A DNA stretch of 64,000 bases from Lishizhenia tianjinensis. Its GTDB lineage: Bacteria > Bacteroidota > Bacteroidia > Flavobacteriales_D > Crocinitomicaceae. The notes beneath the pieces are model-generated. The model did not search any database. It saw nothing but the letters and a program-made list of their open reading frames with translations, and was not told where the DNA came from. The stretch covers positions 1-64,000 of the forward strand of contig CALQIX020000021.1 of NCBI GenBank assembly GCA_943330745.2. The letters are read 5' to 3'. This document shows, piece after piece, positions 1-64,000 of this stretch. The translations under genes were made by a program, and so were the position numbers. Each line of letters starts with the position of its first letter. Position 1 is the first letter of the stretch.

Positions 1-92
<92 letters not shown>

Positions 93-94
93 TT

Positions 95-137
95 AAAACC
101 CTAACATTCGCAAGAATCGTTAGGGTTTTTTGTTTTT
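95..137 (+). terminator. rRNA operon terminator
   Basis: AAACCCTAAC pairs with GTTAGGGTTT around a short ATTC/GAAT inner stem and a GCAA loop, and is followed by a T-rich run. It sits directly after the 5S gene and ends the rRNA transcript. Confidence 0.85.
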
Positions 138-186
138 TGTACTTTGGTTTTAAACTTGAATTATCTTATTCTATAAATTTATTCTA

Positions 187-737
187 ATGCCTTCAAAAAA
201 AATTCTATCTCGTAGTGGAGGTTTTGTGAGTTATGTGAATTGGAAACTGCATGTATCGATTTTACCGTGTCTCCAAAAGAAGATGAAATTGAGTCCCAAG
301 TTGCTATTTGTTCTTCGTGTGAAGTGAATTTGTCCAATAAGGATGCGCGAGATCATTGGCAATGTTTGTCCGGGAGTATTTGGAGTCAAGAACCAGCTGT
401 TCAAGCTTTGTCTTATAGAATATTATATGGCATGAAAGATCAATCTTGGGCAATTGATATTATGGAATCTATAGACATGGATGAAGAAATAAAAGAGTGG
501 GGAGCAAGTATCTATGAAATCACAATGGTTCATCAAGATGCTTTTGGAAATGTTCTTGAAAATGGAGATAATGTAGTTTTAACCCAAGCATTGAAAGTTA
601 GGGGTACTAATTTTACAGCATCTAAAGGTACTGTTGTCAAGAAAATACGCTTAGTTGCTAATAACACTGGTCAAATTGAAGGTAAGATAAATGATCAAGT
701 TATCGTTATCTTAACTCAATTTGTAAAAAAGAATTAG
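187..737 (+). pseudogene. PhnA-domain zinc-ribbon protein, frameshifted near the N terminus
   Basis: Two frames together make one PhnA-family protein (often named alkylphosphonate utilisation protein; true function unclear). Frame 1 from ATG 187 reads MPSKKILSRSGGF. The other frame then continues CELCELETACIDF and stays open to 737. The break is at a TTTT run (222-225); one extra T would join the frames. The join restores the first CxxC (CELC) of the zinc ribbon, which pairs with CSSC further on, and the HW..LSGSIWSQ segment follows. The C-terminal PhnA domain is intact: DAFGN.LENGD, LKVRG, KGT.VKKIRL. From TTG 240 alone the protein would be 165 residues and lack the first zinc knuckle. It may be a real pseudogene, a homopolymer sequencing error, or a gene expressed by slippage. 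Confidence 0.75.
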
Positions 738-812
738 ACTTTAAACATTTTGAGTAAACAATATGTTATTCAATTATTAAAGTAAGTTATATAATCCCAT
801 TAAAGAAAACGT

Positions 813-1538
813 ATGATCATTTTATTATTTCTTATAATTCATTGGTATTTGTCTTTGTTTGGTCAAACATTTTTTCTTCATCGATATGGAGCTCATAAGA
901 TGTTTACAATGAATAAATTTTGGGAAAAGTACTTTTATTTATTTACTTGGATTACCCAAGGATCTTCTTATCTAAATGCCAGAGCTTATGCAATTCTTCA
1001 TCGTATGCATCACGCTTATAGTGATACAGAAAAAGATCCACATACACCGCATTTTTTTAAGGATGCTTACACTATGATGATGCATACTCGAAAAATATAC
1101 AATGATGTTTTAAATAAGCGAGTTGTTATAGAGGATAAGTTTGATCGTAATTTCCCAGAATATCCTGGTATTGATAAAATTGCAGACAATGGTTACATGC
1201 GTTTATTATTTGCATTAGGTTATATAACTTTTTATATTGTTTTCGCCACGCAATGGTGGATGTTCTTGTTTTTGCCAATTCATTTTTTCATGGGACCTAT
1301 TCAGGGCGCAATTGTTAATTGGTCAGGACATAAATATGGTTATCGCAATTTTAATGGCTCCGATAAATCAAAGAATTCATTATTTTGGGATTTCTTTTTG
1401 TTGGGGGAATTGTTTCAAAACAATCATCATCATGCGGGATCTAAGCCTAACTTTGCGACTAAATGGTTTGAATTTGATCCAACGTATCCAATTATTTGGG
1501 TTTTTAATAAAATTGGAATTATAAGATTAACTCGATAA
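813..1538 (+). CDS. Acyl-CoA/fatty-acid desaturase (membrane di-iron)
   Basis: Integral-membrane desaturase of 241 residues that would introduce a double bond into acyl chains using a di-iron centre. All three histidine boxes are present: HRYGAH (residues 23-28), HRMHH (63-67) and NNHHH near residue 204. Hydrophobic segments lie at residues 1-20, about 40-55, and two between the second and third boxes. It is shorter than yeast or animal stearoyl-CoA desaturases but in the range of bacterial DesC/Ole1-like enzymes. The ATG at 813 begins directly with a transmembrane helix just before the first box, so a longer start is unlikely. It is probably monocistronic, with no neighbour on this strand within 250 bp downstream. 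The substrate cannot be told from sequence. Confidence 0.88.
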   Translation: MIILLFLIIHWYLSLFGQTFFLHRYGAHKMFTMNKFWEKYFYLFTWITQGSSYLNARAYAILHRMHHAYSDTEKDPHTPHFFKDAYTMMMHTRKIYNDVLNKRVVIEDKFDRNFPEYPGIDKIADNGYMRLLFALGYITFYIVFATQWWMFLFLPIHFFMGPIQGAIVNWSGHKYGYRNFNGSDKSKNSLFWDFFLLGELFQNNHHHAGSKPNFATKWFEFDPTYPIIWVFNKIGIIRLTR

Positions 1539-1562
1539 TTTCAAGTAACTAAAATTTTAACT

Positions 1563-1588
1563 AAAAAAAATCCTGCTTTCGCAGGATT
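1563..1588 (-). terminator. Terminator after tRNA-Ala
   Basis: AATCCTGC-TTTC-GCAGGATT hairpin with a run of A on the plus-strand left side, which is poly-U when read on the minus strand. It lies 4 bases past the tRNA 3' end and may also slow plus-strand transcripts from the desaturase gene. Confidence 0.8.
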
Positions 1589-1591
1589 CTG

Positions 1592-1665
1592 TGGAGAAGA
1601 TCGGGCTCGAACCGACGACCTCTTGACTGCCAGTCAAGCGCTCTAGCCAACTGAGCTACATCCCC
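1592..1665 (-). tRNA. tRNA-Ala (anticodon GGC)
   Basis: A 74-nt cloverleaf on the minus strand. The acceptor arm starts GGGGATG and the D arm has TAGCTCAGTTGG. The anticodon stem CTTGA/TCAAG encloses CTGGCAG, giving anticodon GGC, and the T loop is TTCGAGC. A G3-U70 wobble pair, the alanine identity element, is present. The discriminator base is A and no CCA is encoded. Confidence 0.95.
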
Positions 1666-1689
1666 ATTAAAACAAAGATAGAATTAATT

Positions 1690-2277
1690 TCATTGGTTTC
1701 GCCATTCTGTATTATATTCCAATGGCTTGCGATGTGATTCAGGCCATTCTATTGATGGATAACCGACATAGAATAAACCGAGGCATTTGTCTTTTTCAGT
1801 TAAGCCTAAAAAGTCATTCATTTTTGAATGATATATTAATTTTGGAGTAGACCAAAACCCCCCGATTCCATAAGCAGTGCAAGTTAAATGCATATTTTGT
1901 AAAGCACAAGCTACGGCTTCAATTTCTTCAATTTCTTCAATTTTTTCTTCTACCTGCCTCTTCATACAAACGGCAATAATAGCAGACGATAAAAGAGGTC
2001 TTTTAATCATTTTCGCTAATTTAGAATCGTTTTGCTTTTCAATTGGTGTTATTTCTAAATAGGTCTTTGATAAAAAAGCACTTAATTTTTCTCTGCCCGC
2101 ATCAGTAAAAACAATAAATCTCCAGGGTTGAGTATTACCATGCGTTGGTGCCCACTGTGCATTGTTTAATAGTAATTCAATTTGTTCACGATGAACCTTC
2201 CTTTCCGAAAATTGCTCGGGATAAATTGTTCTTCGATTACGAATTATTTCAGTTATTTCTGATAAATTGTAGCGCAT
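1690..2277 (-). CDS. Nitroreductase family protein
   Basis: FMN-dependent nitroreductase-fold oxidoreductase of 195 residues, the size of the short YdjA-like branch. Near the N terminus are IIRNRRTIYPEQF and the WAPTHGNTQPWRF stretch typical of the flavin-binding region; near residue 140 is GIGGFWST, and LGLFYVGYP is the usual C-terminal strand. A lysine/glutamate-rich insert (VEEKIEEIEEIEA) lies in the helical region. The start codon follows the Lon stop after one base (TGA T ATG), so it is probably co-transcribed and translationally coupled with lon. The natural substrate is unknown. Confidence 0.85.
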   Translation of the reverse strand: MRYNLSEITEIIRNRRTIYPEQFSERKVHREQIELLLNNAQWAPTHGNTQPWRFIVFTDAGREKLSAFLSKTYLEITPIEKQNDSKLAKMIKRPLLSSAIIAVCMKRQVEEKIEEIEEIEAVACALQNMHLTCTAYGIGGFWSTPKLIYHSKMNDFLGLTEKDKCLGLFYVGYPSIEWPESHRKPLEYNTEWRNQ

Positions 2278-2278
2278 A

Positions 2279-4747
2279 TCAATCTATTTTTTTACTCGGT
2301 AATTCTACTTCAACCGGATTTTTAACTTTTTCCTTACTTAAGGCAATTTCCAAAACTTCTTTCATTTTCGAGACATAATGAAAAGTAAGACCTTTTAAAT
2401 ATGGATCAGGAATTTCTTCAATATCATGACGGTTTTTATCACAAAGTATAATTTCCTTAATGTTGGCTCTTTTGGCTGCTAAAATCTTTTCTTTTATTCC
2501 TCCAACTGGCAATACATCACCACGCAACGTAATCTCACCTGTCATCGCAAGGTGTGATTTAACTTTTCTTTGCGTAAATAATGATGCTAAGGAAGTTAGC
2601 ATGGTGATTCCAGCGCTTGGTCCATCTTTAGGTGTTGCTCCTTCAGGAACGTGAATATGAACATTGTAATGATCGAAGATTTCCTGAGGTAATTCCAGCC
2701 AATCACTATGTGCTTTGAGGAATTCAAGAGCTATTACAGCTGATTCTTTCATTACATCCCCTAAATTACCGGTTAGAGTTAGTTTTCCTTTTCCTTTGGT
2801 GATGGATGATTCGATAAATAATATATCTCCTCCAACACTTGTCCAAGCTAATCCAGTAACAACACCAGCTACTTCATTTGAGTCGTATTTAGTTCTAGGT
2901 CTTCCTGCTCCTAATATAGAAAAAAGATCTTCTTCACTGATTTTAACCTCGTATTTTTCATCCATTGCAATTTGGCGTGCACGATTTCTAACAATCTTTG
3001 CAACCAATTTATCTAGTCCACGAACTCCAGATTCATTCGTGTATTCCTCGATCACCTTACTAATTACCTTTTTATCTATTGAAATTACTTTTTTAGTAAT
3101 TCCGTGTTCTTGAATTTGTTTAGGTAATAAATGTCGCTTGGCAATTTCTAATTTTTCCTCAATTGTATAACCATTAACTTCAATAATCTCCATACGATCG
3201 CGCAAAGGTCCCTGAATAGTTGAAAGATTATTTGCCGTGGCAATGAACATAACTCGTGATAAATCGAATTCGGTTTCAACATAGTTATCGTAAAACGCGC
3301 TATTTTGCTCGGGGTCAAGAACTTCCAATAAAGCCGAGGATGGGTCTCCGTGATTACTTCTTCCTAATTTATCAATTTCATCAAGAACAAAAACTGGATT
3401 AGCCTTTGTTGCTTTTTTGAGGTGTTGAATTATTCTTCCTGGCATTGCACCAATATATGTTTTTCTATGTCCTCTGATTTCAGATTCATCATGCAATCCA
3501 CCTAAAGACATTCTTACATATTTTCTTCCAAGAGCTTCTGCAATTGATTTTCCTAACGAAGTTTTACCAACACCCGGAGGACCGTAAAAACATAAAATTG
3601 GGGATTTCATATTTCCTTTTATTTTCAAAACAGCCAGGTATTCTAGAATTCGTTCCTTCACTTTTTCTAAACCATAATGGTCACGTTCCAATATTTTCTT
3701 CGCTCGATTTAAATCTAAATTGTCTTTTGAATAATCACCCCAAGGTAGTTCCAATAATAAGTCAAGGTAATTTAGCTGTACAGTATACTCAGCACCTTGT
3801 GGATTCATGCGTTGTAATTTTCCTAGCTCTTTGTGGAACAATGTTTCAATTTCTGAATTCCATTTTTTGTCCATTGCTTTTTCTTGTAAATCACGAACGT
3901 CTTGTTCTTGAGGATTATCTCCTAATTCATCTTGAATGGTTCTCATTTGTTGATGCAGGAAATACTCTCTTTGTTGGCGATCTAAATCTTTTTTAACCCT
4001 ACTTTGAATTTCATTGCGCATTTCTAGCATTTGAACCTCCATTGTAAGATGTTCAAGTACCATCATTACTCTTTTTTTCATGTCAATCTCTTCTAACATT
4101 TCCTGTTTTTTGGAAACATCGGCATTCATATTGGATGAAATAAAATTGATTAAAAAAGTAGGTGAATCAATGTTTTTAAGAGCAAATGAGGCTTCTGAAG
4201 GAATATTTGGACTTTCATGAATGATCTGTAGAGCTAAATCTTTGACAGTTTTAATCATTACCTTTAATTCCTTATTTTTTTTATCAAAAGGAACTTCATC
4301 AAAAACACGCACATTTGCTTTGATATATGGGTCTGTTTGAGACAATTCGAGCATTTCAAAACGTCGTTTCCCTTGGATGATAACTGTGGTGCTACCATCG
4401 GGCATTCGGAGAAGCCGAACTATTTGGGCTACTGTTCCTGTCTTGTGTAGGTCATCAAATTCAGGAGACTCTTCATCTTGGTTTTTTTGAGATACAACCC
4501 CTATTATTTTATTTCCTTTGTTTGCTTCATTGACCAGTTTAATTGAGCGATCGCGTCCTACTGTTATTGGAATTACTACTCCTGGAAAAAGGACGTTGTT
4601 TCTAAGTGGTAAAATAGGTAAATCGGTCGGGAAAATTTGACTGTTCATATCTTCCTCTTCCTCCGCAGTGATTAGAGGGATAAACTCTGCATCGCTATCC
4701 ATTTCAGTACGGAAATTTAATAAAGTGTTTTCAAATAATTCACTCAT
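2279..4747 (-). CDS. lon: ATP-dependent Lon protease
   Basis: Full-length (822 residues) cytoplasmic serine protease that degrades misfolded and regulatory proteins. Order: acidic N-terminal extension; LON substrate-binding domain from about residue 40 ([20 protein letters not shown]); helical linker; AAA+ module with Walker [10 protein letters not shown] at 389-397 and Walker [10 protein letters not shown]; sensor region IATANN; C-terminal protease domain with catalytic Ser711 in DGPSAG and the usual lysine downstream ([12 protein letters not shown]). The N-terminal extension is typical of Bacteroidetes Lon. The nitroreductase gene follows after one base. No clear TAnnTTTG promoter box was found upstream of the ATG. 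Confidence 0.98.
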
Positions 4748-4956
4748 AATTGTTCTAGTTCAATTGAACCTAATTTTACTGTCGATTTGGCAGTATAAAA
4801 AGGGCAGATTTATAATTTTATCAAAATAAGCTTTATATTATTTAGACATGCTTAGTGTGTCAAGCAATATGCCAACGGAAAAATCAGGTAATTATGTCTT
4901 AAATATACTTTAGTAGTTTTAGCTTGATATGGTCTTGTTTTATTGATGGTTTAAGT

Positions 4957-4994
4957 AAAAAAAAAACCGTGAGAATCTTCTCACGGTTTTTTTA
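4957..4994 (-). terminator. Terminator of the 5016-5546 lipoprotein gene
   Basis: CCGTGAGA-ATCT-TCTCACGG hairpin flanked by A-runs on the left and T-runs on the right, so it can work in both directions. It lies 20 bases past the stop of the minus-strand lipoprotein gene. Confidence 0.85.
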
Positions 4995-5015
4995 TATTTC
5001 AAAAAAATCTGTTAT

Positions 5016-5546
5016 TTAATAAGGCATTGCTTCTTCTGAATATGCATTTTCAGTTCCCATCCCATAATCGTATTCACTTTCAGGGTTATCTTTTCTATAT
5101 TTCGCTCGGGTAACTTCTTTTTCTAGTTCTTTAATTACATCACCTAATTGACTATAAGGAATTTCCTTAAAGAAAATATTTGAACAGTCTGTATCTATAA
5201 TTGCTTTTAGAAGCTCTTTGGTGAAAACTTGTGCTTGAGCTTGATTTAATGTTTTAAGATGCGTGTCAATTTCTTTCATGACAGAAATGAGTTTGTCAGA
5301 ATTGTCATAAAATTTTCCCTCAATTTTATCTGCATTCTTAGATAAAAAGTCTTCATTCAATTTAAGATTTTCATCCAGACCAATTTCTTTTGCAAATTTA
5401 CATAGATTTTCAGCAAATAACTTTGCCTTGGCGTCTTTTGAACCAGATCCTGTTTCATTTCCTGAGGCATTATTCCCTCCACAAGATAAAAATATCCCTG
5501 TGCTCAATACAATCACGGGGATGAATAGTAATTTTTTTCTAATCAT
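5016..5546 (-). CDS. Hypothetical lipoprotein
   Basis: A 176-residue protein I do not recognise. It opens with KK, a hydrophobic core and the lipobox IFLSC (Cys22), followed by GGNNASGNETGSGS, a flexible linker as in Bacteroidetes SPII lipoproteins. The body is helical and Lys/Glu-rich with repeated short LKTLNQAQAQ-like stretches. It has one more cysteine (TDCSN) and an acidic, Tyr-rich tail (SEYDYGMGTENAYSEE). It should be anchored in the inner or outer membrane facing the periplasm. It has its own TAnnTTTG box upstream and a terminator downstream, so it is probably monocistronic. Confidence 0.75.
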   Translation of the reverse strand: MIRKKLLFIPVIVLSTGIFLSCGGNNASGNETGSGSKDAKAKLFAENLCKFAKEIGLDENLKLNEDFLSKNADKIEGKFYDNSDKLISVMKEIDTHLKTLNQAQAQVFTKELLKAIIDTDCSNIFFKEIPYSQLGDVIKELEKEVTRAKYRKDNPESEYDYGMGTENAYSEEAMPY

Positions 5547-5568
5547 AATTAAATTTTATTATTTCACA

Positions 5569-5576
5569 CAAATTTA
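5569..5576 (-). promoter_or_regulatory. Bacteroidetes -7 box for the 5016-5546 lipoprotein
   Basis: TAAATTTG on the minus strand matches TAnnTTTG exactly and lies 22 bases before the ATG at 5546. I did not find a well-spaced -33 TTTG. Confidence 0.5.
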
Positions 5577-5596
5577 TCAAAATAATTTACAAAAGA

Positions 5597-6757
5597 CTAT
5601 AATTTATATTTTTTTTTCTTTATTGTCCCAAGAATTTCAATTTCTTCCTCTGTTAAGGTTAATCCCCTCCGATTCATCATATTATTGGCGTATTCGATGG
5701 CTTTATTGAATTTAAATGATTCAAAACCGTTACTGCCACCCCAGGAAAAAGAAGGGACAAATTTTGGTGGGAAATTTGCGCCGAATACATTACATGAAAC
5801 TCCAATAACTGTTGCCGTATTAAACATAGTATTTATGCCACATTTAGAATGATCACCCATGCAAAGTCCCATAAATTGTAAATTGGTTTGAACTTCTTTA
5901 TTTTCTTCATACGAATAGGTGGATACATTGCCATAATTATTTTTTAAATTCGAAGTATTGGTATCTGCTCCCAAATTGCACCACTCTCCAATTATTGAAT
6001 TACCCACAAAACCATCATGACCTTTATTTGAATATGCTTGAAAAACAACATTATTTATTTCACCACCAACTTTGCAGTGGGGACCAAGTGTTGATGCACC
6101 ATATACTTTAGTTCCAAGTTTTAATGCGCTGTGTTCACACATTGCTAAAGGACCACGAACGATTGAACCTTCCATTATTTCTGCGTGTTTCCCAATGTAA
6201 ATAGGCCCTGCATTTGTGTTGAGAATACTTGCTTCAACGATTGCTCCTTCTTCTATGAATACATCTTTTTTGTCCCCAATAAAGGTGTTCGATTTTGACA
6301 AGGGTTGTGATTTTCTGCCAGCCGTTATTAGTTTAAAATCTTGTTTTAATACGGAATCATTTTTTTGATAAATATCCCATCGTTGTTCGATTAATATCGG
6401 TTCGTTTCCCGTATAATTGATTCGCAGGGTCTCTTTTCCAATTGTCGCAATCCAAGTTTTATTTAAATACAGTGAGTTTCCTTCTTCCAATTGAAATAAG
6501 GTAGCAACAATCTCCTCATTTGGAATAATCGCTGCATTGACTTCAATAGCACCATCAATTTTTTTGAATTTCTCTTGTAAATAAATTTCTGTTGAAAACC
6601 CTATTTCGCAAACTATTTTAGGATCGAAAGACTCTATTAATTTCTTCCAGCGCTCATCATTTGTGAAAATACCAATTCGTAAATTCCCTACTGGTCTTGT
6701 TAATGTTAACGGAGCGAAACGCAAATGAAAACCATTATCATTTAAATTAATTCTCAT
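5597..6757 (-). CDS. GlmU-family / putative sugar nucleotidyltransferase with left-handed beta-helix
   Basis: 386 residues, belonging to the Bacteroidetes GlmU-like family. The N-terminal half (MRINLNDNGFHLRFAPLTLTRPVGNLRIG) has the LTLTRPV signature but no LxAGxGTRM nucleotide-binding loop. The C-terminal half, from about residue 165, is a left-handed beta-helix of hexapeptide turns (IEEGAIVEASILN, IYIGKHAEIMEGSIV, TLGPHCKVGGEINNVVF, STIIGEWCNLGADT). It may transfer an acyl or nucleotidyl group to a sugar phosphate, but catalysis is not shown by the sequence. The start overlaps the preceding symporter gene by 11 bp (6747-6757), indicating one operon. Confidence 0.8.
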   Translation of the reverse strand: MRINLNDNGFHLRFAPLTLTRPVGNLRIGIFTNDERWKKLIESFDPKIVCEIGFSTEIYLQEKFKKIDGAIEVNAAIIPNEEIVATLFQLEEGNSLYLNKTWIATIGKETLRINYTGNEPILIEQRWDIYQKNDSVLKQDFKLITAGRKSQPLSKSNTFIGDKKDVFIEEGAIVEASILNTNAGPIYIGKHAEIMEGSIVRGPLAMCEHSALKLGTKVYGASTLGPHCKVGGEINNVVFQAYSNKGHDGFVGNSIIGEWCNLGADTNTSNLKNNYGNVSTYSYEENKEVQTNLQFMGLCMGDHSKCGINTMFNTATVIGVSCNVFGANFPPKFVPSFSWGGSNGFESFKFNKAIEYANNMMNRRGLTLTEEEIEILGTIKKKKYKL

Positions 6758-8246
6758 GATTTAAAGAGGGTTTGTTTGTTAAAAAAGAACTTGCATATAG
6801 AGCTAGAAATGTCAGTAAACCATTGATTATAAGCATTTCGTAACCAAATTTATAACCATTCAACCAATTTATTGAATGTTTGTCAGTGATGTAACAAATT
6901 GCCGGAATGATGATACAGATAAATGGTACAGCTATATTGAATGCATTTCGTTTTGTGAATATACCAAAGGCAAACAATCCAATGAGTGGACCGTATGTAT
7001 ATGAAGCAAGAGTGAGTATCATATCAATGATGTCCGTTTTAGGATTTTTTTCGATGTACCAATTTGTACCTAGTATGATGACAAGAAATAGTACCGAAAA
7101 ACCAATATGGACAAATAACATCGTTCTTTTTTTGCTTTTTTCTTCTTTCTTTTTAAAATTTAGAAAATCGATGCAGAATCCGGTGGTTAATGCAGCTAAA
7201 GCACTGTCCGCCGATGCATAGGATGATGCGGTAATTCCCAATAAAAAAAAGATTCCAGCCAATGTTCCAAATTCAGTTAATGCCAGAGTAGGGAATGTGT
7301 GATCCGTTTTTAGGGGAAGGTCAACTCCTTTGGATGCTGCATACACATAAAGTGCGCCTCCTAAAATAAGAAAAAGAAAATTTGTCGCGACTAATACAAC
7401 GGTAAAGGAGTACATATTTTTCTGTGCTTCTTTAATATTCTTGCAGGTTAGATTTTTTTGCATTAAGTCTTGGTCAAGCCCTGTCATTGCAATAGCGAGG
7501 AACATTCCTCCAAAAAAATGCTTGAAAAAATAATTTTTTGCATTGGAGTCATCTAAAACAAAAATGCGTGAAAGAGAATGACCTGTGGAGGTTTTTGATT
7601 CAGTTATCTTATCCCATAGCCCAACTAAATCAACATTCAATGTTTGCGCAACGATAATGGTGCAAATAATAACTGAACTGACTAAGAAAAATGTTTGAAA
7701 CGTATCCGTGTAAACGATAGTTTTTATACCACCTTTGAACGTGTAAACCCAAATTAGTAGAATAGTGATGCAGGCGGTTACCCAATAAGGTACACCAAGT
7801 CCTTCAAATAAAAAAAGTTGTAATACGATTGTGGCTAAGTATAAACGAATTGCTGATCCTAAGGTCCGGGATAGAATGAAAAAAGCTGCACCCGTTTTAT
7901 AACTAATGAAGCCTAATCGTTTTTCTAAGTACTCATATATAGAGGTTACATTTAAACGGTAGTAAAGAGGCATGAGCAATTGAGCGATTACAAGATAGCC
8001 AAGTACATAACCCAAAACCACCTGAAAATAAGCCATCCCATCATTAATTACTTTTCCCGGTACAGAAATAAATGTAACACCAGACAAGGATGCACCAATC
8101 ATTCCAAATGCCACTAAATACCAAGGGCTTTGTCTATCTCCAGTGAAAAAAGTATCACTCGTTGCTTTTCGTGATGTTAAAATTGAAATTCCAATTAGCA
8201 CCAGAAAATAGCATACTAGAACGCTAATTATTAAGTAAGTGCTCAT
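6747..8246 (-). CDS. Sodium:solute symporter (SSS family)
   Basis: 499-residue multi-pass inner-membrane transporter. It begins with a helix (YLIISVLVCYFLVLIGISIL), then TGDRQSPWYLVAFGMIGASLSGVTFISVPG, the TM1-TM2 region that forms the sodium site in SSS proteins. The GGIKTIVYTDTFQ segment around residue 172 is the most diagnostic SSS motif. About 13 hydrophobic segments can be counted. The solute cannot be assigned; SSS members move sugars, amino acids, nucleosides or sialic acid. Its ATG overlaps the stop of the upstream membrane-protein gene (TAATG), and its end overlaps the GlmU-like gene, so the three form one transcription unit. Confidence 0.88.
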   Translation of the reverse strand: MSTYLIISVLVCYFLVLIGISILTSRKATSDTFFTGDRQSPWYLVAFGMIGASLSGVTFISVPGKVINDGMAYFQVVLGYVLGYLVIAQLLMPLYYRLNVTSIYEYLEKRLGFISYKTGAAFFILSRTLGSAIRLYLATIVLQLFLFEGLGVPYWVTACITILLIWVYTFKGGIKTIVYTDTFQTFFLVSSVIICTIIVAQTLNVDLVGLWDKITESKTSTGHSLSRIFVLDDSNAKNYFFKHFFGGMFLAIAMTGLDQDLMQKNLTCKNIKEAQKNMYSFTVVLVATNFLFLILGGALYVYAASKGVDLPLKTDHTFPTLALTEFGTLAGIFFLLGITASSYASADSALAALTTGFCIDFLNFKKKEEKSKKRTMLFVHIGFSVLFLVIILGTNWYIEKNPKTDIIDMILTLASYTYGPLIGLFAFGIFTKRNAFNIAVPFICIIIPAICYITDKHSINWLNGYKFGYEMLIINGLLTFLALYASSFLTNKPSLNHEN

Positions 8247-8761
8247 TATTCTTCATTATTTATTAGTGTATTGTCATTTTTTATCCAAGCAAGATTGCGA
8301 GAATAGAGATAAACAAACAAACCTGAAAAAAGGAGATTAACAATAATTAAGGGTGTTGGAACCTCTGAGGGAGATAAAATAAAATAAATCGAGATGGACG
8401 AAAGAATACTATAAACAATATAGGCGTGAAATCCGTATACTTCTTTTCTGAACATGAGAAACACACTCACAAAGCCAATAGCTGAAAATAGGGTAGAAAT
8501 CCCTGTGAAAAAAATAAAGTTGTCATTTACTGCTGTGCTTATTTGTTGAATTTTTTCAATTAAGTCCATTGCTTCAGGTGGTGGATCTAATTTTTTAAAA
8601 TCTACAATAGATTGAGCCATTTTTAGATTTTCTTTTTTTATCTCAACAGCACTTGGAGGTCCACTAATTAAACTTATTATTCCGTTTAATAGTGCGAGAG
8701 AGGTATTTAGAATTGTTAAGATTCCAAGAATAAGTAAGGATTTTGGTTTATTTTTGAACAT
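8246..8761 (-). CDS. Hypothetical four-helix membrane protein
   Basis: 171 residues, not recognised. There are four hydrophobic segments: residues about 9-30 (LLILGILTILNTSLALLNG), about 80-105 (FIFFTGISTLFSAIGFVSVF), 110-130 and 135-155. A Lys-rich hydrophilic loop between helices 1 and 2 contains DPPPEAMDLIEKIQQI. It is first in the operon with the symporter and GlmU-like genes (1-bp overlap), so it may support that transporter. This role is inferred only from position. Confidence 0.7.
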   Translation of the reverse strand: MFKNKPKSLLILGILTILNTSLALLNGIISLISGPPSAVEIKKENLKMAQSIVDFKKLDPPPEAMDLIEKIQQISTAVNDNFIFFTGISTLFSAIGFVSVFLMFRKEVYGFHAYIVYSILSSISIYFILSPSEVPTPLIIVNLLFSGLFVYLYSRNLAWIKNDNTLINNEE

Positions 8762-8872
8762 AATACTTTTTAGTAACGAATGTATTTATTTTGTCTATTA
8801 AAAATGAGTTTCGGGTTGTTTCTTTCTAAAATAAATTTGTTTATAACCTCTGTTAGAATAGAAAGAATGCAA

Positions 8873-9751
8873 TTAATTTCTGGTATCTATGCCCCAAAGC
8901 ATTTTATTTCGAATTGTATCCAAGAAATTATTATTTTCAAAGCGAACAACATTAATCATGAATTCAGCTTTTTTCACAACCACTTTTTCACCTTGTTTTA
9001 TGCTTTTAGAATTGCCGTCAAGACTTAATAAAGATTTTCTATCTCGTCCTTCTACACTCAGTTCAATTGGTAAATGATCAGGAACAACCATTGGACGTAC
9101 ATTGAGGTTGTGTGGCGCAATCGGAGTTAGAATATGTACTTGACAACCAGGAGTTATAATTGGACCACCACAACTCAAACTGTATGCCGTCGATCCGGTC
9201 GGGGTTGCAATGATTAATCCGTCTGCCCAATAAGAATTTAAGTATTTATTATCCAGAGATGCATGAACAGTAATCATGGATGCAGTGTCTTTTTTATGTA
9301 CGGTTAATTCATTTAAAGCAAAGTTATCTTCACCAAAAAGATCGTCTTCCGTGTAAACGCGCAATAAGGAGCGTTTTTGAAACTCATATTCCTTATTCTT
9401 AACTTTAGTAAGGGTTTCAGCAATTTGATCCTTAGAAATATTGGCTAAAAAACCAAGTCTGCCTGTGTTTATGCCCATTATCGGCACTCCCGAATTTCGA
9501 ATGTAGCTGACTGTTTTGATGAATGTTCCATCACCACCAATGCTTAGTGTTAAATCTATCCCGCTGTAGAAATCCAGATGAGTTGAGAAGACGTCGTAAT
9601 TTTTTGTCAAGCCCGCCTTTAAGGTTAGAACTTCTTTAAGTTCTTTTTCTAGAATGATTTTCCATCCAAGCTCTTCTAGAAAAGCAAAAACAGCTAGAAA
9701 GGTTGGTATCGTTTGTTTTGTGATTTTTTTACCGTAAATCGCTACTCGCAT
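8873..9751 (-). CDS. nadK: NAD kinase
   Basis: Cytoplasmic ATP-NAD kinase that makes NADP; 292 residues, the normal length. The diagnostic motifs are present: GGDGTF (about residues 74-79), NTGRLGFLA (about 95-103), the NE-containing ALNELTVHK, and the Gly-rich TPTGSTAYSLSCGGPI. The C-terminal SLDGNS strand is also present. The gene starts 2 bases after the CBS-domain gene stops, so the two form a minus-strand operon, divergent from pdxJ. Association of nadK with pdxJ and a CBS protein is, from memory, a recurrent layout in this phylum. Confidence 0.97.
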   Translation of the reverse strand: MRVAIYGKKITKQTIPTFLAVFAFLEELGWKIILEKELKEVLTLKAGLTKNYDVFSTHLDFYSGIDLTLSIGGDGTFIKTVSYIRNSGVPIMGINTGRLGFLANISKDQIAETLTKVKNKEYEFQKRSLLRVYTEDDLFGEDNFALNELTVHKKDTASMITVHASLDNKYLNSYWADGLIIATPTGSTAYSLSCGGPIITPGCQVHILTPIAPHNLNVRPMVVPDHLPIELSVEGRDRKSLLSLDGNSKSIKQGEKVVVKKAEFMINVVRFENNNFLDTIRNKMLWGIDTRN

Positions 9752-9753
9752 AC

Positions 9754-10416
9754 TTAAAATTTCAAATAGTTCATCAAAGCATCATAGCGCCACAAAACAT
9801 CATCTTCATGCATTCCTTTTTGAAATGTTGCTTTAATTTCAATTTCATATCGCTCAAAGGATCTAATTATACGCGTCAAATCTGATTGATTTATTTTTAA
9901 TGTAACTTCAATTCGCGTAGAATCCGTTGAACTAAAAATGTAAGAACTCAGAATTTTGGCATTTTCTCCTTCAACAATTCGAGCTATTTGCGCTAATGAA
10001 TAATCAATAGAATTCATCTCAAGAACAATAATTCCTCCAGGCTCTTTGATTCCTCCAGTTGATGCCAATGAATTAATCAAGACGTGAACACTTGTGCAGC
10101 CCAAATAGTTTTCTTGTTCATCCAAAATTGGCATGATGCTCAATTTGAATTCAGACATTCTATAAAGTACCTCATAAATATGTACATGGTCGAAAACGAA
10201 AGGTCTAGGTAGATGGTCAAATAAGGTGTCTAAAGTTTCCGAATCATCTAATCTATCTAATATATCTGCCTCTGATACAACGCCAACAAAGTTCCCGTTT
10301 TTTAAAACGGGCAAATGAGAAACTTTAAATTCATCCATCCAATTAATGGCTTTTTCTCCTGTATCAGTATGAACCAAAGGGGGAATTTCTTCCGTAATTA
10401 AATCAATTGCTCTCAT
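9754..10416 (-). CDS. CBS-domain protein
   Basis: 220 residues with two tandem CBS motifs in the N-terminal half: residues about 1-60 (AINWMDEFKVSHLPVLKNGNFVGVVSEADIL) and 65-125 (FDHVHIYEVLYRMSEFKLSIMPILDEQENYLG). The C-terminal half (from about residue 130) looks like an ACT-like fold (GGIIVLEMNSIDYSLAQIARIVE). CBS pairs bind adenine nucleotides, and with nadK next in the operon it may sense nucleotides for NAD metabolism, but that is inference. No TM segments or signal peptide. Confidence 0.85.
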   Translation of the reverse strand: MRAIDLITEEIPPLVHTDTGEKAINWMDEFKVSHLPVLKNGNFVGVVSEADILDRLDDSETLDTLFDHLPRPFVFDHVHIYEVLYRMSEFKLSIMPILDEQENYLGCTSVHVLINSLASTGGIKEPGGIIVLEMNSIDYSLAQIARIVEGENAKILSSYIFSSTDSTRIEVTLKINQSDLTRIIRSFERYEIEIKATFQKGMHEDDVLWRYDALMNYLKF

Positions 10417-10454
10417 AAATTGTGACCAAAGTACTAATTTATAAATGAAGTTTG

Positions 10455-10462
10455 TACTTTTG
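10455..10462 (+). promoter_or_regulatory. -7 box for pdxJ
   Basis: TACTTTTG matches TAnnTTTG and is 24 bases before the pdxJ ATG, in the 69-bp divergent gap with the CBS gene. No well-placed -33 element was found. Confidence 0.5.
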
Positions 10463-10485
10463 ATAGCGTAAAATTAACCTGAAAG

Positions 10486-11217
10486 ATGACAAAACTTAGT
10501 GTTAACATCAATAAAATAGCTACAATTAGAAATGCACGGGGTGGATTAACGCCAAATGTAATTCAAACTGCAATTGATTGTGAACGATTCGGTGCTCAGG
10601 GAATTACCGTACATCCTAGGCCAGATGAGAGACATATTACGCTAAGAGATGTATATGAGTTAAAAGATGTTGTTTCAACAGAATTTAATATTGAAGGATA
10701 TCCTGATGATCGATTTTTGAAAATAATTAAAGATCTTCGGCCAGAACAAGCCACATTGGTGCCGGATCCGCCTGGTGTACTAACATCTAATGCTGGATGG
10801 AATGTATTTGAAAATGAAAAATTTTTACAAAAGATTATTGCACAAATACAAGATTTAGGGGTGCGAACAGCATTATTTTTTGATACTGAAATTAAACAAC
10901 TTGAAAAAGTGAAAGAATTGGGTGCCGACCGAATAGAATTGTATTCGGGTCCCTATGCTGCAAATTATTCTATTCGTAAAGATTTGGCTGTTTATGATTA
11001 TGTAATTGCTGCCCAAGAAGCAAAGAAGTTAGGTTTAGGTGTGAATGCAGGGCACGATTTGAATTTGGATAATTTAGCATATTTAATAAAAAACATTCCA
11101 ATTATTGATGAAGTTTCCATTGGTCATGCGTTGATTTCGGATGCTCTTTATTTGGGATTGGAAAATACAATTCAGCGTTACCTATTGGAAATTGAAAAAG
11201 GTCTACTTAACTACTAA
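10486..11217 (+). CDS. pdxJ: Pyridoxine 5'-phosphate synthase
   Basis: Last step of the DXP-dependent vitamin B6 pathway: condenses 1-deoxyxylulose 5-phosphate with aminoacetone phosphate to pyridoxine 5'-phosphate. 243 residues, the normal size. The N terminus [18 protein letters not shown] matches the family start, with the substrate-binding HPRPDERHI at about residues 41-49, [25 protein letters not shown] and [13 protein letters not shown]. Cytoplasmic TIM barrel. Nine bases separate it from the next gene, a phosphohexomutase, so they are likely co-transcribed. Confidence 0.97.
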
Positions 11218-11226
11218 ATAAAAAAA

Positions 11227-12639
11227 ATGGCGGAAAAGATTAAATTCGGAACAGATGGTTGGAGAGCAATAATTGCCCAAGATTTTACAGTTGAAAATGT
11301 GGCTCGCGTGGCTGAGGCTACCGGGGAATGGTTATTGAATCAATCGGTTGAACCTAAAATCACCATCGGGCATGATTGTCGATTTGCGGGTGAATTGTTC
11401 ATGGAAACTGCTGCAAAGGTATTTCTTTCACAAGGAATTAAAGTCTACATGAATCGAGGCTTTATTTCGACGCCAATGCTGTCATTAGGAACGAAAAATT
11501 ACGGATGTCGAATTGGGATTATTATTACTGCTAGTCATAATCCGCCATCGTATAACGGCTATAAAATTAAAGCAGATTTTGGTGGGCCACTACAACCTGA
11601 GTATATTCAGGAGATTGAAGATGTAATTCCAGATTTTTCAACAGTTTCCTATCATCAAATTGATTTAAAAGTGGAGGAAGCAGCTGGACATCTTGAGGTT
11701 ATCGATCTGGAAACAATGTATATAAATCATGTGAAAGCTAATTTTGACTTGCATGCCATTCGTCATTCGGGATTGAAGTTAGTATATGATGCCATGTATG
11801 GGGCTGGCCAAACCGTAATTAAAAAAATCTTGCCAGAGGTTGAGTTACTTCATTGCGACTATAATCCATCTTTTAAAGGTCAGGCTCCTGAACCAATTGC
11901 AAAAAATTTAAAAGAGCTAGAAGAATTAATCAAAGCGAAAGGTAATGTGGATTGTGCTTTGGCTACTGACGGAGATGCTGATAGAATTGGATTGTTTAAT
12001 GGAAAAGGGGAGTTCATAGATTCACACCATATAATTTTATTATTGATTCATTACCTAGTTAAATACAAGCATTTAAAAGGAATTGTTGCGACGGCATTTA
12101 GTGTAACTCCACGGGTAGATAGAATGTGTGAAATTTATAATTTGGAACAACGCATTACAAAAATAGGCTTCAAAGAAATCGCTTCAATTATGGTGAAAGA
12201 AGATGTTCTTTTAGGCGGAGAAGAATCAGGAGGAATTGCAGTTAAAGGACATATTCCTGAAAGAGATGGTATTTGGATGGGGTTAATTATTTGGGAATTC
12301 ATGGCGAAATCAGGTAAATCCCTTGATGAGTTAATTGCAGAAGTGTATGAATTAGTGGGTGAATTTAAATTCGAACGAAATGATTTGCATATAACGGAAG
12401 AATTGAAGAGTAAAATCATTGAAAATTGCACTCAAAATAAATACACCCGTTTTGGGGAATATCAAGTGAAAGAACTTCAGACAACAGATGGTTTTAAGTA
12501 CTTTTTTGATGACCAACGTTGGCTCATGATTCGTCCTTCAGGTACAGAGCCTGTTTTGCGAAATTATGCAGAAGCACCAACATTGGAGGAGGTGCGAAAA
12601 ATTTTAAAGATGTGTGAAGAAACTATTACTCAAATTTAA
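11227..12639 (+). CDS. Phosphoglucomutase/phosphomannomutase family protein
   Basis: 470-residue alpha-D-phosphohexomutase. It has GTDGWRAI at the start, the active-site loop ITASHNPPSYNGYK (phosphoserine in SHN, about residue 104), the Mg-binding DGDADRIG, the sugar-specificity loop GGEESGG, and the phosphate-binding RPSGTEPVLR at the C terminus. It interconverts hexose 1- and 6-phosphates; glucose versus mannose specificity cannot be decided. It lies 9 bases after pdxJ. A second, distinct mutase (GlmM) is encoded 300 bp away on the other strand, so this one is not the glucosamine enzyme. Confidence 0.9.
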   Translation: MAEKIKFGTDGWRAIIAQDFTVENVARVAEATGEWLLNQSVEPKITIGHDCRFAGELFMETAAKVFLSQGIKVYMNRGFISTPMLSLGTKNYGCRIGIIITASHNPPSYNGYKIKADFGGPLQPEYIQEIEDVIPDFSTVSYHQIDLKVEEAAGHLEVIDLETMYINHVKANFDLHAIRHSGLKLVYDAMYGAGQTVIKKILPEVELLHCDYNPSFKGQAPEPIAKNLKELEELIKAKGNVDCALATDGDADRIGLFNGKGEFIDSHHIILLLIHYLVKYKHLKGIVATAFSVTPRVDRMCEIYNLEQRITKIGFKEIASIMVKEDVLLGGEESGGIAVKGHIPERDGIWMGLIIWEFMAKSGKSLDELIAEVYELVGEFKFERNDLHITEELKSKIIENCTQNKYTRFGEYQVKELQTTDGFKYFFDDQRWLMIRPSGTEPVLRNYAEAPTLEEVRKILKMCEETITQI

Positions 12640-12689
12640 TCGTCTTATACTTGGATTAGTAAAAAAAACTACATATTTGTAGGGTAAAA

Positions 12690-12950
12690 ATGGAGTATAT
12701 GTCTAATGATCAAAACAATGAGATTTATTCAAAGGCTGTAAGAGCAGGAAAACGCACTTATTTTTTTGATGTCAAATCAACCAAAAGCAATGATCTTTAC
12801 ATTACAGTTACTGAAAGCAAAAAGGTAACAAGTGAAGATGGTTATGAAAATTACCAAAAGCATAAAATATTTCTGTACAAGGAAGATTTTGAAAAATTTA
12901 AGGAAGGATTAGAAGATGTCCTTCTAAAAATCGACGAGTTAAAAGGGTAA
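12690..12950 (+). CDS. PUR-like DNA/RNA-binding protein (DUF3276)
   Basis: 86 residues of the Bacteroidetes/spirochaete PUR-alpha-like family. The RAGKRTYFFDVKSTKSNDLYITVTESKK core and KHKIFLYKEDFEKF are the conserved beta-sheet/helix elements that bind single-stranded nucleic acid. It lies 50 bp after the phosphohexomutase gene. A second ATG in frame (12702) could be the start and would remove four residues. Just upstream is a small CTACA-TATT-TGTAG inverted repeat (12669-12682) that could be a regulatory site. Cytoplasmic. The 3' end is one base from the convergent GlmM gene. Confidence 0.88.
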   Translation: MEYMSNDQNNEIYSKAVRAGKRTYFFDVKSTKSNDLYITVTESKKVTSEDGYENYQKHKIFLYKEDFEKFKEGLEDVLLKIDELKG

Positions 12951-12951
12951 T

Positions 12952-14340
12952 CTAACCTATTAGATTTTTTATTTCTTCAATAATTTTGGAGGCTAGTTGA
13001 TTTGCCTTCTCTTCGTTTTCGCTTTCTGAGTAGATTCGTATAATTGGTTCGGTATTACTTTTACGCAAATGCACCCATTCTTGGTTAAAATATATTTTAA
13101 CACCGTCAAGCGTATCAACCTCAAATTCCTTGTATTTATTACTCATTTCAACAAGAATTTTATCCACATCGATGGAAGGAGTCAATTCTATTTTGTTTTT
13201 TGAGATGTTATATTTCGGATAGGAATTTCTCAACTCACTAACAGAACATTTTTTTTCAGCTAAATGACTTAAGAATAGTGCTATTCCAACTAAAGCATCA
13301 CGACCATAATGCAATTCGGGATAAATAATTCCACCGTTTCCTTCACCACCGATGACAGCATTTGTTTCTTTCATTTTGACCACAACATTCACTTCGCCAA
13401 CAGCAGAGGCAGCATAGGATTGCCCCCATTTTTCTGTGACATCTCTCAATGCGCGGGTTGAGGACATGTTGGATACGGTATTTCCTGGGGTATGTTTTAA
13501 CACGTAATCACCAACCGCAACCAAGGTGTACTCTTCACCAAACATACTTCCATCCTCACATACCAATGCTAATCTATCAACATCTGGATCTATCGAAATA
13601 CCAAGGTCTGCGCGATTTAATTGAACTGCATTTGAAAGCTCTGTTAAATGTTCAGGTAATGGTTCTGGATTGTGCGGGAAATGACCTGTTGGTTCACAAT
13701 ATAATTCGGTTATGGTAGTAACACCAAGTGCTTTTAATAGTGCTGGAATAAAAATCCCTCCGGTAGAATTCACTGCGTCGACAACTATTGAGAAATTTGC
13801 ATTCGCAATTGCTTTTCTATTAACAAGTGGTAAATTCAGAATTAAGTCAATGTGTTTTTGCAAATAAGAATCATCTTTTCTCCAAGTACCAATTGAGTCA
13901 ACATCAGCAAAAAGGAAATCTTCTTTTTCAGCAATCTCAAGTAATGTTTCTCCTTCTTGACCGGATATAAATTCACCTTTCTCATTCAATAATTTCAACG
14001 CATTCCATTGTTTTGGATTGTGACTTGCTGTTAGGATTATTCCTCCTTGTGCGTTTTCAATGGGAACTGCAATTTCAACTGTTGGCGTTGTTGAAAGACC
14101 TAAATCTATAACATCAATTCCTAATCCGCATAAAGTGGAACAAACTAATTGGTTAATCATATCGCCAGATAATCGAGCATCTCTTCCAATAACTACACGC
14201 AATTTTTTATCCGGAGATTTAGATTTTAACCAAGTTCCATATGCCGCTGCAAATTTAACGGCATCAACGGGAGTTAGGCCTTCACCGGGCGCTCCTCCAA
14301 TAGTACCTCTGATTCCGGAGATAGATTTTATTAAAGTCAT
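12952..14340 (-). CDS. glmM: Phosphoglucosamine mutase
   Basis: Converts glucosamine-6-phosphate to glucosamine-1-phosphate for peptidoglycan and LPS. 462 residues with all four hexomutase domains: N-terminal SISGIRGTIGG, active-site LTASHNPKQWNALK near residue 105, Mg-loop DPDVDRLAL, GGEGNGGI, and phosphate loop RKSNTEPIIR. The IGGEGNGGIIYP loop and the overall sequence fit the Bacteroidetes/archaeal GlmM-like branch. It follows ribH after 5 bases in a three-gene minus-strand run (TPR protein, ribH, glmM). Assignment as GlmM rather than a generic PGM/PMM is likely but rests on family similarity. Confidence 0.85.
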   Translation of the reverse strand: MTLIKSISGIRGTIGGAPGEGLTPVDAVKFAAAYGTWLKSKSPDKKLRVVIGRDARLSGDMINQLVCSTLCGLGIDVIDLGLSTTPTVEIAVPIENAQGGIILTASHNPKQWNALKLLNEKGEFISGQEGETLLEIAEKEDFLFADVDSIGTWRKDDSYLQKHIDLILNLPLVNRKAIANANFSIVVDAVNSTGGIFIPALLKALGVTTITELYCEPTGHFPHNPEPLPEHLTELSNAVQLNRADLGISIDPDVDRLALVCEDGSMFGEEYTLVAVGDYVLKHTPGNTVSNMSSTRALRDVTEKWGQSYAASAVGEVNVVVKMKETNAVIGGEGNGGIIYPELHYGRDALVGIALFLSHLAEKKCSVSELRNSYPKYNISKNKIELTPSIDVDKILVEMSNKYKEFEVDTLDGVKIYFNQEWVHLRKSNTEPIIRIYSESENEEKANQLASKIIEEIKNLIG

Positions 14341-14346
14341 TGTAGT

Positions 14347-14841
14347 TTAGTTAGCTAGTTTTTTATGTAGATCAATCATTTTTAAACAAGCGATTGCACA
14401 TTCAATGCCTTTGTTGCCGTGTTTACCACCGGAACGATCGATTGATTGCTGTATGTTCAAGTCCGTTAAAACACAAAAAGAAATGTGCTTATTGTATTTT
14501 AAACTAACGTCCATAATTCCTTTAGTGGCGCCATCACAAACAAAATCAAAATGCCTTGTTTCTCCTTGAATAACCACACCGATTGCAATTACAGCATCGA
14601 TTGTAGTGGTTTCAAATAATTGCTGTGCGCCTAATGCTAATTCGAAGGTTCCGGGCACAAATATTTTTGTAATGTTGTTTTCAGTAACACCTGCTTCTTG
14701 CAATGCTTGTTCGGCACCCTTTAACAGGTTTAGTGTTATTTCAGAATTCCACTCAGAAACTACAATTCCAATCTTGAAATCTGATCCGTTGGGAACTTCT
14801 GTAGGATTAAAATAGGAGAGATTGCGATTAATAGTAGCCAT
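14347..14841 (-). CDS. ribH: 6,7-dimethyl-8-ribityllumazine synthase
   Basis: Penultimate riboflavin step, joining the pyrimidine and DHBP into lumazine. 164 residues with VVSEWNSEIT (start of the substrate pocket), VPGTFELALGAQQL, AVIAIGVVIQGETRHFDFVCDGATKGIMDVSL (the most conserved stretch, with the catalytic His in HFD), and the C-terminal SGGKHGNKG loop. A cytoplasmic enzyme that assembles as pentamers or 60-mer shells in this family. It lies 7 bases after the TPR gene and just before glmM, in one operon. Confidence 0.97.
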   Translation of the reverse strand: MATINRNLSYFNPTEVPNGSDFKIGIVVSEWNSEITLNLLKGAEQALQEAGVTENNITKIFVPGTFELALGAQQLFETTTIDAVIAIGVVIQGETRHFDFVCDGATKGIMDVSLKYNKHISFCVLTDLNIQQSIDRSGGKHGNKGIECAIACLKMIDLHKKLAN

Positions 14842-14848
14842 GAAGTTG

Positions 14849-15490
14849 TTATTTCACAACTTTTCCCGAAGCTCTTGCAATATATTTATCAATTGTTTTT
14901 TGATTTGCATAAGCTGGATACTCATCTCTAATTTTTGTATAATGTTCTGTTGCTTTCTTAAAATCGTTAATTTTTTCAGCATGAAGACCTGCTTTAAACA
15001 AATACATCGGAGTAGTATAATCGTTAATATTCGTTTCTGAAGCTTCTAGATATGTTTCAATGGCTTTTTTATAATCCTTCATTTCAGATTGACAATCGCC
15101 ACTTAACCCTAGTCGCATAGCAGATAAAAAAGTATCATCTAATTTTACTTCGTCAAGTTCTTTCAATGCTTTTTTGAATTCACCTTTTGCCATAAACTGA
15201 CGTGCTAAGACAAATTGAGCCAACTCTCCACCAATATAGCCATCATATTTCTTTTTGGCTTTAGTTAATTCTGTTATTGCCAAATTTGTAGAATCCTTTT
15301 CAGCGTAATTTAAACCTTTCCAATATGCATTTTTAGATTCATTGTTCTTAGCCTTCCAAATAAATTGGTAATAGGCCAGAGCCCCCAACATTATAATTAA
15401 TAAACCACCAAAAATAAGTGTGCCAAATTTAAAACGTGAATCGTTCTTAAACTTGTTTTTAATCGTATCTAATGATAAATTTTCTAGCAT
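14849..15490 (-). CDS. TPR membrane-anchored protein (YfgM-like)
   Basis: 213 residues from the ATG at 15490; a TTG 15 bases earlier gives five extra residues but starts nearer the promoter, so the ATG is preferred. Order: short cytoplasmic part (SLDTIKNKFKNDSRFKFG), one TM helix (TLIFGGLLIIMLGALAYYQFIW), then periplasmic tetratricopeptide repeats (AYWKGLNYAEKDSTNLAITELTKAKKKY; AMRLGLSGDCQSEMKDYKKAIETYLEA; AGLHAEKINDFKKATEHYTKI). The layout is like YfgM, a chaperone-network protein at the Sec translocon, but the function here is inferred. First gene of the operon with ribH and glmM. Confidence 0.82.
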   Translation of the reverse strand: MLENLSLDTIKNKFKNDSRFKFGTLIFGGLLIIMLGALAYYQFIWKAKNNESKNAYWKGLNYAEKDSTNLAITELTKAKKKYDGYIGGELAQFVLARQFMAKGEFKKALKELDEVKLDDTFLSAMRLGLSGDCQSEMKDYKKAIETYLEASETNINDYTTPMYLFKAGLHAEKINDFKKATEHYTKIRDEYPAYANQKTIDKYIARASGKVVK

Positions 15491-15510
15491 AATTGTATAA
15501 TTCAAGGGTG

Positions 15511-15518
15511 CAAAAATA
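15511..15518 (-). promoter_or_regulatory. -7 box for TPR-ribH-glmM operon
   Basis: TATTTTTG on the minus strand matches TAnnTTTG and is 20 bases before the ATG at 15490. It supports that ATG over the TTG at 15505. Confidence 0.45.
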
Positions 15519-15615
15519 GAAATAAAAAATCAAATTTCTTGTTTTTCAGGTGAATAATTTGAATGACAATCATGCAAATGGAATTTTACCCTTTAAAATA
15601 TTGATTTTTTACCAT

Positions 15616-15663
15616 TTTGCCCTACTGAACTTCTCTACCTTTGAGGCATTTCTTTTATCTTTG
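15616..15663 (+). promoter_or_regulatory. Tandem promoter boxes for gltX
   Basis: Two exact TAnnTTTG boxes, TACCTTTG (15636-15643) and TATCTTTG (15656-15663), precede gltX. TTTG at 15616-15619 lies 16 bases before the first box, close to the -33/-7 spacing of Bacteroidetes promoters. The first box would give a leader of about 28 bases; the second would start almost at the ATG. Confidence 0.55.
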
Positions 15664-15677
15664 CAAAAAATAAAATC

Positions 15678-17198
15678 ATGTCCAAACCTGTTCGCGTTCG
15701 ATTTGCACCTTCACCAACTGGCCCTCTCCACATGGGAGGAGTTAGAACGGCATTATACAATTATTTATTTGCCAAGAAAAATAATGGGACATTCATTATT
15801 CGAATAGAGGATACGGATCAAACTCGATTTGTTCCCGGAGCGCAAGATTATATTATGGAATCGATGAAATGGTGTGGAATTATGCCAACCGAAGGGCCTG
15901 GAATTGGCGGAGATTTTGGTCCGTATGTTCAATCAGAACGGAAAGAACTTTACAAGCCCTTTGCAGAACAATTGGTAAAAGATGAGAAAGCCTATTATGC
16001 CTTCGATTCAGCTACTGAATTAGAAAATGTGAGGGAGCAAGCAAAACAAATGGGAATGCCAAATTGGCAATACAACAGCATTACGCGTTCCTCGTTGAGA
16101 AATTCATTAACCTTACCAGCAGATGAAGTACAGCGATTATTGGATTCCAATGAACCATACGTTATTCGAATGAAAATGCCCCGAAACAGAGATGTTCGTT
16201 TAAATGATATTATCAGGGGTTGGGTTGTTGTGAATACGAATAACCTAGATGATAAAGTATTGTTCAAAAGTGATGGTATGCCGACCTACCATTTGGCAAA
16301 TGTGGTGGACGATTATTTAATGAAAATTAGCCACGTTATTCGTGGGGAGGAGTGGCTTCCGTCTGCGCCATTGCACTATTTATTGTACGAAGCATTTGGT
16401 TGGGATTGCCCTGAATTTGCTCATTTGCCACTTTTATTGCGACCAGATGGGAATGGTAAATTATCCAAACGCGATGGTGATCGTCTTGGCTTTCCAGTTT
16501 TTCCGATAGATTGGCATACGTCAGAAGGAGAATTTTACTCAGGTTATCGCGAGAAAGGATATCATCCTGCAGCATTTATAAATATGTTGGCATTCCTTGG
16601 ATGGAATCCAGGAACAACGCAAGAAATTTTTAGTTTGGAACAATTAACCGAAGCATTTTCATTGGATAGAGTTTCCAAGGCAGGCGCTAAATTTGATGCA
16701 GATAAAACAAAATGGTTTCAACAACACTACCTTAGAACAACGCCGGATATTGAATTAGCGATGGAATTACAGGGATTAACTTCAAAGGAATTTCCGGTAG
16801 AGAGGTTAAGTGAAATTTGTCGATTAATGAAAGAAAGAGCAACGTTTGTATCGGATATTTTAACGGAAGGAAATTATTTATTGGAACAACCCAAAGTATA
16901 TGACGCCGAAATTATATCGAAAAAATGGAAATCCGAGACAACTGAATACATGAAAGATTGGTTGATTGAAATTGAGAAGCTACAAGATTTTACAGCACAT
17001 AATATTGAAACGGCATTTAAAGAATTCCTAGCCTCTAAAAGTGTTGGTATTGGTGCTGTTTTATTGCCTTTCCGTTTATTGGTTACAGGAGTTGGAATGG
17101 GGCCAGGCATGTTCGAAATCGCATCATTTCTAGGAAAAGAGGAAGTGATTGGACGAATGAATTTAGGTTTGAACTATATCGAATCTTTGGTGAAATGA
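15678..17198 (+). CDS. gltX: Glutamyl-tRNA synthetase
   Basis: Charges tRNA-Glu with glutamate. 506 residues. The class I HIGH motif reads HMGG at residues 18-21 inside APSPTGPLHMGGVRTALYN, and the KMSKS loop reads KLSKR near residue 260 (GNGKLSKRDG). Between them are FIIRIEDTDQTR and the substrate pocket motif GMPTYHLANVVDDYLM. The C-terminal helical anticodon-binding domain is present (LLPFRLLVTGVGMGPGMFEI). ATG chosen because VRVRFAPSPTG is the family start. The next gene, folB, overlaps by 4 bp (ATGA), so the two are coupled. Confidence 0.97.
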   Translation: MSKPVRVRFAPSPTGPLHMGGVRTALYNYLFAKKNNGTFIIRIEDTDQTRFVPGAQDYIMESMKWCGIMPTEGPGIGGDFGPYVQSERKELYKPFAEQLVKDEKAYYAFDSATELENVREQAKQMGMPNWQYNSITRSSLRNSLTLPADEVQRLLDSNEPYVIRMKMPRNRDVRLNDIIRGWVVVNTNNLDDKVLFKSDGMPTYHLANVVDDYLMKISHVIRGEEWLPSAPLHYLLYEAFGWDCPEFAHLPLLLRPDGNGKLSKRDGDRLGFPVFPIDWHTSEGEFYSGYREKGYHPAAFINMLAFLGWNPGTTQEIFSLEQLTEAFSLDRVSKAGAKFDADKTKWFQQHYLRTTPDIELAMELQGLTSKEFPVERLSEICRLMKERATFVSDILTEGNYLLEQPKVYDAEIISKKWKSETTEYMKDWLIEIEKLQDFTAHNIETAFKEFLASKSVGIGAVLLPFRLLVTGVGMGPGMFEIASFLGKEEVIGRMNLGLNYIESLVK

Positions 17199-17554
17199 AA
17201 CAACTCATTTATGTTACAGGAATAAAAACCTATTCATTTCACGGTTGTTTAGCAGAAGAATCTAAAATTGGCGGGCATTATCAAGTGGATATTAAATTAG
17301 AAACTGATTTTACTCAAGCAGCATGTCACGATGATTTAATAGAGACTATAGATTATGTCATTGTAAATCAAATTGTTGAATCGGAGATGGCAATTCCTTC
17401 TAAACTAATCGAACATGTAGGTTTGCGTATTTACAATACAATTAAATCAACATTTGTTACATGTCTTAAATTAGAAGTGTTGATTAGAAAAATTTCACCA
17501 CCAATCAATGGCGACGTAGATGAGGTTGCAATTGCTCTTTCAGATTTTAATTAA
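17195..17554 (+). CDS. folB: Dihydroneopterin aldolase
   Basis: Folate pathway enzyme that cleaves 7,8-dihydroneopterin to 6-hydroxymethyl-dihydropterin and glycolaldehyde. 119 residues, normal size. It has TGIKTYSFHGCLAEESKIGGHYQVDIKLETD at the start (the YxFHG substrate loop), IDYVIVNQIV, KLIEHVGLRI with the conserved Glu-His, and the RKISPPINGDVDEVAI C-terminal strand. Octameric cytoplasmic enzyme in this family. The start overlaps the gltX stop (ATGA). Its stop shares TTAA with the stop of the convergent helicase gene (4-bp tail-to-tail overlap). Confidence 0.93.
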   Translation: MKQLIYVTGIKTYSFHGCLAEESKIGGHYQVDIKLETDFTQAACHDDLIETIDYVIVNQIVESEMAIPSKLIEHVGLRIYNTIKSTFVTCLKLEVLIRKISPPINGDVDEVAIALSDFN

Positions 17555-19833
17555 ATAATCGTTGAGGCTTGATATATTCGAAGTTCGTCCCATGAAATTT
17601 GGTCTCCAACTTGTGCTTTTATTTGAGATAACGAATTTCCTTTAACTTGTTCAAGAATCGTTTTAATTACCTTGATTCGTTCTGGGCTCATAACATCATT
17701 GAGGGTAACTTTTTCAGCGCGTATCAATTGGGTGATGTGACTATAAATGGTAGATTCAGACAATTGTCTAGATAGTGCTATTTCCTCGAGCCTCATTCCA
17801 GCAAGAATGAATTCTAGCGTTGTTTCAATAGTACTTAGTTTACTTTTCTTTTCAGTAGATTTTTTCGTTAAAATGCGCGATTCAAAATCAATTACATCGA
17901 CTATTAATTTGGATTTTTTACTTTGTTGACGCAGTAGTTGTTGAGTAGCGCTTATTTTGGATATTTGATAGTTTTCTATTTCTGGAATTTTGAAAATTGA
18001 TTGGGTGATTTCTACCCCTAAGCTGATTTTCTCCATTAAAACCCTCGTTTTTTTCAGTTCAATAATTTTACTAAAAAGTATTTCCGATTGCTCTTCTAAT
18101 TCGTCTGAATGTTGTTTCGTTTTTTTTGTTTGCTTTAATTCACCAATTTTATAATAGAATTTTCCGAGAATTTCATCGAAAATTGTAAAGAAATAGTTGT
18201 AGGCTGCTATCGTCCGATCATTGATGAAAGTCAAATCTGTTCCTGACTGAAACAATTTATCAATCTGCTTTCTGAATTTATAAGATTCTTCTTGCGTTTG
18301 AGAGAGTTTACTTGTTATTTCTTTTATCCAATCTATGTTCTTAGCCTTTTCGGATTTACTTAATGATCCCGCATAACTTGCTGCATGCACACTCATAGAT
18401 TCAACCAAAGCATACCAATCAAATGTTTTTAACAACCTTTGCCAAAGGAATTTGGTTGTGTCTTTTTTTAACTGTGTATTTAAATCAGTTAAGTTGGTTT
18501 CATGCGTTGTAAAATCAATTAATTGTTGGTCTATTGAAATTGATCTATTCTCTATAGGGGACACAAGTTTTAATCCATCTAATGTCCGTAAGCGGGAAAA
18601 AGCAACATATGCCTGACCAGGTGCAAAAACTTCAGTAACATCTAAAATAGCTTTATCAAAGGTTAGTCCTTGACTTTTATGAACTGTAATTGCCCATGCC
18701 AATTTTAATGGGTATTGAACATAGGTGCCAATAACTTCTTCAGAAATTTCTTGGGTTGCTTCGTTTAAAGAGAATTTAATATTAGTCCATTCATATTTTT
18801 CTACAATGATTTTTTTCTTTTCGTCAGGAAAAAGTACAGTTATCTCATAATCGGTTAATTGGATCACTTCACCTATTTTTCCATTATAATAGTTTTTATC
18901 TAACCCAACATCATTCTTTATAAACATAACTTGTGAACCTATTTTAAGCTCTAGTTGCTCATCAATTGGGTATATATGTTCTGGGAATTCGCCCGTTATC
19001 TCTGCTGCATAGAAATAGGATTTTGAATTGATTTTCGTTAGTTCTTTAGCATTTATCTCTTCAGCTCTGGCATTATGTGTGGATAGTGTAATGTAGCCAT
19101 TTTTGTCAAAGTCTGAGTCAGTAATTACTTTTTTGTTGAGGAGAGAAATATGTTCTTGACTGATAAAATTATCCCTCAAATTATTCAATAAATCGATGAA
19201 ATGATTGTCTTGCTGCCTAAAAATAGTGGTTAATTCAATAATTAATGGAGGATGGGCAACCAGAACATGTGAATTGAAGAAATAAACTCCTTTATAGTAA
19301 TTCCGTAATAAGTTCCATTCCTCGTTTTTCACGACAGGTGGAAGTTGGAGTAGGTCTCCTATGTATAATACTTGAATCCCACCAAAAGGCTCATCATTTC
19401 TACGTACAATTTTTAACATCCAATCAATTGCATCCATTAAATCGGCGCGTAGCATACTTACTTCATCAATGATAAGTAACTCCAGATTTCGTATAACAGA
19501 AATCCGTTTTTTATTCATTTTGAAATGACGTTTTAATGACGTTTTATTTTCATGCTTTATATGAAATGCGTCATTCGGGGAATTAGTTTCGGGAATAAAA
19601 GAACCGAAGGGAAGTTGAAAAAAAGAATGAATGGTTACCCCTCCTGCGTTTAAAGCGGCTATACCTGTTGGTGCAACAATAACTGTATTTTTTTGAGTAG
19701 ATTCTACAATTTTTTTCAGTAAGGTCGTTTTTCCTGTTCCTGCTTTTCCGGTAAGAAAAATTGTTCGATTTGTCTGGTTAACAAATAATTCGGTAAGTTT
19801 AATCGCTGTGGATGGATCTTCAATGCTCTTCAT
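17551..19833 (-). CDS. Pif1/RecD-like ATP-dependent helicase with C-terminal HTH extension
   Basis: 760 residues. The N-terminal half (1-420) is an SF1 helicase: Walker A LTGKAGTGKTTLLKK at about 29-43, IVAPTGIAALNAGGVTIHSFF (motif Ia; the family signature), LLIIDEVSMLRADLMDAID (Walker B), GDLLQLPPV (motif III), ELTTIFRQ (motif IV) and WAITVHKSQGLTFDKAI plus YVAFSRLRTLDGL (motifs V and VI). After a coiled-coil-rich linker the last ~90 residues have an HTH-like region (MRLEEIALSRQLSESTIYSHITQLIRAEKV) that could bind DNA. It likely unwinds forked or G-quadruplex DNA in repair or replication. Monocistronic. Confidence 0.85.
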   Translation of the reverse strand: MKSIEDPSTAIKLTELFVNQTNRTIFLTGKAGTGKTTLLKKIVESTQKNTVIVAPTGIAALNAGGVTIHSFFQLPFGSFIPETNSPNDAFHIKHENKTSLKRHFKMNKKRISVIRNLELLIIDEVSMLRADLMDAIDWMLKIVRRNDEPFGGIQVLYIGDLLQLPPVVKNEEWNLLRNYYKGVYFFNSHVLVAHPPLIIELTTIFRQQDNHFIDLLNNLRDNFISQEHISLLNKKVITDSDFDKNGYITLSTHNARAEEINAKELTKINSKSYFYAAEITGEFPEHIYPIDEQLELKIGSQVMFIKNDVGLDKNYYNGKIGEVIQLTDYEITVLFPDEKKKIIVEKYEWTNIKFSLNEATQEISEEVIGTYVQYPLKLAWAITVHKSQGLTFDKAILDVTEVFAPGQAYVAFSRLRTLDGLKLVSPIENRSISIDQQLIDFTTHETNLTDLNTQLKKDTTKFLWQRLLKTFDWYALVESMSVHAASYAGSLSKSEKAKNIDWIKEITSKLSQTQEESYKFRKQIDKLFQSGTDLTFINDRTIAAYNYFFTIFDEILGKFYYKIGELKQTKKTKQHSDELEEQSEILFSKIIELKKTRVLMEKISLGVEITQSIFKIPEIENYQISKISATQQLLRQQSKKSKLIVDVIDFESRILTKKSTEKKSKLSTIETTLEFILAGMRLEEIALSRQLSESTIYSHITQLIRAEKVTLNDVMSPERIKVIKTILEQVKGNSLSQIKAQVGDQISWDELRIYQASTII

Positions 19834-19871
19834 ACTTTAAGTTAAGCATAAAAATTGAGATGGAGTATATT

Positions 19872-19907
19872 AAAAAAAAAATAGTCGCTCATTTGAGCGA
19901 CTATTTT
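19872..19907 (-). terminator. Terminator of the small lipoprotein gene
   Basis: ATAGTCGCTC-ATTT-GAGCGACTAT hairpin, with an A-run on the plus-strand left side (poly-U on the minus strand) and TTTT on the right. It is 24 bases past the lipoprotein stop and before the helicase ATG on the same strand. Confidence 0.85.
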
Positions 19908-19930
19908 AAAAATCTTAAGAGTGCTAAAGA

Positions 19931-20164
19931 TTATTTCTTTGGAGCGTCTTTTTTCATTTCTGTTTTCGCTTCTGTTTTCGCTTCTGTTTTCGCTTCTGGA
20001 GATGCAACTGGAGATGCTTCTGGAGCTACTTCTTCTGGAGCAACTTCTTCAGTTTTTGATGCTTCTGCTGATGCGTTCTCAGATGCTTCTTTTTTACCAC
20101 CACAAGAAACTAATACTGTACTTGTAGCTAAAACTACTGCTAATGTTAAAAATACTTTTTTCAT
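19931..20164 (-). CDS. Small low-complexity lipoprotein
   Basis: 77 residues from the ATG at 20164; a longer open frame to 20242 adds 26 residues but crosses the promoter, so the ATG is preferred. It has an SPII signal with lipobox TVLVSC (Cys20), then GGKKEASENASAEASKTEE and a Glu/Ala/Pro/Lys-rich tail. The tail contains a KTEA unit repeated three times, encoded by three exact 12-bp copies at 19959-19994. No fold or function can be read; it is probably an abundant, unstructured periplasmic lipoprotein. It has a good promoter and its own terminator, so it is transcribed alone. Confidence 0.75.
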   Translation of the reverse strand: MKKVFLTLAVVLATSTVLVSCGGKKEASENASAEASKTEEVAPEEVAPEASPVASPEAKTEAKTEAKTEMKKDAPKK

Positions 20165-20200
20165 TTTAATTGAATTAAGGGTTAATATTATTTTTCGAGA

Positions 20201-20231
20201 CAAAAGTATCTGTATAATTTGATTCGTGCAA
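20201..20231 (-). promoter_or_regulatory. -33/-7 promoter for the 77-residue lipoprotein
   Basis: TACTTTTG (minus strand, 20208-20201) is an exact TAnnTTTG; a TTG sits 20 bases upstream (20231-20229), giving the Bacteroidetes -33/-7 arrangement. The leader would be about 30 bases. It is the best-spaced promoter I see in the window. Confidence 0.6.
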
Positions 20232-20295
20232 TAGTGATACAAAAAAAAATGTTAAAAAACTGAAAAAAAGAACAACGATTCTCTGAAGAACAACA

Positions 20296-20847
20296 TTACC
20301 CGGCTTTTTTAATTGCTGTTTTTAGGATTTCAATTAATCCGGAAGCTTCTTGTTTTATGAGTTTTCTTCCAAGATTATATGTTTTTAATTTCGTTTCTAT
20401 TTGTATTCGTTCTCCACCGTTAATCCAAGGAGAAGATTCCCACACAGACTCTAACGAATTATCTTTAGGAAATCGAGCAGAGATAGAAAGAACATTTTCG
20501 AAAAAAATCACATGCGTTTTTCCGTACTTAAAAATTGATCGTTTGTAATTGATTCCAACTTCGTCTATTTTTAATAACTCTTTACCATAAAGCAACCAAA
20601 GAAAGGAACGGCTAATCTTTTGAAGATAATAAACCCAAAACGAAAGGAATATCCATAAAATCACCTCTTCTTGATAACTAAGCTTAAAAATGAAAAATGA
20701 TGAGATTACAACTGCACCTATAGTAGTCCACATTCCTAACCAAGCTCCCATAAGTAAATTCACCCAAAAGTTTTGAATAGGGGTAATGATGATTGTTGTA
20801 AATGCCTCCTGTTTTTTAACGCTAATTCGTTTGCTTAACCATTTCAT
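20296..20847 (-). CDS. Hypothetical membrane protein
   Basis: 183 residues, not recognised. After 25 polar residues there are two hydrophobic segments, about residues 28-53 (FWVNLLMGAWLGMWTTIGAVVISSFF) and 62-78 (VILWIFLSFWVYYLQKI). A soluble C-terminal domain follows with Lys/Ile-rich beta strands (GINYKRSIFKYGKTHVIFFENVLSISA, TKLKTYNLGRKLI). This looks like two TM helices plus a cytoplasmic PH-like sheet domain. It lies between the lipoprotein gene and the T9SS cargo gene but is not obviously in an operon with either. Confidence 0.7.
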   Translation of the reverse strand: MKWLSKRISVKKQEAFTTIIITPIQNFWVNLLMGAWLGMWTTIGAVVISSFFIFKLSYQEEVILWIFLSFWVYYLQKISRSFLWLLYGKELLKIDEVGINYKRSIFKYGKTHVIFFENVLSISARFPKDNSLESVWESSPWINGGERIQIETKLKTYNLGRKLIKQEASGLIEILKTAIKKAG

Positions 20848-20881
20848 GGTGTAAAATTACAAAACAATTTAATCTACAGTC

Positions 20882-20912
20882 AAAAAAATAGGCTGCCTTT
20901 GTGGGCAGCCTA
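20882..20912 (-). terminator. Terminator of the Omp28-type gene
   Basis: TAGGCTGCC-TTTGTG-GGCAGCCTA hairpin with an A-run on the plus-strand left side (poly-U on the minus strand), 25 bases past the stop of the 20937-22952 gene. Confidence 0.85.
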
Positions 20913-20936
20913 GATTCAATTATATCCTTAAGTTTA

Positions 20937-22952
20937 TTACTCTATGATCAATCGCTTGGTTACTTTATATCCATTGATATCCAGTTCAACCAAATAGATT
21001 CCAGAAGTAAAATTATTCGTATTTAAATTTAAATCCCAATTACCAACCATTTTACCATAATTTTTAGCTGAAATGATTTTTCCTGCTGCGTCTAAAACAC
21101 TCACTTGTATAGAAGATTCATTTACAAGGTTTAATGAAATAGTTGCTTGGCTTGTTGCTGGATTAGGGTAAATTTTCACCATTTCATCCAACTGATTTGA
21201 TAATCCATCATATAAACCTGCATTGCTTCCTGATTGGAAACCTGTAGTAACGGCCTCTGAAATTGTGGCTTTTCCTGCATTGTCAATTCTTCCGTCTGGT
21301 GCGATTATCATACCAATGATGTGTATTGAATTTTCATCCCATGTTGCTGGAAGAACAAACGAAAAATTAATAGTATGTTGGTCTCCAGGTGCAACAGATG
21401 CAGGGAAACTATTTGTATAACCAGCAAAACTAGGAGCGATGGCTCTAGCTACATGGTCGTACACCATTTGCGCTGCAGGTACTGGGTTGCCTAACGATTC
21501 AAAACCACCCATTGCTCCATTTCCACCACCTGAATAGGCATTCGATTGATTGTATCCAGATCCAGTTCCTGTAACACCGTCCTCGGTTAAAACACACGCT
21601 AATTTGTAATTGTTATTTGCTGCCAGTGCAAAATCTGCTGTAACAGAAACATTCAATTCTCTGGTTGTTGAGTTCCATGTTGCTCCATTTGTTAAAACGG
21701 CAACAGGTGGGGTTTGCAAGCGGTTAAAAAACTCGGGTGACATTCCTGATGGGTCAACGTCTGTACCTCTATCAACTAAAGCGCTTGGGTATCCAGCAAT
21801 TAATCCACCAAATGCGGCATCATAATCGGTAACTGTCATTGGGTCGCCATTATGAACTGCTATTCCTGCCCAAAATTCACTGTATTTTGTGTTGAATTGA
21901 TCCATGAAAACAGCTCCACGAGGACACCATTGACACCAAGATCCTGTTCCTTCCTCGCTCACAACCATTTTACCAACAGCTGGTACAATTGGATTAATGG
22001 AATTGGTCAATGTATCATCACTACTTACATCGTCAGTTGTTCCATTCACGTTTGAAATACTTGCAATAACAGTTTGGTTACCTGCAACGAGATTTAATCC
22101 AGATAATGTAACTGCATAATTAGTTGTGCTAGCTATGTTAACTCCTGTAACACTTTGAGGGAAATTTGTTCCACCATAATTCAAGTTAACATCAAAAGAT
22201 GTTATTGCCGTCTGTCCTGCGTTTACAATAGTTATTTTCGGCGTAACCGTTTGTCCAGCAATTTCTCCTCCCATATCTACCATTGCAGTCAAGCCATTTA
22301 ATGTTGGTAGGGTATATGCCTGATGATCAAAACTTACATCATCAATATAAAACTGACTGTTTGTTACTGGAAAGAAATCTGTAGAGGCCAGTGCATTTAC
22401 CCCATTGATCCATGTGCCAATTAGGTTGCCATTGACATAGGCTTTCCAAACTTTTAGGGTGAGGTTTGCTTCAATTTTCAAGGTGAACCATGCCGCTTCC
22501 GGATAAGTACTTACCGCTAAATTAGAGGTTAATCCATCATCGATATAAAGATCTCCGGCATCAAAATTAACATTCAAAGCCCACGTTGTACCAATTGTTT
22601 GATTTGCCTGAAAATTGAAATAACCTGTTTTTCCTGTGTTCACATAAAAATCAGACTGAAAAGTAAACACACCACTATTGTAGACTGGACCAAAATCCAA
22701 TACAACGTCTTGTGGTCCACCAGTAGCTGCGGTAGAAGATAAATAAATAGAATTTGTGCCACTACTTGCTTGGTTATTAGTTATTGTGACATCTTCTGCA
22801 GCACCCTCAGTACCAGACCAAGTTGACCAAGATGTACTTTGTGGCCCTAAAAAGGAACCTACAGCATAGGATTCAAAATTATCTGAAAATAATTGAGCAA
22901 AAGAGTTTCCTGCTAACAGAAGTGCGGATACTAAAATAATTTTATTCTTCAT
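20937..22952 (-). CDS. Omp28-related secreted protein with T9SS type A sorting domain
   Basis: 671 residues with a signal peptide (KNKIILVSALLLAGNSFA). Residues about 22-200 resemble a concanavalin/LamG-like beta sandwich (FSDNFESYAVGSFLG). The middle has a CARDB-like segment (VTPKITIVNAGQTAITSFDVNL). From about residue 325 an Omp28/thioredoxin-like domain carries CQWCPRG, followed by AIAPSFAGY. The last ~75 residues are a T9SS type A sorting domain: KIYPNPATSQATISL, ISVLDAAGK-like strands, ITSGIYLVEL-like and KVTKRLIIE. It is exported by Sec and then the type IX system, whose PorT subunit is encoded nearby. Omp28 proteins may bind peptides; the role here is unknown. Confidence 0.88.
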   Translation of the reverse strand: MKNKIILVSALLLAGNSFAQLFSDNFESYAVGSFLGPQSTSWSTWSGTEGAAEDVTITNNQASSGTNSIYLSSTAATGGPQDVVLDFGPVYNSGVFTFQSDFYVNTGKTGYFNFQANQTIGTTWALNVNFDAGDLYIDDGLTSNLAVSTYPEAAWFTLKIEANLTLKVWKAYVNGNLIGTWINGVNALASTDFFPVTNSQFYIDDVSFDHQAYTLPTLNGLTAMVDMGGEIAGQTVTPKITIVNAGQTAITSFDVNLNYGGTNFPQSVTGVNIASTTNYAVTLSGLNLVAGNQTVIASISNVNGTTDDVSSDDTLTNSINPIVPAVGKMVVSEEGTGSWCQWCPRGAVFMDQFNTKYSEFWAGIAVHNGDPMTVTDYDAAFGGLIAGYPSALVDRGTDVDPSGMSPEFFNRLQTPPVAVLTNGATWNSTTRELNVSVTADFALAANNNYKLACVLTEDGVTGTGSGYNQSNAYSGGGNGAMGGFESLGNPVPAAQMVYDHVARAIAPSFAGYTNSFPASVAPGDQHTINFSFVLPATWDENSIHIIGMIIAPDGRIDNAGKATISEAVTTGFQSGSNAGLYDGLSNQLDEMVKIYPNPATSQATISLNLVNESSIQVSVLDAAGKIISAKNYGKMVGNWDLNLNTNNFTSGIYLVELDINGYKVTKRLIIE

Positions 22953-23006
22953 CGGTTTTAAACTTTTATTAAATGATTGCTTAATGGTTATAAAAACATC
23001 TACTTA

Positions 23007-23014
23007 CAAACATA
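23007..23014 (-). promoter_or_regulatory. -7 box for the Omp28-type gene
   Basis: TATGTTTG on the minus strand matches TAnnTTTG, 54 bases before the ATG at 22952. No clear -33 partner was found. Confidence 0.45.
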
Positions 23015-23131
23015 ATTATTTTTTTGAGAATGATTACCTAACTCCAGTATTAAAATATGGAAAGAAAGTTTGTTGATTTCCTTTAAAATGAAACTTTCAG
23101 TGGTAATTACTGTATTAATTGATGTATTTCC

Positions 23132-23139
23132 TAGATTTG
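23132..23139 (+). promoter_or_regulatory. -7 box for the aminotransferase-porT run
   Basis: TAGATTTG matches TAnnTTTG exactly; a leader of about 15 bases would precede the ATG at 23161. It could drive the closely spaced genes down to 28410. Confidence 0.5.
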
Positions 23140-23160
23140 CACTGTTAAACAACATAAATA

Positions 23161-24354
23161 ATGATTCAATTATCGGATAGAATTAATTCAATGGAGGAGT
23201 CGGCAACGATTGCTATGTCGAGAAAAAGCAGAGAATTAAAGGCTTCTGGAAAAGATATAATTTCTTTATCACTTGGAGAACCAGATTTTTTTACTCCTCA
23301 ATTTATTAAGGATGCTGCGTTAGATGCGATGAATAAAAATTTCACCATGTATACTCCTGTAGCTGGATATGATGATTTACGTGAAAGTATAGCGCTTAAG
23401 TTTAAACGTGATAATGGCTTAGAATATTCAAAGGATCAAATAGTTGTGTCTACAGGTGCTAAACAATCAATTGCAAATGTGGTCTTAAGTATTATAAATC
23501 CGGGTGATGAGGTAATTATTCCCGCACCCTATTGGGTTTCATATTTGGAAATTGTCAAAATAGCTGAAGGTAATTCTGTAGTAATTCCAGCCACAATAGA
23601 TTCTGATTTTAAAATTACAGCAGCTCAACTAAAGAAAGCAATAACTCCAAAAACGAGGATGATGATATTTTCAACTCCTTGTAATCCAACTGGTTCTGTG
23701 TACAGTAAGCAAGAATTATTCGAACTTGCTCAAGTATTAAAAGAACATCCCCAACTTGTTGTTATTAGTGATGAAATATATGAGCACATTAATTTTTCTG
23801 GAAGGCATGAAAGCTTAGCTCAATTTCCAGAGGTTTATAATCAAGTTGTGACGGTTAATGGTCTTTCAAAAGCATGGGCTATGACAGGTTGGCGCTTAGG
23901 ATATATTGGTGCTTCAAAGGAAATTGCTGCCGCATGCGATAAAATGCAAGGTCAATTCACTTCTGCTACTTGTTCAATTACTCAAAGGGCTGCGATTGCT
24001 GCAATGCATGCAGATCCTGCTATTTTACGAGATATGATTACCGCCTTTCATAACAGAAGGGACTTAGTGTTGGAGAAATTAAATGAAATGGAAGGGGTAT
24101 TTACAAATGTTCCTGAGGGTGCTTTTTATGTGTTTCCTGATATTTCCTATTTTTTTGGTAAATCGTATAATGGTAAGGTTATCAATGACTCAAATGATTT
24201 ATGTTTATACTTACTCGATGAAGCATTAGTTGCTCTTGTATTGGGTGATGCTTTTGGTGCTCCAAATTGTATCAGGATTTCTTATGCAGCAGCTGAAGAA
24301 ACTTTACTTGAAGCGATGCGTAGAATCAAATTAGCACTCGCAAAATTGAGCTAA
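23161..24354 (+). CDS. aspC: Class I aminotransferase (aspartate aminotransferase type)
   Basis: PLP-dependent transaminase of 397 residues that moves the amino group between aspartate (or an aromatic amino acid) and 2-oxoglutarate. Diagnostic features are LSLGEPDF at the N terminus, VSTGAKQSIAN, PAPYWVSY, FSTPCNPTGS, SDEIYEHI and the PLP lysine Lys237 in NGLSKAWAMTGWRLGY. C-terminal Arg385-region CIRISYAAAEE binds the substrate carboxylate. This is the AspC-Ib branch. The ATG at 23161 lies after a good promoter box, and the heptose-kinase gene follows after 5 bases. Confidence 0.92.
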   Translation: MIQLSDRINSMEESATIAMSRKSRELKASGKDIISLSLGEPDFFTPQFIKDAALDAMNKNFTMYTPVAGYDDLRESIALKFKRDNGLEYSKDQIVVSTGAKQSIANVVLSIINPGDEVIIPAPYWVSYLEIVKIAEGNSVVIPATIDSDFKITAAQLKKAITPKTRMMIFSTPCNPTGSVYSKQELFELAQVLKEHPQLVVISDEIYEHINFSGRHESLAQFPEVYNQVVTVNGLSKAWAMTGWRLGYIGASKEIAAACDKMQGQFTSATCSITQRAAIAAMHADPAILRDMITAFHNRRDLVLEKLNEMEGVFTNVPEGAFYVFPDISYFFGKSYNGKVINDSNDLCLYLLDEALVALVLGDAFGAPNCIRISYAAAEETLLEAMRRIKLALAKLS

Positions 24355-24359
24355 TTTTC

Positions 24360-25349
24360 ATGGATATAGAACAACTTTTTCAATCATTTAAACACAAGAA
24401 AATCCTTGTGGTTGGTGATGTTATGCTTGATCGATACATGATCGGGAGTGTAAGCAGAATTTCTCCAGAAGCACCTGTTCCAATTGTTGAACTTCTGAAG
24501 GAGGAAGATCGATTAGGTGGTGCCGCAAATGTCGCTTTGAATATTGTTGCTTTAGGCGCAAACGTAATTTTAGGGTCTGTAATTGGAAATGACAAGTACG
24601 GAAATCAAATCAAAAGTTTATGTCAAACTGCTGGGATCGATGAAAGCGCGATTTATGCTACGTCAAGTCGGTCAACAACAGTTAAAACTAGGATTTTAGG
24701 GAATAATCAACAATTATTGCGGATAGATTCTGAAATGAAGGATTATTTAACCGCTGAAGATGAAGTTGCTTTCTTAAAACAAATTTACAGCATTGTTTCT
24801 ACAGGAATTGATGCGATTATTTTTGAAGATTACAATAAAGGATTGCTCACTGAAAAAGTGATCGCACAAATTATTCAGTGGGCAAGGGAATTTAATGTTA
24901 TAACTACCGTAGATCCTAAAAAAAATCATTTTTTCTCCTACCAAGGTGTCACTCTTTTTAAGCCAAATTTAAAGGAACTAAAAGAAGGTTTAGCAATGCA
25001 GTTTGATTTTGCAACTCAAAAAAGTGAATTCGAAAAAGCGATCGGTGTATTACATCAGAAAATCAATAATCAATTTACTTTTGTTACTCTTTCTGAACAT
25101 GGTGTCGCAATTTCAGATCATTCAAAAGTTGATTATTTTGGAGCTCATCTGCGTACAATTTCAGACGTGAGTGGAGCAGGCGATACTGTGATTGCTGTTG
25201 CAACGCTTTGCTTATCGGTTGGGTGTTCTATGCAAGAAATAGCCCAGATTTCAAATTTAGCGGGTGGGCTTGTGTGCGAAAAATCAGGAGTGGTTAGTAT
25301 TCATCCGGCTGAATTAAAATCGGAAATGATAAAACTATTCAATCCTTAA
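24360..25349 (+). CDS. D-glycero-beta-D-manno-heptose-7-phosphate kinase (PfkB family)
   Basis: 329-residue carbohydrate kinase of the RfaE/HldE N-terminal-domain type, predicted to phosphorylate heptose-7-phosphate at C1 for ADP-heptose in surface glycans. Features: VVGDVMLDRYMIGSVSRISPEAPVPIVEL (heptose-kinase signature), GGAANVALNIVALGA (PfkB signature 1), VDPKKNHFFSYQGVTLFKPNLKEL, and SDVSGAGDTVIAVATL with the catalytic Asp (signature 2). It lacks the C-terminal nucleotidyltransferase domain of bifunctional HldE, as in split-gene HldA/HldC organisms. It sits between the aminotransferase and menG genes with short gaps. Confidence 0.88.
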   Translation: MDIEQLFQSFKHKKILVVGDVMLDRYMIGSVSRISPEAPVPIVELLKEEDRLGGAANVALNIVALGANVILGSVIGNDKYGNQIKSLCQTAGIDESAIYATSSRSTTVKTRILGNNQQLLRIDSEMKDYLTAEDEVAFLKQIYSIVSTGIDAIIFEDYNKGLLTEKVIAQIIQWAREFNVITTVDPKKNHFFSYQGVTLFKPNLKELKEGLAMQFDFATQKSEFEKAIGVLHQKINNQFTFVTLSEHGVAISDHSKVDYFGAHLRTISDVSGAGDTVIAVATLCLSVGCSMQEIAQISNLAGGLVCEKSGVVSIHPAELKSEMIKLFNP

Positions 25350-25366
25350 CTTGTTAAAGTTACATT

Positions 25367-26098
25367 ATGTCAGAGAAAATTGTAAAACCATATGGTGACG
25401 ATAGAACCTCAAAAAAACAAGAGGTAGCTACAATGTTTAACAACATTTCGGCAAAATATGATTTCCTGAATCATTTCCTATCCTTGGGGATCGATAAATT
25501 ATGGCGCAGAAGAGCAATTAAAGAACTAAAGTCGCTCAAGCCCAAACGAATACTTGATATTGCTACAGGTACGGGAGACTTTGCTTTGGAAGCCTTGAAA
25601 ATAAATCCACACAATATTATTGGGGTTGATATCTCGGAAGGAATGTTGAAAGTTGGAATGGAGAAAATGAAAAGCAAGGAGGTGGATCATATCATATCGC
25701 TTCGTTTAGGTGATTCAGAAAATTTGCCATTTGAAAATGAAGCATTCGATGCCATTACCGTAGGATTTGGAGTTCGTAATTTTGAAAATCTAGAAAAAGG
25801 ATTGTCGGAAATGTTGCGCGTTCTAAAACCGGGAGGAAAAGCCGTTGTTTTGGAGTTTTCTAAACCGAAATCTTTTCCGATTAAACAGCTTTTTGGCTTT
25901 TATTCCAATTACTTTATTCCGTTTTTTGGTAAGCTTTTTTCAAAAGATCAACGGGCATATTCCTATTTGCCAGAATCTGTTCAAGTTTTTCCAGAAGGAC
26001 AAGCATTTCGAGATATTTTAATTCAAGTAGGATTTGAAAATGTAGCTTCATTTGCAGTTTCTGGTGGAATAGCAACCATATATTCGGGTACCAAATAA
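25367..26098 (+). CDS. menG: Demethylmenaquinone methyltransferase
   Basis: SAM-dependent C-methyltransferase (UbiE/MenG family) for the last step of menaquinone synthesis; 243 residues. It has [32 protein letters not shown] at the N terminus, the SAM-binding [12 protein letters not shown] (motif I), [35 protein letters not shown] and [17 protein letters not shown], all family-diagnostic. Bacteroidetes use menaquinone, so MenG is the better name. The next gene is porT; from memory this adjacency is conserved in the phylum. A 17-base gap follows the kinase gene. Confidence 0.95.
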
Positions 26099-26137
26099 CC
26101 AAATGTAATTTTCAGTAACTTATTTCGTTCTGTAGGT

Positions 26138-26854
26138 GTGAGAAATTTCTTAATACTTTTATTGCTTGCTGCACCCTTTGACTTTTTGAGTCAGCCATAC
26201 AAGACATGGAATTACAAGAAATTTGATGATCGTTTATTTCATTTTGGCTTCATGCTAGGAGTAAATCAAGCTGATTTTTCTGCCTTACCTGTCCTAAATG
26301 CATACGAGAAATTTGGTGTGAAATCACTCACTACAAAAGCCCAACCAGGTGGACAAGTTGGCATATTAACCACCATGAAAATTTGGAAGCCTACGTTTAG
26401 GCTGCGTTTCATGCCCTCGCTATCCTTTCAAGAAAAGGTATTGTTGTATACTTTCGAAAATCCAGACACTTCTAAAACATTTGATATAGTGGAGGAGGAG
26501 CGAGTCAATTCTACAAGTTTAGATTTTCCCTTGATGTTTCAATATCGCACATTACGGTATAACAATTTCGCTGCTTACTTCTTGGGAGGGGCGCAATATA
26601 GTCTTGATTTACAATCTCAAGAAAAAGCAGCACAAAATTTCATTGATCCGTATGTTAAAATACGTAAACATGACTTTCAATATCAAGTTGGGGGAGGGGT
26701 AGAGTTCTTTTTGCCTTATTTTAAGTTAGCGTTTGAGTTGAAATATTCTCATGGTTTTCGAAATACATTTATTCAAGATAATACCCCAGTGTCTAAACCA
26801 ATTCATAGTTTGTATAATAAGCTTTGGTTTCTTTCCATAATTTTTGAAGGCTGA
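26138..26854 (+). CDS. porT: PorT-like outer-membrane protein of type IX secretion
   Basis: 238 residues from a GTG at 26138, with signal sequence NFLILLLLAAPFDFLSQ. The rest is antiparallel beta strands with Tyr/Phe-rich alternation (FHFGFMLGVNQADFSAL, PTFRLRFMPSLSFQEKVLLY, YFLGGAQYSLDL, FQYQVGGGVEFFLPYFKLAFELKYSHGF), an eight-strand-type outer-membrane barrel. The name rests on the family pattern and on its position after menG, where PorT lies in related genomes. T9SS would export both cargo proteins in this window. The stop overlaps the next gene by 1 bp (TGATG). Confidence 0.82.
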   Translation: MRNFLILLLLAAPFDFLSQPYKTWNYKKFDDRLFHFGFMLGVNQADFSALPVLNAYEKFGVKSLTTKAQPGGQVGILTTMKIWKPTFRLRFMPSLSFQEKVLLYTFENPDTSKTFDIVEEERVNSTSLDFPLMFQYRTLRYNNFAAYFLGGAQYSLDLQSQEKAAQNFIDPYVKIRKHDFQYQVGGGVEFFLPYFKLAFELKYSHGFRNTFIQDNTPVSKPIHSLYNKLWFLSIIFEG

Positions 26855-28410
26855 TGGAAAAAGAAATTCAATTTAAAATGCTCCCTGAACAAGCTAAAAA
26901 TGAAGGGTTTATTAAAAATAAATTAGCTGAACTGTCAGGATTTGATAGTGCTAAATTGAATTTTCATTGGAAAAAAAGAAGTTTGGATGCACGGAAAAAA
27001 GAAATCCTTGTTTTGGGGACATTTATCGTCTCTGATGAGGTGATTGTCTCTCAGGATTCAGTAAACTTCACAAAGAGTAACGTGGCTTCGAAAAAACAGC
27101 TTGCAATAATTGGTGCAGGCCCCGCTGGTTTATTTGCCGCATTGCGGGCCATCGAACTTGGATTGAAGCCAATTGTTTTTGAACGTGGAAAAGATGTGCG
27201 TTCAAGACGCAGGGATTTGGCGAAGCTCAACAAAGAAATGATTGTCAATCCAGAGTCCAATTATTGTTTTGGCGAAGGTGGAGCAGGAACGTATTCCGAT
27301 GGAAAATTGTATACGCGTTCTAAAAAAAGAGGAGACGTAAAGAAAGTCTTGGATTGGTTTGTGCATTTTGGCGCTTCTTCAGATATTTCTATAGATGCTC
27401 ATCCGCATATTGGGACCAATAAACTTCCTGCCATTATAACGGCTATGCGTGAGGCAATAATTGAAGCTGGAGGGGAAGTGCATTTTAACTCAAAACTAAC
27501 GGATATTTTTATTGAGAATGGAACTATTTCCGGAATTGAGATAAATGAATCAACAAAATTTGATTTCACCCAACTGATTTTAGCAACTGGACATTCGGCA
27601 CGAGATATTTTTTATTTATTGGATAAAAGAGGAATTGAAATTCACGCCAAACCATTTGCTATTGGGGTACGAATTGAGCATGAACAGTCATTAATTGACA
27701 GTATTCAATATCACGGTCGATTAAACGATGATTATTTGCCACCCGCCTCTTATTCATTGGTGGAACAAGTTGATTCGAAAGGCGTTTTTTCATTTTGTAT
27801 GTGTCCAGGTGGAATTGTGGCGCCTTGTGCAACCGAGCAGGAAGAAGTAGTTACCAATGGATGGTCTCCTTCTAAAAGAAATAATCCATATGCTAATTCT
27901 GGAATTGTTGTAAGCATTGATCCTGACGATATTTCCATAAATTCTGAGGATCCATTTGTATGTTTGAATTTTCAAAAACAAATAGAAAAAAAAGCATGGG
28001 AATTGGCGGGAAAAACACAACGAGTTCCAGCGCAACGTTTAACGGATTTTATGCAAGGAAAAAAATCAGTTGATTTACCAAAGACATCTTACCAACCAGG
28101 AACTGTAAGCGTTGATTTAACGGAGTTATTTCCTGATTTTATTACCGTTCGACTTCAGAAAGCATTCAAGGAATTTGGTAAAAAAATGAATGGGTTTTTG
28201 ACTTCAGAAGCTGTATTGATGGCACCCGAGTCTCGGACTTCATCTCCCGTTTCAATTCCTCGAGATAGAGAATCGTTTCAACATGTTCAAATTGCAGGTT
28301 TATATCCTTGCGGTGAAGGAGCTGGATATGCTGGTGGAATTGTCTCTGCGGCGATAGATGGTATGAAGTGTGTTGAAAAAATTGCAGAAATTTTACTAAT
28401 TGAAGTTTAA
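26854..28410 (+). CDS. FAD-dependent dehydrogenase (flavoprotein, COG2509-like)
   Basis: 518 residues. After an N-terminal domain of about 70 residues (MEKEIQFKMLPEQAKNEGF), a Rossmann fold starts: IIGAGPAGLFAALRAIELG (dinucleotide binding), then FERGKDVRSRRRDLA. Further motifs: FGEGGAGTYSDGKLYTRSK, LATGHSARDIF, FCMCPGGIVAPCATEQ, and C-terminal GLYPCGEGAGYAGGIVSAAIDG, which closes the FAD site. The family is uncharacterised and predicted to reduce a small molecule. It begins at the porT stop (TGATG), so it is translationally linked to porT, but a T9SS role is only a guess. Confidence 0.85.
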   Translation: MEKEIQFKMLPEQAKNEGFIKNKLAELSGFDSAKLNFHWKKRSLDARKKEILVLGTFIVSDEVIVSQDSVNFTKSNVASKKQLAIIGAGPAGLFAALRAIELGLKPIVFERGKDVRSRRRDLAKLNKEMIVNPESNYCFGEGGAGTYSDGKLYTRSKKRGDVKKVLDWFVHFGASSDISIDAHPHIGTNKLPAIITAMREAIIEAGGEVHFNSKLTDIFIENGTISGIEINESTKFDFTQLILATGHSARDIFYLLDKRGIEIHAKPFAIGVRIEHEQSLIDSIQYHGRLNDDYLPPASYSLVEQVDSKGVFSFCMCPGGIVAPCATEQEEVVTNGWSPSKRNNPYANSGIVVSIDPDDISINSEDPFVCLNFQKQIEKKAWELAGKTQRVPAQRLTDFMQGKKSVDLPKTSYQPGTVSVDLTELFPDFITVRLQKAFKEFGKKMNGFLTSEAVLMAPESRTSSPVSIPRDRESFQHVQIAGLYPCGEGAGYAGGIVSAAIDGMKCVEKIAEILLIEV

Positions 28411-28435
28411 ATTTCGGAAAAACAGAAAAGTAACT

Positions 28436-28443
28436 TACATTTG
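28436..28443 (+). promoter_or_regulatory. -7 box for the 28465 outer-membrane protein
   Basis: TACATTTG matches TAnnTTTG, 21 bases before the ATG at 28465. It overlaps the earlier in-frame TTG at 28441, so the ATG is the real start. Confidence 0.5.
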
Positions 28444-28464
28444 TTAACAATAAATTTAAAAATA

Positions 28465-29127
28465 ATGAAGCTAATCCATTTGTTTTTGGTGTTTGTGATC
28501 CTAAGCACGACATCGGTATTTTCTCAAATGAGTATTTCAGGTGGAACGAGTTTGTTGAATCCTTTTGGAGTGAAAAAATCCTTCTATGGATTACACTTAG
28601 GGGGGGAGTTACCTCAGAACAATCAAGTAACATTTTTTGGTCGAATGAGTTATTTTTTTCCGCGATTTGAGGAAGATTCATCACAGGCAGTAGCTGTGGG
28701 TAAAGATTTTAACATTTCTCCGTATCAAATTCCAGTGAATTACCTCAATAAAACAAATTACGTCATGATTGAGGGGGGGACTCGTTCGTATATTGGAAAT
28801 GGGTTTGATAATGGATTTTCTGGTTATGGTGGAGGGAAAACAATGTTGATGATCAATAATATTGGTTACCGTGTCGCTAAATACAATGAAACAAATTATA
28901 CCCTAGACGAAACATCATTAGGGAAAGGAACTATCTTGAGTATCTGTTTGGGATTACAGGGAGGGCTGAAATATACCATGCCAACTTTCGGAACATTTTA
29001 CATAGACGCATCTTTGGATTATATTCTTTTTGCCTCACCGAGTAACACGAATATTCAAACTTCTTATTTTCCAAATCAACGAATATTATTTGTTACGGCG
29101 ATTGGATTTAGAAAAGATTTTTACTAA
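28465..29127 (+). CDS. Predicted outer-membrane beta-barrel protein, function unknown
   Basis: 220 residues from the ATG at 28465. The signal peptide KLIHLFLVFVILSTTSVFS ends before QMSISGG. Strand-rich sequence follows (FYGLHLGGELPQ, VTFFGRMSYFFPRF, YVMIEGGTRSYIGN, GIYRVAKYNETNY-like, ILSICLGLQGGLKYTM, FYIDASLDYILFA, FVTAIGFRKDFY) ending in aromatic residues as outer-membrane barrels do. I cannot name the family. The end overlaps the convergent kinase gene by 42 bp (29086-29127), so the two are unlikely to be fully transcribed at the same time. Confidence 0.72.
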   Translation: MKLIHLFLVFVILSTTSVFSQMSISGGTSLLNPFGVKKSFYGLHLGGELPQNNQVTFFGRMSYFFPRFEEDSSQAVAVGKDFNISPYQIPVNYLNKTNYVMIEGGTRSYIGNGFDNGFSGYGGGKTMLMINNIGYRVAKYNETNYTLDETSLGKGTILSICLGLQGGLKYTMPTFGTFYIDASLDYILFASPSNTNIQTSYFPNQRILFVTAIGFRKDFY

Positions 29128-29997
29128 AAATTTCCACCAAGGTACTAGCTCTATTTTATTGATTTCATCTATTATTTCGTTGATTGAATGATATCGCTGG
29201 TTTTGTGCGTTTATTAATGCATGCTTCACTTCGTTTTCAGGTAATTGATTGGGCGGTAATCTAAATTGATGTTTCACACACATTTCTGCAATTATCTGAA
29301 ACAGTTTATCAGGAATACTGTCTGAATTGGTTAACGGATGAGTTATTTGTAGATTCGTAAAAACGGTAGGATTTGGATGTGTTAATGGGATTTTCCCTGA
29401 CCAAAGTTGGAAGAATACTATTCCGAGTGAGAATATGTCACTGGAATGATTAACAATGGATTTTTTCGACAAAATTAATTCAGGAGAAGAGTAACCCAAT
29501 GCAAATAAAACCTGCTGATTATCCGTTTTTGGAAAGTAAAATGCTAGTCCAAAATCGATCAAAATAAATTCAGTTTTTCCATTTCTTGATGTCGCCAATA
29601 TATTACTGGGTTTAATGTCATTATGAGCGATTTTGTTTTCCTTTAAATAGTTGAACGCAGGAGTAAGTCCAGCAATTAGAAATTTTATCCGTTCCAATTT
29701 CGGTGTGTTTTGTTTGTTCCACCAACTGTCTAAAGGTTCACCGACAAAGTATTCTTTTAAAAGGTAAATCGATTGTGAGTCTTCCCAGCAATCAATTGTT
29801 TTTTGTAAAAAGGGTTCGTTTCCCTGAAATTGAGATTCGAGCCTTAATTTTTCTTGTTGAAGGATCGTGTGCGCTTTCTTTTCGACGCATTTTAAAACAT
29901 ATTTCTCTTGGTCTGATTTTCTTTGAACAAGAAATATCGAACTAAATTTCCGGTTTTTTTGCCCTCCTAATTCCTCAATTATGTTGAAATTATTCAT
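29086..29997 (-). CDS. Hanks-type serine/threonine protein kinase
   Basis: 303 residues, a single soluble kinase domain with no TM anchor. N lobe: a poor glycine loop (ELGGQKNRKFSSIFLV) and the VAIK-type lysine in YVLKCVEK (Lys36). C lobe: catalytic loop HNDIKPSN near residue 125, DFG in LIDFGLAF, and SPELILSKKSIVNHSSDIFSLGIVFFQLWSGKIP, with the APE-equivalent SPE and the conserved Asp of subdomain IX. The C terminus is short and basic (FSKSNRRNK). Substrate unknown. It overlaps the upstream transglutaminase gene by 4 bp (ATGA) and the convergent gene at its 3' end by 42 bp. Confidence 0.88.
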   Translation of the reverse strand: MNNFNIIEELGGQKNRKFSSIFLVQRKSDQEKYVLKCVEKKAHTILQQEKLRLESQFQGNEPFLQKTIDCWEDSQSIYLLKEYFVGEPLDSWWNKQNTPKLERIKFLIAGLTPAFNYLKENKIAHNDIKPSNILATSRNGKTEFILIDFGLAFYFPKTDNQQVLFALGYSSPELILSKKSIVNHSSDIFSLGIVFFQLWSGKIPLTHPNPTVFTNLQITHPLTNSDSIPDKLFQIIAEMCVKHQFRLPPNQLPENEVKHALINAQNQRYHSINEIIDEINKIELVPWWKFLVKIFSKSNRRNK

Positions 29998-30638
29998 GGA
30001 TTATAATGAAATGAAAACTCTTTAGAATCGAATGATTCTTCAAATAAATGGGGATAATATTTTCTCATTTCATCATGCATTAATTCAACCGGTACATCGT
30101 CAAAAACACCATATTGATGAATATATGTCATGTACTTCTGTTCGTGCAGATATTCTTGAAATAATGAATCGGTTTCTCCGTCCCAACGCAGTATTTCCAC
30201 TTTATTGAAATTACAAATGCGCGTATCAAAGGCAGGGGTGCATTTACTCCAATTCCCTTCAAGGAACACATCAACAAACCCATGAAATACAATTTCGGGC
30301 CGTCGCAAGTAGTGTGTTAATTTTTCAACCCCGATGTGATTTTTTACAATGGCAAAACCAAGCCTAGCGGGGATTCCAGCTTTACGAAAACAGGCCGTTA
30401 ATACTATTGATTTTTCAACGCACCAAGCTCTTTTTTTCAGAATGATAGCGCTTGCTTGTAGTGCTTCATCTCTTAAATTTAGGTGGTATGGATCATATAA
30501 AAATGAATCCCGCACATACTCATAGAGTTTAATGGCATTCTCTATTTTATTCTCGGTTGGTTGAAACTTGTTAAAAAAAACTTCAAATTGCGGGTGATTA
30601 AAGTTTAGATATTTCGTTTCTTCCAAGTAGTTTTGCAT
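29994..30638 (-). CDS. Transglutaminase-like domain protein
   Basis: 214 residues. Transglutaminase-core features: ENAIKLYEYVRDSFLYDPYHL, RAWCVEKSIVLTACFRKAGIPARLGFA with the putative nucleophile Cys after RAW, HGFVDVFLEGNWSKCTPAFD with the catalytic His and Asp. It resembles bacterial transglutaminase/protease-like proteins; the reaction (proteolysis or cross-linking) is not known. No signal peptide is obvious, so it is probably cytoplasmic. It overlaps the kinase gene by 4 bp (ATGA), suggesting the two proteins act together. Confidence 0.85.
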   Translation of the reverse strand: MQNYLEETKYLNFNHPQFEVFFNKFQPTENKIENAIKLYEYVRDSFLYDPYHLNLRDEALQASAIILKKRAWCVEKSIVLTACFRKAGIPARLGFAIVKNHIGVEKLTHYLRRPEIVFHGFVDVFLEGNWSKCTPAFDTRICNFNKVEILRWDGETDSLFQEYLHEQKYMTYIHQYGVFDDVPVELMHDEMRKYYPHLFEESFDSKEFSFHYNP

Positions 30639-30667
30639 GATACGAAATTACAATTTAGAAGCCCAAC

Positions 30668-31216
30668 ATGAAAATTTTCGACCAGCCTTTTGACGAAAAC
30701 TTTATGCAAAGTCCAGTCCCCTTGTTGGTTAAGCTGAAAAGGGCCATTTTAGGTGCTGAAAATCCTGGAATTTTTGTTCGATATGTATTTTATATCAATT
30801 CCATTATAGGTGTTATTTTTTTAGTTTGGCATTTATTGGGGGGAGCATCTGTTTTCTTTCGTTCCCTGATTTTTAATCAGAAACAAATTCAAGTAGACCA
30901 ATTGATATCTGCTAATTCTCAAAATTTAGGATACACTTTTGATGAACTAATTTGGGCATTAAAAATTCACCATGTCCTTGCTTCCTTCGTTTGGCTTGGA
31001 ATACTTGTTTCGATGGTGTTGTTCTGGAGAAGAAATCCAAACACCATTATTTTCTTACTTTTTTTGTTTTTGATCTATTTTTTACAAGGGATTTATTTCT
31101 TCGGATGGGCATTTATCACGAAAGAATTGACTCCGTTTGATTGGTTCACACTTTCCGTTTTTACAATTCTTATAGTCATAGAAAAGGCTTTGCCCATTGT
31201 GATTGAAAAAGACTAG
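30668..31216 (+). CDS. Hypothetical membrane protein with three helices
   Basis: 182 residues, not recognised. A cytoplasmic N terminus (DQPFDENFMQSPVPLLVKLKRAILGAENPG) precedes hydrophobic segments at about residues 43-62 (YVFYINSIIGVIFLVWHLL), 103-122 (VLASFVWLGILVSMVLFW) and 128-146 (TIIFLLFLFLIYFLQG), and there is possibly a fourth at the end. It starts 30 bp from the divergent transglutaminase gene. Its stop shares CTAG with the stop of the convergent POT transporter (4-bp tail-to-tail overlap). Confidence 0.65.
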   Translation: MKIFDQPFDENFMQSPVPLLVKLKRAILGAENPGIFVRYVFYINSIIGVIFLVWHLLGGASVFFRSLIFNQKQIQVDQLISANSQNLGYTFDELIWALKIHHVLASFVWLGILVSMVLFWRRNPNTIIFLLFLFLIYFLQGIYFFGWAFITKELTPFDWFTLSVFTILIVIEKALPIVIEKD

Positions 31217-32835
31217 GTATACTCCTTAAAGATTTTATTCAACCATTTTAGCATAAAGAACATCATCAGTGATGCAAATGTAAGAAATGCAGCATTCACC
31301 CAGAAAAAATCAGCTTTATCCGAATAACCATCCCACAAGCTACTAAGGACACCGGATAATTTATTACCAATGGAAGTGGCCAAAAACCATCCACCCATCA
31401 TTAATGCTGTAATTCGAGGTGGACTTAATTTACTTACAAGGGAAAGACCCATAGGACTCAGAAATAATTCTCCGATGGTAATTACTGCATACGATGAAAT
31501 AAACCACCATGAGCTTGCTTTGATTGTACCATTATCATTGTATTCAACCGCCCAAACCATTACAAGACAAGATAAAGCAGAAATTAGCAAACCGATCGCA
31601 ATTTTAGCGGGTGTTGATGGTTCTTTTCCTTTTCTGCGTAGGAAAGCAAAAAATGCTAATATCAAAGGGGTCAGAGCAATTACCCAAAATGGATTTACTG
31701 ATTGAAATAGATTGGTGTTAAACAGGTATAAATTTGTTCCTTCTTTTGGAAGGTTTTCTTCTGGCATGTTTTTAAAATACGAAGGAAATGCAAATTCTTT
31801 CAGTTTTTTATCCTTCACACGAAATTGATTATCCATCACAACAACACTGTCCTTGGCATACGTAATCGTATCTACTAATTGTAAATTACTCATGGTAGTA
31901 ACCATTGCAGTAGGGATTTCACGATCTGTATAACGGTCAGCCCATGTATTTAAGGTTGAACCATTTTGTTTAAAAACGGCCCAAAAAGCAATTACAACAG
32001 AAAAAATAGCAAGCATAGCAGCCATTGGTTTTTTCTCTTCAGCGGGTGCTCGATAAAGTAGGTTTGCGTAGAAGAAAATCACAGGAATACACCCAAACAG
32101 AAAGGCATCCGTACTATGAGAACCTATAATGGGTTCGGGTAAAAAATAACCGATTACGCCAAAAGCTAATGCTGGAAATAAAACCACGCCAAAGATTTTC
32201 AATAATGGCATATCATTGGGTGATTTTGGCTTGATCACGTCAACTTCTTTGATGTGTTTTGTAGCAAACCAAAAAATAGCCAATCCAACAAACATTCCCA
32301 CTCCTGCAGCCATAAATGCAGCTCCCCAACCAAGCATGTTATATAATGCAGCACCAAAGAAATTACAAACGAATGCGCCGATATTTATTCCCATATAGAA
32401 AATATTATAGCCTTCGTCTTTTTGATTTTTATATTGTTCGTTGTTGTATAAATTACCTAACAAGGAAGATATGTTCGGTTTGAAAAAACCATTACCCATA
32501 ATTACCAGAAACATGGCTATATAAAGCGTATTCAAATCATGTACAGCCATTAAGCAGTATCCCGCACCCATCATTAATCCACCGATATTAATGGATAGAC
32601 GATAGCCTAAAACACGGTCTGCAAGCAAGCCACCAATGAAAGGAGTAAGGAAGACAAATGCGATAAAGGTTCCATATAAATCGGATGCTTCAGATTCGGT
32701 CATGCCAAATCCATCCACAGCATCTTTCAAATACAGCGTAAAGATTCCAATCATTAAATAATACCCGAATCGTTCCCACATTTCAGAAAGAAATAAAAAC
32801 GGAAGGGCTTTCGGGTGTTTTTTAAAATTGAACAT
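31213..32835 (-). CDS. POT-family proton-dependent peptide transporter
   Basis: 540-residue MFS transporter of the PTR2/POT family, importing di- and tripeptides with protons. Signature: EMWERFGYYLMIGI at the N terminus, GGLLADRVLGYR, and GNGFFKPNISSLLG with the conserved FKPN. About 12-14 hydrophobic segments are visible. An insert (about residues 300-360, DREIPTAMVTTMSNLQLVDTI and CVVVMDNQFRV-like stretches) separates two helices, which is common in Bacteroidetes POT proteins. It is 20 bp from a paralogous transporter gene, so they probably form an operon. Confidence 0.92.
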   Translation of the reverse strand: MFNFKKHPKALPFLFLSEMWERFGYYLMIGIFTLYLKDAVDGFGMTESEASDLYGTFIAFVFLTPFIGGLLADRVLGYRLSINIGGLMMGAGYCLMAVHDLNTLYIAMFLVIMGNGFFKPNISSLLGNLYNNEQYKNQKDEGYNIFYMGINIGAFVCNFFGAALYNMLGWGAAFMAAGVGMFVGLAIFWFATKHIKEVDVIKPKSPNDMPLLKIFGVVLFPALAFGVIGYFLPEPIIGSHSTDAFLFGCIPVIFFYANLLYRAPAEEKKPMAAMLAIFSVVIAFWAVFKQNGSTLNTWADRYTDREIPTAMVTTMSNLQLVDTITYAKDSVVVMDNQFRVKDKKLKEFAFPSYFKNMPEENLPKEGTNLYLFNTNLFQSVNPFWVIALTPLILAFFAFLRRKGKEPSTPAKIAIGLLISALSCLVMVWAVEYNDNGTIKASSWWFISSYAVITIGELFLSPMGLSLVSKLSPPRITALMMGGWFLATSIGNKLSGVLSSLWDGYSDKADFFWVNAAFLTFASLMMFFMLKWLNKIFKEYT

Positions 32836-32855
32836 AGAATCTAATTTTTAAAAAT

Positions 32856-34583
32856 TTATCTAATTCCGTTCATCATTTTCAATAACTTATTCGAAAGAAG
32901 GAATAAAATAACGGCTGCAACTCCTGCCATTACTACGAAAACCATGAAAAAGGTGTATAATGAATTAACAGTGATTCCAAACAATGATTTTTCTTTTACG
33001 GTTGCTTTACCGGCTAATTGTTCATAAACCGTTGTTTTTATTTGCTCGTCCTTGATTTTATCAAATTTCACTGTTGATATAGGCAAACTTTCAATGTTGT
33101 TAATTTTCTCAGTATTTTCAATGGTTTTATTATCCTTTTTACTCTTATCAACTAATTTAAGTTTGTATTGTGTTTCTAAAGAAATAACTTGTTCAACACT
33201 TACCATTTTTTCTGGATATAACTTGCTTAGCATTCCAGCAAAATCATTAGCCATAGCGTTGCTCATGAACCAGATCCCCATTAATAATGAACCCAATCTC
33301 AAAGGAGATAATCGGGCAACCATAGATAATCCAATTGGAGACAAGCAAAGTTCACCCATCGTATGAACTAAGTACATACTCAATAACCAAAACATACTCG
33401 TTTTTGCTGATCCTTCAATTCCTTGAACACCAAAGGCAATAATTAAATACCCAATAGCCAACAAAAACAATCCAAATGCTTGTTTAATAGGGGAGGCTGG
33501 TTCTCTGTTTTTCTTTCCTAAATAACCCCATAGAATAGCGAACAATGGTGCCAATACAATGATAGCTAACGGATTGACAGATTGAAAATAAGAAGCGGGC
33601 ATCTCCCATCCAAAAATAGTACGGTCTGTTTGTTGATCAGCAAATAAAGTTAAGGATGCACCAGCTTGTTCAAATGCAGACCAAAAGAAAATCACGAAAA
33701 ATGCGATGATATAAATTACGATTATTCGCTCTCTTTCAATTTTATTCAAGCTAGGGTCGGTAATTACAAAACCTGAAGCAGCAATAGATGTTGAAAAAAT
33801 TAGTGTCGAAACAAAATTGAAACCAAATCCGAACATGAAAACTAACCATAATACAGCGTAAACGGTTAACCACAGAGCTAATCGTTTAAAATCAAAACCT
33901 GTACTAACTTTTTCTTCTGATTTTGTTTCAATTTCTTGAGGTTTTGGTTTCATTCCAACAGGCTCACCAGTGGCAGTTACAATATATTTATTTTTTAATA
34001 ATTCAAATACTATTACACCAATTACCATTCCTACCCCTGCAGCAAAAAATCCCCAACGATAATCAATTTTTTCAGCTAAGGTACCACAAACTAGAGGAGA
34101 AAAGAATGCTCCTAAGTTAATTCCCATATAGAAAATAGAAAATGCTCCATCAACTCGTTTGTCGCCTGGTGCATATAATTGATTTACCATTGTTGAAATA
34201 TTTGGCTTGAAAAAACCATTACCAATAATCAACGATAAAAGGCCTACAAAAAAGGTAATTGATGCAAAGGATGTTCCTAAAGAACTAGCGCTGAAAAATA
34301 ACATGAATTGTCCCATTGCCATAATAATTCCACCAATAAAAATTGATTTTCTATTCCCCCAGTACCTATCTGAAATATAACCGCCAATTAGTGGGGTTAG
34401 GTAAACAAGTCCCGTGTAGTTACCATATAAACCGGATGCGAAATCAGAATCCCAAAGAAGTGCTTTTGTCATGAACAACATTAAAATAGCGCGCATTCCG
34501 TAATACGAGAAACGCTCCCACATTTCGGTTACAAATAACAAGTAAAGTCCCTTTGGATGACCTTTTTGAACAGAATTTTCCAT
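32856..34583 (-). CDS. POT-family peptide transporter (paralogue)
   Basis: 575-residue proton-peptide symporter. EMWERFSYYGMRAILMLF opens TM1, then GGYISDRYWGNRKSI and GNGFFKPNISTMV, all POT signatures. Unlike the neighbouring paralogue it has a Lys/Glu-rich soluble insert near the C terminus (about residues 470-530, with SKKDNKTIENTEKINNIESL) before the last helix. The pair look like an old duplication with different inserted loops and perhaps different peptide preference. First gene of the operon; no TAnnTTTG box found upstream. Confidence 0.92.
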   Translation of the reverse strand: MENSVQKGHPKGLYLLFVTEMWERFSYYGMRAILMLFMTKALLWDSDFASGLYGNYTGLVYLTPLIGGYISDRYWGNRKSIFIGGIIMAMGQFMLFFSASSLGTSFASITFFVGLLSLIIGNGFFKPNISTMVNQLYAPGDKRVDGAFSIFYMGINLGAFFSPLVCGTLAEKIDYRWGFFAAGVGMVIGVIVFELLKNKYIVTATGEPVGMKPKPQEIETKSEEKVSTGFDFKRLALWLTVYAVLWLVFMFGFGFNFVSTLIFSTSIAASGFVITDPSLNKIERERIIVIYIIAFFVIFFWSAFEQAGASLTLFADQQTDRTIFGWEMPASYFQSVNPLAIIVLAPLFAILWGYLGKKNREPASPIKQAFGLFLLAIGYLIIAFGVQGIEGSAKTSMFWLLSMYLVHTMGELCLSPIGLSMVARLSPLRLGSLLMGIWFMSNAMANDFAGMLSKLYPEKMVSVEQVISLETQYKLKLVDKSKKDNKTIENTEKINNIESLPISTVKFDKIKDEQIKTTVYEQLAGKATVKEKSLFGITVNSLYTFFMVFVVMAGVAAVILFLLSNKLLKMMNGIR

Positions 34584-34716
34584 ATTTAGTTTTTAATTTT
34601 CAGGTTCGAATTTACTAAAAAAAACGAGAGTTTTTATATTATTTTAACAAAGAGTTCATTTTAGGTGAAAATCTCCTTCGTTTTCAACAAATCGTAGATT
34701 CGATTGTCATTATACT

Positions 34717-35214
34717 ATGAGACATATTATTTTTAGTGGATTCATTTTATTCATGATGCAAAGCTGTGCGCAGCAAACTACTCATACCGTTTCAGAATCT
34801 GAGCGATTTCCGGATAGTTTGAAGATTGTTAAAACAGATGAAGAGTGGAAAAAGATCTTACCCAAGGAGGTGTACGATGTAACTCGAAAACAAGGAACGG
34901 AATGTGCTTTTACCGATAAGTTTAAAGAAAATAATGAGACAGGTATTTATTGTTGCTATTGTTGTGGGTTGGAGCTTTTTTCTAGTATGGATAAATTTAA
35001 CTCAGGAACGGGTTGGCCGAGTTACTTTCAAGTACACAAGAAGCAAAATGTTAGTATTGAACGTGATACTTCGCTCGGAATGATACGCGATGAGGTTTCT
35101 TGTGCACGCTGCGATGCTCATTTGGGACATGTATTTACGGATGGACCGAAGCCAACGGGTTTGAGATATTGCATCAATTCAGTAGCTTTGACCTTTAAAA
35201 AAACAGAAAGATGA
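34717..35214 (+). CDS. msrB: Peptide-methionine (R)-S-oxide reductase, lipoprotein
   Basis: 165 residues. Reduces methionine-R-sulfoxide in proteins. The SPII signal (MRHIIFSGFILFMMQSC, lipobox Cys17) shows it acts outside the cytoplasm. Zinc sites CCYCC and CARCDAH, and the catalytic RYCINSVALTF near the C terminus, are all present. The FNSGTGWPSYF loop is family-typical. The stop overlaps the msrA start (ATGA), so both are coupled. The second Cys of Cys-Cys recycling is not clearly placed. Confidence 0.93.
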   Translation: MRHIIFSGFILFMMQSCAQQTTHTVSESERFPDSLKIVKTDEEWKKILPKEVYDVTRKQGTECAFTDKFKENNETGIYCCYCCGLELFSSMDKFNSGTGWPSYFQVHKKQNVSIERDTSLGMIRDEVSCARCDAHLGHVFTDGPKPTGLRYCINSVALTFKKTER

Positions 35215-35750
35215 TACAAGAAGCTACATTTGGTGCGGGATGTTTTTGGTGTATTGAGGCATGTTTCAAAGATTTTGAGGGTGTTATCGAAGTGTACCCG
35301 GGTTATGCTGGTGGTTTGACGGAAAATCCAAGCTATGAATCAATTTGTTCAGGCACAACAGGACATGCCGAAGTTGCTCGTGTAATTTTTGATGACAGTA
35401 ATGTAAGTTTTGATGAATTGCTTGAAGTCTTTTGGTTTGTGCATGATCCCACTCAATTGAACAGACAGGGGAATGACATTGGAACGCAATATCGATCAGT
35501 AGTGTTTTACCATTCTGATTTTCAAAAGGAAAGAGTGAAATTCTTCATTCAGAAATTGACAGAAGAGAATGTTTGGGAAAACCCAATTGTTACTGAATGT
35601 ATTCCTTTAACCAATTTCTATCGTGCAGAGAATTACCACCACAATTATTTTGAATTAAATCCTCAAAATTCATATTGTCAAGCTGTGGTTCGCCCGAAAG
35701 TCGAGAAATTCAAAAAAGTGTTTTCTGAAAAGTTGAAGCTAAGCAATTGA
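35211..35750 (+). CDS. msrA: Peptide-methionine (S)-S-oxide reductase
   Basis: 179 residues. Reduces methionine-S-sulfoxide. The active-site GAGCFWCIEACF is at residues 8-19, with YPGYAGGLTENPSYESICSGTTGHAEV and WFVHDPTQLNRQGNDIGTQYRSVVF, and the C-terminal EDYHHNYFELNPQNSYC-type region (here ENYHHNY). No signal peptide, so it is cytoplasmic although msrB just upstream is a lipoprotein. Coupled to msrB by ATGA. The 3' end overlaps the convergent exonuclease gene by 12 bp. Confidence 0.95.
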   Translation: MIQEATFGAGCFWCIEACFKDFEGVIEVYPGYAGGLTENPSYESICSGTTGHAEVARVIFDDSNVSFDELLEVFWFVHDPTQLNRQGNDIGTQYRSVVFYHSDFQKERVKFFIQKLTEENVWENPIVTECIPLTNFYRAENYHHNYFELNPQNSYCQAVVRPKVEKFKKVFSEKLKLSN

Positions 35751-36461
35751 AATTAGTCCTTCGTCAATCATTGAGTGACCGTTCATTCTCAGGAATAGTT
35801 GAATTAAAGCTATAACATCCTTTTCACAATAACGACCAATTCGTTCTAAATCCTTTTCCTCGTAATAAACACGTGCTACATCGGCACCTGAAATATCATC
35901 CTTTGGAGTTGGAATATTAAACACATGGCAAAGTAAGGCAAGGGAGGTATACGCTTTATAATCCCCGAATTTCCACAACTCCATCGTGTCTAAGTGGTTC
36001 ACTTCCCATGGTTTTTTACCGGCTAAATTTAAAATAGGGGGTATTTTTATCCCGTTAATTAGCATTCTTCGACAAAGGTAGGGGAAGTCAAATTCTTTGG
36101 CATTATGTCCGCATAAAATATGGTTAGGACCTGAAAAATGATCTTCCAACATTTTCTTGAATTGATTTAGCAGCGTTTCTTCATCATCGTGAACAAATGA
36201 CTTCAAGCGCATGGTTCGATCACCTGTTGACGTGTTGCGGATATATCCAACCGAAATGCAAATGATTTTACCGAATTCGGAAAATATACCAGCGCGTTCA
36301 TTATATATTTCATCGTATTGCTTTATATCTGTTTTTTGAGAGCGCGTTTTTGCTTCAAATAAATGTTTGGTTGTTTCGTCAACCTCTTCATACAAATAGG
36401 TTTGAGGGACAGTTTCAATGTCGAGGAAAAGAATGTTTTCCAATTGGATTTTATCTAACAT
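35739..36461 (-). CDS. Predicted 3'-5' exonuclease (PolB-like, DEDD fold)
   Basis: 240 residues of the RNase H-like exonuclease group related to the PolB proofreading domain. It has ExoI ILFLDIETVPQ (Asp14, Glu16), ExoII GHNAKEFDFPYLCRRML, and ExoIII region CEKDVIALIQLF with a Tyr/Asp arrangement (RYCEKDVI). No polymerase domain. A proofreading-like nuclease or nucleotide cleaner is likely, but biology is unknown. It starts about 100 bp from the Kup gene and overlaps msrA by 12 bp at the 3' end. Confidence 0.85.
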   Translation of the reverse strand: MLDKIQLENILFLDIETVPQTYLYEEVDETTKHLFEAKTRSQKTDIKQYDEIYNERAGIFSEFGKIICISVGYIRNTSTGDRTMRLKSFVHDDEETLLNQFKKMLEDHFSGPNHILCGHNAKEFDFPYLCRRMLINGIKIPPILNLAGKKPWEVNHLDTMELWKFGDYKAYTSLALLCHVFNIPTPKDDISGADVARVYYEEKDLERIGRYCEKDVIALIQLFLRMNGHSMIDEGLISIA

Positions 36462-36560
36462 AAGTAAGTATTTTACTTGAAGTTAGTCATAAAAAATGAA
36501 ATTGCTGTAAATTAATCGATAAAAATTACAGTCTATTAATCTTAATTCTTTAGAATTAAA

Positions 36561-38546
36561 TTATTTAGAATAATCCTCGTAATCTTCTGTAATATCTTGT
36601 TGAATTTTTGCTGCAACAGTAATTGGTACAAATTCTACAATTACATTTGTCTTGTCTAAGCCAAAATCTTCAGCAGGTTTTAATCCCGTAGATTTTACGA
36701 ATCGATACGCTCTAACGCACAGTTTTTGGAAGGTTGTTAGATCATTATCAGTGGATATTCTTGAATTTAACACAACAAATTTAAAATCGGGTTCGCTAAA
36801 ACGACCTTTCATGCTTTGGAATACACTGTCGCCAGAGATTTCGCCTTTTTCCACCATTTTGTCATGGATTTTGCGAATTAAAAATTCGGTACGGTGCTCT
36901 TCCTTAAATCCAAATTGAAGGGTAATGTAATAAGCTGATTTATCAATGATTTCATTCACTGAATAATGAACGCCCCATGGCTCACCTAAAATTTCAACAT
37001 GTACAAACCAATAAACGCCTGCTTTTCTTGGTTTCTTCCGAAATAGTGCATAGAAGACAGTTGAATCCAAATGTTTGCAATCTGTACTGCGTGTAGGGAA
37101 AACAATATTGGATGCTTCAAAAGACATATTTGTATCACTCTGAAGTGCAGTAATTAACGGCTTTACCTGATCCATTGGGATATACTCCGTAATGGATGAA
37201 CGCAATTGTCTAGCTCTAAAAAATAAATACAATAGGGCGAAAAATGTAAATGCAAGTATTAATGTAAACTCAGCCCCAGGAGCGCTTGATCCATCCTCAA
37301 ATTGATGTCCATGTCCGATTTTAGACAAATTAGAGAGCAAGAAAATCCCCTCAATTAATAAGAATACTCCAAATAAAACAAAGTAAAATCCTTTCGCGCG
37401 TGGATATTTATACAACAACAATAAGCAAAGTAAAATAGATGTCATTACCATATCGATTGTTATGGCTAATCCATAAATTGCTTCCATGGCCGTGGCTTCC
37501 CTGAAAATTAAAATTATTAGGATACATCCTGCCATTAGAAACCAATTCACAAATGGAATGTAGATTTGACCTTTGTGGTCGGTTGGATATTTAACTTTTA
37601 AGTTTGTCCATAACTTCAACTTGATGGCTTCATTCATTAAGGTAAATACTCCGGTAATTAAAGCTTGCGATGCAATTATCGTGGCAGCTGTGGCTAAAAT
37701 AATTGCAAAAGGGATCAAATCTTTTGGAACCATTGCATAAAATACAGTTTGTTTCTCTGCCAAGTGAAAACCATCCGACAAACACAACGCAGATTGACCC
37801 AAATAATTAATTACAAGGAATATAGAAACAAAAGACCAGCTAATTCTAATATTTCCTTTTCCGCAATGCCCTAAATCCGAATAAAGCGCCTCAGCACCAG
37901 TGGTACATAAAAATACAGCCCCTAATACCCAAAATCCACCTGGAACGTTAACAATCATGTTGTATGCATAGTATGGATTAAAGGCTTCCAAAACAATTGG
38001 GTTCTTTGAAATATTTATTAGTCCCAAATATCCAAGGAAAATGAACCAGAGTAACATTATCGGGCCAAAGGCTTTTCCGATTAAATCAGTACCAAACTGT
38101 TGAACTGAAAAAAGAACAAGGATAATTCCGATTACAATTGGTATGATTGGAAGGTCTGGATTTACATTCCCTAATCCTTCTACAGCGGATGAAATGGAAA
38201 TGGCAGGAGTAATAAAACCATCGGCTAACAATGTGGCGCAACCAATTAAAGCGGGAATTATTACCCATTTTTTCTTTTCTTTTAACAGGGCGAAAAGTGC
38301 GAATATCCCTCCTTCACCTTTATTGTCCGCATTCAACGCAAAGAAAATGTATTTAATGGTGGCTAAAAGTATCAAGGTCCAAATAACAGAAGACAATCCT
38401 CCCATGATCAAATCTTGATTGAAATTCTTGCCACCTCCTGTGATTGCCTGAAAAACATATAATGGCGATGTACCAATATCTCCGAAAACAATTCCAATCG
38501 TGATAAGAACTCCTGCAACTGATTTTTTGTGTAAAGTATCTGTCAT
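36561..38546 (-). CDS. kup: Kup-type potassium transporter
   Basis: 661-residue inner-membrane K+/H+ symporter (KUP/HAK/KT family). The N terminus [25 protein letters not shown] is the KUP signature, followed by [32 protein letters not shown]-type TM2 (the NKGEGGIFA motif), and [17 protein letters not shown]. About 12 TM helices. The C-terminal 200 residues form the soluble domain, ending [15 protein letters not shown]. Single gene; no clear upstream box. Its stop is followed by a 100-base gap before the exonuclease gene. Confidence 0.95.
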   Translation of the reverse strand: [661 protein letters not shown]

Positions 38547-38603
38547 AATGGCCGTAAAATTATCTAATATATTAAACTAAAGCTCCTTTTTATCGAATTA
38601 TTT

Positions 38604-39365
38604 TTATCTCAAACAAAATCCCAAAACAGCATCCACAAATTCATCGGGTTTCTCGGCATGCACCCAATGTCCGGCCTGAGAAATTGTTATATACTGACTA
38701 TCTGGAAAAAGGTTCTCAATGTCAGAAATATCTTCATCCAAAATATAATTAGATAATTCGCCTCTAATAAAAAGGGTAGGGGTAAATACTTCAGTCTCAG
38801 GAATGGGTTCTAAAATTTGATCCATCGATGCCTCTAATACCGCTACATTCATGCGCCAAGCTAATTGCCCTTTTTCTTTCCAATAGAGATTTTTAAGCAG
38901 AAATTGTTTTACACCTTCCGATTCAATGTATTTATTTAATTCCTTATCCGCTTCACTGCGCGAAGAAACACCGTCTAATTTAACGGCATGAATTCCTTCC
39001 AGAATATGTTGGTGATGCGGAGGATACCCCTTAATTCCCATATCCACTACAATGAGTTTGTCAATGAGTTTTGGATTCAATTGCGTTGTAAGCATAGCAA
39101 CCTTACCACCCATGGAATGACCGACAAGAATTATCTTTTCAAGTTTTAAGGCATGAATTAGTTCAATTATATCAGACGCCATGGCCTGGTAGCTCGTGTC
39201 GGGGTCCCAATTTGAATGACCGTGATTTCGGAGATCAACTAAAATTACGCGAAAATAAACAGCAAATTTTTTGGCTTGAGTTTGCCAGTTGTCGGATGAA
39301 CCAAATAAACCGTGTAGAATTATTAGTGGTTGCCCAGAACCGATTTCCCGGTAATTTAATTTCAT
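38604..39365 (-). CDS. Alpha/beta hydrolase (YbfF-like esterase)
   Basis: 253 residues. Hydrolase-fold features: LIILHGLFGSSDNW (oxyanion loop), VDLRNHGHSN, GHSMGGKVAM with the nucleophile Ser (about residue 93), and the histidine in SQAGHWVHAEKP. The acidic residue is probably Asp/Glu in LIRGELSNYI. It resembles E. coli YbfF, a thioesterase/esterase. The start overlaps the upstream lipoprotein gene by 4 bp (ATGA, 39362-39365), which points to coupling with a metal-binding lipoprotein; the reason is unclear. Confidence 0.9.
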   Translation of the reverse strand: MKLNYREIGSGQPLIILHGLFGSSDNWQTQAKKFAVYFRVILVDLRNHGHSNWDPDTSYQAMASDIIELIHALKLEKIILVGHSMGGKVAMLTTQLNPKLIDKLIVVDMGIKGYPPHHQHILEGIHAVKLDGVSSRSEADKELNKYIESEGVKQFLLKNLYWKEKGQLAWRMNVAVLEASMDQILEPIPETEVFTPTLFIRGELSNYILDEDISDIENLFPDSQYITISQAGHWVHAEKPDEFVDAVLGFCLR

Positions 39366-39760
39366 TTTTTCTCGCTTGTAGAACTGATTTTCTCTGATTT
39401 AACAGGGTAGGTAGTGAATTGTCCTTCGTTGAATGTTTCAATCAATGCGATGATTTCCTTTTCTTTCATTTTTGTGTCATCGTAGGAAATTTTGGTAACT
39501 TGTTTTTCCGCTTCCTCCACCCATTCAAATTCAACTCTAGAAACTGCTCCGGTTTTTTTTAATCCTTTACGAATCGATCCACCGCAGTTCATTTCGCAAG
39601 ACATTCCTTCAATTTCAACGGTTAGCATTTGGTTGGGCTTAACTATTGCTACTGTTTTTTCCACTTTTGGTTTCGCGTTCTTAACAATGATTTTCTCTTC
39701 TTGAGTGGTGCAAGAAACGAATAGCAACATAAAAAACAAAATAGATACAACGGCTTTCAT
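39362..39760 (-). CDS. Lipoprotein with heavy-metal-associated-like (HMA) domain
   Basis: 132 residues from the ATG at 39760. SPII signal (KAVVSILFFMLLFVSC, lipobox Cys), then a charged linker and an HMA-like domain from about residue 45: MLTVEIEGMSCEMNCGGSIRKGLKKTGAVSRVEFEW. The metal loop is CEMNC, a CxxxC where HMA proteins usually have CxxC. The beta-alpha pattern and GMxC match HMA. It may bind copper or a similar metal in the periplasm. The tail is basic and Ser-rich (KSEKISSTSEKK). Its stop overlaps the hydrolase start (ATGA). Confidence 0.75.
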   Translation of the reverse strand: MKAVVSILFFMLLFVSCTTQEEKIIVKNAKPKVEKTVAIVKPNQMLTVEIEGMSCEMNCGGSIRKGLKKTGAVSRVEFEWVEEAEKQVTKISYDDTKMKEKEIIALIETFNEGQFTTYPVKSEKISSTSEKK

Positions 39761-39775
39761 AGAGTAGATTTGAAT

Positions 39776-39783
39776 CAAAATTA
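39776..39783 (-). promoter_or_regulatory. -7 box for the HMA lipoprotein/hydrolase pair
   Basis: TAATTTTG on the minus strand matches TAnnTTTG, 15 bases before the ATG at 39760. A TTG lies 23 bases further upstream, a little wide for a -33 element. Confidence 0.4.
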
Positions 39784-39827
39784 CAAAATAACGGTTTGAT
39801 AGCGTTCAATTTTTCCATTTTGTATTG

Positions 39828-39835
39828 TATATTTG
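39828..39835 (+). promoter_or_regulatory. -7 box for the 39851 lipoprotein
   Basis: TATATTTG matches TAnnTTTG 15 bases before the ATG, in the divergent gap with the HMA gene. Confidence 0.45.
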
Positions 39836-39850
39836 CCAAAAATTAAATAA

Positions 39851-40261
39851 ATGAAAAAGTTATTTTTTATAGCATTTCTTTCTTTACTTGCAGTGTCATG
39901 TGGGAAATATGAGGAAGGTCCTGGGATTTCACTTTTGTCCAAAAAGAATAGAATTACGAATGTCTGGAGTTTATCATCAAGAATGACCAATAGTCAAACA
40001 ACAAATTTGTCAAATTCTACATGGAAAGTAGAGATTAATGATGATGAAACATACAACTCACAAGCAACTTATCTTGGTATTCCTTTTTTAAATGAAAGTG
40101 GAATATGGAAGTTTTCTACTGATAAAAGTCAATTGCTTACTACCCCTTCAGGTTCTTCAAATACGGATAGTTGGGAAATTATTCGTCTTACAAAAGATGA
40201 ACTGAAATTAAAATATATTTCAGGTGGAGATACAATTGTAGATACTTTTACAGGTCAGTAG
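39851..40261 (+). CDS. Lipocalin-like small lipoprotein
   Basis: 136 residues. SPII signal KKLFFIAFLSLLAVSC with lipobox Cys17, then GKYEEGPGISLLSKKNRITNVW. The rest is short beta strands: WSLSSRMTN, WKVEINDDETYNS, GIWKFSTDKSQLLTT, WEIIRLTKDELKLKY, and DTIVDTFTG at the end. The pattern of small strands with W/F resembles the lipocalin-like/DUF5004-type lipoproteins common in Bacteroidetes, but that is only a likeness. Monocistronic, divergent from the HMA gene. Confidence 0.65.
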   Translation: MKKLFFIAFLSLLAVSCGKYEEGPGISLLSKKNRITNVWSLSSRMTNSQTTNLSNSTWKVEINDDETYNSQATYLGIPFLNESGIWKFSTDKSQLLTTPSGSSNTDSWEIIRLTKDELKLKYISGGDTIVDTFTGQ

Positions 40262-40316
40262 GTTATCACAAAATAATGGACTTGGTAACGACCAAGCAAA
40301 AAAAATTAAAAGTTTT

Positions 40317-40434
40317 GGCTCCGTGGCGCAACTGTCCTTTTAGGTATTTCAGTTGCTCACTCGCCAAATAAAAATGGCTCCGTGGCGCAACTGTCCTTTT
40401 AGGTATTTCAGTTGCTCACTCGCCAAATAAAAAT
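40317..40434 (+). repeat. Two 59-bp tandem repeats, each starting with a tRNA-Arg 5' fragment
   Basis: Units 40317-40375 and 40376-40434 are identical. Each begins with the first 19 bases of the tRNA-Arg gene that follows (GGCTCCGTGGCGCAACTGT) and then has a 40-base tail of its own. Inside each unit TGGCG/CGCCA and CAACTG/CAGTTG can pair around a TCCTTTTAGG-containing loop. The third occurrence of the 19 bases is the tRNA itself at 40435, exactly 59 bases on. Origin: duplication around the tRNA gene, or remnants of an integrated element. An assembly artefact cannot be excluded. Confidence 0.85.
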
Positions 40435-40508
40435 GGCTCCGTGGCGCAACTGTATAGCGCACTGGATTTCGGCTCCAGCGGTTGGGGGTTAGAATCCCTC
40501 CGGGGTCA
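40435..40508 (+). tRNA. tRNA-Arg (anticodon TCG)
   Basis: A 74-nt cloverleaf. Acceptor GGCTCCG pairs with CGGGGTC (two G-U type pairs). The D arm is GGC-GCAACTGTATA-GC-like, the anticodon stem is CTGGA/TCCAG around TTTCGGC (anticodon TCG), and the T loop is GTTAGAA. No CCA is encoded. Preceded by two tandem 59-bp copies of its own 5' end. Confidence 0.9.
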
Positions 40509-40519
40509 CAAAGTAGAGC

Positions 40520-40554
40520 AAAAGTCCCATTCCTGTTAGGTTTGGGGCTTTTTT
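40520..40554 (+). terminator. Terminator of tRNA-Arg
   Basis: AAAAGTCCC and GGGGCTTTT pair (one G-U wobble) around a 15-base loop and are followed by T-rich sequence, starting 12 bases after the tRNA. Confidence 0.7.
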
Positions 40555-40851
40555 AATTCATGAACCCAAGCGGAATGTAAAAGTGCTATATCCCTTTATA
40601 GTTTTGAGTTTTTTGTTATTTAAAGAGTTAGAACTGGTAGATGTTACATGCACACATTTTTAAGTATTAATGGATAAAAGTGTCCATTATTTTTGATTTG
40701 AACTTATTTTTTCTAGACTTAGAGGTCGATTATTCATTGAAAAATCACGTTTAATAGTTTTTTTATTCAAATGATGCCAAGTTTTCATCATAAATAAACT
40801 TGACGAGTTTAAAATGTCCTGTTTTTATACTAATATAATGGACAAAATATT

Positions 40852-40859
40852 TATATTTG
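40852..40859 (+). promoter_or_regulatory. -7 box of the AbiE operon
   Basis: TATATTTG matches TAnnTTTG, 15 bases before the TTG start at 40875. It sits next to the inverted repeat ending at 40844, so a bound AbiEi could block it. Confidence 0.5.
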
Positions 40860-40874
40860 CTTTTATAATATAAA

Positions 40875-41600
40875 TTGAAAACCACTGAATACATAGTACT
40901 TAAAGTTGATAGACTTCCTAAGGGATACGTATTCACCTATTCTGATTTTACTGCAGAGGTGGGTAAAAAAGAAGCGGTGATAAAAGCCTTGAACAGGATG
41001 GTGGCTTCGGGCAAAATCGCGAAACTATCCAAGGGCAAATACTACAAGCCCGAAAATTCCCCATTTGGTAAGCTACAACCCAATCAGTCGCAAGTAGTAA
41101 AAGATCTATTGGAAGAAAACGGGAAAGTAACCGGCTATCTTACAGGGTTTAGTATTTACAATCAGTTGGGTTTAACCACACAAGTGAGTAATACCATGCA
41201 GATAGGGAAAAATCAAGTTCGCCCTAACTTTAAAAGAGAACGTTATACAATTGCTTTTGTAAAGCAAAAGAATACAATCACCAAAGAGAATATTCCATTA
41301 TTGCAAATACTTGATGCTATTCGATACATCAAAAAAGTACCTGACGCTAATATTGAAACCTCCTGCAAGCGGTTTTTAACTATCCTCAAAAATCTGTCTG
41401 AAACGCAAATTAATACCATGATTCGTTTAGCACTTAAATATTCTCCTGCGACAAGGGCTTTATTAGGTGCGTTATTGGAGCAGCTTCAAGTAGATATATC
41501 CAGTGAGGCCTTATTCAAATCACTAAATCCGATTACCAAATACCGGCTTACAGGTGCTACAAAAGTTTTATCAACCACCGAAAAATGGAATATTCTATGA
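40875..41600 (+). CDS. AbiEi-like antitoxin (DUF6088)
   Basis: 241 residues from a TTG at 40875; no ATG is suitable. The N-terminal ~70 residues form a winged-helix (GYVFTYSDFTAEVGKKEAVIKALNRMVASGKIAKLSKGKYYKP), and the rest (GYLTGFSIYNQLGLTTQVSNTMQIGKN) fits the AbiEi/DUF6088 C-terminal domain. In type IV AbiE systems AbiEi represses its own operon through inverted repeats and counters the AbiEii nucleotidyltransferase toxin. Those features match here: toxin gene overlapping by 4 bp and inverted repeats upstream. Next to tRNA-Arg, so it is probably a mobile or defence locus. Confidence 0.85.
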   Translation: MKTTEYIVLKVDRLPKGYVFTYSDFTAEVGKKEAVIKALNRMVASGKIAKLSKGKYYKPENSPFGKLQPNQSQVVKDLLEENGKVTGYLTGFSIYNQLGLTTQVSNTMQIGKNQVRPNFKRERYTIAFVKQKNTITKENIPLLQILDAIRYIKKVPDANIETSCKRFLTILKNLSETQINTMIRLALKYSPATRALLGALLEQLQVDISSEALFKSLNPITKYRLTGATKVLSTTEKWNIL

Positions 41601-42541
41601 CGCTACACCAAGACACGAAATTATTTTCTAACACGTTGAGAGCTGCATCACAGCATTTGGACATCAAGTTGGAATTTGTAGAAAAAGATTATTGGATAAC
41701 ATACGTTTTAAGTCGGTTGGCAAAAAGTAAATTTGTCAATGAGTCGGTTTTCAAGGGTGGAACATCTTTATCGAAAGGTTACAATTTAATTGAACGGTTT
41801 TCTGAAGATGTAGATATCGCCATCATCAACGACAGTAATAAAACAGGCAATGAAGTTAAAACCATTATTCGTGCTATTGAAAAAGAGATTACAACTGATC
41901 TATCCGAAAGGTATATCGAGGACGTAACCAGTAAAGGTTCAAGATTCAGAAAATCGGTTTTTGAATATATAGCAACTGAAAAAGCCAATGCAAATAATAA
42001 ACTCATCATTGAAATAAATTCGTTTTCAAATCCTGTTCCTTATCAACGATTGACCATAAAAAGTATGGTGTTTGATTTTTTGACAGAAACAAAAAATGAA
42101 AAATATATGGAGCGATACAATCTACAATCTGTTGAAGTAAATGTCTTAAGCAAAGAGCAAACGCTATTAGAAAAGTTGGTGTCGTTAATTCGCTTTTCAT
42201 TCAAGGAAAATACAGTTGAAGGTATTTCTGAAAAGATAAGACACTTCTATGATCTATATTATTTAATGAAAAATCCCGAGTGTATTGAATTTGTTGAATC
42301 AAATTCGTTTAAAAATCAATTTGATACCATACTGAAACATGATAAAGAAATTTTTGAAGAGCCTATGGGTTGGCAAATTAAATCACTTTCAGATTCCCCT
42401 CTGATAAAAGATTTCACTATCGTTTGGCGACAATTAAAAGAAAAGTATCAATCGGAACTTTCCGCTTTAGCCTACCGCCCAATTCCGAATGAAAAAGATG
42501 TTGCGACGTGCTTTCAGAATCTTATAGAAATGATTAGATAA
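41597..42541 (+). CDS. AbiEii/AbiGii-type nucleotidyltransferase toxin
   Basis: 314 residues from the ATG at 41597, which overlaps the antitoxin stop as ATGA; an ATG 12 bases upstream would add four residues. Nucleotidyltransferase motif: VFKGGTSLSKGY (GG, then Ser/Lys), then RFSEDVDIAI with the two catalytic aspartates. The later NVLSKEQTLLEKLVSLI and KIRHFYDLYYLM segments are the conserved helical part. In known AbiE systems the toxin stops growth; the proposed substrate is GTP-type nucleotide or tRNA ends, and I cannot say which here. Likely a phage-abortive or TA module. Confidence 0.9.
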   Translation: MTLHQDTKLFSNTLRAASQHLDIKLEFVEKDYWITYVLSRLAKSKFVNESVFKGGTSLSKGYNLIERFSEDVDIAIINDSNKTGNEVKTIIRAIEKEITTDLSERYIEDVTSKGSRFRKSVFEYIATEKANANNKLIIEINSFSNPVPYQRLTIKSMVFDFLTETKNEKYMERYNLQSVEVNVLSKEQTLLEKLVSLIRFSFKENTVEGISEKIRHFYDLYYLMKNPECIEFVESNSFKNQFDTILKHDKEIFEEPMGWQIKSLSDSPLIKDFTIVWRQLKEKYQSELSALAYRPIPNEKDVATCFQNLIEMIR

Positions 42542-42590
42542 TGTTCTGGCCAAATTAAAAAAGTCTTGTACTACAAACTGTAAAAATCAA

Positions 42591-42725
42591 CTATTTCTTA
42601 CCGTCTTCTTCTTTTTTAACGGTAAATGATATTCCATCAACCCCTCCAAATCGCCATAAAATTTCGATTTTTCGATATCCGGGGTTACAATTAAAGCCCG
42701 TATGAATATGAAGAGTTTTTTTCAT
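42591..42725 (-). CDS. Possible small protein, 44 residues
   Basis: An ATG-to-TAG frame (MKKTLHIHTGFNC...) with TVKKEEDGKK at the end; a Cys-Pro-Gly stretch (FNCNPGYRK) and ILWRFGGVDGISF follow a His-rich start. It lies antisense between the AbiEii toxin and the helicase gene, with an A/T-rich upstream stretch but no clear promoter box. It may be a real small gene of the accessory spot or chance. I do not recognise it. Confidence 0.3.
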   Translation of the reverse strand: MKKTLHIHTGFNCNPGYRKIEILWRFGGVDGISFTVKKEEDGKK

Positions 42726-42760
42726 TTAAAATAAATGCAAGGTAATCAACAATCTCTCCT

Positions 42761-42768
42761 TAGCTTTG
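42761..42768 (+). promoter_or_regulatory. -7 box for the DEAD-box helicase
   Basis: TAGCTTTG matches TAnnTTTG, 16 bases before the ATG at 42785; no well-spaced -33 element was seen. Confidence 0.45.
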
Positions 42769-42784
42769 CACTAAAATTATTTCT

Positions 42785-44110
42785 ATGACATTTCGCGATT
42801 TAAATTTGAAGAAACCACTTTGGAATGCCTTAGATGATTTAGGTTATAATACGCCAACAACTATTCAGTCGGCAGGTTTCAACGTGATGATTTCCGGAAA
42901 GGATACCATTGGAATTGCGCAAACAGGTACAGGTAAGACTTTAGCCTACTTGCTACCGTGTTTATGTATGTGGGAATTTTCAAAAGAACCTCATCCCCAG
43001 ATTTTGATAATTGTGCCTACAAGGGAATTAGTTGCACAAGTGGTGAGTGAAGCGGAGAAGTTAACGACTTATATGAACGTTGCTGTTGGGGGTGTATATG
43101 GCGGAACTAATATGAACACACAAGCCTCAATGGTGTTGCAAGGATTAGATATTCTAGTTGGAACACCAGGGCGTATTTTAGATTTAGCAAAAAGTGGTTC
43201 GTTGCAATTGAAGCATGTTAAAAAAGTGGTAATTGATGAGGTCGATGAAACACTGAGTTTAGGATTTAGACCGCAACTATTGAATATATTTGAATTTTTA
43301 CCCACCAAAAGACAGCAAATGGTTTTTTCGGCAACTCTATCGGAAGAAGTCTCGATGTTTTTGGATGAATATTTGATTGCACCTGTTCGCGTTGAAGCGG
43401 CACGCGCTGGGCTACCACTTGATAAAATTGATCAAACGGGTTACCGCGTACCTAATTTCCTTTCCAAAATCACCTTATTGCGTCACCTCATTCAACAAAC
43501 TGAGACTAGTTCAAAAATTTTAGTCTTTGTTTCTTCTCGTGCTTTAGCCGATATATTGTTTGAAGAAATTGAAGCGAGTTTTGCAGATACTATTGGTATC
43601 ATTCACTCCAATAAAGGACAGAATTTCCGCTTCGAAGCTGTTCAAAAATTTCAGACGGGTGCAATTCGTATATTGATAGCTACAGATTTAATCGCGCGTG
43701 GCATTGATGTTACTGACGTTTCTCATGTAATCAATTTTGATATTCCGGAAAGTCCAGAAAACTATATTCACCGTATTGGACGAACGGGTAGAGCCGATAA
43801 AAATGGTATTGCGATTACCTTTGTGTCCAAAAAAGACGAATCAGCTCTACTGGCTATTCAAGAACTCATGCAGCAGCAACTTTTATTTACGAAAGTAACA
43901 GATGATATTGCATTTACAAACGAACTATTGGAATTTGAGAAGCCAAAAGTGGCTATTCCCGTTAAAGCCATCAAATCACCTACCAACGAAAATAAAGGAC
44001 TTTCTTTTCATGAGAAAAAAGCGAAAAACAAAAAAGTAAACGTCCGATACGACCACAAAAAAGCCATGCACGAAAAGTATGGTAAGCCCAAGAAAAAGCG
44101 ACAGAAATAA
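42785..44110 (+). CDS. DEAD/DEAH-box RNA helicase (with DEVD motif II)
   Basis: 441 residues; unwinds RNA duplexes in ribosome assembly or mRNA decay. Motifs in order: Q motif (PTTIQSAGFNVMISGKDTIG), I AQTGTGKT at about residue 56, Ia PTRELVAQV, Ib TPGRILDL, II VIDEVDET, III SAT, IV VFVSSRALADILFEEI, V ATDLIARGIDV, VI HRIGRTGRAD. Motif II is DEVD rather than DEAD. The C-terminal ~70 residues are Lys-rich (KAKNKKVNVRYDHKKAMHEKYGKPKKKR) for RNA binding. Cytoplasmic. It is likely monocistronic. Confidence 0.93.
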   Translation: MTFRDLNLKKPLWNALDDLGYNTPTTIQSAGFNVMISGKDTIGIAQTGTGKTLAYLLPCLCMWEFSKEPHPQILIIVPTRELVAQVVSEAEKLTTYMNVAVGGVYGGTNMNTQASMVLQGLDILVGTPGRILDLAKSGSLQLKHVKKVVIDEVDETLSLGFRPQLLNIFEFLPTKRQQMVFSATLSEEVSMFLDEYLIAPVRVEAARAGLPLDKIDQTGYRVPNFLSKITLLRHLIQQTETSSKILVFVSSRALADILFEEIEASFADTIGIIHSNKGQNFRFEAVQKFQTGAIRILIATDLIARGIDVTDVSHVINFDIPESPENYIHRIGRTGRADKNGIAITFVSKKDESALLAIQELMQQQLLFTKVTDDIAFTNELLEFEKPKVAIPVKAIKSPTNENKGLSFHEKKAKNKKVNVRYDHKKAMHEKYGKPKKKRQK

Positions 44111-44258
44111 GCCCTATTAAACTTTTTATTTCTGTTATTGTATGAACCAGCAGGTGTAAAAACTAATCAACTATTTTTTAAGCTTAACCCTGTTTGGTTA
44201 AGGAAATTTTCTAACGACATTGGCATTAGAAATCTTTTCAATTAGTCTTTTAATCACA

Positions 44259-45719
44259 TTACAGATTCCTTACTAGATTGGCGTATATATCATTGTATTC
44301 CAAACCGCTAGCTGTTTTTCTCCTGGATAATTGTTTCAATTCTACTAAAGCCCAAAGGACAAACTCCATTAAAAATGGCATGTCAATTTCGGCAACATTT
44401 GGTTGATATTTCAGTATCAGTTCCCTCAATGGTGTAATTGAATTTAAGGCTAACGAATAAGATTCTTGTGTGTCTTCATCTGATAATTCAAAAGCATCAG
44501 CTTCAAAAAACCAATTTAGCACTTCATCGTAAGGTGTTACTTGATCTTGTTTTTTCAGCTTTTCAATTTTTGGAAAATAACTTAGAAAAAGTGTTTTTGT
44601 TGCTTCACTAATCAAATGATTTGCGACGAACGAAGTTCCTTCTTGTTCGCCCTCATATACTAATTCCACTTTTCCGGTAATTGAAGGAATCATTCCAATT
44701 AAATCACTGAAACGAATAGTTGTCTCAAGCTCATTGTTCAATATGGCTCTACGTTCTGCGGTGCTTATTAAGTTTTCATATGCTGTAATACTCATGCGTG
44801 CACTGACGCCGCTTTTATGGTCTATGTATTCACTTTTACGAGCTTCAAAAGAGATTTGTTCAAGAATATCTTTCGCCAATTCTGGAACATAAACGGTGCA
44901 ATCGCGCGTGCCCATTTTTTCAGCCTCTTGGTTGGTGATTTTCTTGGCTGTTTTAATATCTGCAGAATAATGTGTTAGGATTTGAGAGCCTATTCGATCT
45001 TTTAATGGGGTGACAATGCTTCCTCGATTCGTGTAATCTTCCGGATTGGCCGTAAATACAAATTGTAGATCTAACGGAAGACGTAACTTGAAACCACGAA
45101 TTTGAATGTCGCCCTCTTCCAAAATATTGAACAATGCAACTTGAATGCGCGCCTGTAAATCAGGCAATTCATTGATGACAAAAATGCAACGATTGGCGCG
45201 TGGAATCATTCCAAAATGGATAACCCTTTCATCGGAATAGTTTAATTTCAAATTGGCTGCTTTAATTGGATCAATGTCTCCTATCAAATCAGCAATCGTT
45301 ACGTCTGGTGTTGCTAGTTTTTCAAAAAATCGATCTGAACGATGCAACCAAATGATTGGAGTTTCATCTCCCTTTTCTGCTAATAGATCTCGGGCATAGC
45401 GACTTATCGGATTGAAAGGGTCGTCATTCATTTCACTTCCTGCTACAACGGGAATGAACTCATCCAACAAATTCACCATTAAACGTGCAATCCGGGTTTT
45501 TCCCTGACCGCGCAATCCCAATAAATTAATATTGTGTTTGGAAAGTATCGCTCGTTCTAATTGTGGAATCACCGTATGTTCATATCCATGCATGCCAGAA
45601 AAAGTAGCTGTTCCTGACTTTAGTGACTTAATTAAATTGTCTCGAAGTTCTGTTTTGATACTTTTGGAAATATATCCAGATGCTTTCAAAGCACCAAAGG
45701 TGTTGATTGTTGTATTCAT
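44259..45719 (-). CDS. MoxR-like AAA+ ATPase (magnesium-chelatase type)
   Basis: 486 residues. AAA+ fold with Walker A LLGLRGQGKTRIAR at about residue 65-78. The Walker B position reads CIFVINELPDLQARIQ: the usual Asp is Asn, with Glu kept. Sensor 1 is in FVFTANPEDYTNRG, and PLKDRIGSQI is the arginine-finger region. The N-terminal ~60 residues and a C-terminal domain lie outside the AAA core. Four bases from the upstream VWA gene, it is a MoxR/VWA pair, which in other bacteria acts as a chaperone for metal insertion or protein complex maturation. Target unknown. Confidence 0.87.
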   Translation of the reverse strand: MNTTINTFGALKASGYISKSIKTELRDNLIKSLKSGTATFSGMHGYEHTVIPQLERAILSKHNINLLGLRGQGKTRIARLMVNLLDEFIPVVAGSEMNDDPFNPISRYARDLLAEKGDETPIIWLHRSDRFFEKLATPDVTIADLIGDIDPIKAANLKLNYSDERVIHFGMIPRANRCIFVINELPDLQARIQVALFNILEEGDIQIRGFKLRLPLDLQFVFTANPEDYTNRGSIVTPLKDRIGSQILTHYSADIKTAKKITNQEAEKMGTRDCTVYVPELAKDILEQISFEARKSEYIDHKSGVSARMSITAYENLISTAERRAILNNELETTIRFSDLIGMIPSITGKVELVYEGEQEGTSFVANHLISEATKTLFLSYFPKIEKLKKQDQVTPYDEVLNWFFEADAFELSDEDTQESYSLALNSITPLRELILKYQPNVAEIDMPFLMEFVLWALVELKQLSRRKTASGLEYNDIYANLVRNL

Positions 45720-45723
45720 TTTG

Positions 45724-46833
45724 TCAGTTAATTCGTTTTTTTCTATTTGTTTCGTAATCGTGAAAAATCATTTCTCCTAATCCTTTTAATCCTGTGTAGA
45801 ATGCTTTTCCTTTATTTGATTGAGTAAATTGCTCCACAAACGATTGCAAATAGGGATCTTGCGCAATCATAAATGTGGTTATTGGAATATGCATTTTACG
45901 AGCTTGTGCCGCCATATTATAACACTTTTCAACAATCATCTCATCTAATCCATTGCTATTTTTATAATATTGTCCATCCGGCAAGCGAAGGCAACTTGGT
46001 TTACCATCCGTAATCATGAAAATTTGTTTGTTGGTATTTCGCTTGCGCCGTAGAATGTCCATGGCTAATTCCAACCCAGCAACAGTATTTGTATGGTAGG
46101 GACCAACCTGTAAATAGGGGAGGTCCTTTATTTTAATTGGCCAGGAATCGTTTCCAAAAACAATCACATCCAAAGTGTCTTTTGGATAAGAGGTGGTTAT
46201 TAACTCTGCAAGCGCCATTGCTACTTTTTTCGCTGGTGTGATGCGGTCTTCGCCATATAAAATCATGCTATGGCTAATGTCAATCATTAAGACGGTACTC
46301 ATTTGCGATTTGTGGTGCGTATCTTCCACAACTAAATCTTGTTCCGTTAGGTGAAAATCTCCAATGCCATTATTTATTTGAGCATTTTTTAAACTTTCAG
46401 TAATGGATATATTTTCAATGGAATCGCCAAATTGAAAATCACGAAATTCACCAGTCAATTCATCTCCTTGACCACTTTTTTTAGACTTATGATTTCCCGT
46501 TCCACTTTTTCTGATTTTCCCAAAAATTTGATCGAGCGCATTTTTTCGCAATACACGCTCTGTTTTAGCAGTAATAGCTAATTGACCATTTCCATCCGGT
46601 TGAATCTCTTCCCGCAAGTAGCCTTTCTTCTTAAGATCTTCAATAAAATCATCCATGGTATATTCATCGTTGGTTAATGAATATTCTTTGTCCAAAACAT
46701 TAAGCCACTCAAGCGCTTCATCGACATCTCCTGATGTGTGCGTAATGAGTTCACTAAAAATATCAAACAACCTATCAAAATTTGATTGATCAGGTGATTG
46801 ATACGGAGTAAAGATATAGCCTGATTTTGGCAT
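45724..46833 (-). CDS. VWA-domain protein (partner of the MoxR ATPase)
   Basis: 369 residues. N-terminal helical part (SNFDRLFDIFSELITHTSGDVDEALEWL), Gly/Lys-rich linker with SGTGNHKSKKSGQGDELTGE, then a VWA domain from about residue 175. The MIDAS motif is VLMIDISHSM (DxSxS), with later Thr in AGLELAMDILRRKRNTNK-type helix and MITDGKPSC (the metal-site Asp). It is probably cytoplasmic, with no TM or signal. The AAA+ gene follows after four bases, so they are translated together. Domain order resembles BchD/CoxE-like partners. Confidence 0.87.
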   Translation of the reverse strand: MPKSGYIFTPYQSPDQSNFDRLFDIFSELITHTSGDVDEALEWLNVLDKEYSLTNDEYTMDDFIEDLKKKGYLREEIQPDGNGQLAITAKTERVLRKNALDQIFGKIRKSGTGNHKSKKSGQGDELTGEFRDFQFGDSIENISITESLKNAQINNGIGDFHLTEQDLVVEDTHHKSQMSTVLMIDISHSMILYGEDRITPAKKVAMALAELITTSYPKDTLDVIVFGNDSWPIKIKDLPYLQVGPYHTNTVAGLELAMDILRRKRNTNKQIFMITDGKPSCLRLPDGQYYKNSNGLDEMIVEKCYNMAAQARKMHIPITTFMIAQDPYLQSFVEQFTQSNKGKAFYTGLKGLGEMIFHDYETNRKKRIN

Positions 46834-47180
46834 AAAAGATTCTTTTGATTTACAACAGCAAGGCGGCTAAAAAGTTTTACGATGCGTTCGTTTTGTTTAA
46901 TAAATTATATTTTTTGATTATTGGTTTTAATAAAAAAAACAATAGATGCATTAAGGCATTCAAAACTATGCCTAAGGAATAGGTTTAGTCAATTCAGAAT
47001 TTTCAAGGTTTTTAATAAATAGAGTTGTAATGTACAAAAGCGGTTTGTTTTAATGTTGCAGGGTTAAAGTAACTTAAGTGAAATGGGGCAATTACCCATG
47101 GGAATTAAAATCTGAATAACTCAATGCTGATTTCTTGCGTTGATAGATTTCCTTTTTTTATAGAATTAAATAGCAAGGAA
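46834..47180 (+). other. Intergenic, no gene seen
   Basis: The 347 bases between the VWA gene start and the end of the giant gene are AT-rich and hold no supported gene or tRNA. I see no TAnnTTTG box for the VWA gene and no terminator after the giant gene. Confidence 0.6.
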
Positions 47181-50100
47181 TTATCGAATTAGATTTACAT
47201 GCCCAACAAATTTTTTGATTTCTTGATTCTGTAGCATTTCAACATCTATTACCCATGTGTAGGTGCCAATTTGACATTTTCTACCCGCAGGACCATAAGT
47301 ACCATCCCATCCAACGTTTTCATCGTGTGATTCAAAAACCAGTTCACCCCATCTATCGAAGATATACAGATTATAAGTTCCTTTTTTAACGCCAGCAGTT
47401 AAGATTGGCAAGAAAACCTGATTTTTTTCATCGTCGTTTGGTGTGAAACTATTCGGGACATAGTATATTAAATCTTCGAAAATATGAATATTCAATGCAG
47501 CTGTATCTATACAACCTATTTGATTATAGGCCGTTAAAACAACTGTATAGTCTCCGGCTTCTCCAGGGAAAGTATGAATTGGATTTTCTGCAAAACCAAT
47601 CGTTCCATCAGCAAAATCCCATTCATAAGATGTTGTGTTTTGAGATTCATTGTAAAAATGAACTAAAGGTTCCATTGCGCTTAATGTGATTTGATCTGCA
47701 CTAAAACTTGCAATAGGGCTATCATACACACAAGCGATGTTGGAATATGTTTCTGTTGAAGCACATCCTTGATTATTAGTAACCGTAAGGCTGATATCGT
47801 AACATCCAGCCTGATCAAATTGATACCCTACTGTTCCAACTTGTTGAGTGGTTTGACCATTACCAAAGTTCCATAAATAATCCCAAGTAGGATTATAAGT
47901 TGAAGCAGTATAAATCACGTCTAAAATATCACAACCTACTGAATCTGAGTAACTAAAATGAGCATCGGGAGATGGGGAAATAATAATTGGGTGCATAATA
48001 CTGTCTTTACATCCTGTTAGTGGATTTGTTGCATTTAATTGCACATTAAAGCTTCCAACTGAAGGGAATTGATGGGTTGGATTATTTAAATAGGAAAGCG
48101 TTCCATCTCCAAAACTCCAGATGAAATCCAATATCCCAATCGAATTATTTTGAAAGGATATCGGATTTAAATCACAATAAGGAGGATTGTTTGCCGCAAA
48201 ATCAACGGAGGGTAATGGATTAACATAAACTGAAATTATTGAGTTGGGACCAGCGCATCCAAACGGATTAGAAATTGGTATAACTTGATACTGAACAACT
48301 TCTTGTACGTTTCCTAATTGAACCAAATTGTCCAAGATAAAGGAGCTTGTTTGCAATGGATAAGACGTTTCATTATATACGTTCAAAGTTGGTATTGCTT
48401 GCCATTCAAATGTACTCGGAATATCAGATTGTAATGTTATGTTTGTATTTTCCCCTGAGCAAATAGTAACATCATTATTAAGAACATGAGGCATAGGGTG
48501 TATTGTAACATCAATCGTGCCTACTTGACCAAAACAGGTCGTTGTATTATTAATAAAGGCAGGCGTAACCGTTATAGTTGATTGTATGGTAGCAGTGGTC
48601 AAATTATTTCCAAAAAAAGAAGGGATATCTCCTGTTCCATTAGCTCCTAAACCAATTGCCGGATTTGAATTCGTCCATGTAAATGTGGTGCCACTTATTG
48701 GTCCTGCAATTTGAATTGGATTGGAAAGTGAACCGTGACAAAGGGTTATATCAGGTAAAGGATAAATGGATGGTTCTGGGTTAACGGTAATAGCAAACTG
48801 ATCTACAGTTCCTATGCAGGAAACGTTATTATTGGTGAAAATCGGTTTTACATCAATAATTGCAGAAATAGGAGATGAAGTTGGATTAGTGGTGGTAAAT
48901 GCAGGTACTGAATTCGATCCCGTTGAGGATGGCAAACCAACTGCAATACTTGTTGAAGTCCAATTATAGACAGCTCCCGTCACATTACCCGTGAAAAGAA
49001 TTGGTGGATTTGCATAATTATGGCACAAATTAAAATCGGGCGTCGGATCAACTATTGGTAGTGGATTTACAAATACAGTAATCGGAATAATTGGGCTTGA
49101 ACATCCATTTACTGTTGAGGTTCCAATAACATGATAGGTTACTTCTTCAACATTACCTGTAGGATTTAATAAAACATCATTGATTATAGATGAGGTTGTA
49201 ATGGTGGTAGTTTCATTTAAAACATTTAGTGACTGATCTGCATACCAGTTAAAAGTGACATTTGTATTTGCTACTAAATTTAGATTAACATTGTCATTAC
49301 TACAAATTGTTAATGTATCTGTATTTAATAAAGCAAGAGGTGGTTTAACAATCACTGTAATTGTTTGTGCAGCCCCAATACAATTGCCTTGAATAGAAGT
49401 TGGGAATACCGAATATATAACTACTTGATTAGTGTTAGCATTATTAATCAATACATCCCCAATAACATTATTGGTGTTTGTAAGCAAAGACTCACCAGTT
49501 ATATTTGGATTGTTTATTGATACAAACCATTGAAAGTTTGACGGAATATTTGCATTTAAAATAGCATTAACTGGAGATCCGCTGCATATTTCTAAATTGG
49601 TTGGAATTGAAAGAACAACATCAGGTTGAACTTGGGCAATAAATGAAGAATCTGGTCCAATGCATCCTTCCGGAAACGAAGTTGGAGTAATGGTATAAGT
49701 TACAAATTGTGGTGAATTTGATAAATTAGCAAGAGAATCTATTATGAAATTCGAAGTTTGAATTGTAGTTAATTCTCCATTGACATTATTATTAGATGTT
49801 GCACTCCAAGTGAAATTAGCTGGAATATTAGCTCCTATTGTGGTAGCCAAGCTTTCATAATTACATATCACAGTATCATTTATGGAGTTTACATGAGGTA
49901 AAGGATTGATGGTAATGGAGTAAGAGGAGTTGGGGCCATTACACGAGTTCCCTTGAAAAGAATAAACAGGAGTAACTGTGATTGCACTAATATTTGGAAT
50001 AGCAGAAGGATTAACACCCGTGAAACTAGGAACACTATTTAAACCATTCGATACTAATCCAGTGGTTGTGTTGTTGTTTGACCATGAATACGAAGTTCCT

Positions 50101-53100
50101 GTTCCATTTATTTGGGTTGCTGGTACTAGCGATTGATGGCAATAACTTTGGTTCGGGATTGCAGTAACGAGCGGATTAGGTAATACATAATAAGTGAATT
50201 GTTGTGGAGATCCAGGACAAGAAGAATTGGTTGAATTAAAAAATGGTGTTACTGTGATTATACTAGATATTGGACCCGTACTTCCATTTTGAGTAAAGAA
50301 GGAAGCAATAGTATCATACCCATTTTGTGGAACCCCCGTACTTTGGTTTGAACTTGACCAGCTATAGCTATTACCCGTACCACCAAATACCAAATTAGAC
50401 GTGTTAATACCTTCACATGCAAATTGATCTCCAGGATTGTTTACAATTGGCGTTGGATTTATTATATAGGAATATGACTGAGAGCTCCCAAAACAACTGA
50501 CATTGTTAAAAGTAAAAACTGGTGTGACAGTAATTTGTGCTGTTAATGGCGTTGTTCCATTATTTTGTGCATTGAATGATTGAATATCCCCTGTGCCTGC
50601 ATTAGAAAGACCGATAGTAGATATGTTATTTGTCCAATTGTAAATGGTATTAGGAACTGATCCGGTGAATAAGACAGCATTAGTTGTCGTATTATTACAA
50701 ATTGTTTGATTATTTATTGGATTTACAGTTGGCGTAGGATTGACTGTTATCGAAAAGTTAGTTGAATTTCCTGGACATGTAATGCCATTAGCTACATATT
50801 GGGGAGTCACCACAATTGATGAGACAACAGGCAGAGTACTTTGATTGACTGAGTTAAAAGAACCTATTGAATTACCATTACCGTTAGTGATTAAACCAAT
50901 CGTTGTGTTATTATTTGTCCAAATATAGGTTGTGCCTGTTCCCGCAAAATTGATGATTTGAGTATTGGAGTTATTACAATTTGTAATGTCATTAATAGGC
51001 GAAATAACAGGTGTTGGATTAACTGTAAGGGTCATTTGTTGAGGTGTACCTTGACAACTTAAGCCAGCATTGGTATAAACAGGTGTTGCACTTATTGTAG
51101 ATACTAGAACATTTGATGAACTTGGATTATCAACGATAAAACTTGCAATATTACCAATACCAGATGCCGCTAAATTAATTGCAGGTGAATTATTTGTCCA
51201 CGAATACGAAGTTCCATTACCAGAAAAATTAATCGGATTGGCCGTATTTCCATCACAAAGCACTTCTGAGTTCAATGGAGACAATTGAGGAGTAGGATTA
51301 ATCGTAATAGTGAATGATTGTCCAACTCCCGGACAACTTGCAGTTCCCCCCGTAAAATTCGGTGTAATAGCAATAGTTGCAACCACTGGAGTAGGAGAAG
51401 TATTAATTGCATTAAATGCTTGAATATTACCGATCCCTGTAGCACCAATGCCGATTGATGGATTGTCATTTGTCCACGAATAAGATGTGCCATTTCCGGA
51501 AAAATTAACACCGCTTGTTAGTGTATTATTACAAACAACTTGATCTGTCGGGTCCAATAGCGTTGGAGTTGGATTAACAGTTATCGTGAAGTTTTGTGAA
51601 TTACCTGAACAGCTAACATTGTTACTTAAGAATTGAGGGGTAACAGCTATTTGAGCATTTATTGGAGACGCTCCATTATTTGTTGCAACGAATGAATTAA
51701 TTGTCCCATTGCCATTAGCAGAAAGAGAAATAGAAGGATCGCTATTGGTCCATGTATATGATGTACCAGTACCTGAAAAAACAATCTGGGATGTTGGTGC
51801 ACCATTACAAACGGTTTGATTAAATGGAGCATTTACTATTGGTGTCGGATTAACGGTTATGGTAAAAGAAGTGGTTGCTCCTGGACATGCAATTGAATTA
51901 TTCGTGTAAATTGGCGTTGCTATAATCGTGGAGATAATATCATTTTGATTACCGCTATTGGTTGCTGTAAAACTAGTAATATTCCCTGTGCCTGAAAGCG
52001 CTAATCCGATATTAGGGTTGTCATTGGTCCAATTATATGAAGTTCCAGTTCCAGAAAAATTAACTGAACTTGTTTGGGTATTATTACAAACAACTTGATT
52101 CGTTATGCCATTAATTAATGGTGTTGGATTTACTGTAATTGCAAAATTTACATTATTTCCAGTACATGTAACACCTGAATTTAAAAAGGTTGGTGTAACT
52201 GAAATTGTTGCGTTAGTTGCAGTAGTTCCTGTATTTACAGCATTAAAAGGTGATATGGCTCCAGTGCCTGAAGATGATAATCCAATAGAAGGATTACTAT
52301 TATTCCATGAATAGGCTGTACCCGTTCCTGTAATTGGAATAGACGAAGTGGATGCACCGTTACAAAATGTAGCATTAGCAATCGGATTAACCAATGGAAT
52401 AGGGTTAACGGTAATAGTAAAGTTTTCACTCGCTCCAGGACATGTTGTGTTATTGAAAGTATATTGTGGAGTAATAGTAACTGTTCCCGTTACAACTGAA
52501 TTTGTTCCGTTAATAACCGAAAAAGCATTGATGTTTCCTTGTCCTGAATTTGCCAAACCTATTGAAGGTGTATTATTTGACCATGTATAGGATGTCCCTG
52601 TACCACTAAAAATTACAGGAGATGTTGTTGTATTATGACAAACTACTTGATCACTTGGGTCTATAACTATTGGAGTAGGGTTTACAGTAATCGTATAAGG
52701 AGTTCCTCCTCCAGGACAAGTTAAATTCCCACCCGTAGTTGCATTGGCTACTAATTGAATGATTTGTGGGGTAGAACTTGAATTTATTAGGTTGAAGGAA
52801 GGAATTGTTGAACCACCACTAGTTGCCACAAATCCCGAAATACTAGACGGTATAGTAACTGAATTCCATGTAATTACTGCTCCTGAAGTTGGTGAACTAA
52901 TTGTAACTGAAGAATTGTTGTTTTGTGAGCAAATGGTTTGATTTGATAAGTCAAAATTAACCAATGGAGTAGGATTTACAGTAATTGTGAAGTTCTGAGA
53001 AGAACCAATGCATGCTACATTATTGTATGTATATTGAGGGGTTACATTGAATAATGCAATGATAGGATTTGTAGAATTGTTTACACCTGTAAATGATGGA

Positions 53101-56100
53101 ATTGTTCCTGATCCACTATTGGTCAAACCTATTGAAGGTGTATTATTCGTCCAGTTAAAAATAGAATTCGGAACATTACCACTAAATCCGACAGATGTTG
53201 AGGGACTTCCGTTACAAATAACTTGATTCGCAATTGGGTTTACAGTTGGTGTTGGATTTATTGTTATGTCAAAAACTTCATCTGTTCCGATGCAACTTAA
53301 CCCATTTCCACTATATGTGGGAGTTACAGAAATGGAGCTTGTGATAGATTGGACACCTCCATTTGTAGGTATAAAAGATGCAATATTTCCTATCCCGTTT
53401 GACGATAAACCAATTGACGTATTACTATTCAACCAAGAATACGATGTCGCTGTGCCCCCAAAGGAAATGAGAGTAGAAGCAGTACCATTACAAAGCGTAT
53501 AATCCGGAACCGAAGAGACAATGGGAGTAGGATTTACGGTGATTGTTAATTGCTGGGTGGATCCATTGCAAGTAACATTACTATTTGTAAATTGAGGGGT
53601 GACAGTAATTGTTCCAGTTAAAGGGGATGAATTACTAGGGTTTAACGAAGTAAAGGATGCTATATTTCCTATGCCATTTGAAGCTAATCCAATGTTAGGA
53701 GTATTATTCACCCAAGAAAAAGCAGTACTATTTCCGTTGAATGTGATTGGATTAGTTGATGTCCCATTACATAGTACTTGATTACCTAAAGAACTTAAGG
53801 TTGGTGTCGGATTAACGGTTATTGTAAATGTTTGAGTCACACCCGGACAATTCAAATTTCCACCAGTAAAAACAGGTTGAACGGTAATGGTAGATACTAT
53901 AGGTGAGTTTGTATTATTTTGAGTGTTAAAACTTGTAATATTACCTGAACCTGCAGCTACTAACCCAATTGCTGTATTGTTATTCGTCCAATTGTAAGAA
54001 GAACCGTTTCCGGAGAAAATTACTGAAGTTGTTGGAAGTCCGTTGCAAATAACTTGATCAGATGGGTCTACAACCGAAGGGGATGGGTTTATTGTGATTG
54101 AAAATGTTTGAGGGGTACCCTGACATGATACGGAATTCCCCAGGAATATGGGTGTTACACTAATCTGCCCCGAAAGCGCTACAAGTGAATTATTGATTCC
54201 CGTGAAAGAATTTATCGTCCCGGTTCCTGTCGTATTTAATCCAATTGCATTGTTGCTGTTCGTCCAATTATAGGATGTTCCCGTTCCAGTGAATACAATT
54301 TGGCTAGTGGAAGTTCCATTACAGATAACTTGATTTTGCGGAAGATTTACAATAGGGGTAGGATTTACTGTAATTGTAAATGAAATTGGTGAGCCCGGAC
54401 AAGAAACATTATTATTTGAAAAAATTGGTGTAGCCGTTATTGTGCTAATTAACGGGGTGTTTCCATTATTTGTTGCCGTGAAAATAGGAATATTACCAGT
54501 ACCTGAATTAGCTAGATTTATTCCTGTATCTGAATTTGTCCAACCATATGATGTCCCGGTTCCAACAAATTGAATCGCATTAGTATTTGCGTTGTTACAA
54601 ACAACTTGATTTGCAATTGAATTCACCGCTGATGTAGGGTTTACAATAATTGAAAAAGTTTGTGCTGCCCCTTGGCAAGATAAACCGCTATTTGTAAAGG
54701 TTGGTAAAACGCTAATAGTTCCACTTATTGGATTGTTAGTTGAATTTTGGACGGTAAAAGGATTAATATTACCTGAACCGGTTGCGCCCAAACCAATTAG
54801 GGTATTTGAATTTGACCAATTATACGTTGTTCCTGTTCCAGATATAGAAATTAACTGAGAGGATGAATTATTACAATAAGTTAAATTCGATAGAGAGCTT
54901 ACAATAGGTATAGGGTTTATGGTAAGTGTTAGATTTATCGGTAAACCATTACATGTGGTGTTGTTTAAAATGTATTGTGGAGTCACAACTAAAGTTGATG
55001 TGATAACAGTTGAACCATTATTTATTGTTTGAAAAGCTGCTATATTTCCGTTTCCAGATGCTCCTAGTCCAATAGATGTTGTATTATTTGTCCACGTATA
55101 ATTTGTCGCATTACCACTGAAATTAATGGCCGAACTTAACGTTCCGGCACAAATTACTTGATTTCCGATTGGATCTATCGTCGCTGTTGGATTAACAGTA
55201 ATTGTATAAGGAATTCCGCCTCCTGGACAACTTAAATTACCAGAAGTGGATGCATTAGCGAGAAAGGTAATTGTTTGAGGACTATTAGATGAATTAACTA
55301 AACTAAAAACAGGAATATTCGTATTTCCAGAGGTTGTATTTACCCCTGAAATAGAAGCGGGAACCGATGTCGCTGTCCAATAAATTAAAGCATTTGTTGT
55401 CGTCGATGAAATGGTGACCGGTGCGCTAGATGAATTTGAACAAATAGTTTGATTAGCAATGCTAAAAGATACTGCCGGTGCAGGATTCACGGTGATTGTG
55501 AAACTTTGAACAGCACCAGAACAGGAAGTGATTCCATATTGATAGATTGGTGTAATATTAATCGTTGCGACAATAGGATTACTTGTATTGTTAATCGCTG
55601 TAAAAACTGGAATATTCCCCACTCCTGAATTCGCCAATCCAATATTGGGTTGAGAGTTTGTCCAATTGAAACTTGTAGCATTGCCAGATAAACTTAAGAG
55701 ATTTGAAGTTGAACCATTACATAAAATTTGGTTTGATGGAGCAATTACAGTTGGGCTAGGGTTAATTGTAATTAAAAATGAACTACTTGCACCATTACAC
55801 GTTATTCCTCCTCCTGTATATTGCGACAATACGGAAATAGTAGATGTTATTGGTGATGTGCCTGAATTACTTGCTGTAAATGAAGATATACTTCCTACTC
55901 CTGTTGATCCAAGACCAATGCTAACATTGTTGTTATTCCAAGTATAACTATTTCCACTACCCGAAAAATTAATCACTGAACTGTTTGAATTATTGCATAA
56001 TGTCACGTCAGGTATTATATTAACAGTAGTTGTCGGATTTACAGTAATTGTAAAATTGAGGGTTTGACCGACACAAGTTGAACCTCCTGTAGACAGCGTG

Positions 56101-59100
56101 GGAGTTACTGAAACAATGGAGGATAATGGAGTATTTGAACTAGGGTTAGTTGATGTGAAACCTGGAATGTCTCCAGCTCCACTTGAGCTAAGACCGATAG
56201 ATGTATTGCCATTTACCCAAGAGAAAGTTGTATTTACTGCATTACTACCAAAAACAATTGGATTGGTTAATGAGTTATTACAAATTACCAAGTTCGTTAT
56301 CGGGTTTACAGTTGGAGCAGGAACAACTTGAATATTAAATACTAAAGGGTTTCCTGTACAAGATACACCATTGTAAGTATAGACTGGTGATACGCTAATT
56401 ACACTCGTTATCGAATTATTTGTTGAATTGAGTGCGGTGAAATTAATATTTCCCGTACCTGAGTTTCCAAGTCCAATTACTGCATTAGAATTTGTCCAAT
56501 TGTAGATTACGTTATTTGTAATGGTGGAATTCAACACCAAATTAACAGATGCACCTTGACAATATGATTGACTACTAACAGGTGACATTACAGGAACCGG
56601 ATTTATTGTAACGGTAGCGGTAACAGGAAGTCCAGAACAAGTCTGATTATTAGTAGTTAATGAAGGTGAAACAGTAATAATTCCTTGAATAGGTTGATTT
56701 GTCGTATTTGATCCGATAAAACTTGGAATCGTTCCAGTTCCATTACTACCTAATCCAATAGTATTATTTGAGTTTGTCCAATCAAAAACAGTTCCAACCA
56801 AATTTGAACTAAAATTGATCGGGTTAGATGCGTTACCACTACATAGTGTTTGACTAGGAATAATGGTAGCAACTGGAGTAGGAAGTACTGTTATATTAAA
56901 AGTTCGTGGATTTCCTGTGCAAGTAATTCCTGCATTGGTATAACTTGGCGTAACCGTTATTTGTCCAGTGATAGGGGTATTCGTTGTGTTTGTTGCGTTG
57001 AAAGATAAATTGCCATTTCCTGTTGAACTTAACCCAATATTGGCATTCGTATTTGCCCACTGATAATTGGTTCCTATAATATTTGAAGCAGAAGTAAAAG
57101 CAACATTTATATTTGAATTTGAACAAACTTGATAATCAATGATTGTGTCTAATATTGGTGTTGGATTAATTGTTATACCAAATTGGCCTGCAGTTCCAGT
57201 ACATGTTATATTATTAAAGGTGAAACTTGGAACCACATTTATTGTTGAAACATTTGGTTGATTGGTAGGATTTAAGCCAATAAATGAAGGGATTTGTCCC
57301 AGTCCAGTTAATCCTAAACCAGTGGTTGTATTGTTATTATTCCATGTAAAAACAGTATTTGGTATATTTCCAGTTGGTTGAACAGCTACAGTGGAACTTC
57401 CAACGCATAAACTTTGATTCGCAATTGGATTAACTGTTGGCATTGGGGTAACTGTAATAGTAAAAGATATTGGCGTTCCTGTACACGCAACATTATTGTT
57501 TGTATAAGTTGGGGTTACTGTTACCGTTCCACTAATAGGACTCAACGTAGTATTGGTCGCTGTAAAGAAATTTGATCCAGTGCCTGATGATATCATTCCT
57601 ATAGCGGGATTTGAATTTGTCCAAACGTAAGTAGTCCCCAAACCAACAATAGGGTTTAAACTGGAATATAAATTCGATCCCGTACTCGTAGCACAAATTG
57701 TATATGAATTAAGCGGAATAATATCAGGAAGCGGATTAATCGTAATTGCAAATGAAACTGGATTTCCAGGGCACGAAACCCCATTATTGGTGTAAAAAGG
57801 GGTAGAAATGAAATTGGATGTCAATGGTTGATTTGAATTATTCACTGCCGTAAATGAAAGTCCTGCCCCAGGTGAGCTACTTGTGCCAGATGCCCCGATT
57901 CCAATAGCTGTATTATCATTAGTCCATGAATAGGACATATTTGTCGTAATGTTTGAATTAAAATTAACGGTTGCTGTTGATGCCTCACAAAACACAAATA
58001 ATTGTGGATTATATGGAGTCATTATTGGTTTTGGGTTTACCGTTATCGTATAAGTTGCAGGTGGACCAGCACATGTTACACCATTTAATAAAACACTTGG
58101 TGTTATTGATACTGTTCCGGTGACAGGTGATGTGGTATTGTTGATAGCAGTATATCCAGGGATGCTGTTTGTTGTTCCACTAATTGGTGTTAAACCAAGA
58201 TTGGAATTACTTACATTCCATGAATAGGTTGCGCCGGCTACATTGGATGTCAATACATTCGCAGGCACAATGGCTTGAGGACATACCGTTAAGTTGTTCA
58301 AGTTTAACACTTGAGGAGTAGGGTTGACGGTTATTGTAAAAGAAATAGGATTTCCAGAACAATTGTTAGCGGTAGGGGTAATAGTAATTGTTGCAACAAC
58401 AGGAGTAGCGCCTGTGTTTATAGTAGGAAATGCAGAGATGTTTCCTGTTCCACTAGCACCTAAACCAATTGAAGTAGTTGAATTAGCCCAGTTGTATTGG
58501 GTTCCTGAAACTATGGGGCTACTTGAAAAGTTAACAGCATTTGTTTGCGTTCCAGCACACTTTACTTGATTTGGGATTGCAGAAACACTTGGCGTAGGAT
58601 TTACGGTATAGGTATATGTAGTAGGAGTACCGTTACACCCGTTGGCATTAGGTGTTATAGTTATTGTTGATGTTATAGGATTCGCAGATGTATTGATTGC
58701 ATTAAATGATGAGATATTTCCTGATCCAGAAGCTGCCAAACCTATCGATGAATTAGAATTTGTCCAGGTAAACGATGTACCGGAAACACCAAATGCTGAA
58801 CTAAACGAAACTGCTGTTGTTGCCGTTCCATTGCAATTTATTTGATTAGCAATCCCATCTACAGTTGGAATTGGTTTAACGGAAATTGTAAAACTTAATG
58901 GGCTACCAGCGCAACCGTTCGCAGTAGGTGTTACAGTGATAGTAGCAATGTTAGAAGAATTGGATGTGTTTTGTCCAGTAAAAACAGGTATTGAGCCATT
59001 TCCAGAAGCGATTAAACCAATAGATGGATTCGAGTTAGTCCAACTGTAAGTAGTTCCCGCTGTGGCAGAGCCAGGGTTAACTAGGGTTGAATTTGCTCCT

Positions 59101-62100
59101 GCACAAATTGATTGATTCGGAATACTATTGATTACCGGTGTTGGCTTTACTGTAATTGTAAAACTTCCTGTAATTCCATTACATCCGCCAGCAACAGGAG
59201 TTATCGTTATTGTTGAAACGAGGTTAGTATTCCCATTATTTACAGCAGTAAATGAATTGATATCTCCAGTTCCGCTTGAAGCTAAACCCGTTGATGTAGT
59301 ATTATTCGTCCAATTAAAGATTGTTCCTGCCACATTTAATGCAGATGAAAAAATTACAGGATTTGTCAATCCACCATTACAAATAACTTGGTTAGCAATA
59401 GCATCCACTGTAGGCCGAGGATTCACGGTTATTGTAAACGAAATAGGCAATCCTGGGCAACCATTGAATGTAGGAGTTACCGTAATGGTGCCAGAAATAG
59501 CTGAATTAGAAGTGTTTGTGGTCAAAAAGGAGGGGATTGTAGCATTATTTCCTGATGCACCTAATCCAATCGCTGTATTTGAATTAACCCAACTAAATGT
59601 AGTATTTAACACGGAACTGGAAAAGGTAATAAGAGTTGTATTTGATCCAGCGCATACCGTTTGATTAGTAATAGGAGAAATCACCGGAATTGGTTTTACC
59701 AAAATTGTAAAGCTTTGCGATGCTCCTGAGCACCCATTGGCAGATGGTGTCACTGTTATGGTTGCTGTTCCCGCGCCAGTAGTTGTGAAAGCATTTATAT
59801 CTCCCGTTCCACTAGCAGCTAAACCAATAGAAGTACTTGTATTTGTCCAATTAAAAACGGTTCCACTGACGTTGGTGGGAGAGGTGAAAACCACCGCATT
59901 TGTGGTCGCTCCCATACAAATTGTTTGATCAGCAGGATCAGCAACTGTTGGCATAGGTTTTACCGTAATGCTGAAAGTTTGAGGCGTGCCAGCACAAGTT
60001 AACCAAAACGGAGTAACAGTAATAGTTGCAACAACGTTTGAATTTGTATTATTTGCGGGAGTGAAAGAAGGAATTGAACCTGTTGATGCTGCGCCAAGAC
60101 CTATGCTTGTGTTATTGTTGGTCCAAGAAAATGTAACTCCTGATGATGGATTACTAACAAACGAAATGGTGGGTTGAGCAATCCCAGGACATAAAACTAA
60201 ATCTGCCGGATCAGTAAGGGTAACATTAGGATATAGGGTAACCGTTATCGTTTGAGTTTTCGTACAAGATCCTAATGCGGGTATGGAGGTAGCGTTTACC
60301 GTATAAGTAACCGTTTGAACTGAATTGGTAAGGTTTACTAATTGATCATTGATAATTCCTCCATTTTGAAGGGTTGTACTTTCTCCTGATACATTGGGAT
60401 TTGATGTTGCAATCCAAGTATATGTGGATGAAACATTCGTCGTAATATTGACTCCTAAAGTCGCTCCACTACACAATGTCGCCGTAGTTGGATTTGTGAA
60501 ATTCACTTCGGGATAAACTGTTACAACTTGAGTACACGTTGAGGTACATGATTGAATATAAATGTTTGAAAGTGTTCCCATTAGTGGTGTTGTTCCTCCT
60601 GATGCTATGTATGAAATACTAGAAGCTGTTACGGCTGTTACCGTATAAATCCCGCCACTACCAATACTTCCGGTGCCATTTGTTGCATAAATGATCGAAC
60701 CTACGGAAATCCCTGCTGTACTACATAGGCCGGTAATGGTTGCAGACCAATTGCCATTTCCAAGATTTGTAATCGGCCCAACAGTTCCGGTGATAGACCG
60801 TTTAATATTCGTTATTGAACCTGCAATTGGTGCTGTTCCACCTGAGGCCGAATAGGTAATTGTAGTTGCAGTAACGCTTGTTACTGTGTATGTACCTCCC
60901 GTACCAATGCTTCCTGTGCCAGGCGTTGCACTAATAATTGTACCAGGGAATACTCCTGCTGTACTTGTCAAGCCAGTAATTGTAGCGCTCCAATTTCCGG
61001 GTGTTGTGCTCGTAATTGAACCAACCGTTCCAGTTAAACTAATAGTGGTGGGACAAGTCTGCAAAGTGGTTGAAAAAGGAATTGTTGGTGCAGCGGGTTC
61101 CATCGGTATTACATTTAAACCAACTGTAAATGTTTGGGCTGTTGTCGTAGTATTTGTAAAATTCAGGGTCGGATTTTGAATAGTATTCGAAGATATAGTT
61201 GCAGTGGTTCCTGTAATTGGATTCGAAATCGTCCATACATAATTTAAAGGAACCGGACTTCCATTACATGTTGGAGCGACAGATGAATTATTGATATTTA
61301 CTGCCAAAGGCGAACAACCATTTTGAGGATTCACTGTAAACTGGCAAATAGGAGGGGTGATTACGCAAATGTGCCTAACTTTAGTTTTTAAACCACATGA
61401 ATTGTAATATGTTTGTGATATTGTGTAGTACCCGGAGGTTATAAAATTGATTCCTATTGAGGATGATCCGTTATCTGTATAGTCTGGTAGTCCCATACCA
61501 TCTATATAATTTGGATTGTATGCCCCAAGATTGCCTGAAGTAAGATTGAAGTTTGTACCCATAACTCCTCCGGTAATTGTCCAATAAAATTTTCCTTCAG
61601 AGGTACAATCGTAAGGAGGTGAGGATCCAATTACATTTCCGGAAATACCGGTATTGAAAGCGGTAATTGTTTGACCTACACAAATTGTAGAATCGGTAAC
61701 CGTAAAATCTGCAACAGGTGTATTACTTACTGTAATTGGTGAAACGGAACTAGATGTTTGACCACAGAAATTTTGAGCGGTTACTTTGGCGTAGAAAGTA
61801 TTAGATGGATACAATCCTCCAGGATAACTAGCACCACATGAAGTGCTATTGTAGATGTGAATAACTGTTGTATCATTAATAATTACAGGGAATATACTTG
61901 AGTTAGTAACATCACTATAAGTTAAAGTATATGTTGTTCCCGGAGGATTTGCTTGCCCTGATGGCGCTATTGGGTCAATACTAATAGATAGTGAGTCTCC
62001 TAAACATAAACCTATTGAGTTGCTTGTTCCTAATGAGACGTATGGATTGGATCCTGAATAAACATTGACAGTAACGTTTTGATAACAACCATTAAAATTT

Positions 62101-63524
62101 GCTGTCATTAACAATGGATTATTTCCATAATTTAAAGATATTGGTGCTCCGTTGGACACTCCAACACCAATAGCAGTAGTTGGGCCTGAATTAAATGAAT
62201 AAGTGTATGTAGTTCCAATAGGATTTGAAGAGGGACCATTATTTATAATCAACGCGCTACTTGTACTAATTCCAGTGCAAATTGCAATTGTATTTGGATT
62301 AGCAGAGGTAGTATTGTAATTTGTATTTCCAACTTTAATTGTCGGTTTTAGGATACTAAGAACTGGAATAGTAATGTTCGATGTACTAGATGGTAGTGAG
62401 CAGTTCCCAATAGGATTGGTAGCAGTAACATTAATTGTATATGTGCCGCCACTACTTAACAAAAAAGTTGGTGTAGCCGTATTCAACCCAGTACTATTAC
62501 CAATAGATGGAGATATCGACCATTGATAATTCATACCAGCTTGAGGTGTAAAACCTGTTGGGGTGAAAGAAACTCCCGAACAACCAGTTGCCGGAATAGA
62601 AAATGTTGGCGTAACTGGATTAAGGTTAATGGTGACATTATCAGTGACCTGACATAGGCCATTGTTTGTTGATGAATATACATTGGGAATTGTTGCTGTT
62701 ACGGTATATGTACCTGCCTGATTTGAGTTAAAAGCACTCAGTGTTGGGCTTAAAATTGTACTTGAGAAACCATTGGGTCCCGACCAGGAATAGGTTGGAG
62801 ATAAGTTGTTTGGAGTACTTGAAAAAGTTGTGGTTAAGGGGTTTGTAGAACCTTGGTTGACACAAAGTGAATTAGTATTTAATATAGCTAGATTTCCTGT
62901 AACTTCTTGTAACGAAACTACATTGGAAGCAACTTGACAATCATTATTTCCAGGACCGTTAAATATCACCAGTCGGCGATAATACATTATTGAATTTATC
63001 GGTCCAGGATTATAAGTGGCGTTTGTTTCACCATTTATATCGTTCCAATTCGTGTTGTCGCTCGAAGATTGCCATTGGTAACTGATATTTGAACCCATTG
63101 ATCCAGGTGTCTCTGTGAAAGCAGGAGGATTAGACCCATCACAGATCATTAAATTGCCACTAATTGTTCCGGGAGATAATTGTAAAACAGTTACCACAAT
63201 GGTGTCTGTAATCGAGGGGCAATTATAATTATTATCAAAATTCACAGTGACCACATAGGTTCCTTGCGTGGAATTGGTTAATGTAAATGAATAATTATCT
63301 GAATTGGCACTAAAATAAACGGGCGTATTATTTAATTCCCAGGTATAATTTGAAATGTCCGAATTATTAACCCCAGATACATTAGCATTTAAATTAACAG
63401 CAGAACCCGAACAAAGTGATAAGTTAGCACCTAAATTAACATCGTCATCATTGCAATTTTGAGTTAATCCGATATTTATTGAACAAAAAAAGAAGACTAG
63501 TAACTTTAAAAACTTTAATTTCAT
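47181..63524 (-). CDS. Giant T9SS type B secreted repeat protein (5447 residues)
   Basis: A 16.3-kb gene. The signal peptide ends near residue 21 (LVFFFCSINIGLTQ). Residues about 25-820 hold Ig-like stretches (e.g. SYQWQSSSDNTNW). An inserted module pair is at 829-993. From about residue 1007 to 5100 lie about 44 modules of roughly 90 residues with the pattern C-N-G ... W-T-N ... I-G-L ... G-x-G-x-I ... C-x-G ... I-T-V-N-P. Three PKD domains follow (FIWSFGDGT, YLWNFGNGQ, YEWDFADGT). Residues about 5354-5447 are the gliding-motility C-terminal domain (PNSFTPNDDEKNQVF, IFDRWGELVFES, WDGTY), a T9SS type B signal. It is probably a fibrous surface adhesin. The two cysteines per module may form disulfides. 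A promoter-like TAAATTTG lies upstream. Confidence 0.95.
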   Translation of the reverse strand: MKLKFLKLLVFFFCSINIGLTQNCNDDDVNLGANLSLCSGSAVNLNANVSGVNNSDISNYTWELNNTPVYFSANSDNYSFTLTNSTQGTYVVTVNFDNNYNCPSITDTIVVTVLQLSPGTISGNLMICDGSNPPAFTETPGSMGSNISYQWQSSSDNTNWNDINGETNATYNPGPINSIMYYRRLVIFNGPGNNDCQVASNVVSLQEVTGNLAILNTNSLCVNQGSTNPLTTTFSSTPNNLSPTYSWSGPNGFSSTILSPTLSAFNSNQAGTYTVTATIPNVYSSTNNGLCQVTDNVTINLNPVTPTFSIPATGCSGVSFTPTGFTPQAGMNYQWSISPSIGNSTGLNTATPTFLLSSGGTYTINVTATNPIGNCSLPSSTSNITIPVLSILKPTIKVGNTNYNTTSANPNTIAICTGISTSSALIINNGPSSNPIGTTYTYSFNSGPTTAIGVGVSNGAPISLNYGNNPLLMTANFNGCYQNVTVNVYSGSNPYVSLGTSNSIGLCLGDSLSISIDPIAPSGQANPPGTTYTLTYSDVTNSSIFPVIINDTTVIHIYNSTSCGASYPGGLYPSNTFYAKVTAQNFCGQTSSSVSPITVSNTPVADFTVTDSTICVGQTITAFNTGISGNVIGSSPPYDCTSEGKFYWTITGGVMGTNFNLTSGNLGAYNPNYIDGMGLPDYTDNGSSSIGINFITSGYYTISQTYYNSCGLKTKVRHICVITPPICQFTVNPQNGCSPLAVNINNSSVAPTCNGSPVPLNYVWTISNPITGTTATISSNTIQNPTLNFTNTTTTAQTFTVGLNVIPMEPAAPTIPFSTTLQTCPTTISLTGTVGSITSTTPGNWSATITGLTSTAGVFPGTIISATPGTGSIGTGGTYTVTSVTATTITYSASGGTAPIAGSITNIKRSITGTVGPITNLGNGNWSATITGLCSTAGISVGSIIYATNGTGSIGSGGIYTVTAVTASSISYIASGGTTPLMGTLSNIYIQSCTSTCTQVVTVYPEVNFTNPTTATLCSGATLGVNITTNVSSTYTWIATSNPNVSGESTTLQNGGIINDQLVNLTNSVQTVTYTVNATSIPALGSCTKTQTITVTLYPNVTLTDPADLVLCPGIAQPTISFVSNPSSGVTFSWTNNNTSIGLGAASTGSIPSFTPANNTNSNVVATITVTPFWLTCAGTPQTFSITVKPMPTVADPADQTICMGATTNAVVFTSPTNVSGTVFNWTNTSTSIGLAASGTGDINAFTTTGAGTATITVTPSANGCSGASQSFTILVKPIPVISPITNQTVCAGSNTTLITFSSSVLNTTFSWVNSNTAIGLGASGNNATIPSFLTTNTSNSAISGTITVTPTFNGCPGLPISFTITVNPRPTVDAIANQVICNGGLTNPVIFSSALNVAGTIFNWTNNTTSTGLASSGTGDINSFTAVNNGNTNLVSTITITPVAGGCNGITGSFTITVKPTPVINSIPNQSICAGANSTLVNPGSATAGTTYSWTNSNPSIGLIASGNGSIPVFTGQNTSNSSNIATITVTPTANGCAGSPLSFTISVKPIPTVDGIANQINCNGTATTAVSFSSAFGVSGTSFTWTNSNSSIGLAASGSGNISSFNAINTSANPITSTITITPNANGCNGTPTTYTYTVNPTPSVSAIPNQVKCAGTQTNAVNFSSSPIVSGTQYNWANSTTSIGLGASGTGNISAFPTINTGATPVVATITITPTANNCSGNPISFTITVNPTPQVLNLNNLTVCPQAIVPANVLTSNVAGATYSWNVSNSNLGLTPISGTTNSIPGYTAINNTTSPVTGTVSITPSVLLNGVTCAGPPATYTITVNPKPIMTPYNPQLFVFCEASTATVNFNSNITTNMSYSWTNDNTAIGIGASGTSSSPGAGLSFTAVNNSNQPLTSNFISTPFYTNNGVSCPGNPVSFAITINPLPDIIPLNSYTICATSTGSNLYSSLNPIVGLGTTYVWTNSNPAIGMISSGTGSNFFTATNTTLSPISGTVTVTPTYTNNNVACTGTPISFTITVTPMPTVNPIANQSLCVGSSTVAVQPTGNIPNTVFTWNNNNTTTGLGLTGLGQIPSFIGLNPTNQPNVSTINVVPSFTFNNITCTGTAGQFGITINPTPILDTIIDYQVCSNSNINVAFTSASNIIGTNYQWANTNANIGLSSTGNGNLSFNATNTTNTPITGQITVTPSYTNAGITCTGNPRTFNITVLPTPVATIIPSQTLCSGNASNPINFSSNLVGTVFDWTNSNNTIGLGSNGTGTIPSFIGSNTTNQPIQGIITVSPSLTTNNQTCSGLPVTATVTINPVPVMSPVSSQSYCQGASVNLVLNSTITNNVIYNWTNSNAVIGLGNSGTGNINFTALNSTNNSITSVISVSPVYTYNGVSCTGNPLVFNIQVVPAPTVNPITNLVICNNSLTNPIVFGSNAVNTTFSWVNGNTSIGLSSSGAGDIPGFTSTNPSSNTPLSSIVSVTPTLSTGGSTCVGQTLNFTITVNPTTTVNIIPDVTLCNNSNSSVINFSGSGNSYTWNNNNVSIGLGSTGVGSISSFTASNSGTSPITSTISVLSQYTGGGITCNGASSSFLITINPSPTVIAPSNQILCNGSTSNLLSLSGNATSFNWTNSQPNIGLANSGVGNIPVFTAINNTSNPIVATINITPIYQYGITSCSGAVQSFTITVNPAPAVSFSIANQTICSNSSSAPVTISSTTTNALIYWTATSVPASISGVNTTSGNTNIPVFSLVNSSNSPQTITFLANASTSGNLSCPGGGIPYTITVNPTATIDPIGNQVICAGTLSSAINFSGNATNYTWTNNTTSIGLGASGNGNIAAFQTINNGSTVITSTLVVTPQYILNNTTCNGLPINLTLTINPIPIVSSLSNLTYCNNSSSQLISISGTGTTYNWSNSNTLIGLGATGSGNINPFTVQNSTNNPISGTISVLPTFTNSGLSCQGAAQTFSIIVNPTSAVNSIANQVVCNNANTNAIQFVGTGTSYGWTNSDTGINLANSGTGNIPIFTATNNGNTPLISTITATPIFSNNNVSCPGSPISFTITVNPTPIVNLPQNQVICNGTSTSQIVFTGTGTSYNWTNSNNAIGLNTTGTGTINSFTGINNSLVALSGQISVTPIFLGNSVSCQGTPQTFSITINPSPSVVDPSDQVICNGLPTTSVIFSGNGSSYNWTNNNTAIGLVAAGSGNITSFNTQNNTNSPIVSTITVQPVFTGGNLNCPGVTQTFTITVNPTPTLSSLGNQVLCNGTSTNPITFNGNSTAFSWVNNTPNIGLASNGIGNIASFTSLNPSNSSPLTGTITVTPQFTNSNVTCNGSTQQLTITVNPTPIVSSVPDYTLCNGTASTLISFGGTATSYSWLNSNTSIGLSSNGIGNIASFIPTNGGVQSITSSISVTPTYSGNGLSCIGTDEVFDITINPTPTVNPIANQVICNGSPSTSVGFSGNVPNSIFNWTNNTPSIGLTNSGSGTIPSFTGVNNSTNPIIALFNVTPQYTYNNVACIGSSQNFTITVNPTPLVNFDLSNQTICSQNNNSSVTISSPTSGAVITWNSVTIPSSISGFVATSGGSTIPSFNLINSSSTPQIIQLVANATTGGNLTCPGGGTPYTITVNPTPIVIDPSDQVVCHNTTTSPVIFSGTGTSYTWSNNTPSIGLANSGQGNINAFSVINGTNSVVTGTVTITPQYTFNNTTCPGASENFTITVNPIPLVNPIANATFCNGASTSSIPITGTGTAYSWNNSNPSIGLSSSGTGAISPFNAVNTGTTATNATISVTPTFLNSGVTCTGNNVNFAITVNPTPLINGITNQVVCNNTQTSSVNFSGTGTSYNWTNDNPNIGLALSGTGNITSFTATNSGNQNDIISTIIATPIYTNNSIACPGATTSFTITVNPTPIVNAPFNQTVCNGAPTSQIVFSGTGTSYTWTNSDPSISLSANGNGTINSFVATNNGASPINAQIAVTPQFLSNNVSCSGNSQNFTITVNPTPTLLDPTDQVVCNNTLTSGVNFSGNGTSYSWTNDNPSIGIGATGIGNIQAFNAINTSPTPVVATIAITPNFTGGTASCPGVGQSFTITINPTPQLSPLNSEVLCDGNTANPINFSGNGTSYSWTNNSPAINLAASGIGNIASFIVDNPSSSNVLVSTISATPVYTNAGLSCQGTPQQMTLTVNPTPVISPINDITNCNNSNTQIINFAGTGTTYIWTNNNTTIGLITNGNGNSIGSFNSVNQSTLPVVSSIVVTPQYVANGITCPGNSTNFSITVNPTPTVNPINNQTICNNTTTNAVLFTGSVPNTIYNWTNNISTIGLSNAGTGDIQSFNAQNNGTTPLTAQITVTPVFTFNNVSCFGSSQSYSYIINPTPIVNNPGDQFACEGINTSNLVFGGTGNSYSWSSSNQSTGVPQNGYDTIASFFTQNGSTGPISSIITVTPFFNSTNSSCPGSPQQFTYYVLPNPLVTAIPNQSYCHQSLVPATQINGTGTSYSWSNNNTTTGLVSNGLNSVPSFTGVNPSAIPNISAITVTPVYSFQGNSCNGPNSSYSITINPLPHVNSINDTVICNYESLATTIGANIPANFTWSATSNNNVNGELTTIQTSNFIIDSLANLSNSPQFVTYTITPTSFPEGCIGPDSSFIAQVQPDVVLSIPTNLEICSGSPVNAILNANIPSNFQWFVSINNPNITGESLLTNTNNVIGDVLINNANTNQVVIYSVFPTSIQGNCIGAAQTITVIVKPPLALLNTDTLTICSNDNVNLNLVANTNVTFNWYADQSLNVLNETTTITTSSIINDVLLNPTGNVEEVTYHVIGTSTVNGCSSPIIPITVFVNPLPIVDPTPDFNLCHNYANPPILFTGNVTGAVYNWTSTSIAVGLPSSTGSNSVPAFTTTNPTSSPISAIIDVKPIFTNNNVSCIGTVDQFAITVNPEPSIYPLPDITLCHGSLSNPIQIAGPISGTTFTWTNSNPAIGLGANGTGDIPSFFGNNLTTATIQSTITVTPAFINNTTTCFGQVGTIDVTIHPMPHVLNNDVTICSGENTNITLQSDIPSTFEWQAIPTLNVYNETSYPLQTSSFILDNLVQLGNVQEVVQYQVIPISNPFGCAGPNSIISVYVNPLPSVDFAANNPPYCDLNPISFQNNSIGILDFIWSFGDGTLSYLNNPTHQFPSVGSFNVQLNATNPLTGCKDSIMHPIIISPSPDAHFSYSDSVGCDILDVIYTASTYNPTWDYLWNFGNGQTTQQVGTVGYQFDQAGCYDISLTVTNNQGCASTETYSNIACVYDSPIASFSADQITLSAMEPLVHFYNESQNTTSYEWDFADGTIGFAENPIHTFPGEAGDYTVVLTAYNQIGCIDTAALNIHIFEDLIYYVPNSFTPNDDEKNQVFLPILTAGVKKGTYNLYIFDRWGELVFESHDENVGWDGTYGPAGRKCQIGTYTWVIDVEMLQNQEIKKFVGHVNLIR
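50459..52970 (-). repeat. Nine-module super-repeat, copy B
   Basis: Starts with the variant module TPLVNFDLSNQTIC (no IGL; ISGF instead) and runs nine modules to QSYSYIINP. Each module is more like the one nine positions earlier (copy A) than its direct neighbours: e.g. the NPSSSN module, the TGGTASCPG module and the VPNTIYNWTNN module match counterparts at the same place in copy A. Length about 2512 bp. Confidence 0.75.
52971..55480 (-). repeat. Nine-module super-repeat, copy A
   Basis: Starts with the variant module PAVSFSIANQTIC (ISGV instead of IGL) and contains in order the modules matching copy B. Shared markers: NPSNSSPL (module 7), TGGNLNCPG (module 6), VPNSIFNWTNN (module 9). Length about 2510 bp. 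Modules upstream at 56330-57990 show weaker matches, as if a third, older copy lay before it. Confidence 0.75.
60549..61040 (-). repeat. Two tandem modules inserted in a loop of the giant protein
   Basis: Residues 829-909 and 910-993: SLTGTVGSITS... and SITGTVGPITN..., each with ATPGTGSIGTGGTYTV-type strands. Roughly 60 percent identical by eye. They sit between TLQTC and CTQVVTVYP and do not resemble the surrounding modules. Confidence 0.75.
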
Positions 63525-63542
63525 TTTTTTTTAAATAATACC

Positions 63543-63550
63543 CAAATTTA
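63543..63550 (-). promoter_or_regulatory. -7 box of the giant gene
   Basis: TAAATTTG (minus strand) matches TAnnTTTG, 18 bases before the ATG at 63524; the leader is A-rich with no Shine-Dalgarno, as is usual for the phylum. Confidence 0.45.
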
Positions 63551-63870
63551 CACATTGTTTATAGAAATATAGAATTTTTTCTGTTTTTTGATGGTTATTT
63601 TTCTTTTTCGTGAAATTAAATGAAAATTGATTCAAGCATCCTTGGAATATGTTTTTTTTTTTTAGATTTCAGGGAAACTTTATCTCACTTCGGAGTTAAT
63701 TGATTTTTTAAAGGCTAAGAATTAATAGTTGAGTTGAAAATAATTACTTTCTGCAAAATCTGCTTCTCCACTTGAGGGGAGATTGAGAGGGGTGACTCAA
63801 AATCAATTTCTCCCAACACTAGCAAGTTGCATCTGAGACAATCCCAATCTCTTCATTCGTCAAGTCATAA

Positions 63871-63906
63871 ACCCACAGGGGCGGATTTAAATCCGCCCCT
63901 GTGGGT
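63871..63906. repeat. 36-bp perfect palindrome
   Basis: The two 18-base arms (ACCCACAGGGGCGGATTT and its complement) are perfect. There is no T-run on either side, so it is not an ordinary terminator. It may be a REP-like element, a cruciform, or a binding site for a dimeric protein. Confidence 0.8.
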
Positions 63907-64000
63907 AAAATAATAATAATTCAATTTTATCATTGTAACATAAAAAAGCCCACCTCGACATGCTATTAGATTAGCATCTTTAAATAAGTAGTGTTAAATT

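Follow-up and report, generated by a model that had tools for sequence, protein, structure and literature searches.

Organization of the giant ORF

The window, a 64,000-nucleotide stretch of a Lishizhenia tianjinensis contig, carries on its minus strand an ORF of 5447 aa that begins with ATG and runs without an internal stop. The related genome G003 carries a colinear ORF of 5448 aa. The window ORF holds an array of 44 PKD_5/Ig-like modules of ~92 aa each, every one with exactly two Cys at corresponding places (44/44), which probably form disulfides. PF19406 (PKD_5) exceeds the Pfam cut-off of 25 bits in three of four ORF pieces (184.4, 59.9, and 164.3 bits), and is weakest, at 59.9 bits in two stretches, in the piece that bears the blocks described below. 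A signature in modules m39–m41 reaches beyond the genus, to 44 of 240 genomes and 7 of 24 genera in the family (E up to 1e-40). Tandem Repeats Finder, with a longest period of 500, did not report the array. The features are as follows.

47181–63524, minus: whole ORF, 5447 aa
60522–63524, minus: N-terminal 1001 aa, PKD-type domains behind a start that looks by eye like a signal peptide; GhpA not matched at E up to 1
55494–60521, minus: m1–m18, Ig/PKD_5-like, ~92 aa each (module segmentation)
55494–56330, minus: m16–m18, weaker and incomplete third instance of the period-nine pattern (offset-9 residuals)
52983–55493, minus: block 1, m19–m27, 2511 bp (identity matrix, shuffles, self-BLAST)
50466–52982, minus: block 2, m28–m36, 2517 bp, in register with block 1 (same evidence)
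55200–55493, minus: m19, 98-aa variant module, first of block 1 (best partner m28, 57% aa)
52689–52982, minus: m28, 98-aa variant module, first of block 2 (best partner m19, 57% aa)
54255–55259, minus: direct DNA match, first arm, cds 8266–9270 (self-BLAST, offset 2511 bp)
51741–52748, minus: direct DNA match, partner arm, cds 10777–11784 (63.4% over 1025 columns)
48228–50465, minus: m37–m44, including the conserved signature m39–m41 (module segmentation, family search)
47184–48227, minus: terminal PKD domains and T9SS type B sorting domain (TIGR04131, PF13585)

The C-terminus matches TIGR04131 at 46.2 bits (cut-off 35) and PF13585 at 53.1 bits (cut-off 27). The genome also encodes SprA_N (521.6 bits) and 13 genes above the cut-off for TIGR03519 (the PorP/SprF family), neither of which matches in any of 14 control genomes. 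The protein qualifies as a T9SS type B substrate, and we infer a location at the cell surface. Downstream neighbors encode VWA and AAA proteins. Upstream, the contig ends at 64110; within these bounds we found no PorP/SprF gene adjacent to the ORF, and none was present in the ten that were scanned of 31 ORFs flanking the genes of relatives.

A period-nine stripe in the module array

An all-against-all amino acid identity matrix of the 44 modules, read by module offset, has a stripe at offset nine. Mean identity peaks there at 43.2% (42.1% at offset 2, 40.9% at offset 1), and the best partner of a module lies nine places away in 13 of 44 cases, two places away in eight, and next door in only one. 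The preliminary description, made from the sequence alone, had read the likeness at distance nine as stronger than that between neighbors, and the matrix bears this out. The likenesses it quoted do pair at that distance: VPN..NWTNN in m27/m36, NNTTC in m20/m29, and, by alignment, CPGGG in m19/m28. The variant module starts lacking IGL, placed by it at about 55480 and 52970, lie at 55493 and 52982, 2511 bp apart. Its NPS-S modules are m16, m25, and m34, which start at 56330, 53819, and 51305 (given as 56330, 53812, and 51297) and are spaced by 2511 and 2514 bp (given as about 2510). At the DNA level the longest self-BLAST match also falls at an offset of 2511 bp (63.4% identity over 1025 columns).

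The modules are alike throughout the array, with mean identity of ~38–43% at each offset up to 29, and positive residuals occur at offsets 1–5 as well. When row and column means are subtracted, all pairs from i = 16 to 27 with i + 9 are positive in the window protein, with an abrupt stop at both ends. Of 2000 shuffles of module order, 2 reached the stripe sum. As the m19/m28 pair weighs heavily in this sum, a second test set the pair to zero, used an average of five lineages, and shuffled positions 12–38 alone; none of 3000 shuffles reached the stripe (observed 503, top shuffle 467). Residuals in this average are positive for all nine consecutive block pairs. The identity matrix and the shuffles rule out chance or neighbor likeness as the source of the stripe.

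A tandem pair of nine-module, 2.51-kb blocks, as originally proposed, therefore stands for m19–m27 and m28–m36, but the stripe spans 11–12 pairs rather than nine. The excess points to a weaker partial third copy (m16/m17–m18) ahead of block 1 and, since the stripe is longer than one nine-module event would yield, to at least one further step. In the window protein the offset-9 residuals of m16, m17, and m18 are 37, 54, and 59; averaged over the five lineages, m17 and m18 keep residuals of 40 and 29, and m16 almost vanishes (5).

The block copies in the window are old: they are ~55% identical in amino acids, and ~55–63% in DNA per module. The gene also contains two-module repeats at offsets of 549 and 555 bp (self-BLAST). 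These repeats, the age of the copies, and the 26 of 44 modules that lie outside the two blocks limit the block-copy reading to m16/17–m36. Copying of whole blocks is supported as the explanation of that region, but fails as the account of the growth of the whole gene that had been suggested; most modules outside the blocks have other histories. A short 243-bp repeat lies outside the module array.

The blocks in orthologous genes

The two blocks of the window gene recur in six other orthologous genes; these seven (G000, G003, G055, G032, G075c, G028, and G058) are hereafter group B, and G008, G022, and G037 are group A. Most module comparisons drop HMM matches of ≤15 bits or <85 aa, which leaves out the other-class modules of G078, G049, G036, G045, G182, and G239 (G036 largely drops out), and the sequence used for G190 and G022 covered only part of the gene.

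The duplication predates the split of the seven sampled group B genomes. Their variant modules are nine apart in 7/7 genes, their first blocks form one clade with support of 100 in full-block trees, and in 21 of 21 genome pairs identity is higher between orthologous blocks than between cross-copies. Support for block 2 is 73 in the later tree and 93 with inner modules; in the first full-block tree block 2 was not monophyletic (branch support 39). Edge modules alone give 62 for block 1 and 67 for block 2. The first tree comprised ten two-block genes plus G039, and the later one added G176 with both blocks and, for G181, G189, and G190, just the last block. AU tests on the ten two-block genes rejected a history in which groups A and B share a single ancient duplication with no subsequent exchange, both with the two edge modules (p 0.002) and with the seven inner modules (p 5e-5).

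Genes of groups A and B have two copies of the nine-module block; G039 and G189 have a single block, which places beside group B. Between the blocks of G008 and G022, edge positions (0 and +8) are 54–59% identical in amino acids, compared with 54–62% in group B, and inner positions are mostly closer (61–77% in G008, 57–70% in G022). The 97–99-aa variant module recurs at a spacing of nine modules in group A, group B, and G176. The interval from the last variant to the m39-like module comprises ten modules in both groups, in G039, and, in a second genus, in G176, G181, G189, and G190; elsewhere the interval is 12 (G225, G235), 6 (G011, G052), or none (G182).

Recent block repeats in relatives

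Two relatives carry near-identical repeats in the same register. In G037 the DNA is 98.2% identical over 2197 bp at a nine-module offset; seven modules are 99–100% DNA-identical between blocks, with abrupt edges, and its relatives G008 and G022 have 58–74% DNA identity over the same modules. In G181 the DNA is 99.5% identical over 1661 bp at an offset of 2505 bp, again nine modules. Its variant modules are seven apart while matching modules are nine apart, so two modules are apparently missing from the first block. Both genomes are draft assemblies, and assembly error may contribute to these repeats.

Block-wise change is not confined to the nine-module register. G084 and G001 are 92.3% identical apart from a single gap of 473 aa, equivalent to five modules, and recent repeats of 2–7 modules are present in other relatives. 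At a cut-off of ≥80% identity and ≥200 bp, 13 recent repeats were retained in 9 of 49 ORFs; 11 are multi-module, at offsets of 2 to 9 modules, and the two single-unit exceptions are both in G239.

Origin of the block pair

We favor, with a probability of roughly 0.87, an ancestral tandem pair of nine-module blocks that diverged in the window lineage and underwent recent events in the same register elsewhere. An ancestor shared by at least seven sampled genomes would have come to carry m19–m27 and m28–m36 as tandem copies of a single 2.5-kb stretch of DNA. Where many similar modules stand in a long array, non-adjacent ones are likely to undergo unequal homologous recombination (or slippage), and recombination probably lies behind the block pair. 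If the partners were nine modules out of register, the exchange would add or delete a whole block and preserve both the frame and the phase of the modules. Divergence of the two copies would have followed in the window lineage, whereas in G037 and G181 long tracts of both copies would have become identical through a recent event that kept the nine-module register. The added blocks would presumably lengthen a stalk and project the N-terminal part.

Whether groups A and B share one older event followed by homogenization, or each acquired its own nine-module duplication, is a closer matter, with the odds leaning slightly against separate events; either is compatible with the favored history. Blocks cluster by group, the global split into first and second blocks is rejected, and the single-block genes fall beside group B, all as two duplications would predict. 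Yet equal length and phase would then have arisen twice by coincidence, G008 and G022 have edges as diverged as those of group B and closer inner positions, as homogenization would give, and loss can also produce single-block genes.

It is very unlikely that selection instead placed a given module type at each ninth position, to suit a superhelical or binding period of the filament, with no block copied. The recurrence of nine-module variant spacing in groups A and B and G176 would suit such a period, as would the ten-module interval shared across two genera, but that interval is not universal, the residuals are positive in all nine consecutive pairs and so extend beyond one module type, and selection on protein cannot yield 99–100% DNA identity over ~2 kb with abrupt edges (G037) or 99.5% (G181). 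An assembly artefact or a chance likeness of degenerate repeats is scarcely credible: the window and its relatives are draft assemblies, and modules alike at every offset, with residuals positive at short ones too, should give some stripes by chance, but 0 of 3000 shuffles matched the one observed, both blocks occur in seven separately assembled genes, and the window copies are too diverged for an assembly duplication.

Comparison with known systems

Block-wise growth of domain repeats is of a known kind. In nebulin, super-repeats of seven domains arose by duplication of multi-domain blocks (Bjorklund et al., 2006, PMC1553488). As there, several domains were copied together in mid-array and similarity peaks at a module offset greater than one; the unit here is nine domains, two relatives have near-identical DNA in the same register, and the protein, as a bacterial T9SS protein, has no exons, unlike nebulin. 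It thus offers a bacterial, intron-free case in which multi-domain block growth of a giant protein can be traced across species. Group B supplies old copies, G037 and G181 near-identical ones, G039 and G189 single blocks, and the pair G084/G001 a clean five-module difference; with these it becomes testable whether such arrays are driven by unequal exchange or gene conversion.

SprB, the gliding adhesin of Flavobacterium johnsoniae, is likewise a very large, repetitive T9SS protein with a type B CTD (PMC9143113). For the window ORF, the neighborhood up to the contig end yielded no adjacent PorP/SprF gene. The Pfam family of SprB repeats was absent from the Pfam scan of the four ORF pieces (E up to 0.01). 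GhlA of Litorilinea aerophila is also a giant chain of tandem beta-domains, forming a filament with hook-like tips, but it is set apart by its DUF11 domains and its origin in Chloroflexota (PMC13319060). Among the titles and abstract openings listed in one open-access library for higher-order repeats in bacterial surface proteins, giants with PKD domains or gliding C-termini, adhesin gene conversion, and Flavobacteriales GhpA homologs, none concerned this case.

Another close system is GhpA, the grappling hook protein A of Aureispira sp. CCB-QB1 (PDB 9flp, 9flw, and others), also a giant T9SS-exported Ig-like chain with a similar C-terminal end. By sequence profile and by fold it is the nearest solved structure, with profile E-values of 2e-6 for the modules and 5.6e-97 for the C-terminal part (16-sequence profile), the latter a sum over many PKD repeats. 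GhpA residues 5467–5885, close to its end, align with a single stretch of the C-terminal profile; a phmmer search using just the last 630 aa retrieved PKD domains of other proteins, GhpA not among them. The predicted structure of m22–m24 is Ig-like (pLDDT 96), and the best eight rows of its VIA-align search are all GhpA entries (Z 9.6–11.2); the lowest of them tie with an Ig chain of unrelated origin (Z 9.5), and further unrelated chains follow at once. Ig folds are common. Foldseek TM-scores of the best four GhpA rows are 0.47–0.56 (query-normalized). A single-sequence prediction of m20–m29 had a mean pLDDT of 37.6 and was set aside.

The N-terminal 1001 aa had no phmmer match in the PDB, and a seven-sequence profile of this part had no match to GhpA (both at E up to 1), a level at which distant likeness could escape. 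Several profile matches recur about every 249 aa in GhpA, hinting at a period of three domains rather than nine. The sheath marker VipB (PF05943), the only T6SS family searched, was not found in the 99.94% complete genome; in the control search it matched 1 of 14 genomes, E. coli. That the window protein is a true grappling-hook protein, a prey-catching ortholog of GhpA, is unlikely: nearness by profile and fold, similar length (5447 vs 5898 aa), and the alignment near the GhpA end speak for it, but the N-terminal profile, the missing VipB, the summed PKD repeats behind the E-value, the modest TM-scores, the tied unrelated chain, and the phmmer result with the last 630 aa all count against it. 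We call the protein GhpA-like and do not claim identity with GhpA; its occurrence suggests filaments of the GhpA type in a bacterium where VipB was not found. More speculatively, and doubtfully, function may set the length of the nine-module block as a recurrent recombination unit: in a GhpA-like multichain filament with a structural period of nine domains, only in-register exchanges would survive, and blocks would be repeatedly homogenized in at least two genera. A PHROGs scan of m22–m24 returned one phage tail match (3.6e-5).

Architecture of the giant gene

The repeat lies within one gene, on a contig that ends at 64110 and is almost entirely covered by the window:

47181-63524, minus strand, a single giant ORF of 5447 aa that holds the whole nine-module finding

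Residues 1002 to 5099 form a string of 44 modules (m1 to m44 from the N-terminal side) of 88–100 aa each, every one of which (44/44) has exactly two cysteines at corresponding places. Pfam assigns PKD_5 over the array and PKD and CHU_C at the end; there too a T9SS type B sorting domain (NCBIfam) scores over cut-off. SprA and 13 PorP/SprF-family genes in the genome likewise score over cut-off. The two downstream genes (44259-46833), which probably have no relation to the giant gene, code for an AAA ATPase and a protein with a VWA domain. Farther along, at 40316-40509 and 41585-42541, a 59-bp unit in 2.3 copies overlaps a tRNA-Arg gene at its start, near an AbiEii-type toxin gene, and may mark an element insertion site.

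A nine-module higher-order repeat

The gene contains a real and old nine-module repeat, best explained by block duplication: block 1 (m19-m27, 55493-52983) and block 2 (m28-m36, 52982-50466) each begin with a variant module without IGL. Module coordinates in the preliminary description agree with measured starts to within about 15 bp, and its claim that modules resemble each other more at distance nine than as neighbours is borne out. Mean identity peaks at offset nine (43.2%), where 13 of 44 modules have their best partner in the module-by-module matrix, against one of 44 at offset one, and the longest DNA self-BLAST match has an offset of 2511 bp (1025 columns, 63.4% identity). With row and column means removed, the pairs from m16/m25 to m27/m36 are all positive and the ends are sharp (m15 -20; m28 -2).

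Shuffles of module order reached the best run 2 times in 2000 for the window protein, 2 in 2000 for its relative in genome G003, and 1 in 2000 for the cross comparison with genome G055; in G055 alone, a period-five run (1694) exceeds the period-nine run (1165). Because the m19/m28 pair weighs heavily in the single-protein test, we set it to zero in a second test, shuffling positions 12-38 in the mean of five lineages (the window genome, G055, G032, G028, and G058); the observed sum of 503 was reached by 0 of 3000 shuffles (maximum 467). In this mean, seven of the nine block pairs are mutual best partners (m19/28, m21/30, m22/31 [tied], m23/32, m24/33, m25/34, and m27/36), and m20/29 and m26/35 are not. 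The proposed copying of a nine-module block stands, with a longer stripe than proposed: 11–12 pairs are alike where one event would give nine. The extra pairs, m16-m18, are weaker, with m16 almost lost in the five-lineage mean (residual 5), so they reflect either a trace of an older copy before block 1 or an earlier exchange of wider reach.

Age of the duplication

Orthologs were compared in group B (the window genome, G003, G055, G032, G075c, G028, and G058) and group A (G008, G022, and G037). G003 retains all 44 modules in unchanged order, 74–99% identical to the window; G055 differs in its N-terminal part, whereas its m12-m44 stretch is colinear with the window protein, includes both variant modules and has the same-number module as best match at 29 of 33 positions. 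The variants are also nine modules apart in G032, G075c, G028, and G058. Block 1 of the seven group B genes forms one clade in full-block trees (support 100). Support for block 2 is 73 in one full-block tree and 93 in a tree built from the inner modules, while the other full-block tree does not recover it as monophyletic (branch support 39); a tree of the two edge modules only gives 62 for block 1 and 67 for block 2. Ortholog blocks are closer than cross-copies in 21/21 pairs within group B, 3/3 within group A, and 15/21 between groups, the last with margins below 2 points (39/45 overall). Together with the trees, this likeness indicates that the duplication most likely predates the group B split.

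Fourfold-site identity to the closest ortholog, in G003, is mostly 75–94% in m1-m20 and m27-m39 (m15 64%), 45–73% in m21-m26 (53265-54923), and mostly 23–49% from m40 to the C-terminus (47184-49634; m41 73%), with 22–58 sites per segment in the low-identity stretches. This mosaic looks as if tracts had been exchanged with diverged alleles.

Repeated duplication or homogenisation

A tree test rejected one global split of all first from all second blocks, so there were either repeated duplications of the same nine-module block or early homogenisation of the blocks within each group. The single-block genes, with one block before the m39-like module in G039 and G189, favour repeated duplication. 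Copy number, which the preliminary description suggested comparing, thus does differ between relatives; G011 and G052 have one variant each and fewer modules (G190 was read from an incomplete, cut stretch). The lower similarity at the block edges of G008 and G022 favours early homogenisation.

Block-scale exchange appears to have been recent in several genes of the family. The two blocks of G037 are 99–100% DNA-identical over the seven modules that follow the variant, with zero mismatches across cds 12200-13900 and both flanks diverged; the same comparison gives 58–74% in G008 and G022. G181, from another genus, shows 99.5% identity over 1661 bp at offset 2505, its variant modules only seven apart, as if its first block were short of two modules; its congener G176 carries two variants at a distance of nine modules.

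Block-wise growth in the family

Among 49 collected ORFs, including fragments and non-orthologous relatives, nine have internal repeats over threshold (at least 80% identity, 200 bp); 13 repeats were retained once overlapping matches were dropped. Eleven are multi-module (offsets 2, 3, 3, 4, 5, 5, 6, 7, 7, 9, and 9) and two single-unit, both in G239. G084 and G001 differ by one 473-aa gap, equal to five modules, the remainder being 92.3% identical. These multi-module repeats agree with the block-wise duplication described for domain repeats generally, including the seven-domain unit of nebulin, by Bjorklund and co-workers (PMC1553488). The nine-module repeat is of a kind already known, and the window gene provides a member traceable across species.

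Other arrangements occur. The sister-type giant proteins L046 (G084) and L014 (G001) have a five-module period; L070 (G239, another genus) carries at cds 3845-7821 a tandem 852-bp three-module block with 99.9% identity (offsets 852, 1704, and 2556). L037 (G078) and L038 (G049), of similar length with many middle modules of another class, carry the series of variant module, m39-like module and m40-like module twice, five modules apart.

Predicted fold and role

An AlphaFold2 model of m22-m24, made with 35 overlapping window triples, has a pLDDT of 96. Its four best Foldseek rows are grappling hook protein A (GhpA) of Aureispira (TM-scores 0.47–0.56), and VIA-align 2 places eight GhpA entries on top (Z 9.6–11.2), with unrelated Ig chains from Z 9.5 down, tied with lower GhpA rows. 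Against the PDB, the module profile matches GhpA alone at E up to 0.1 (2e-6), and the C-terminal profile ranks GhpA first (5.6e-97, a sum across many PKD repeats); one stretch of the C-terminal profile, reaching position 422 of its 440, pairs with GhpA 5467-5885 (E 2.7e-6). Given this likeness, yet with a profile search finding no GhpA match in the N-terminal 1001 aa and VipB, a T6SS marker, not found in the window genome, we take the protein to be a predicted T9SS-exported, GhpA-like stalk.

PorP-like partners have been proposed to hold type B proteins on the surface (PMC9143113). No PorP-like gene was found adjoining the window gene, nor in ten scanned ORFs out of 31 flanking ORFs of relatives. 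A shorter related ORF of 1237 aa in the same genome (G000:C18:5894-10179), unlike the window gene, has a PorP/SprF-family gene within a few kb. In GhpA (PDB 9flp), several profile matches recur about every 249 residues (e.g., starts 1820, 2069, and 2318), a hint that GhpA, too, has a higher-order period, of three domains.
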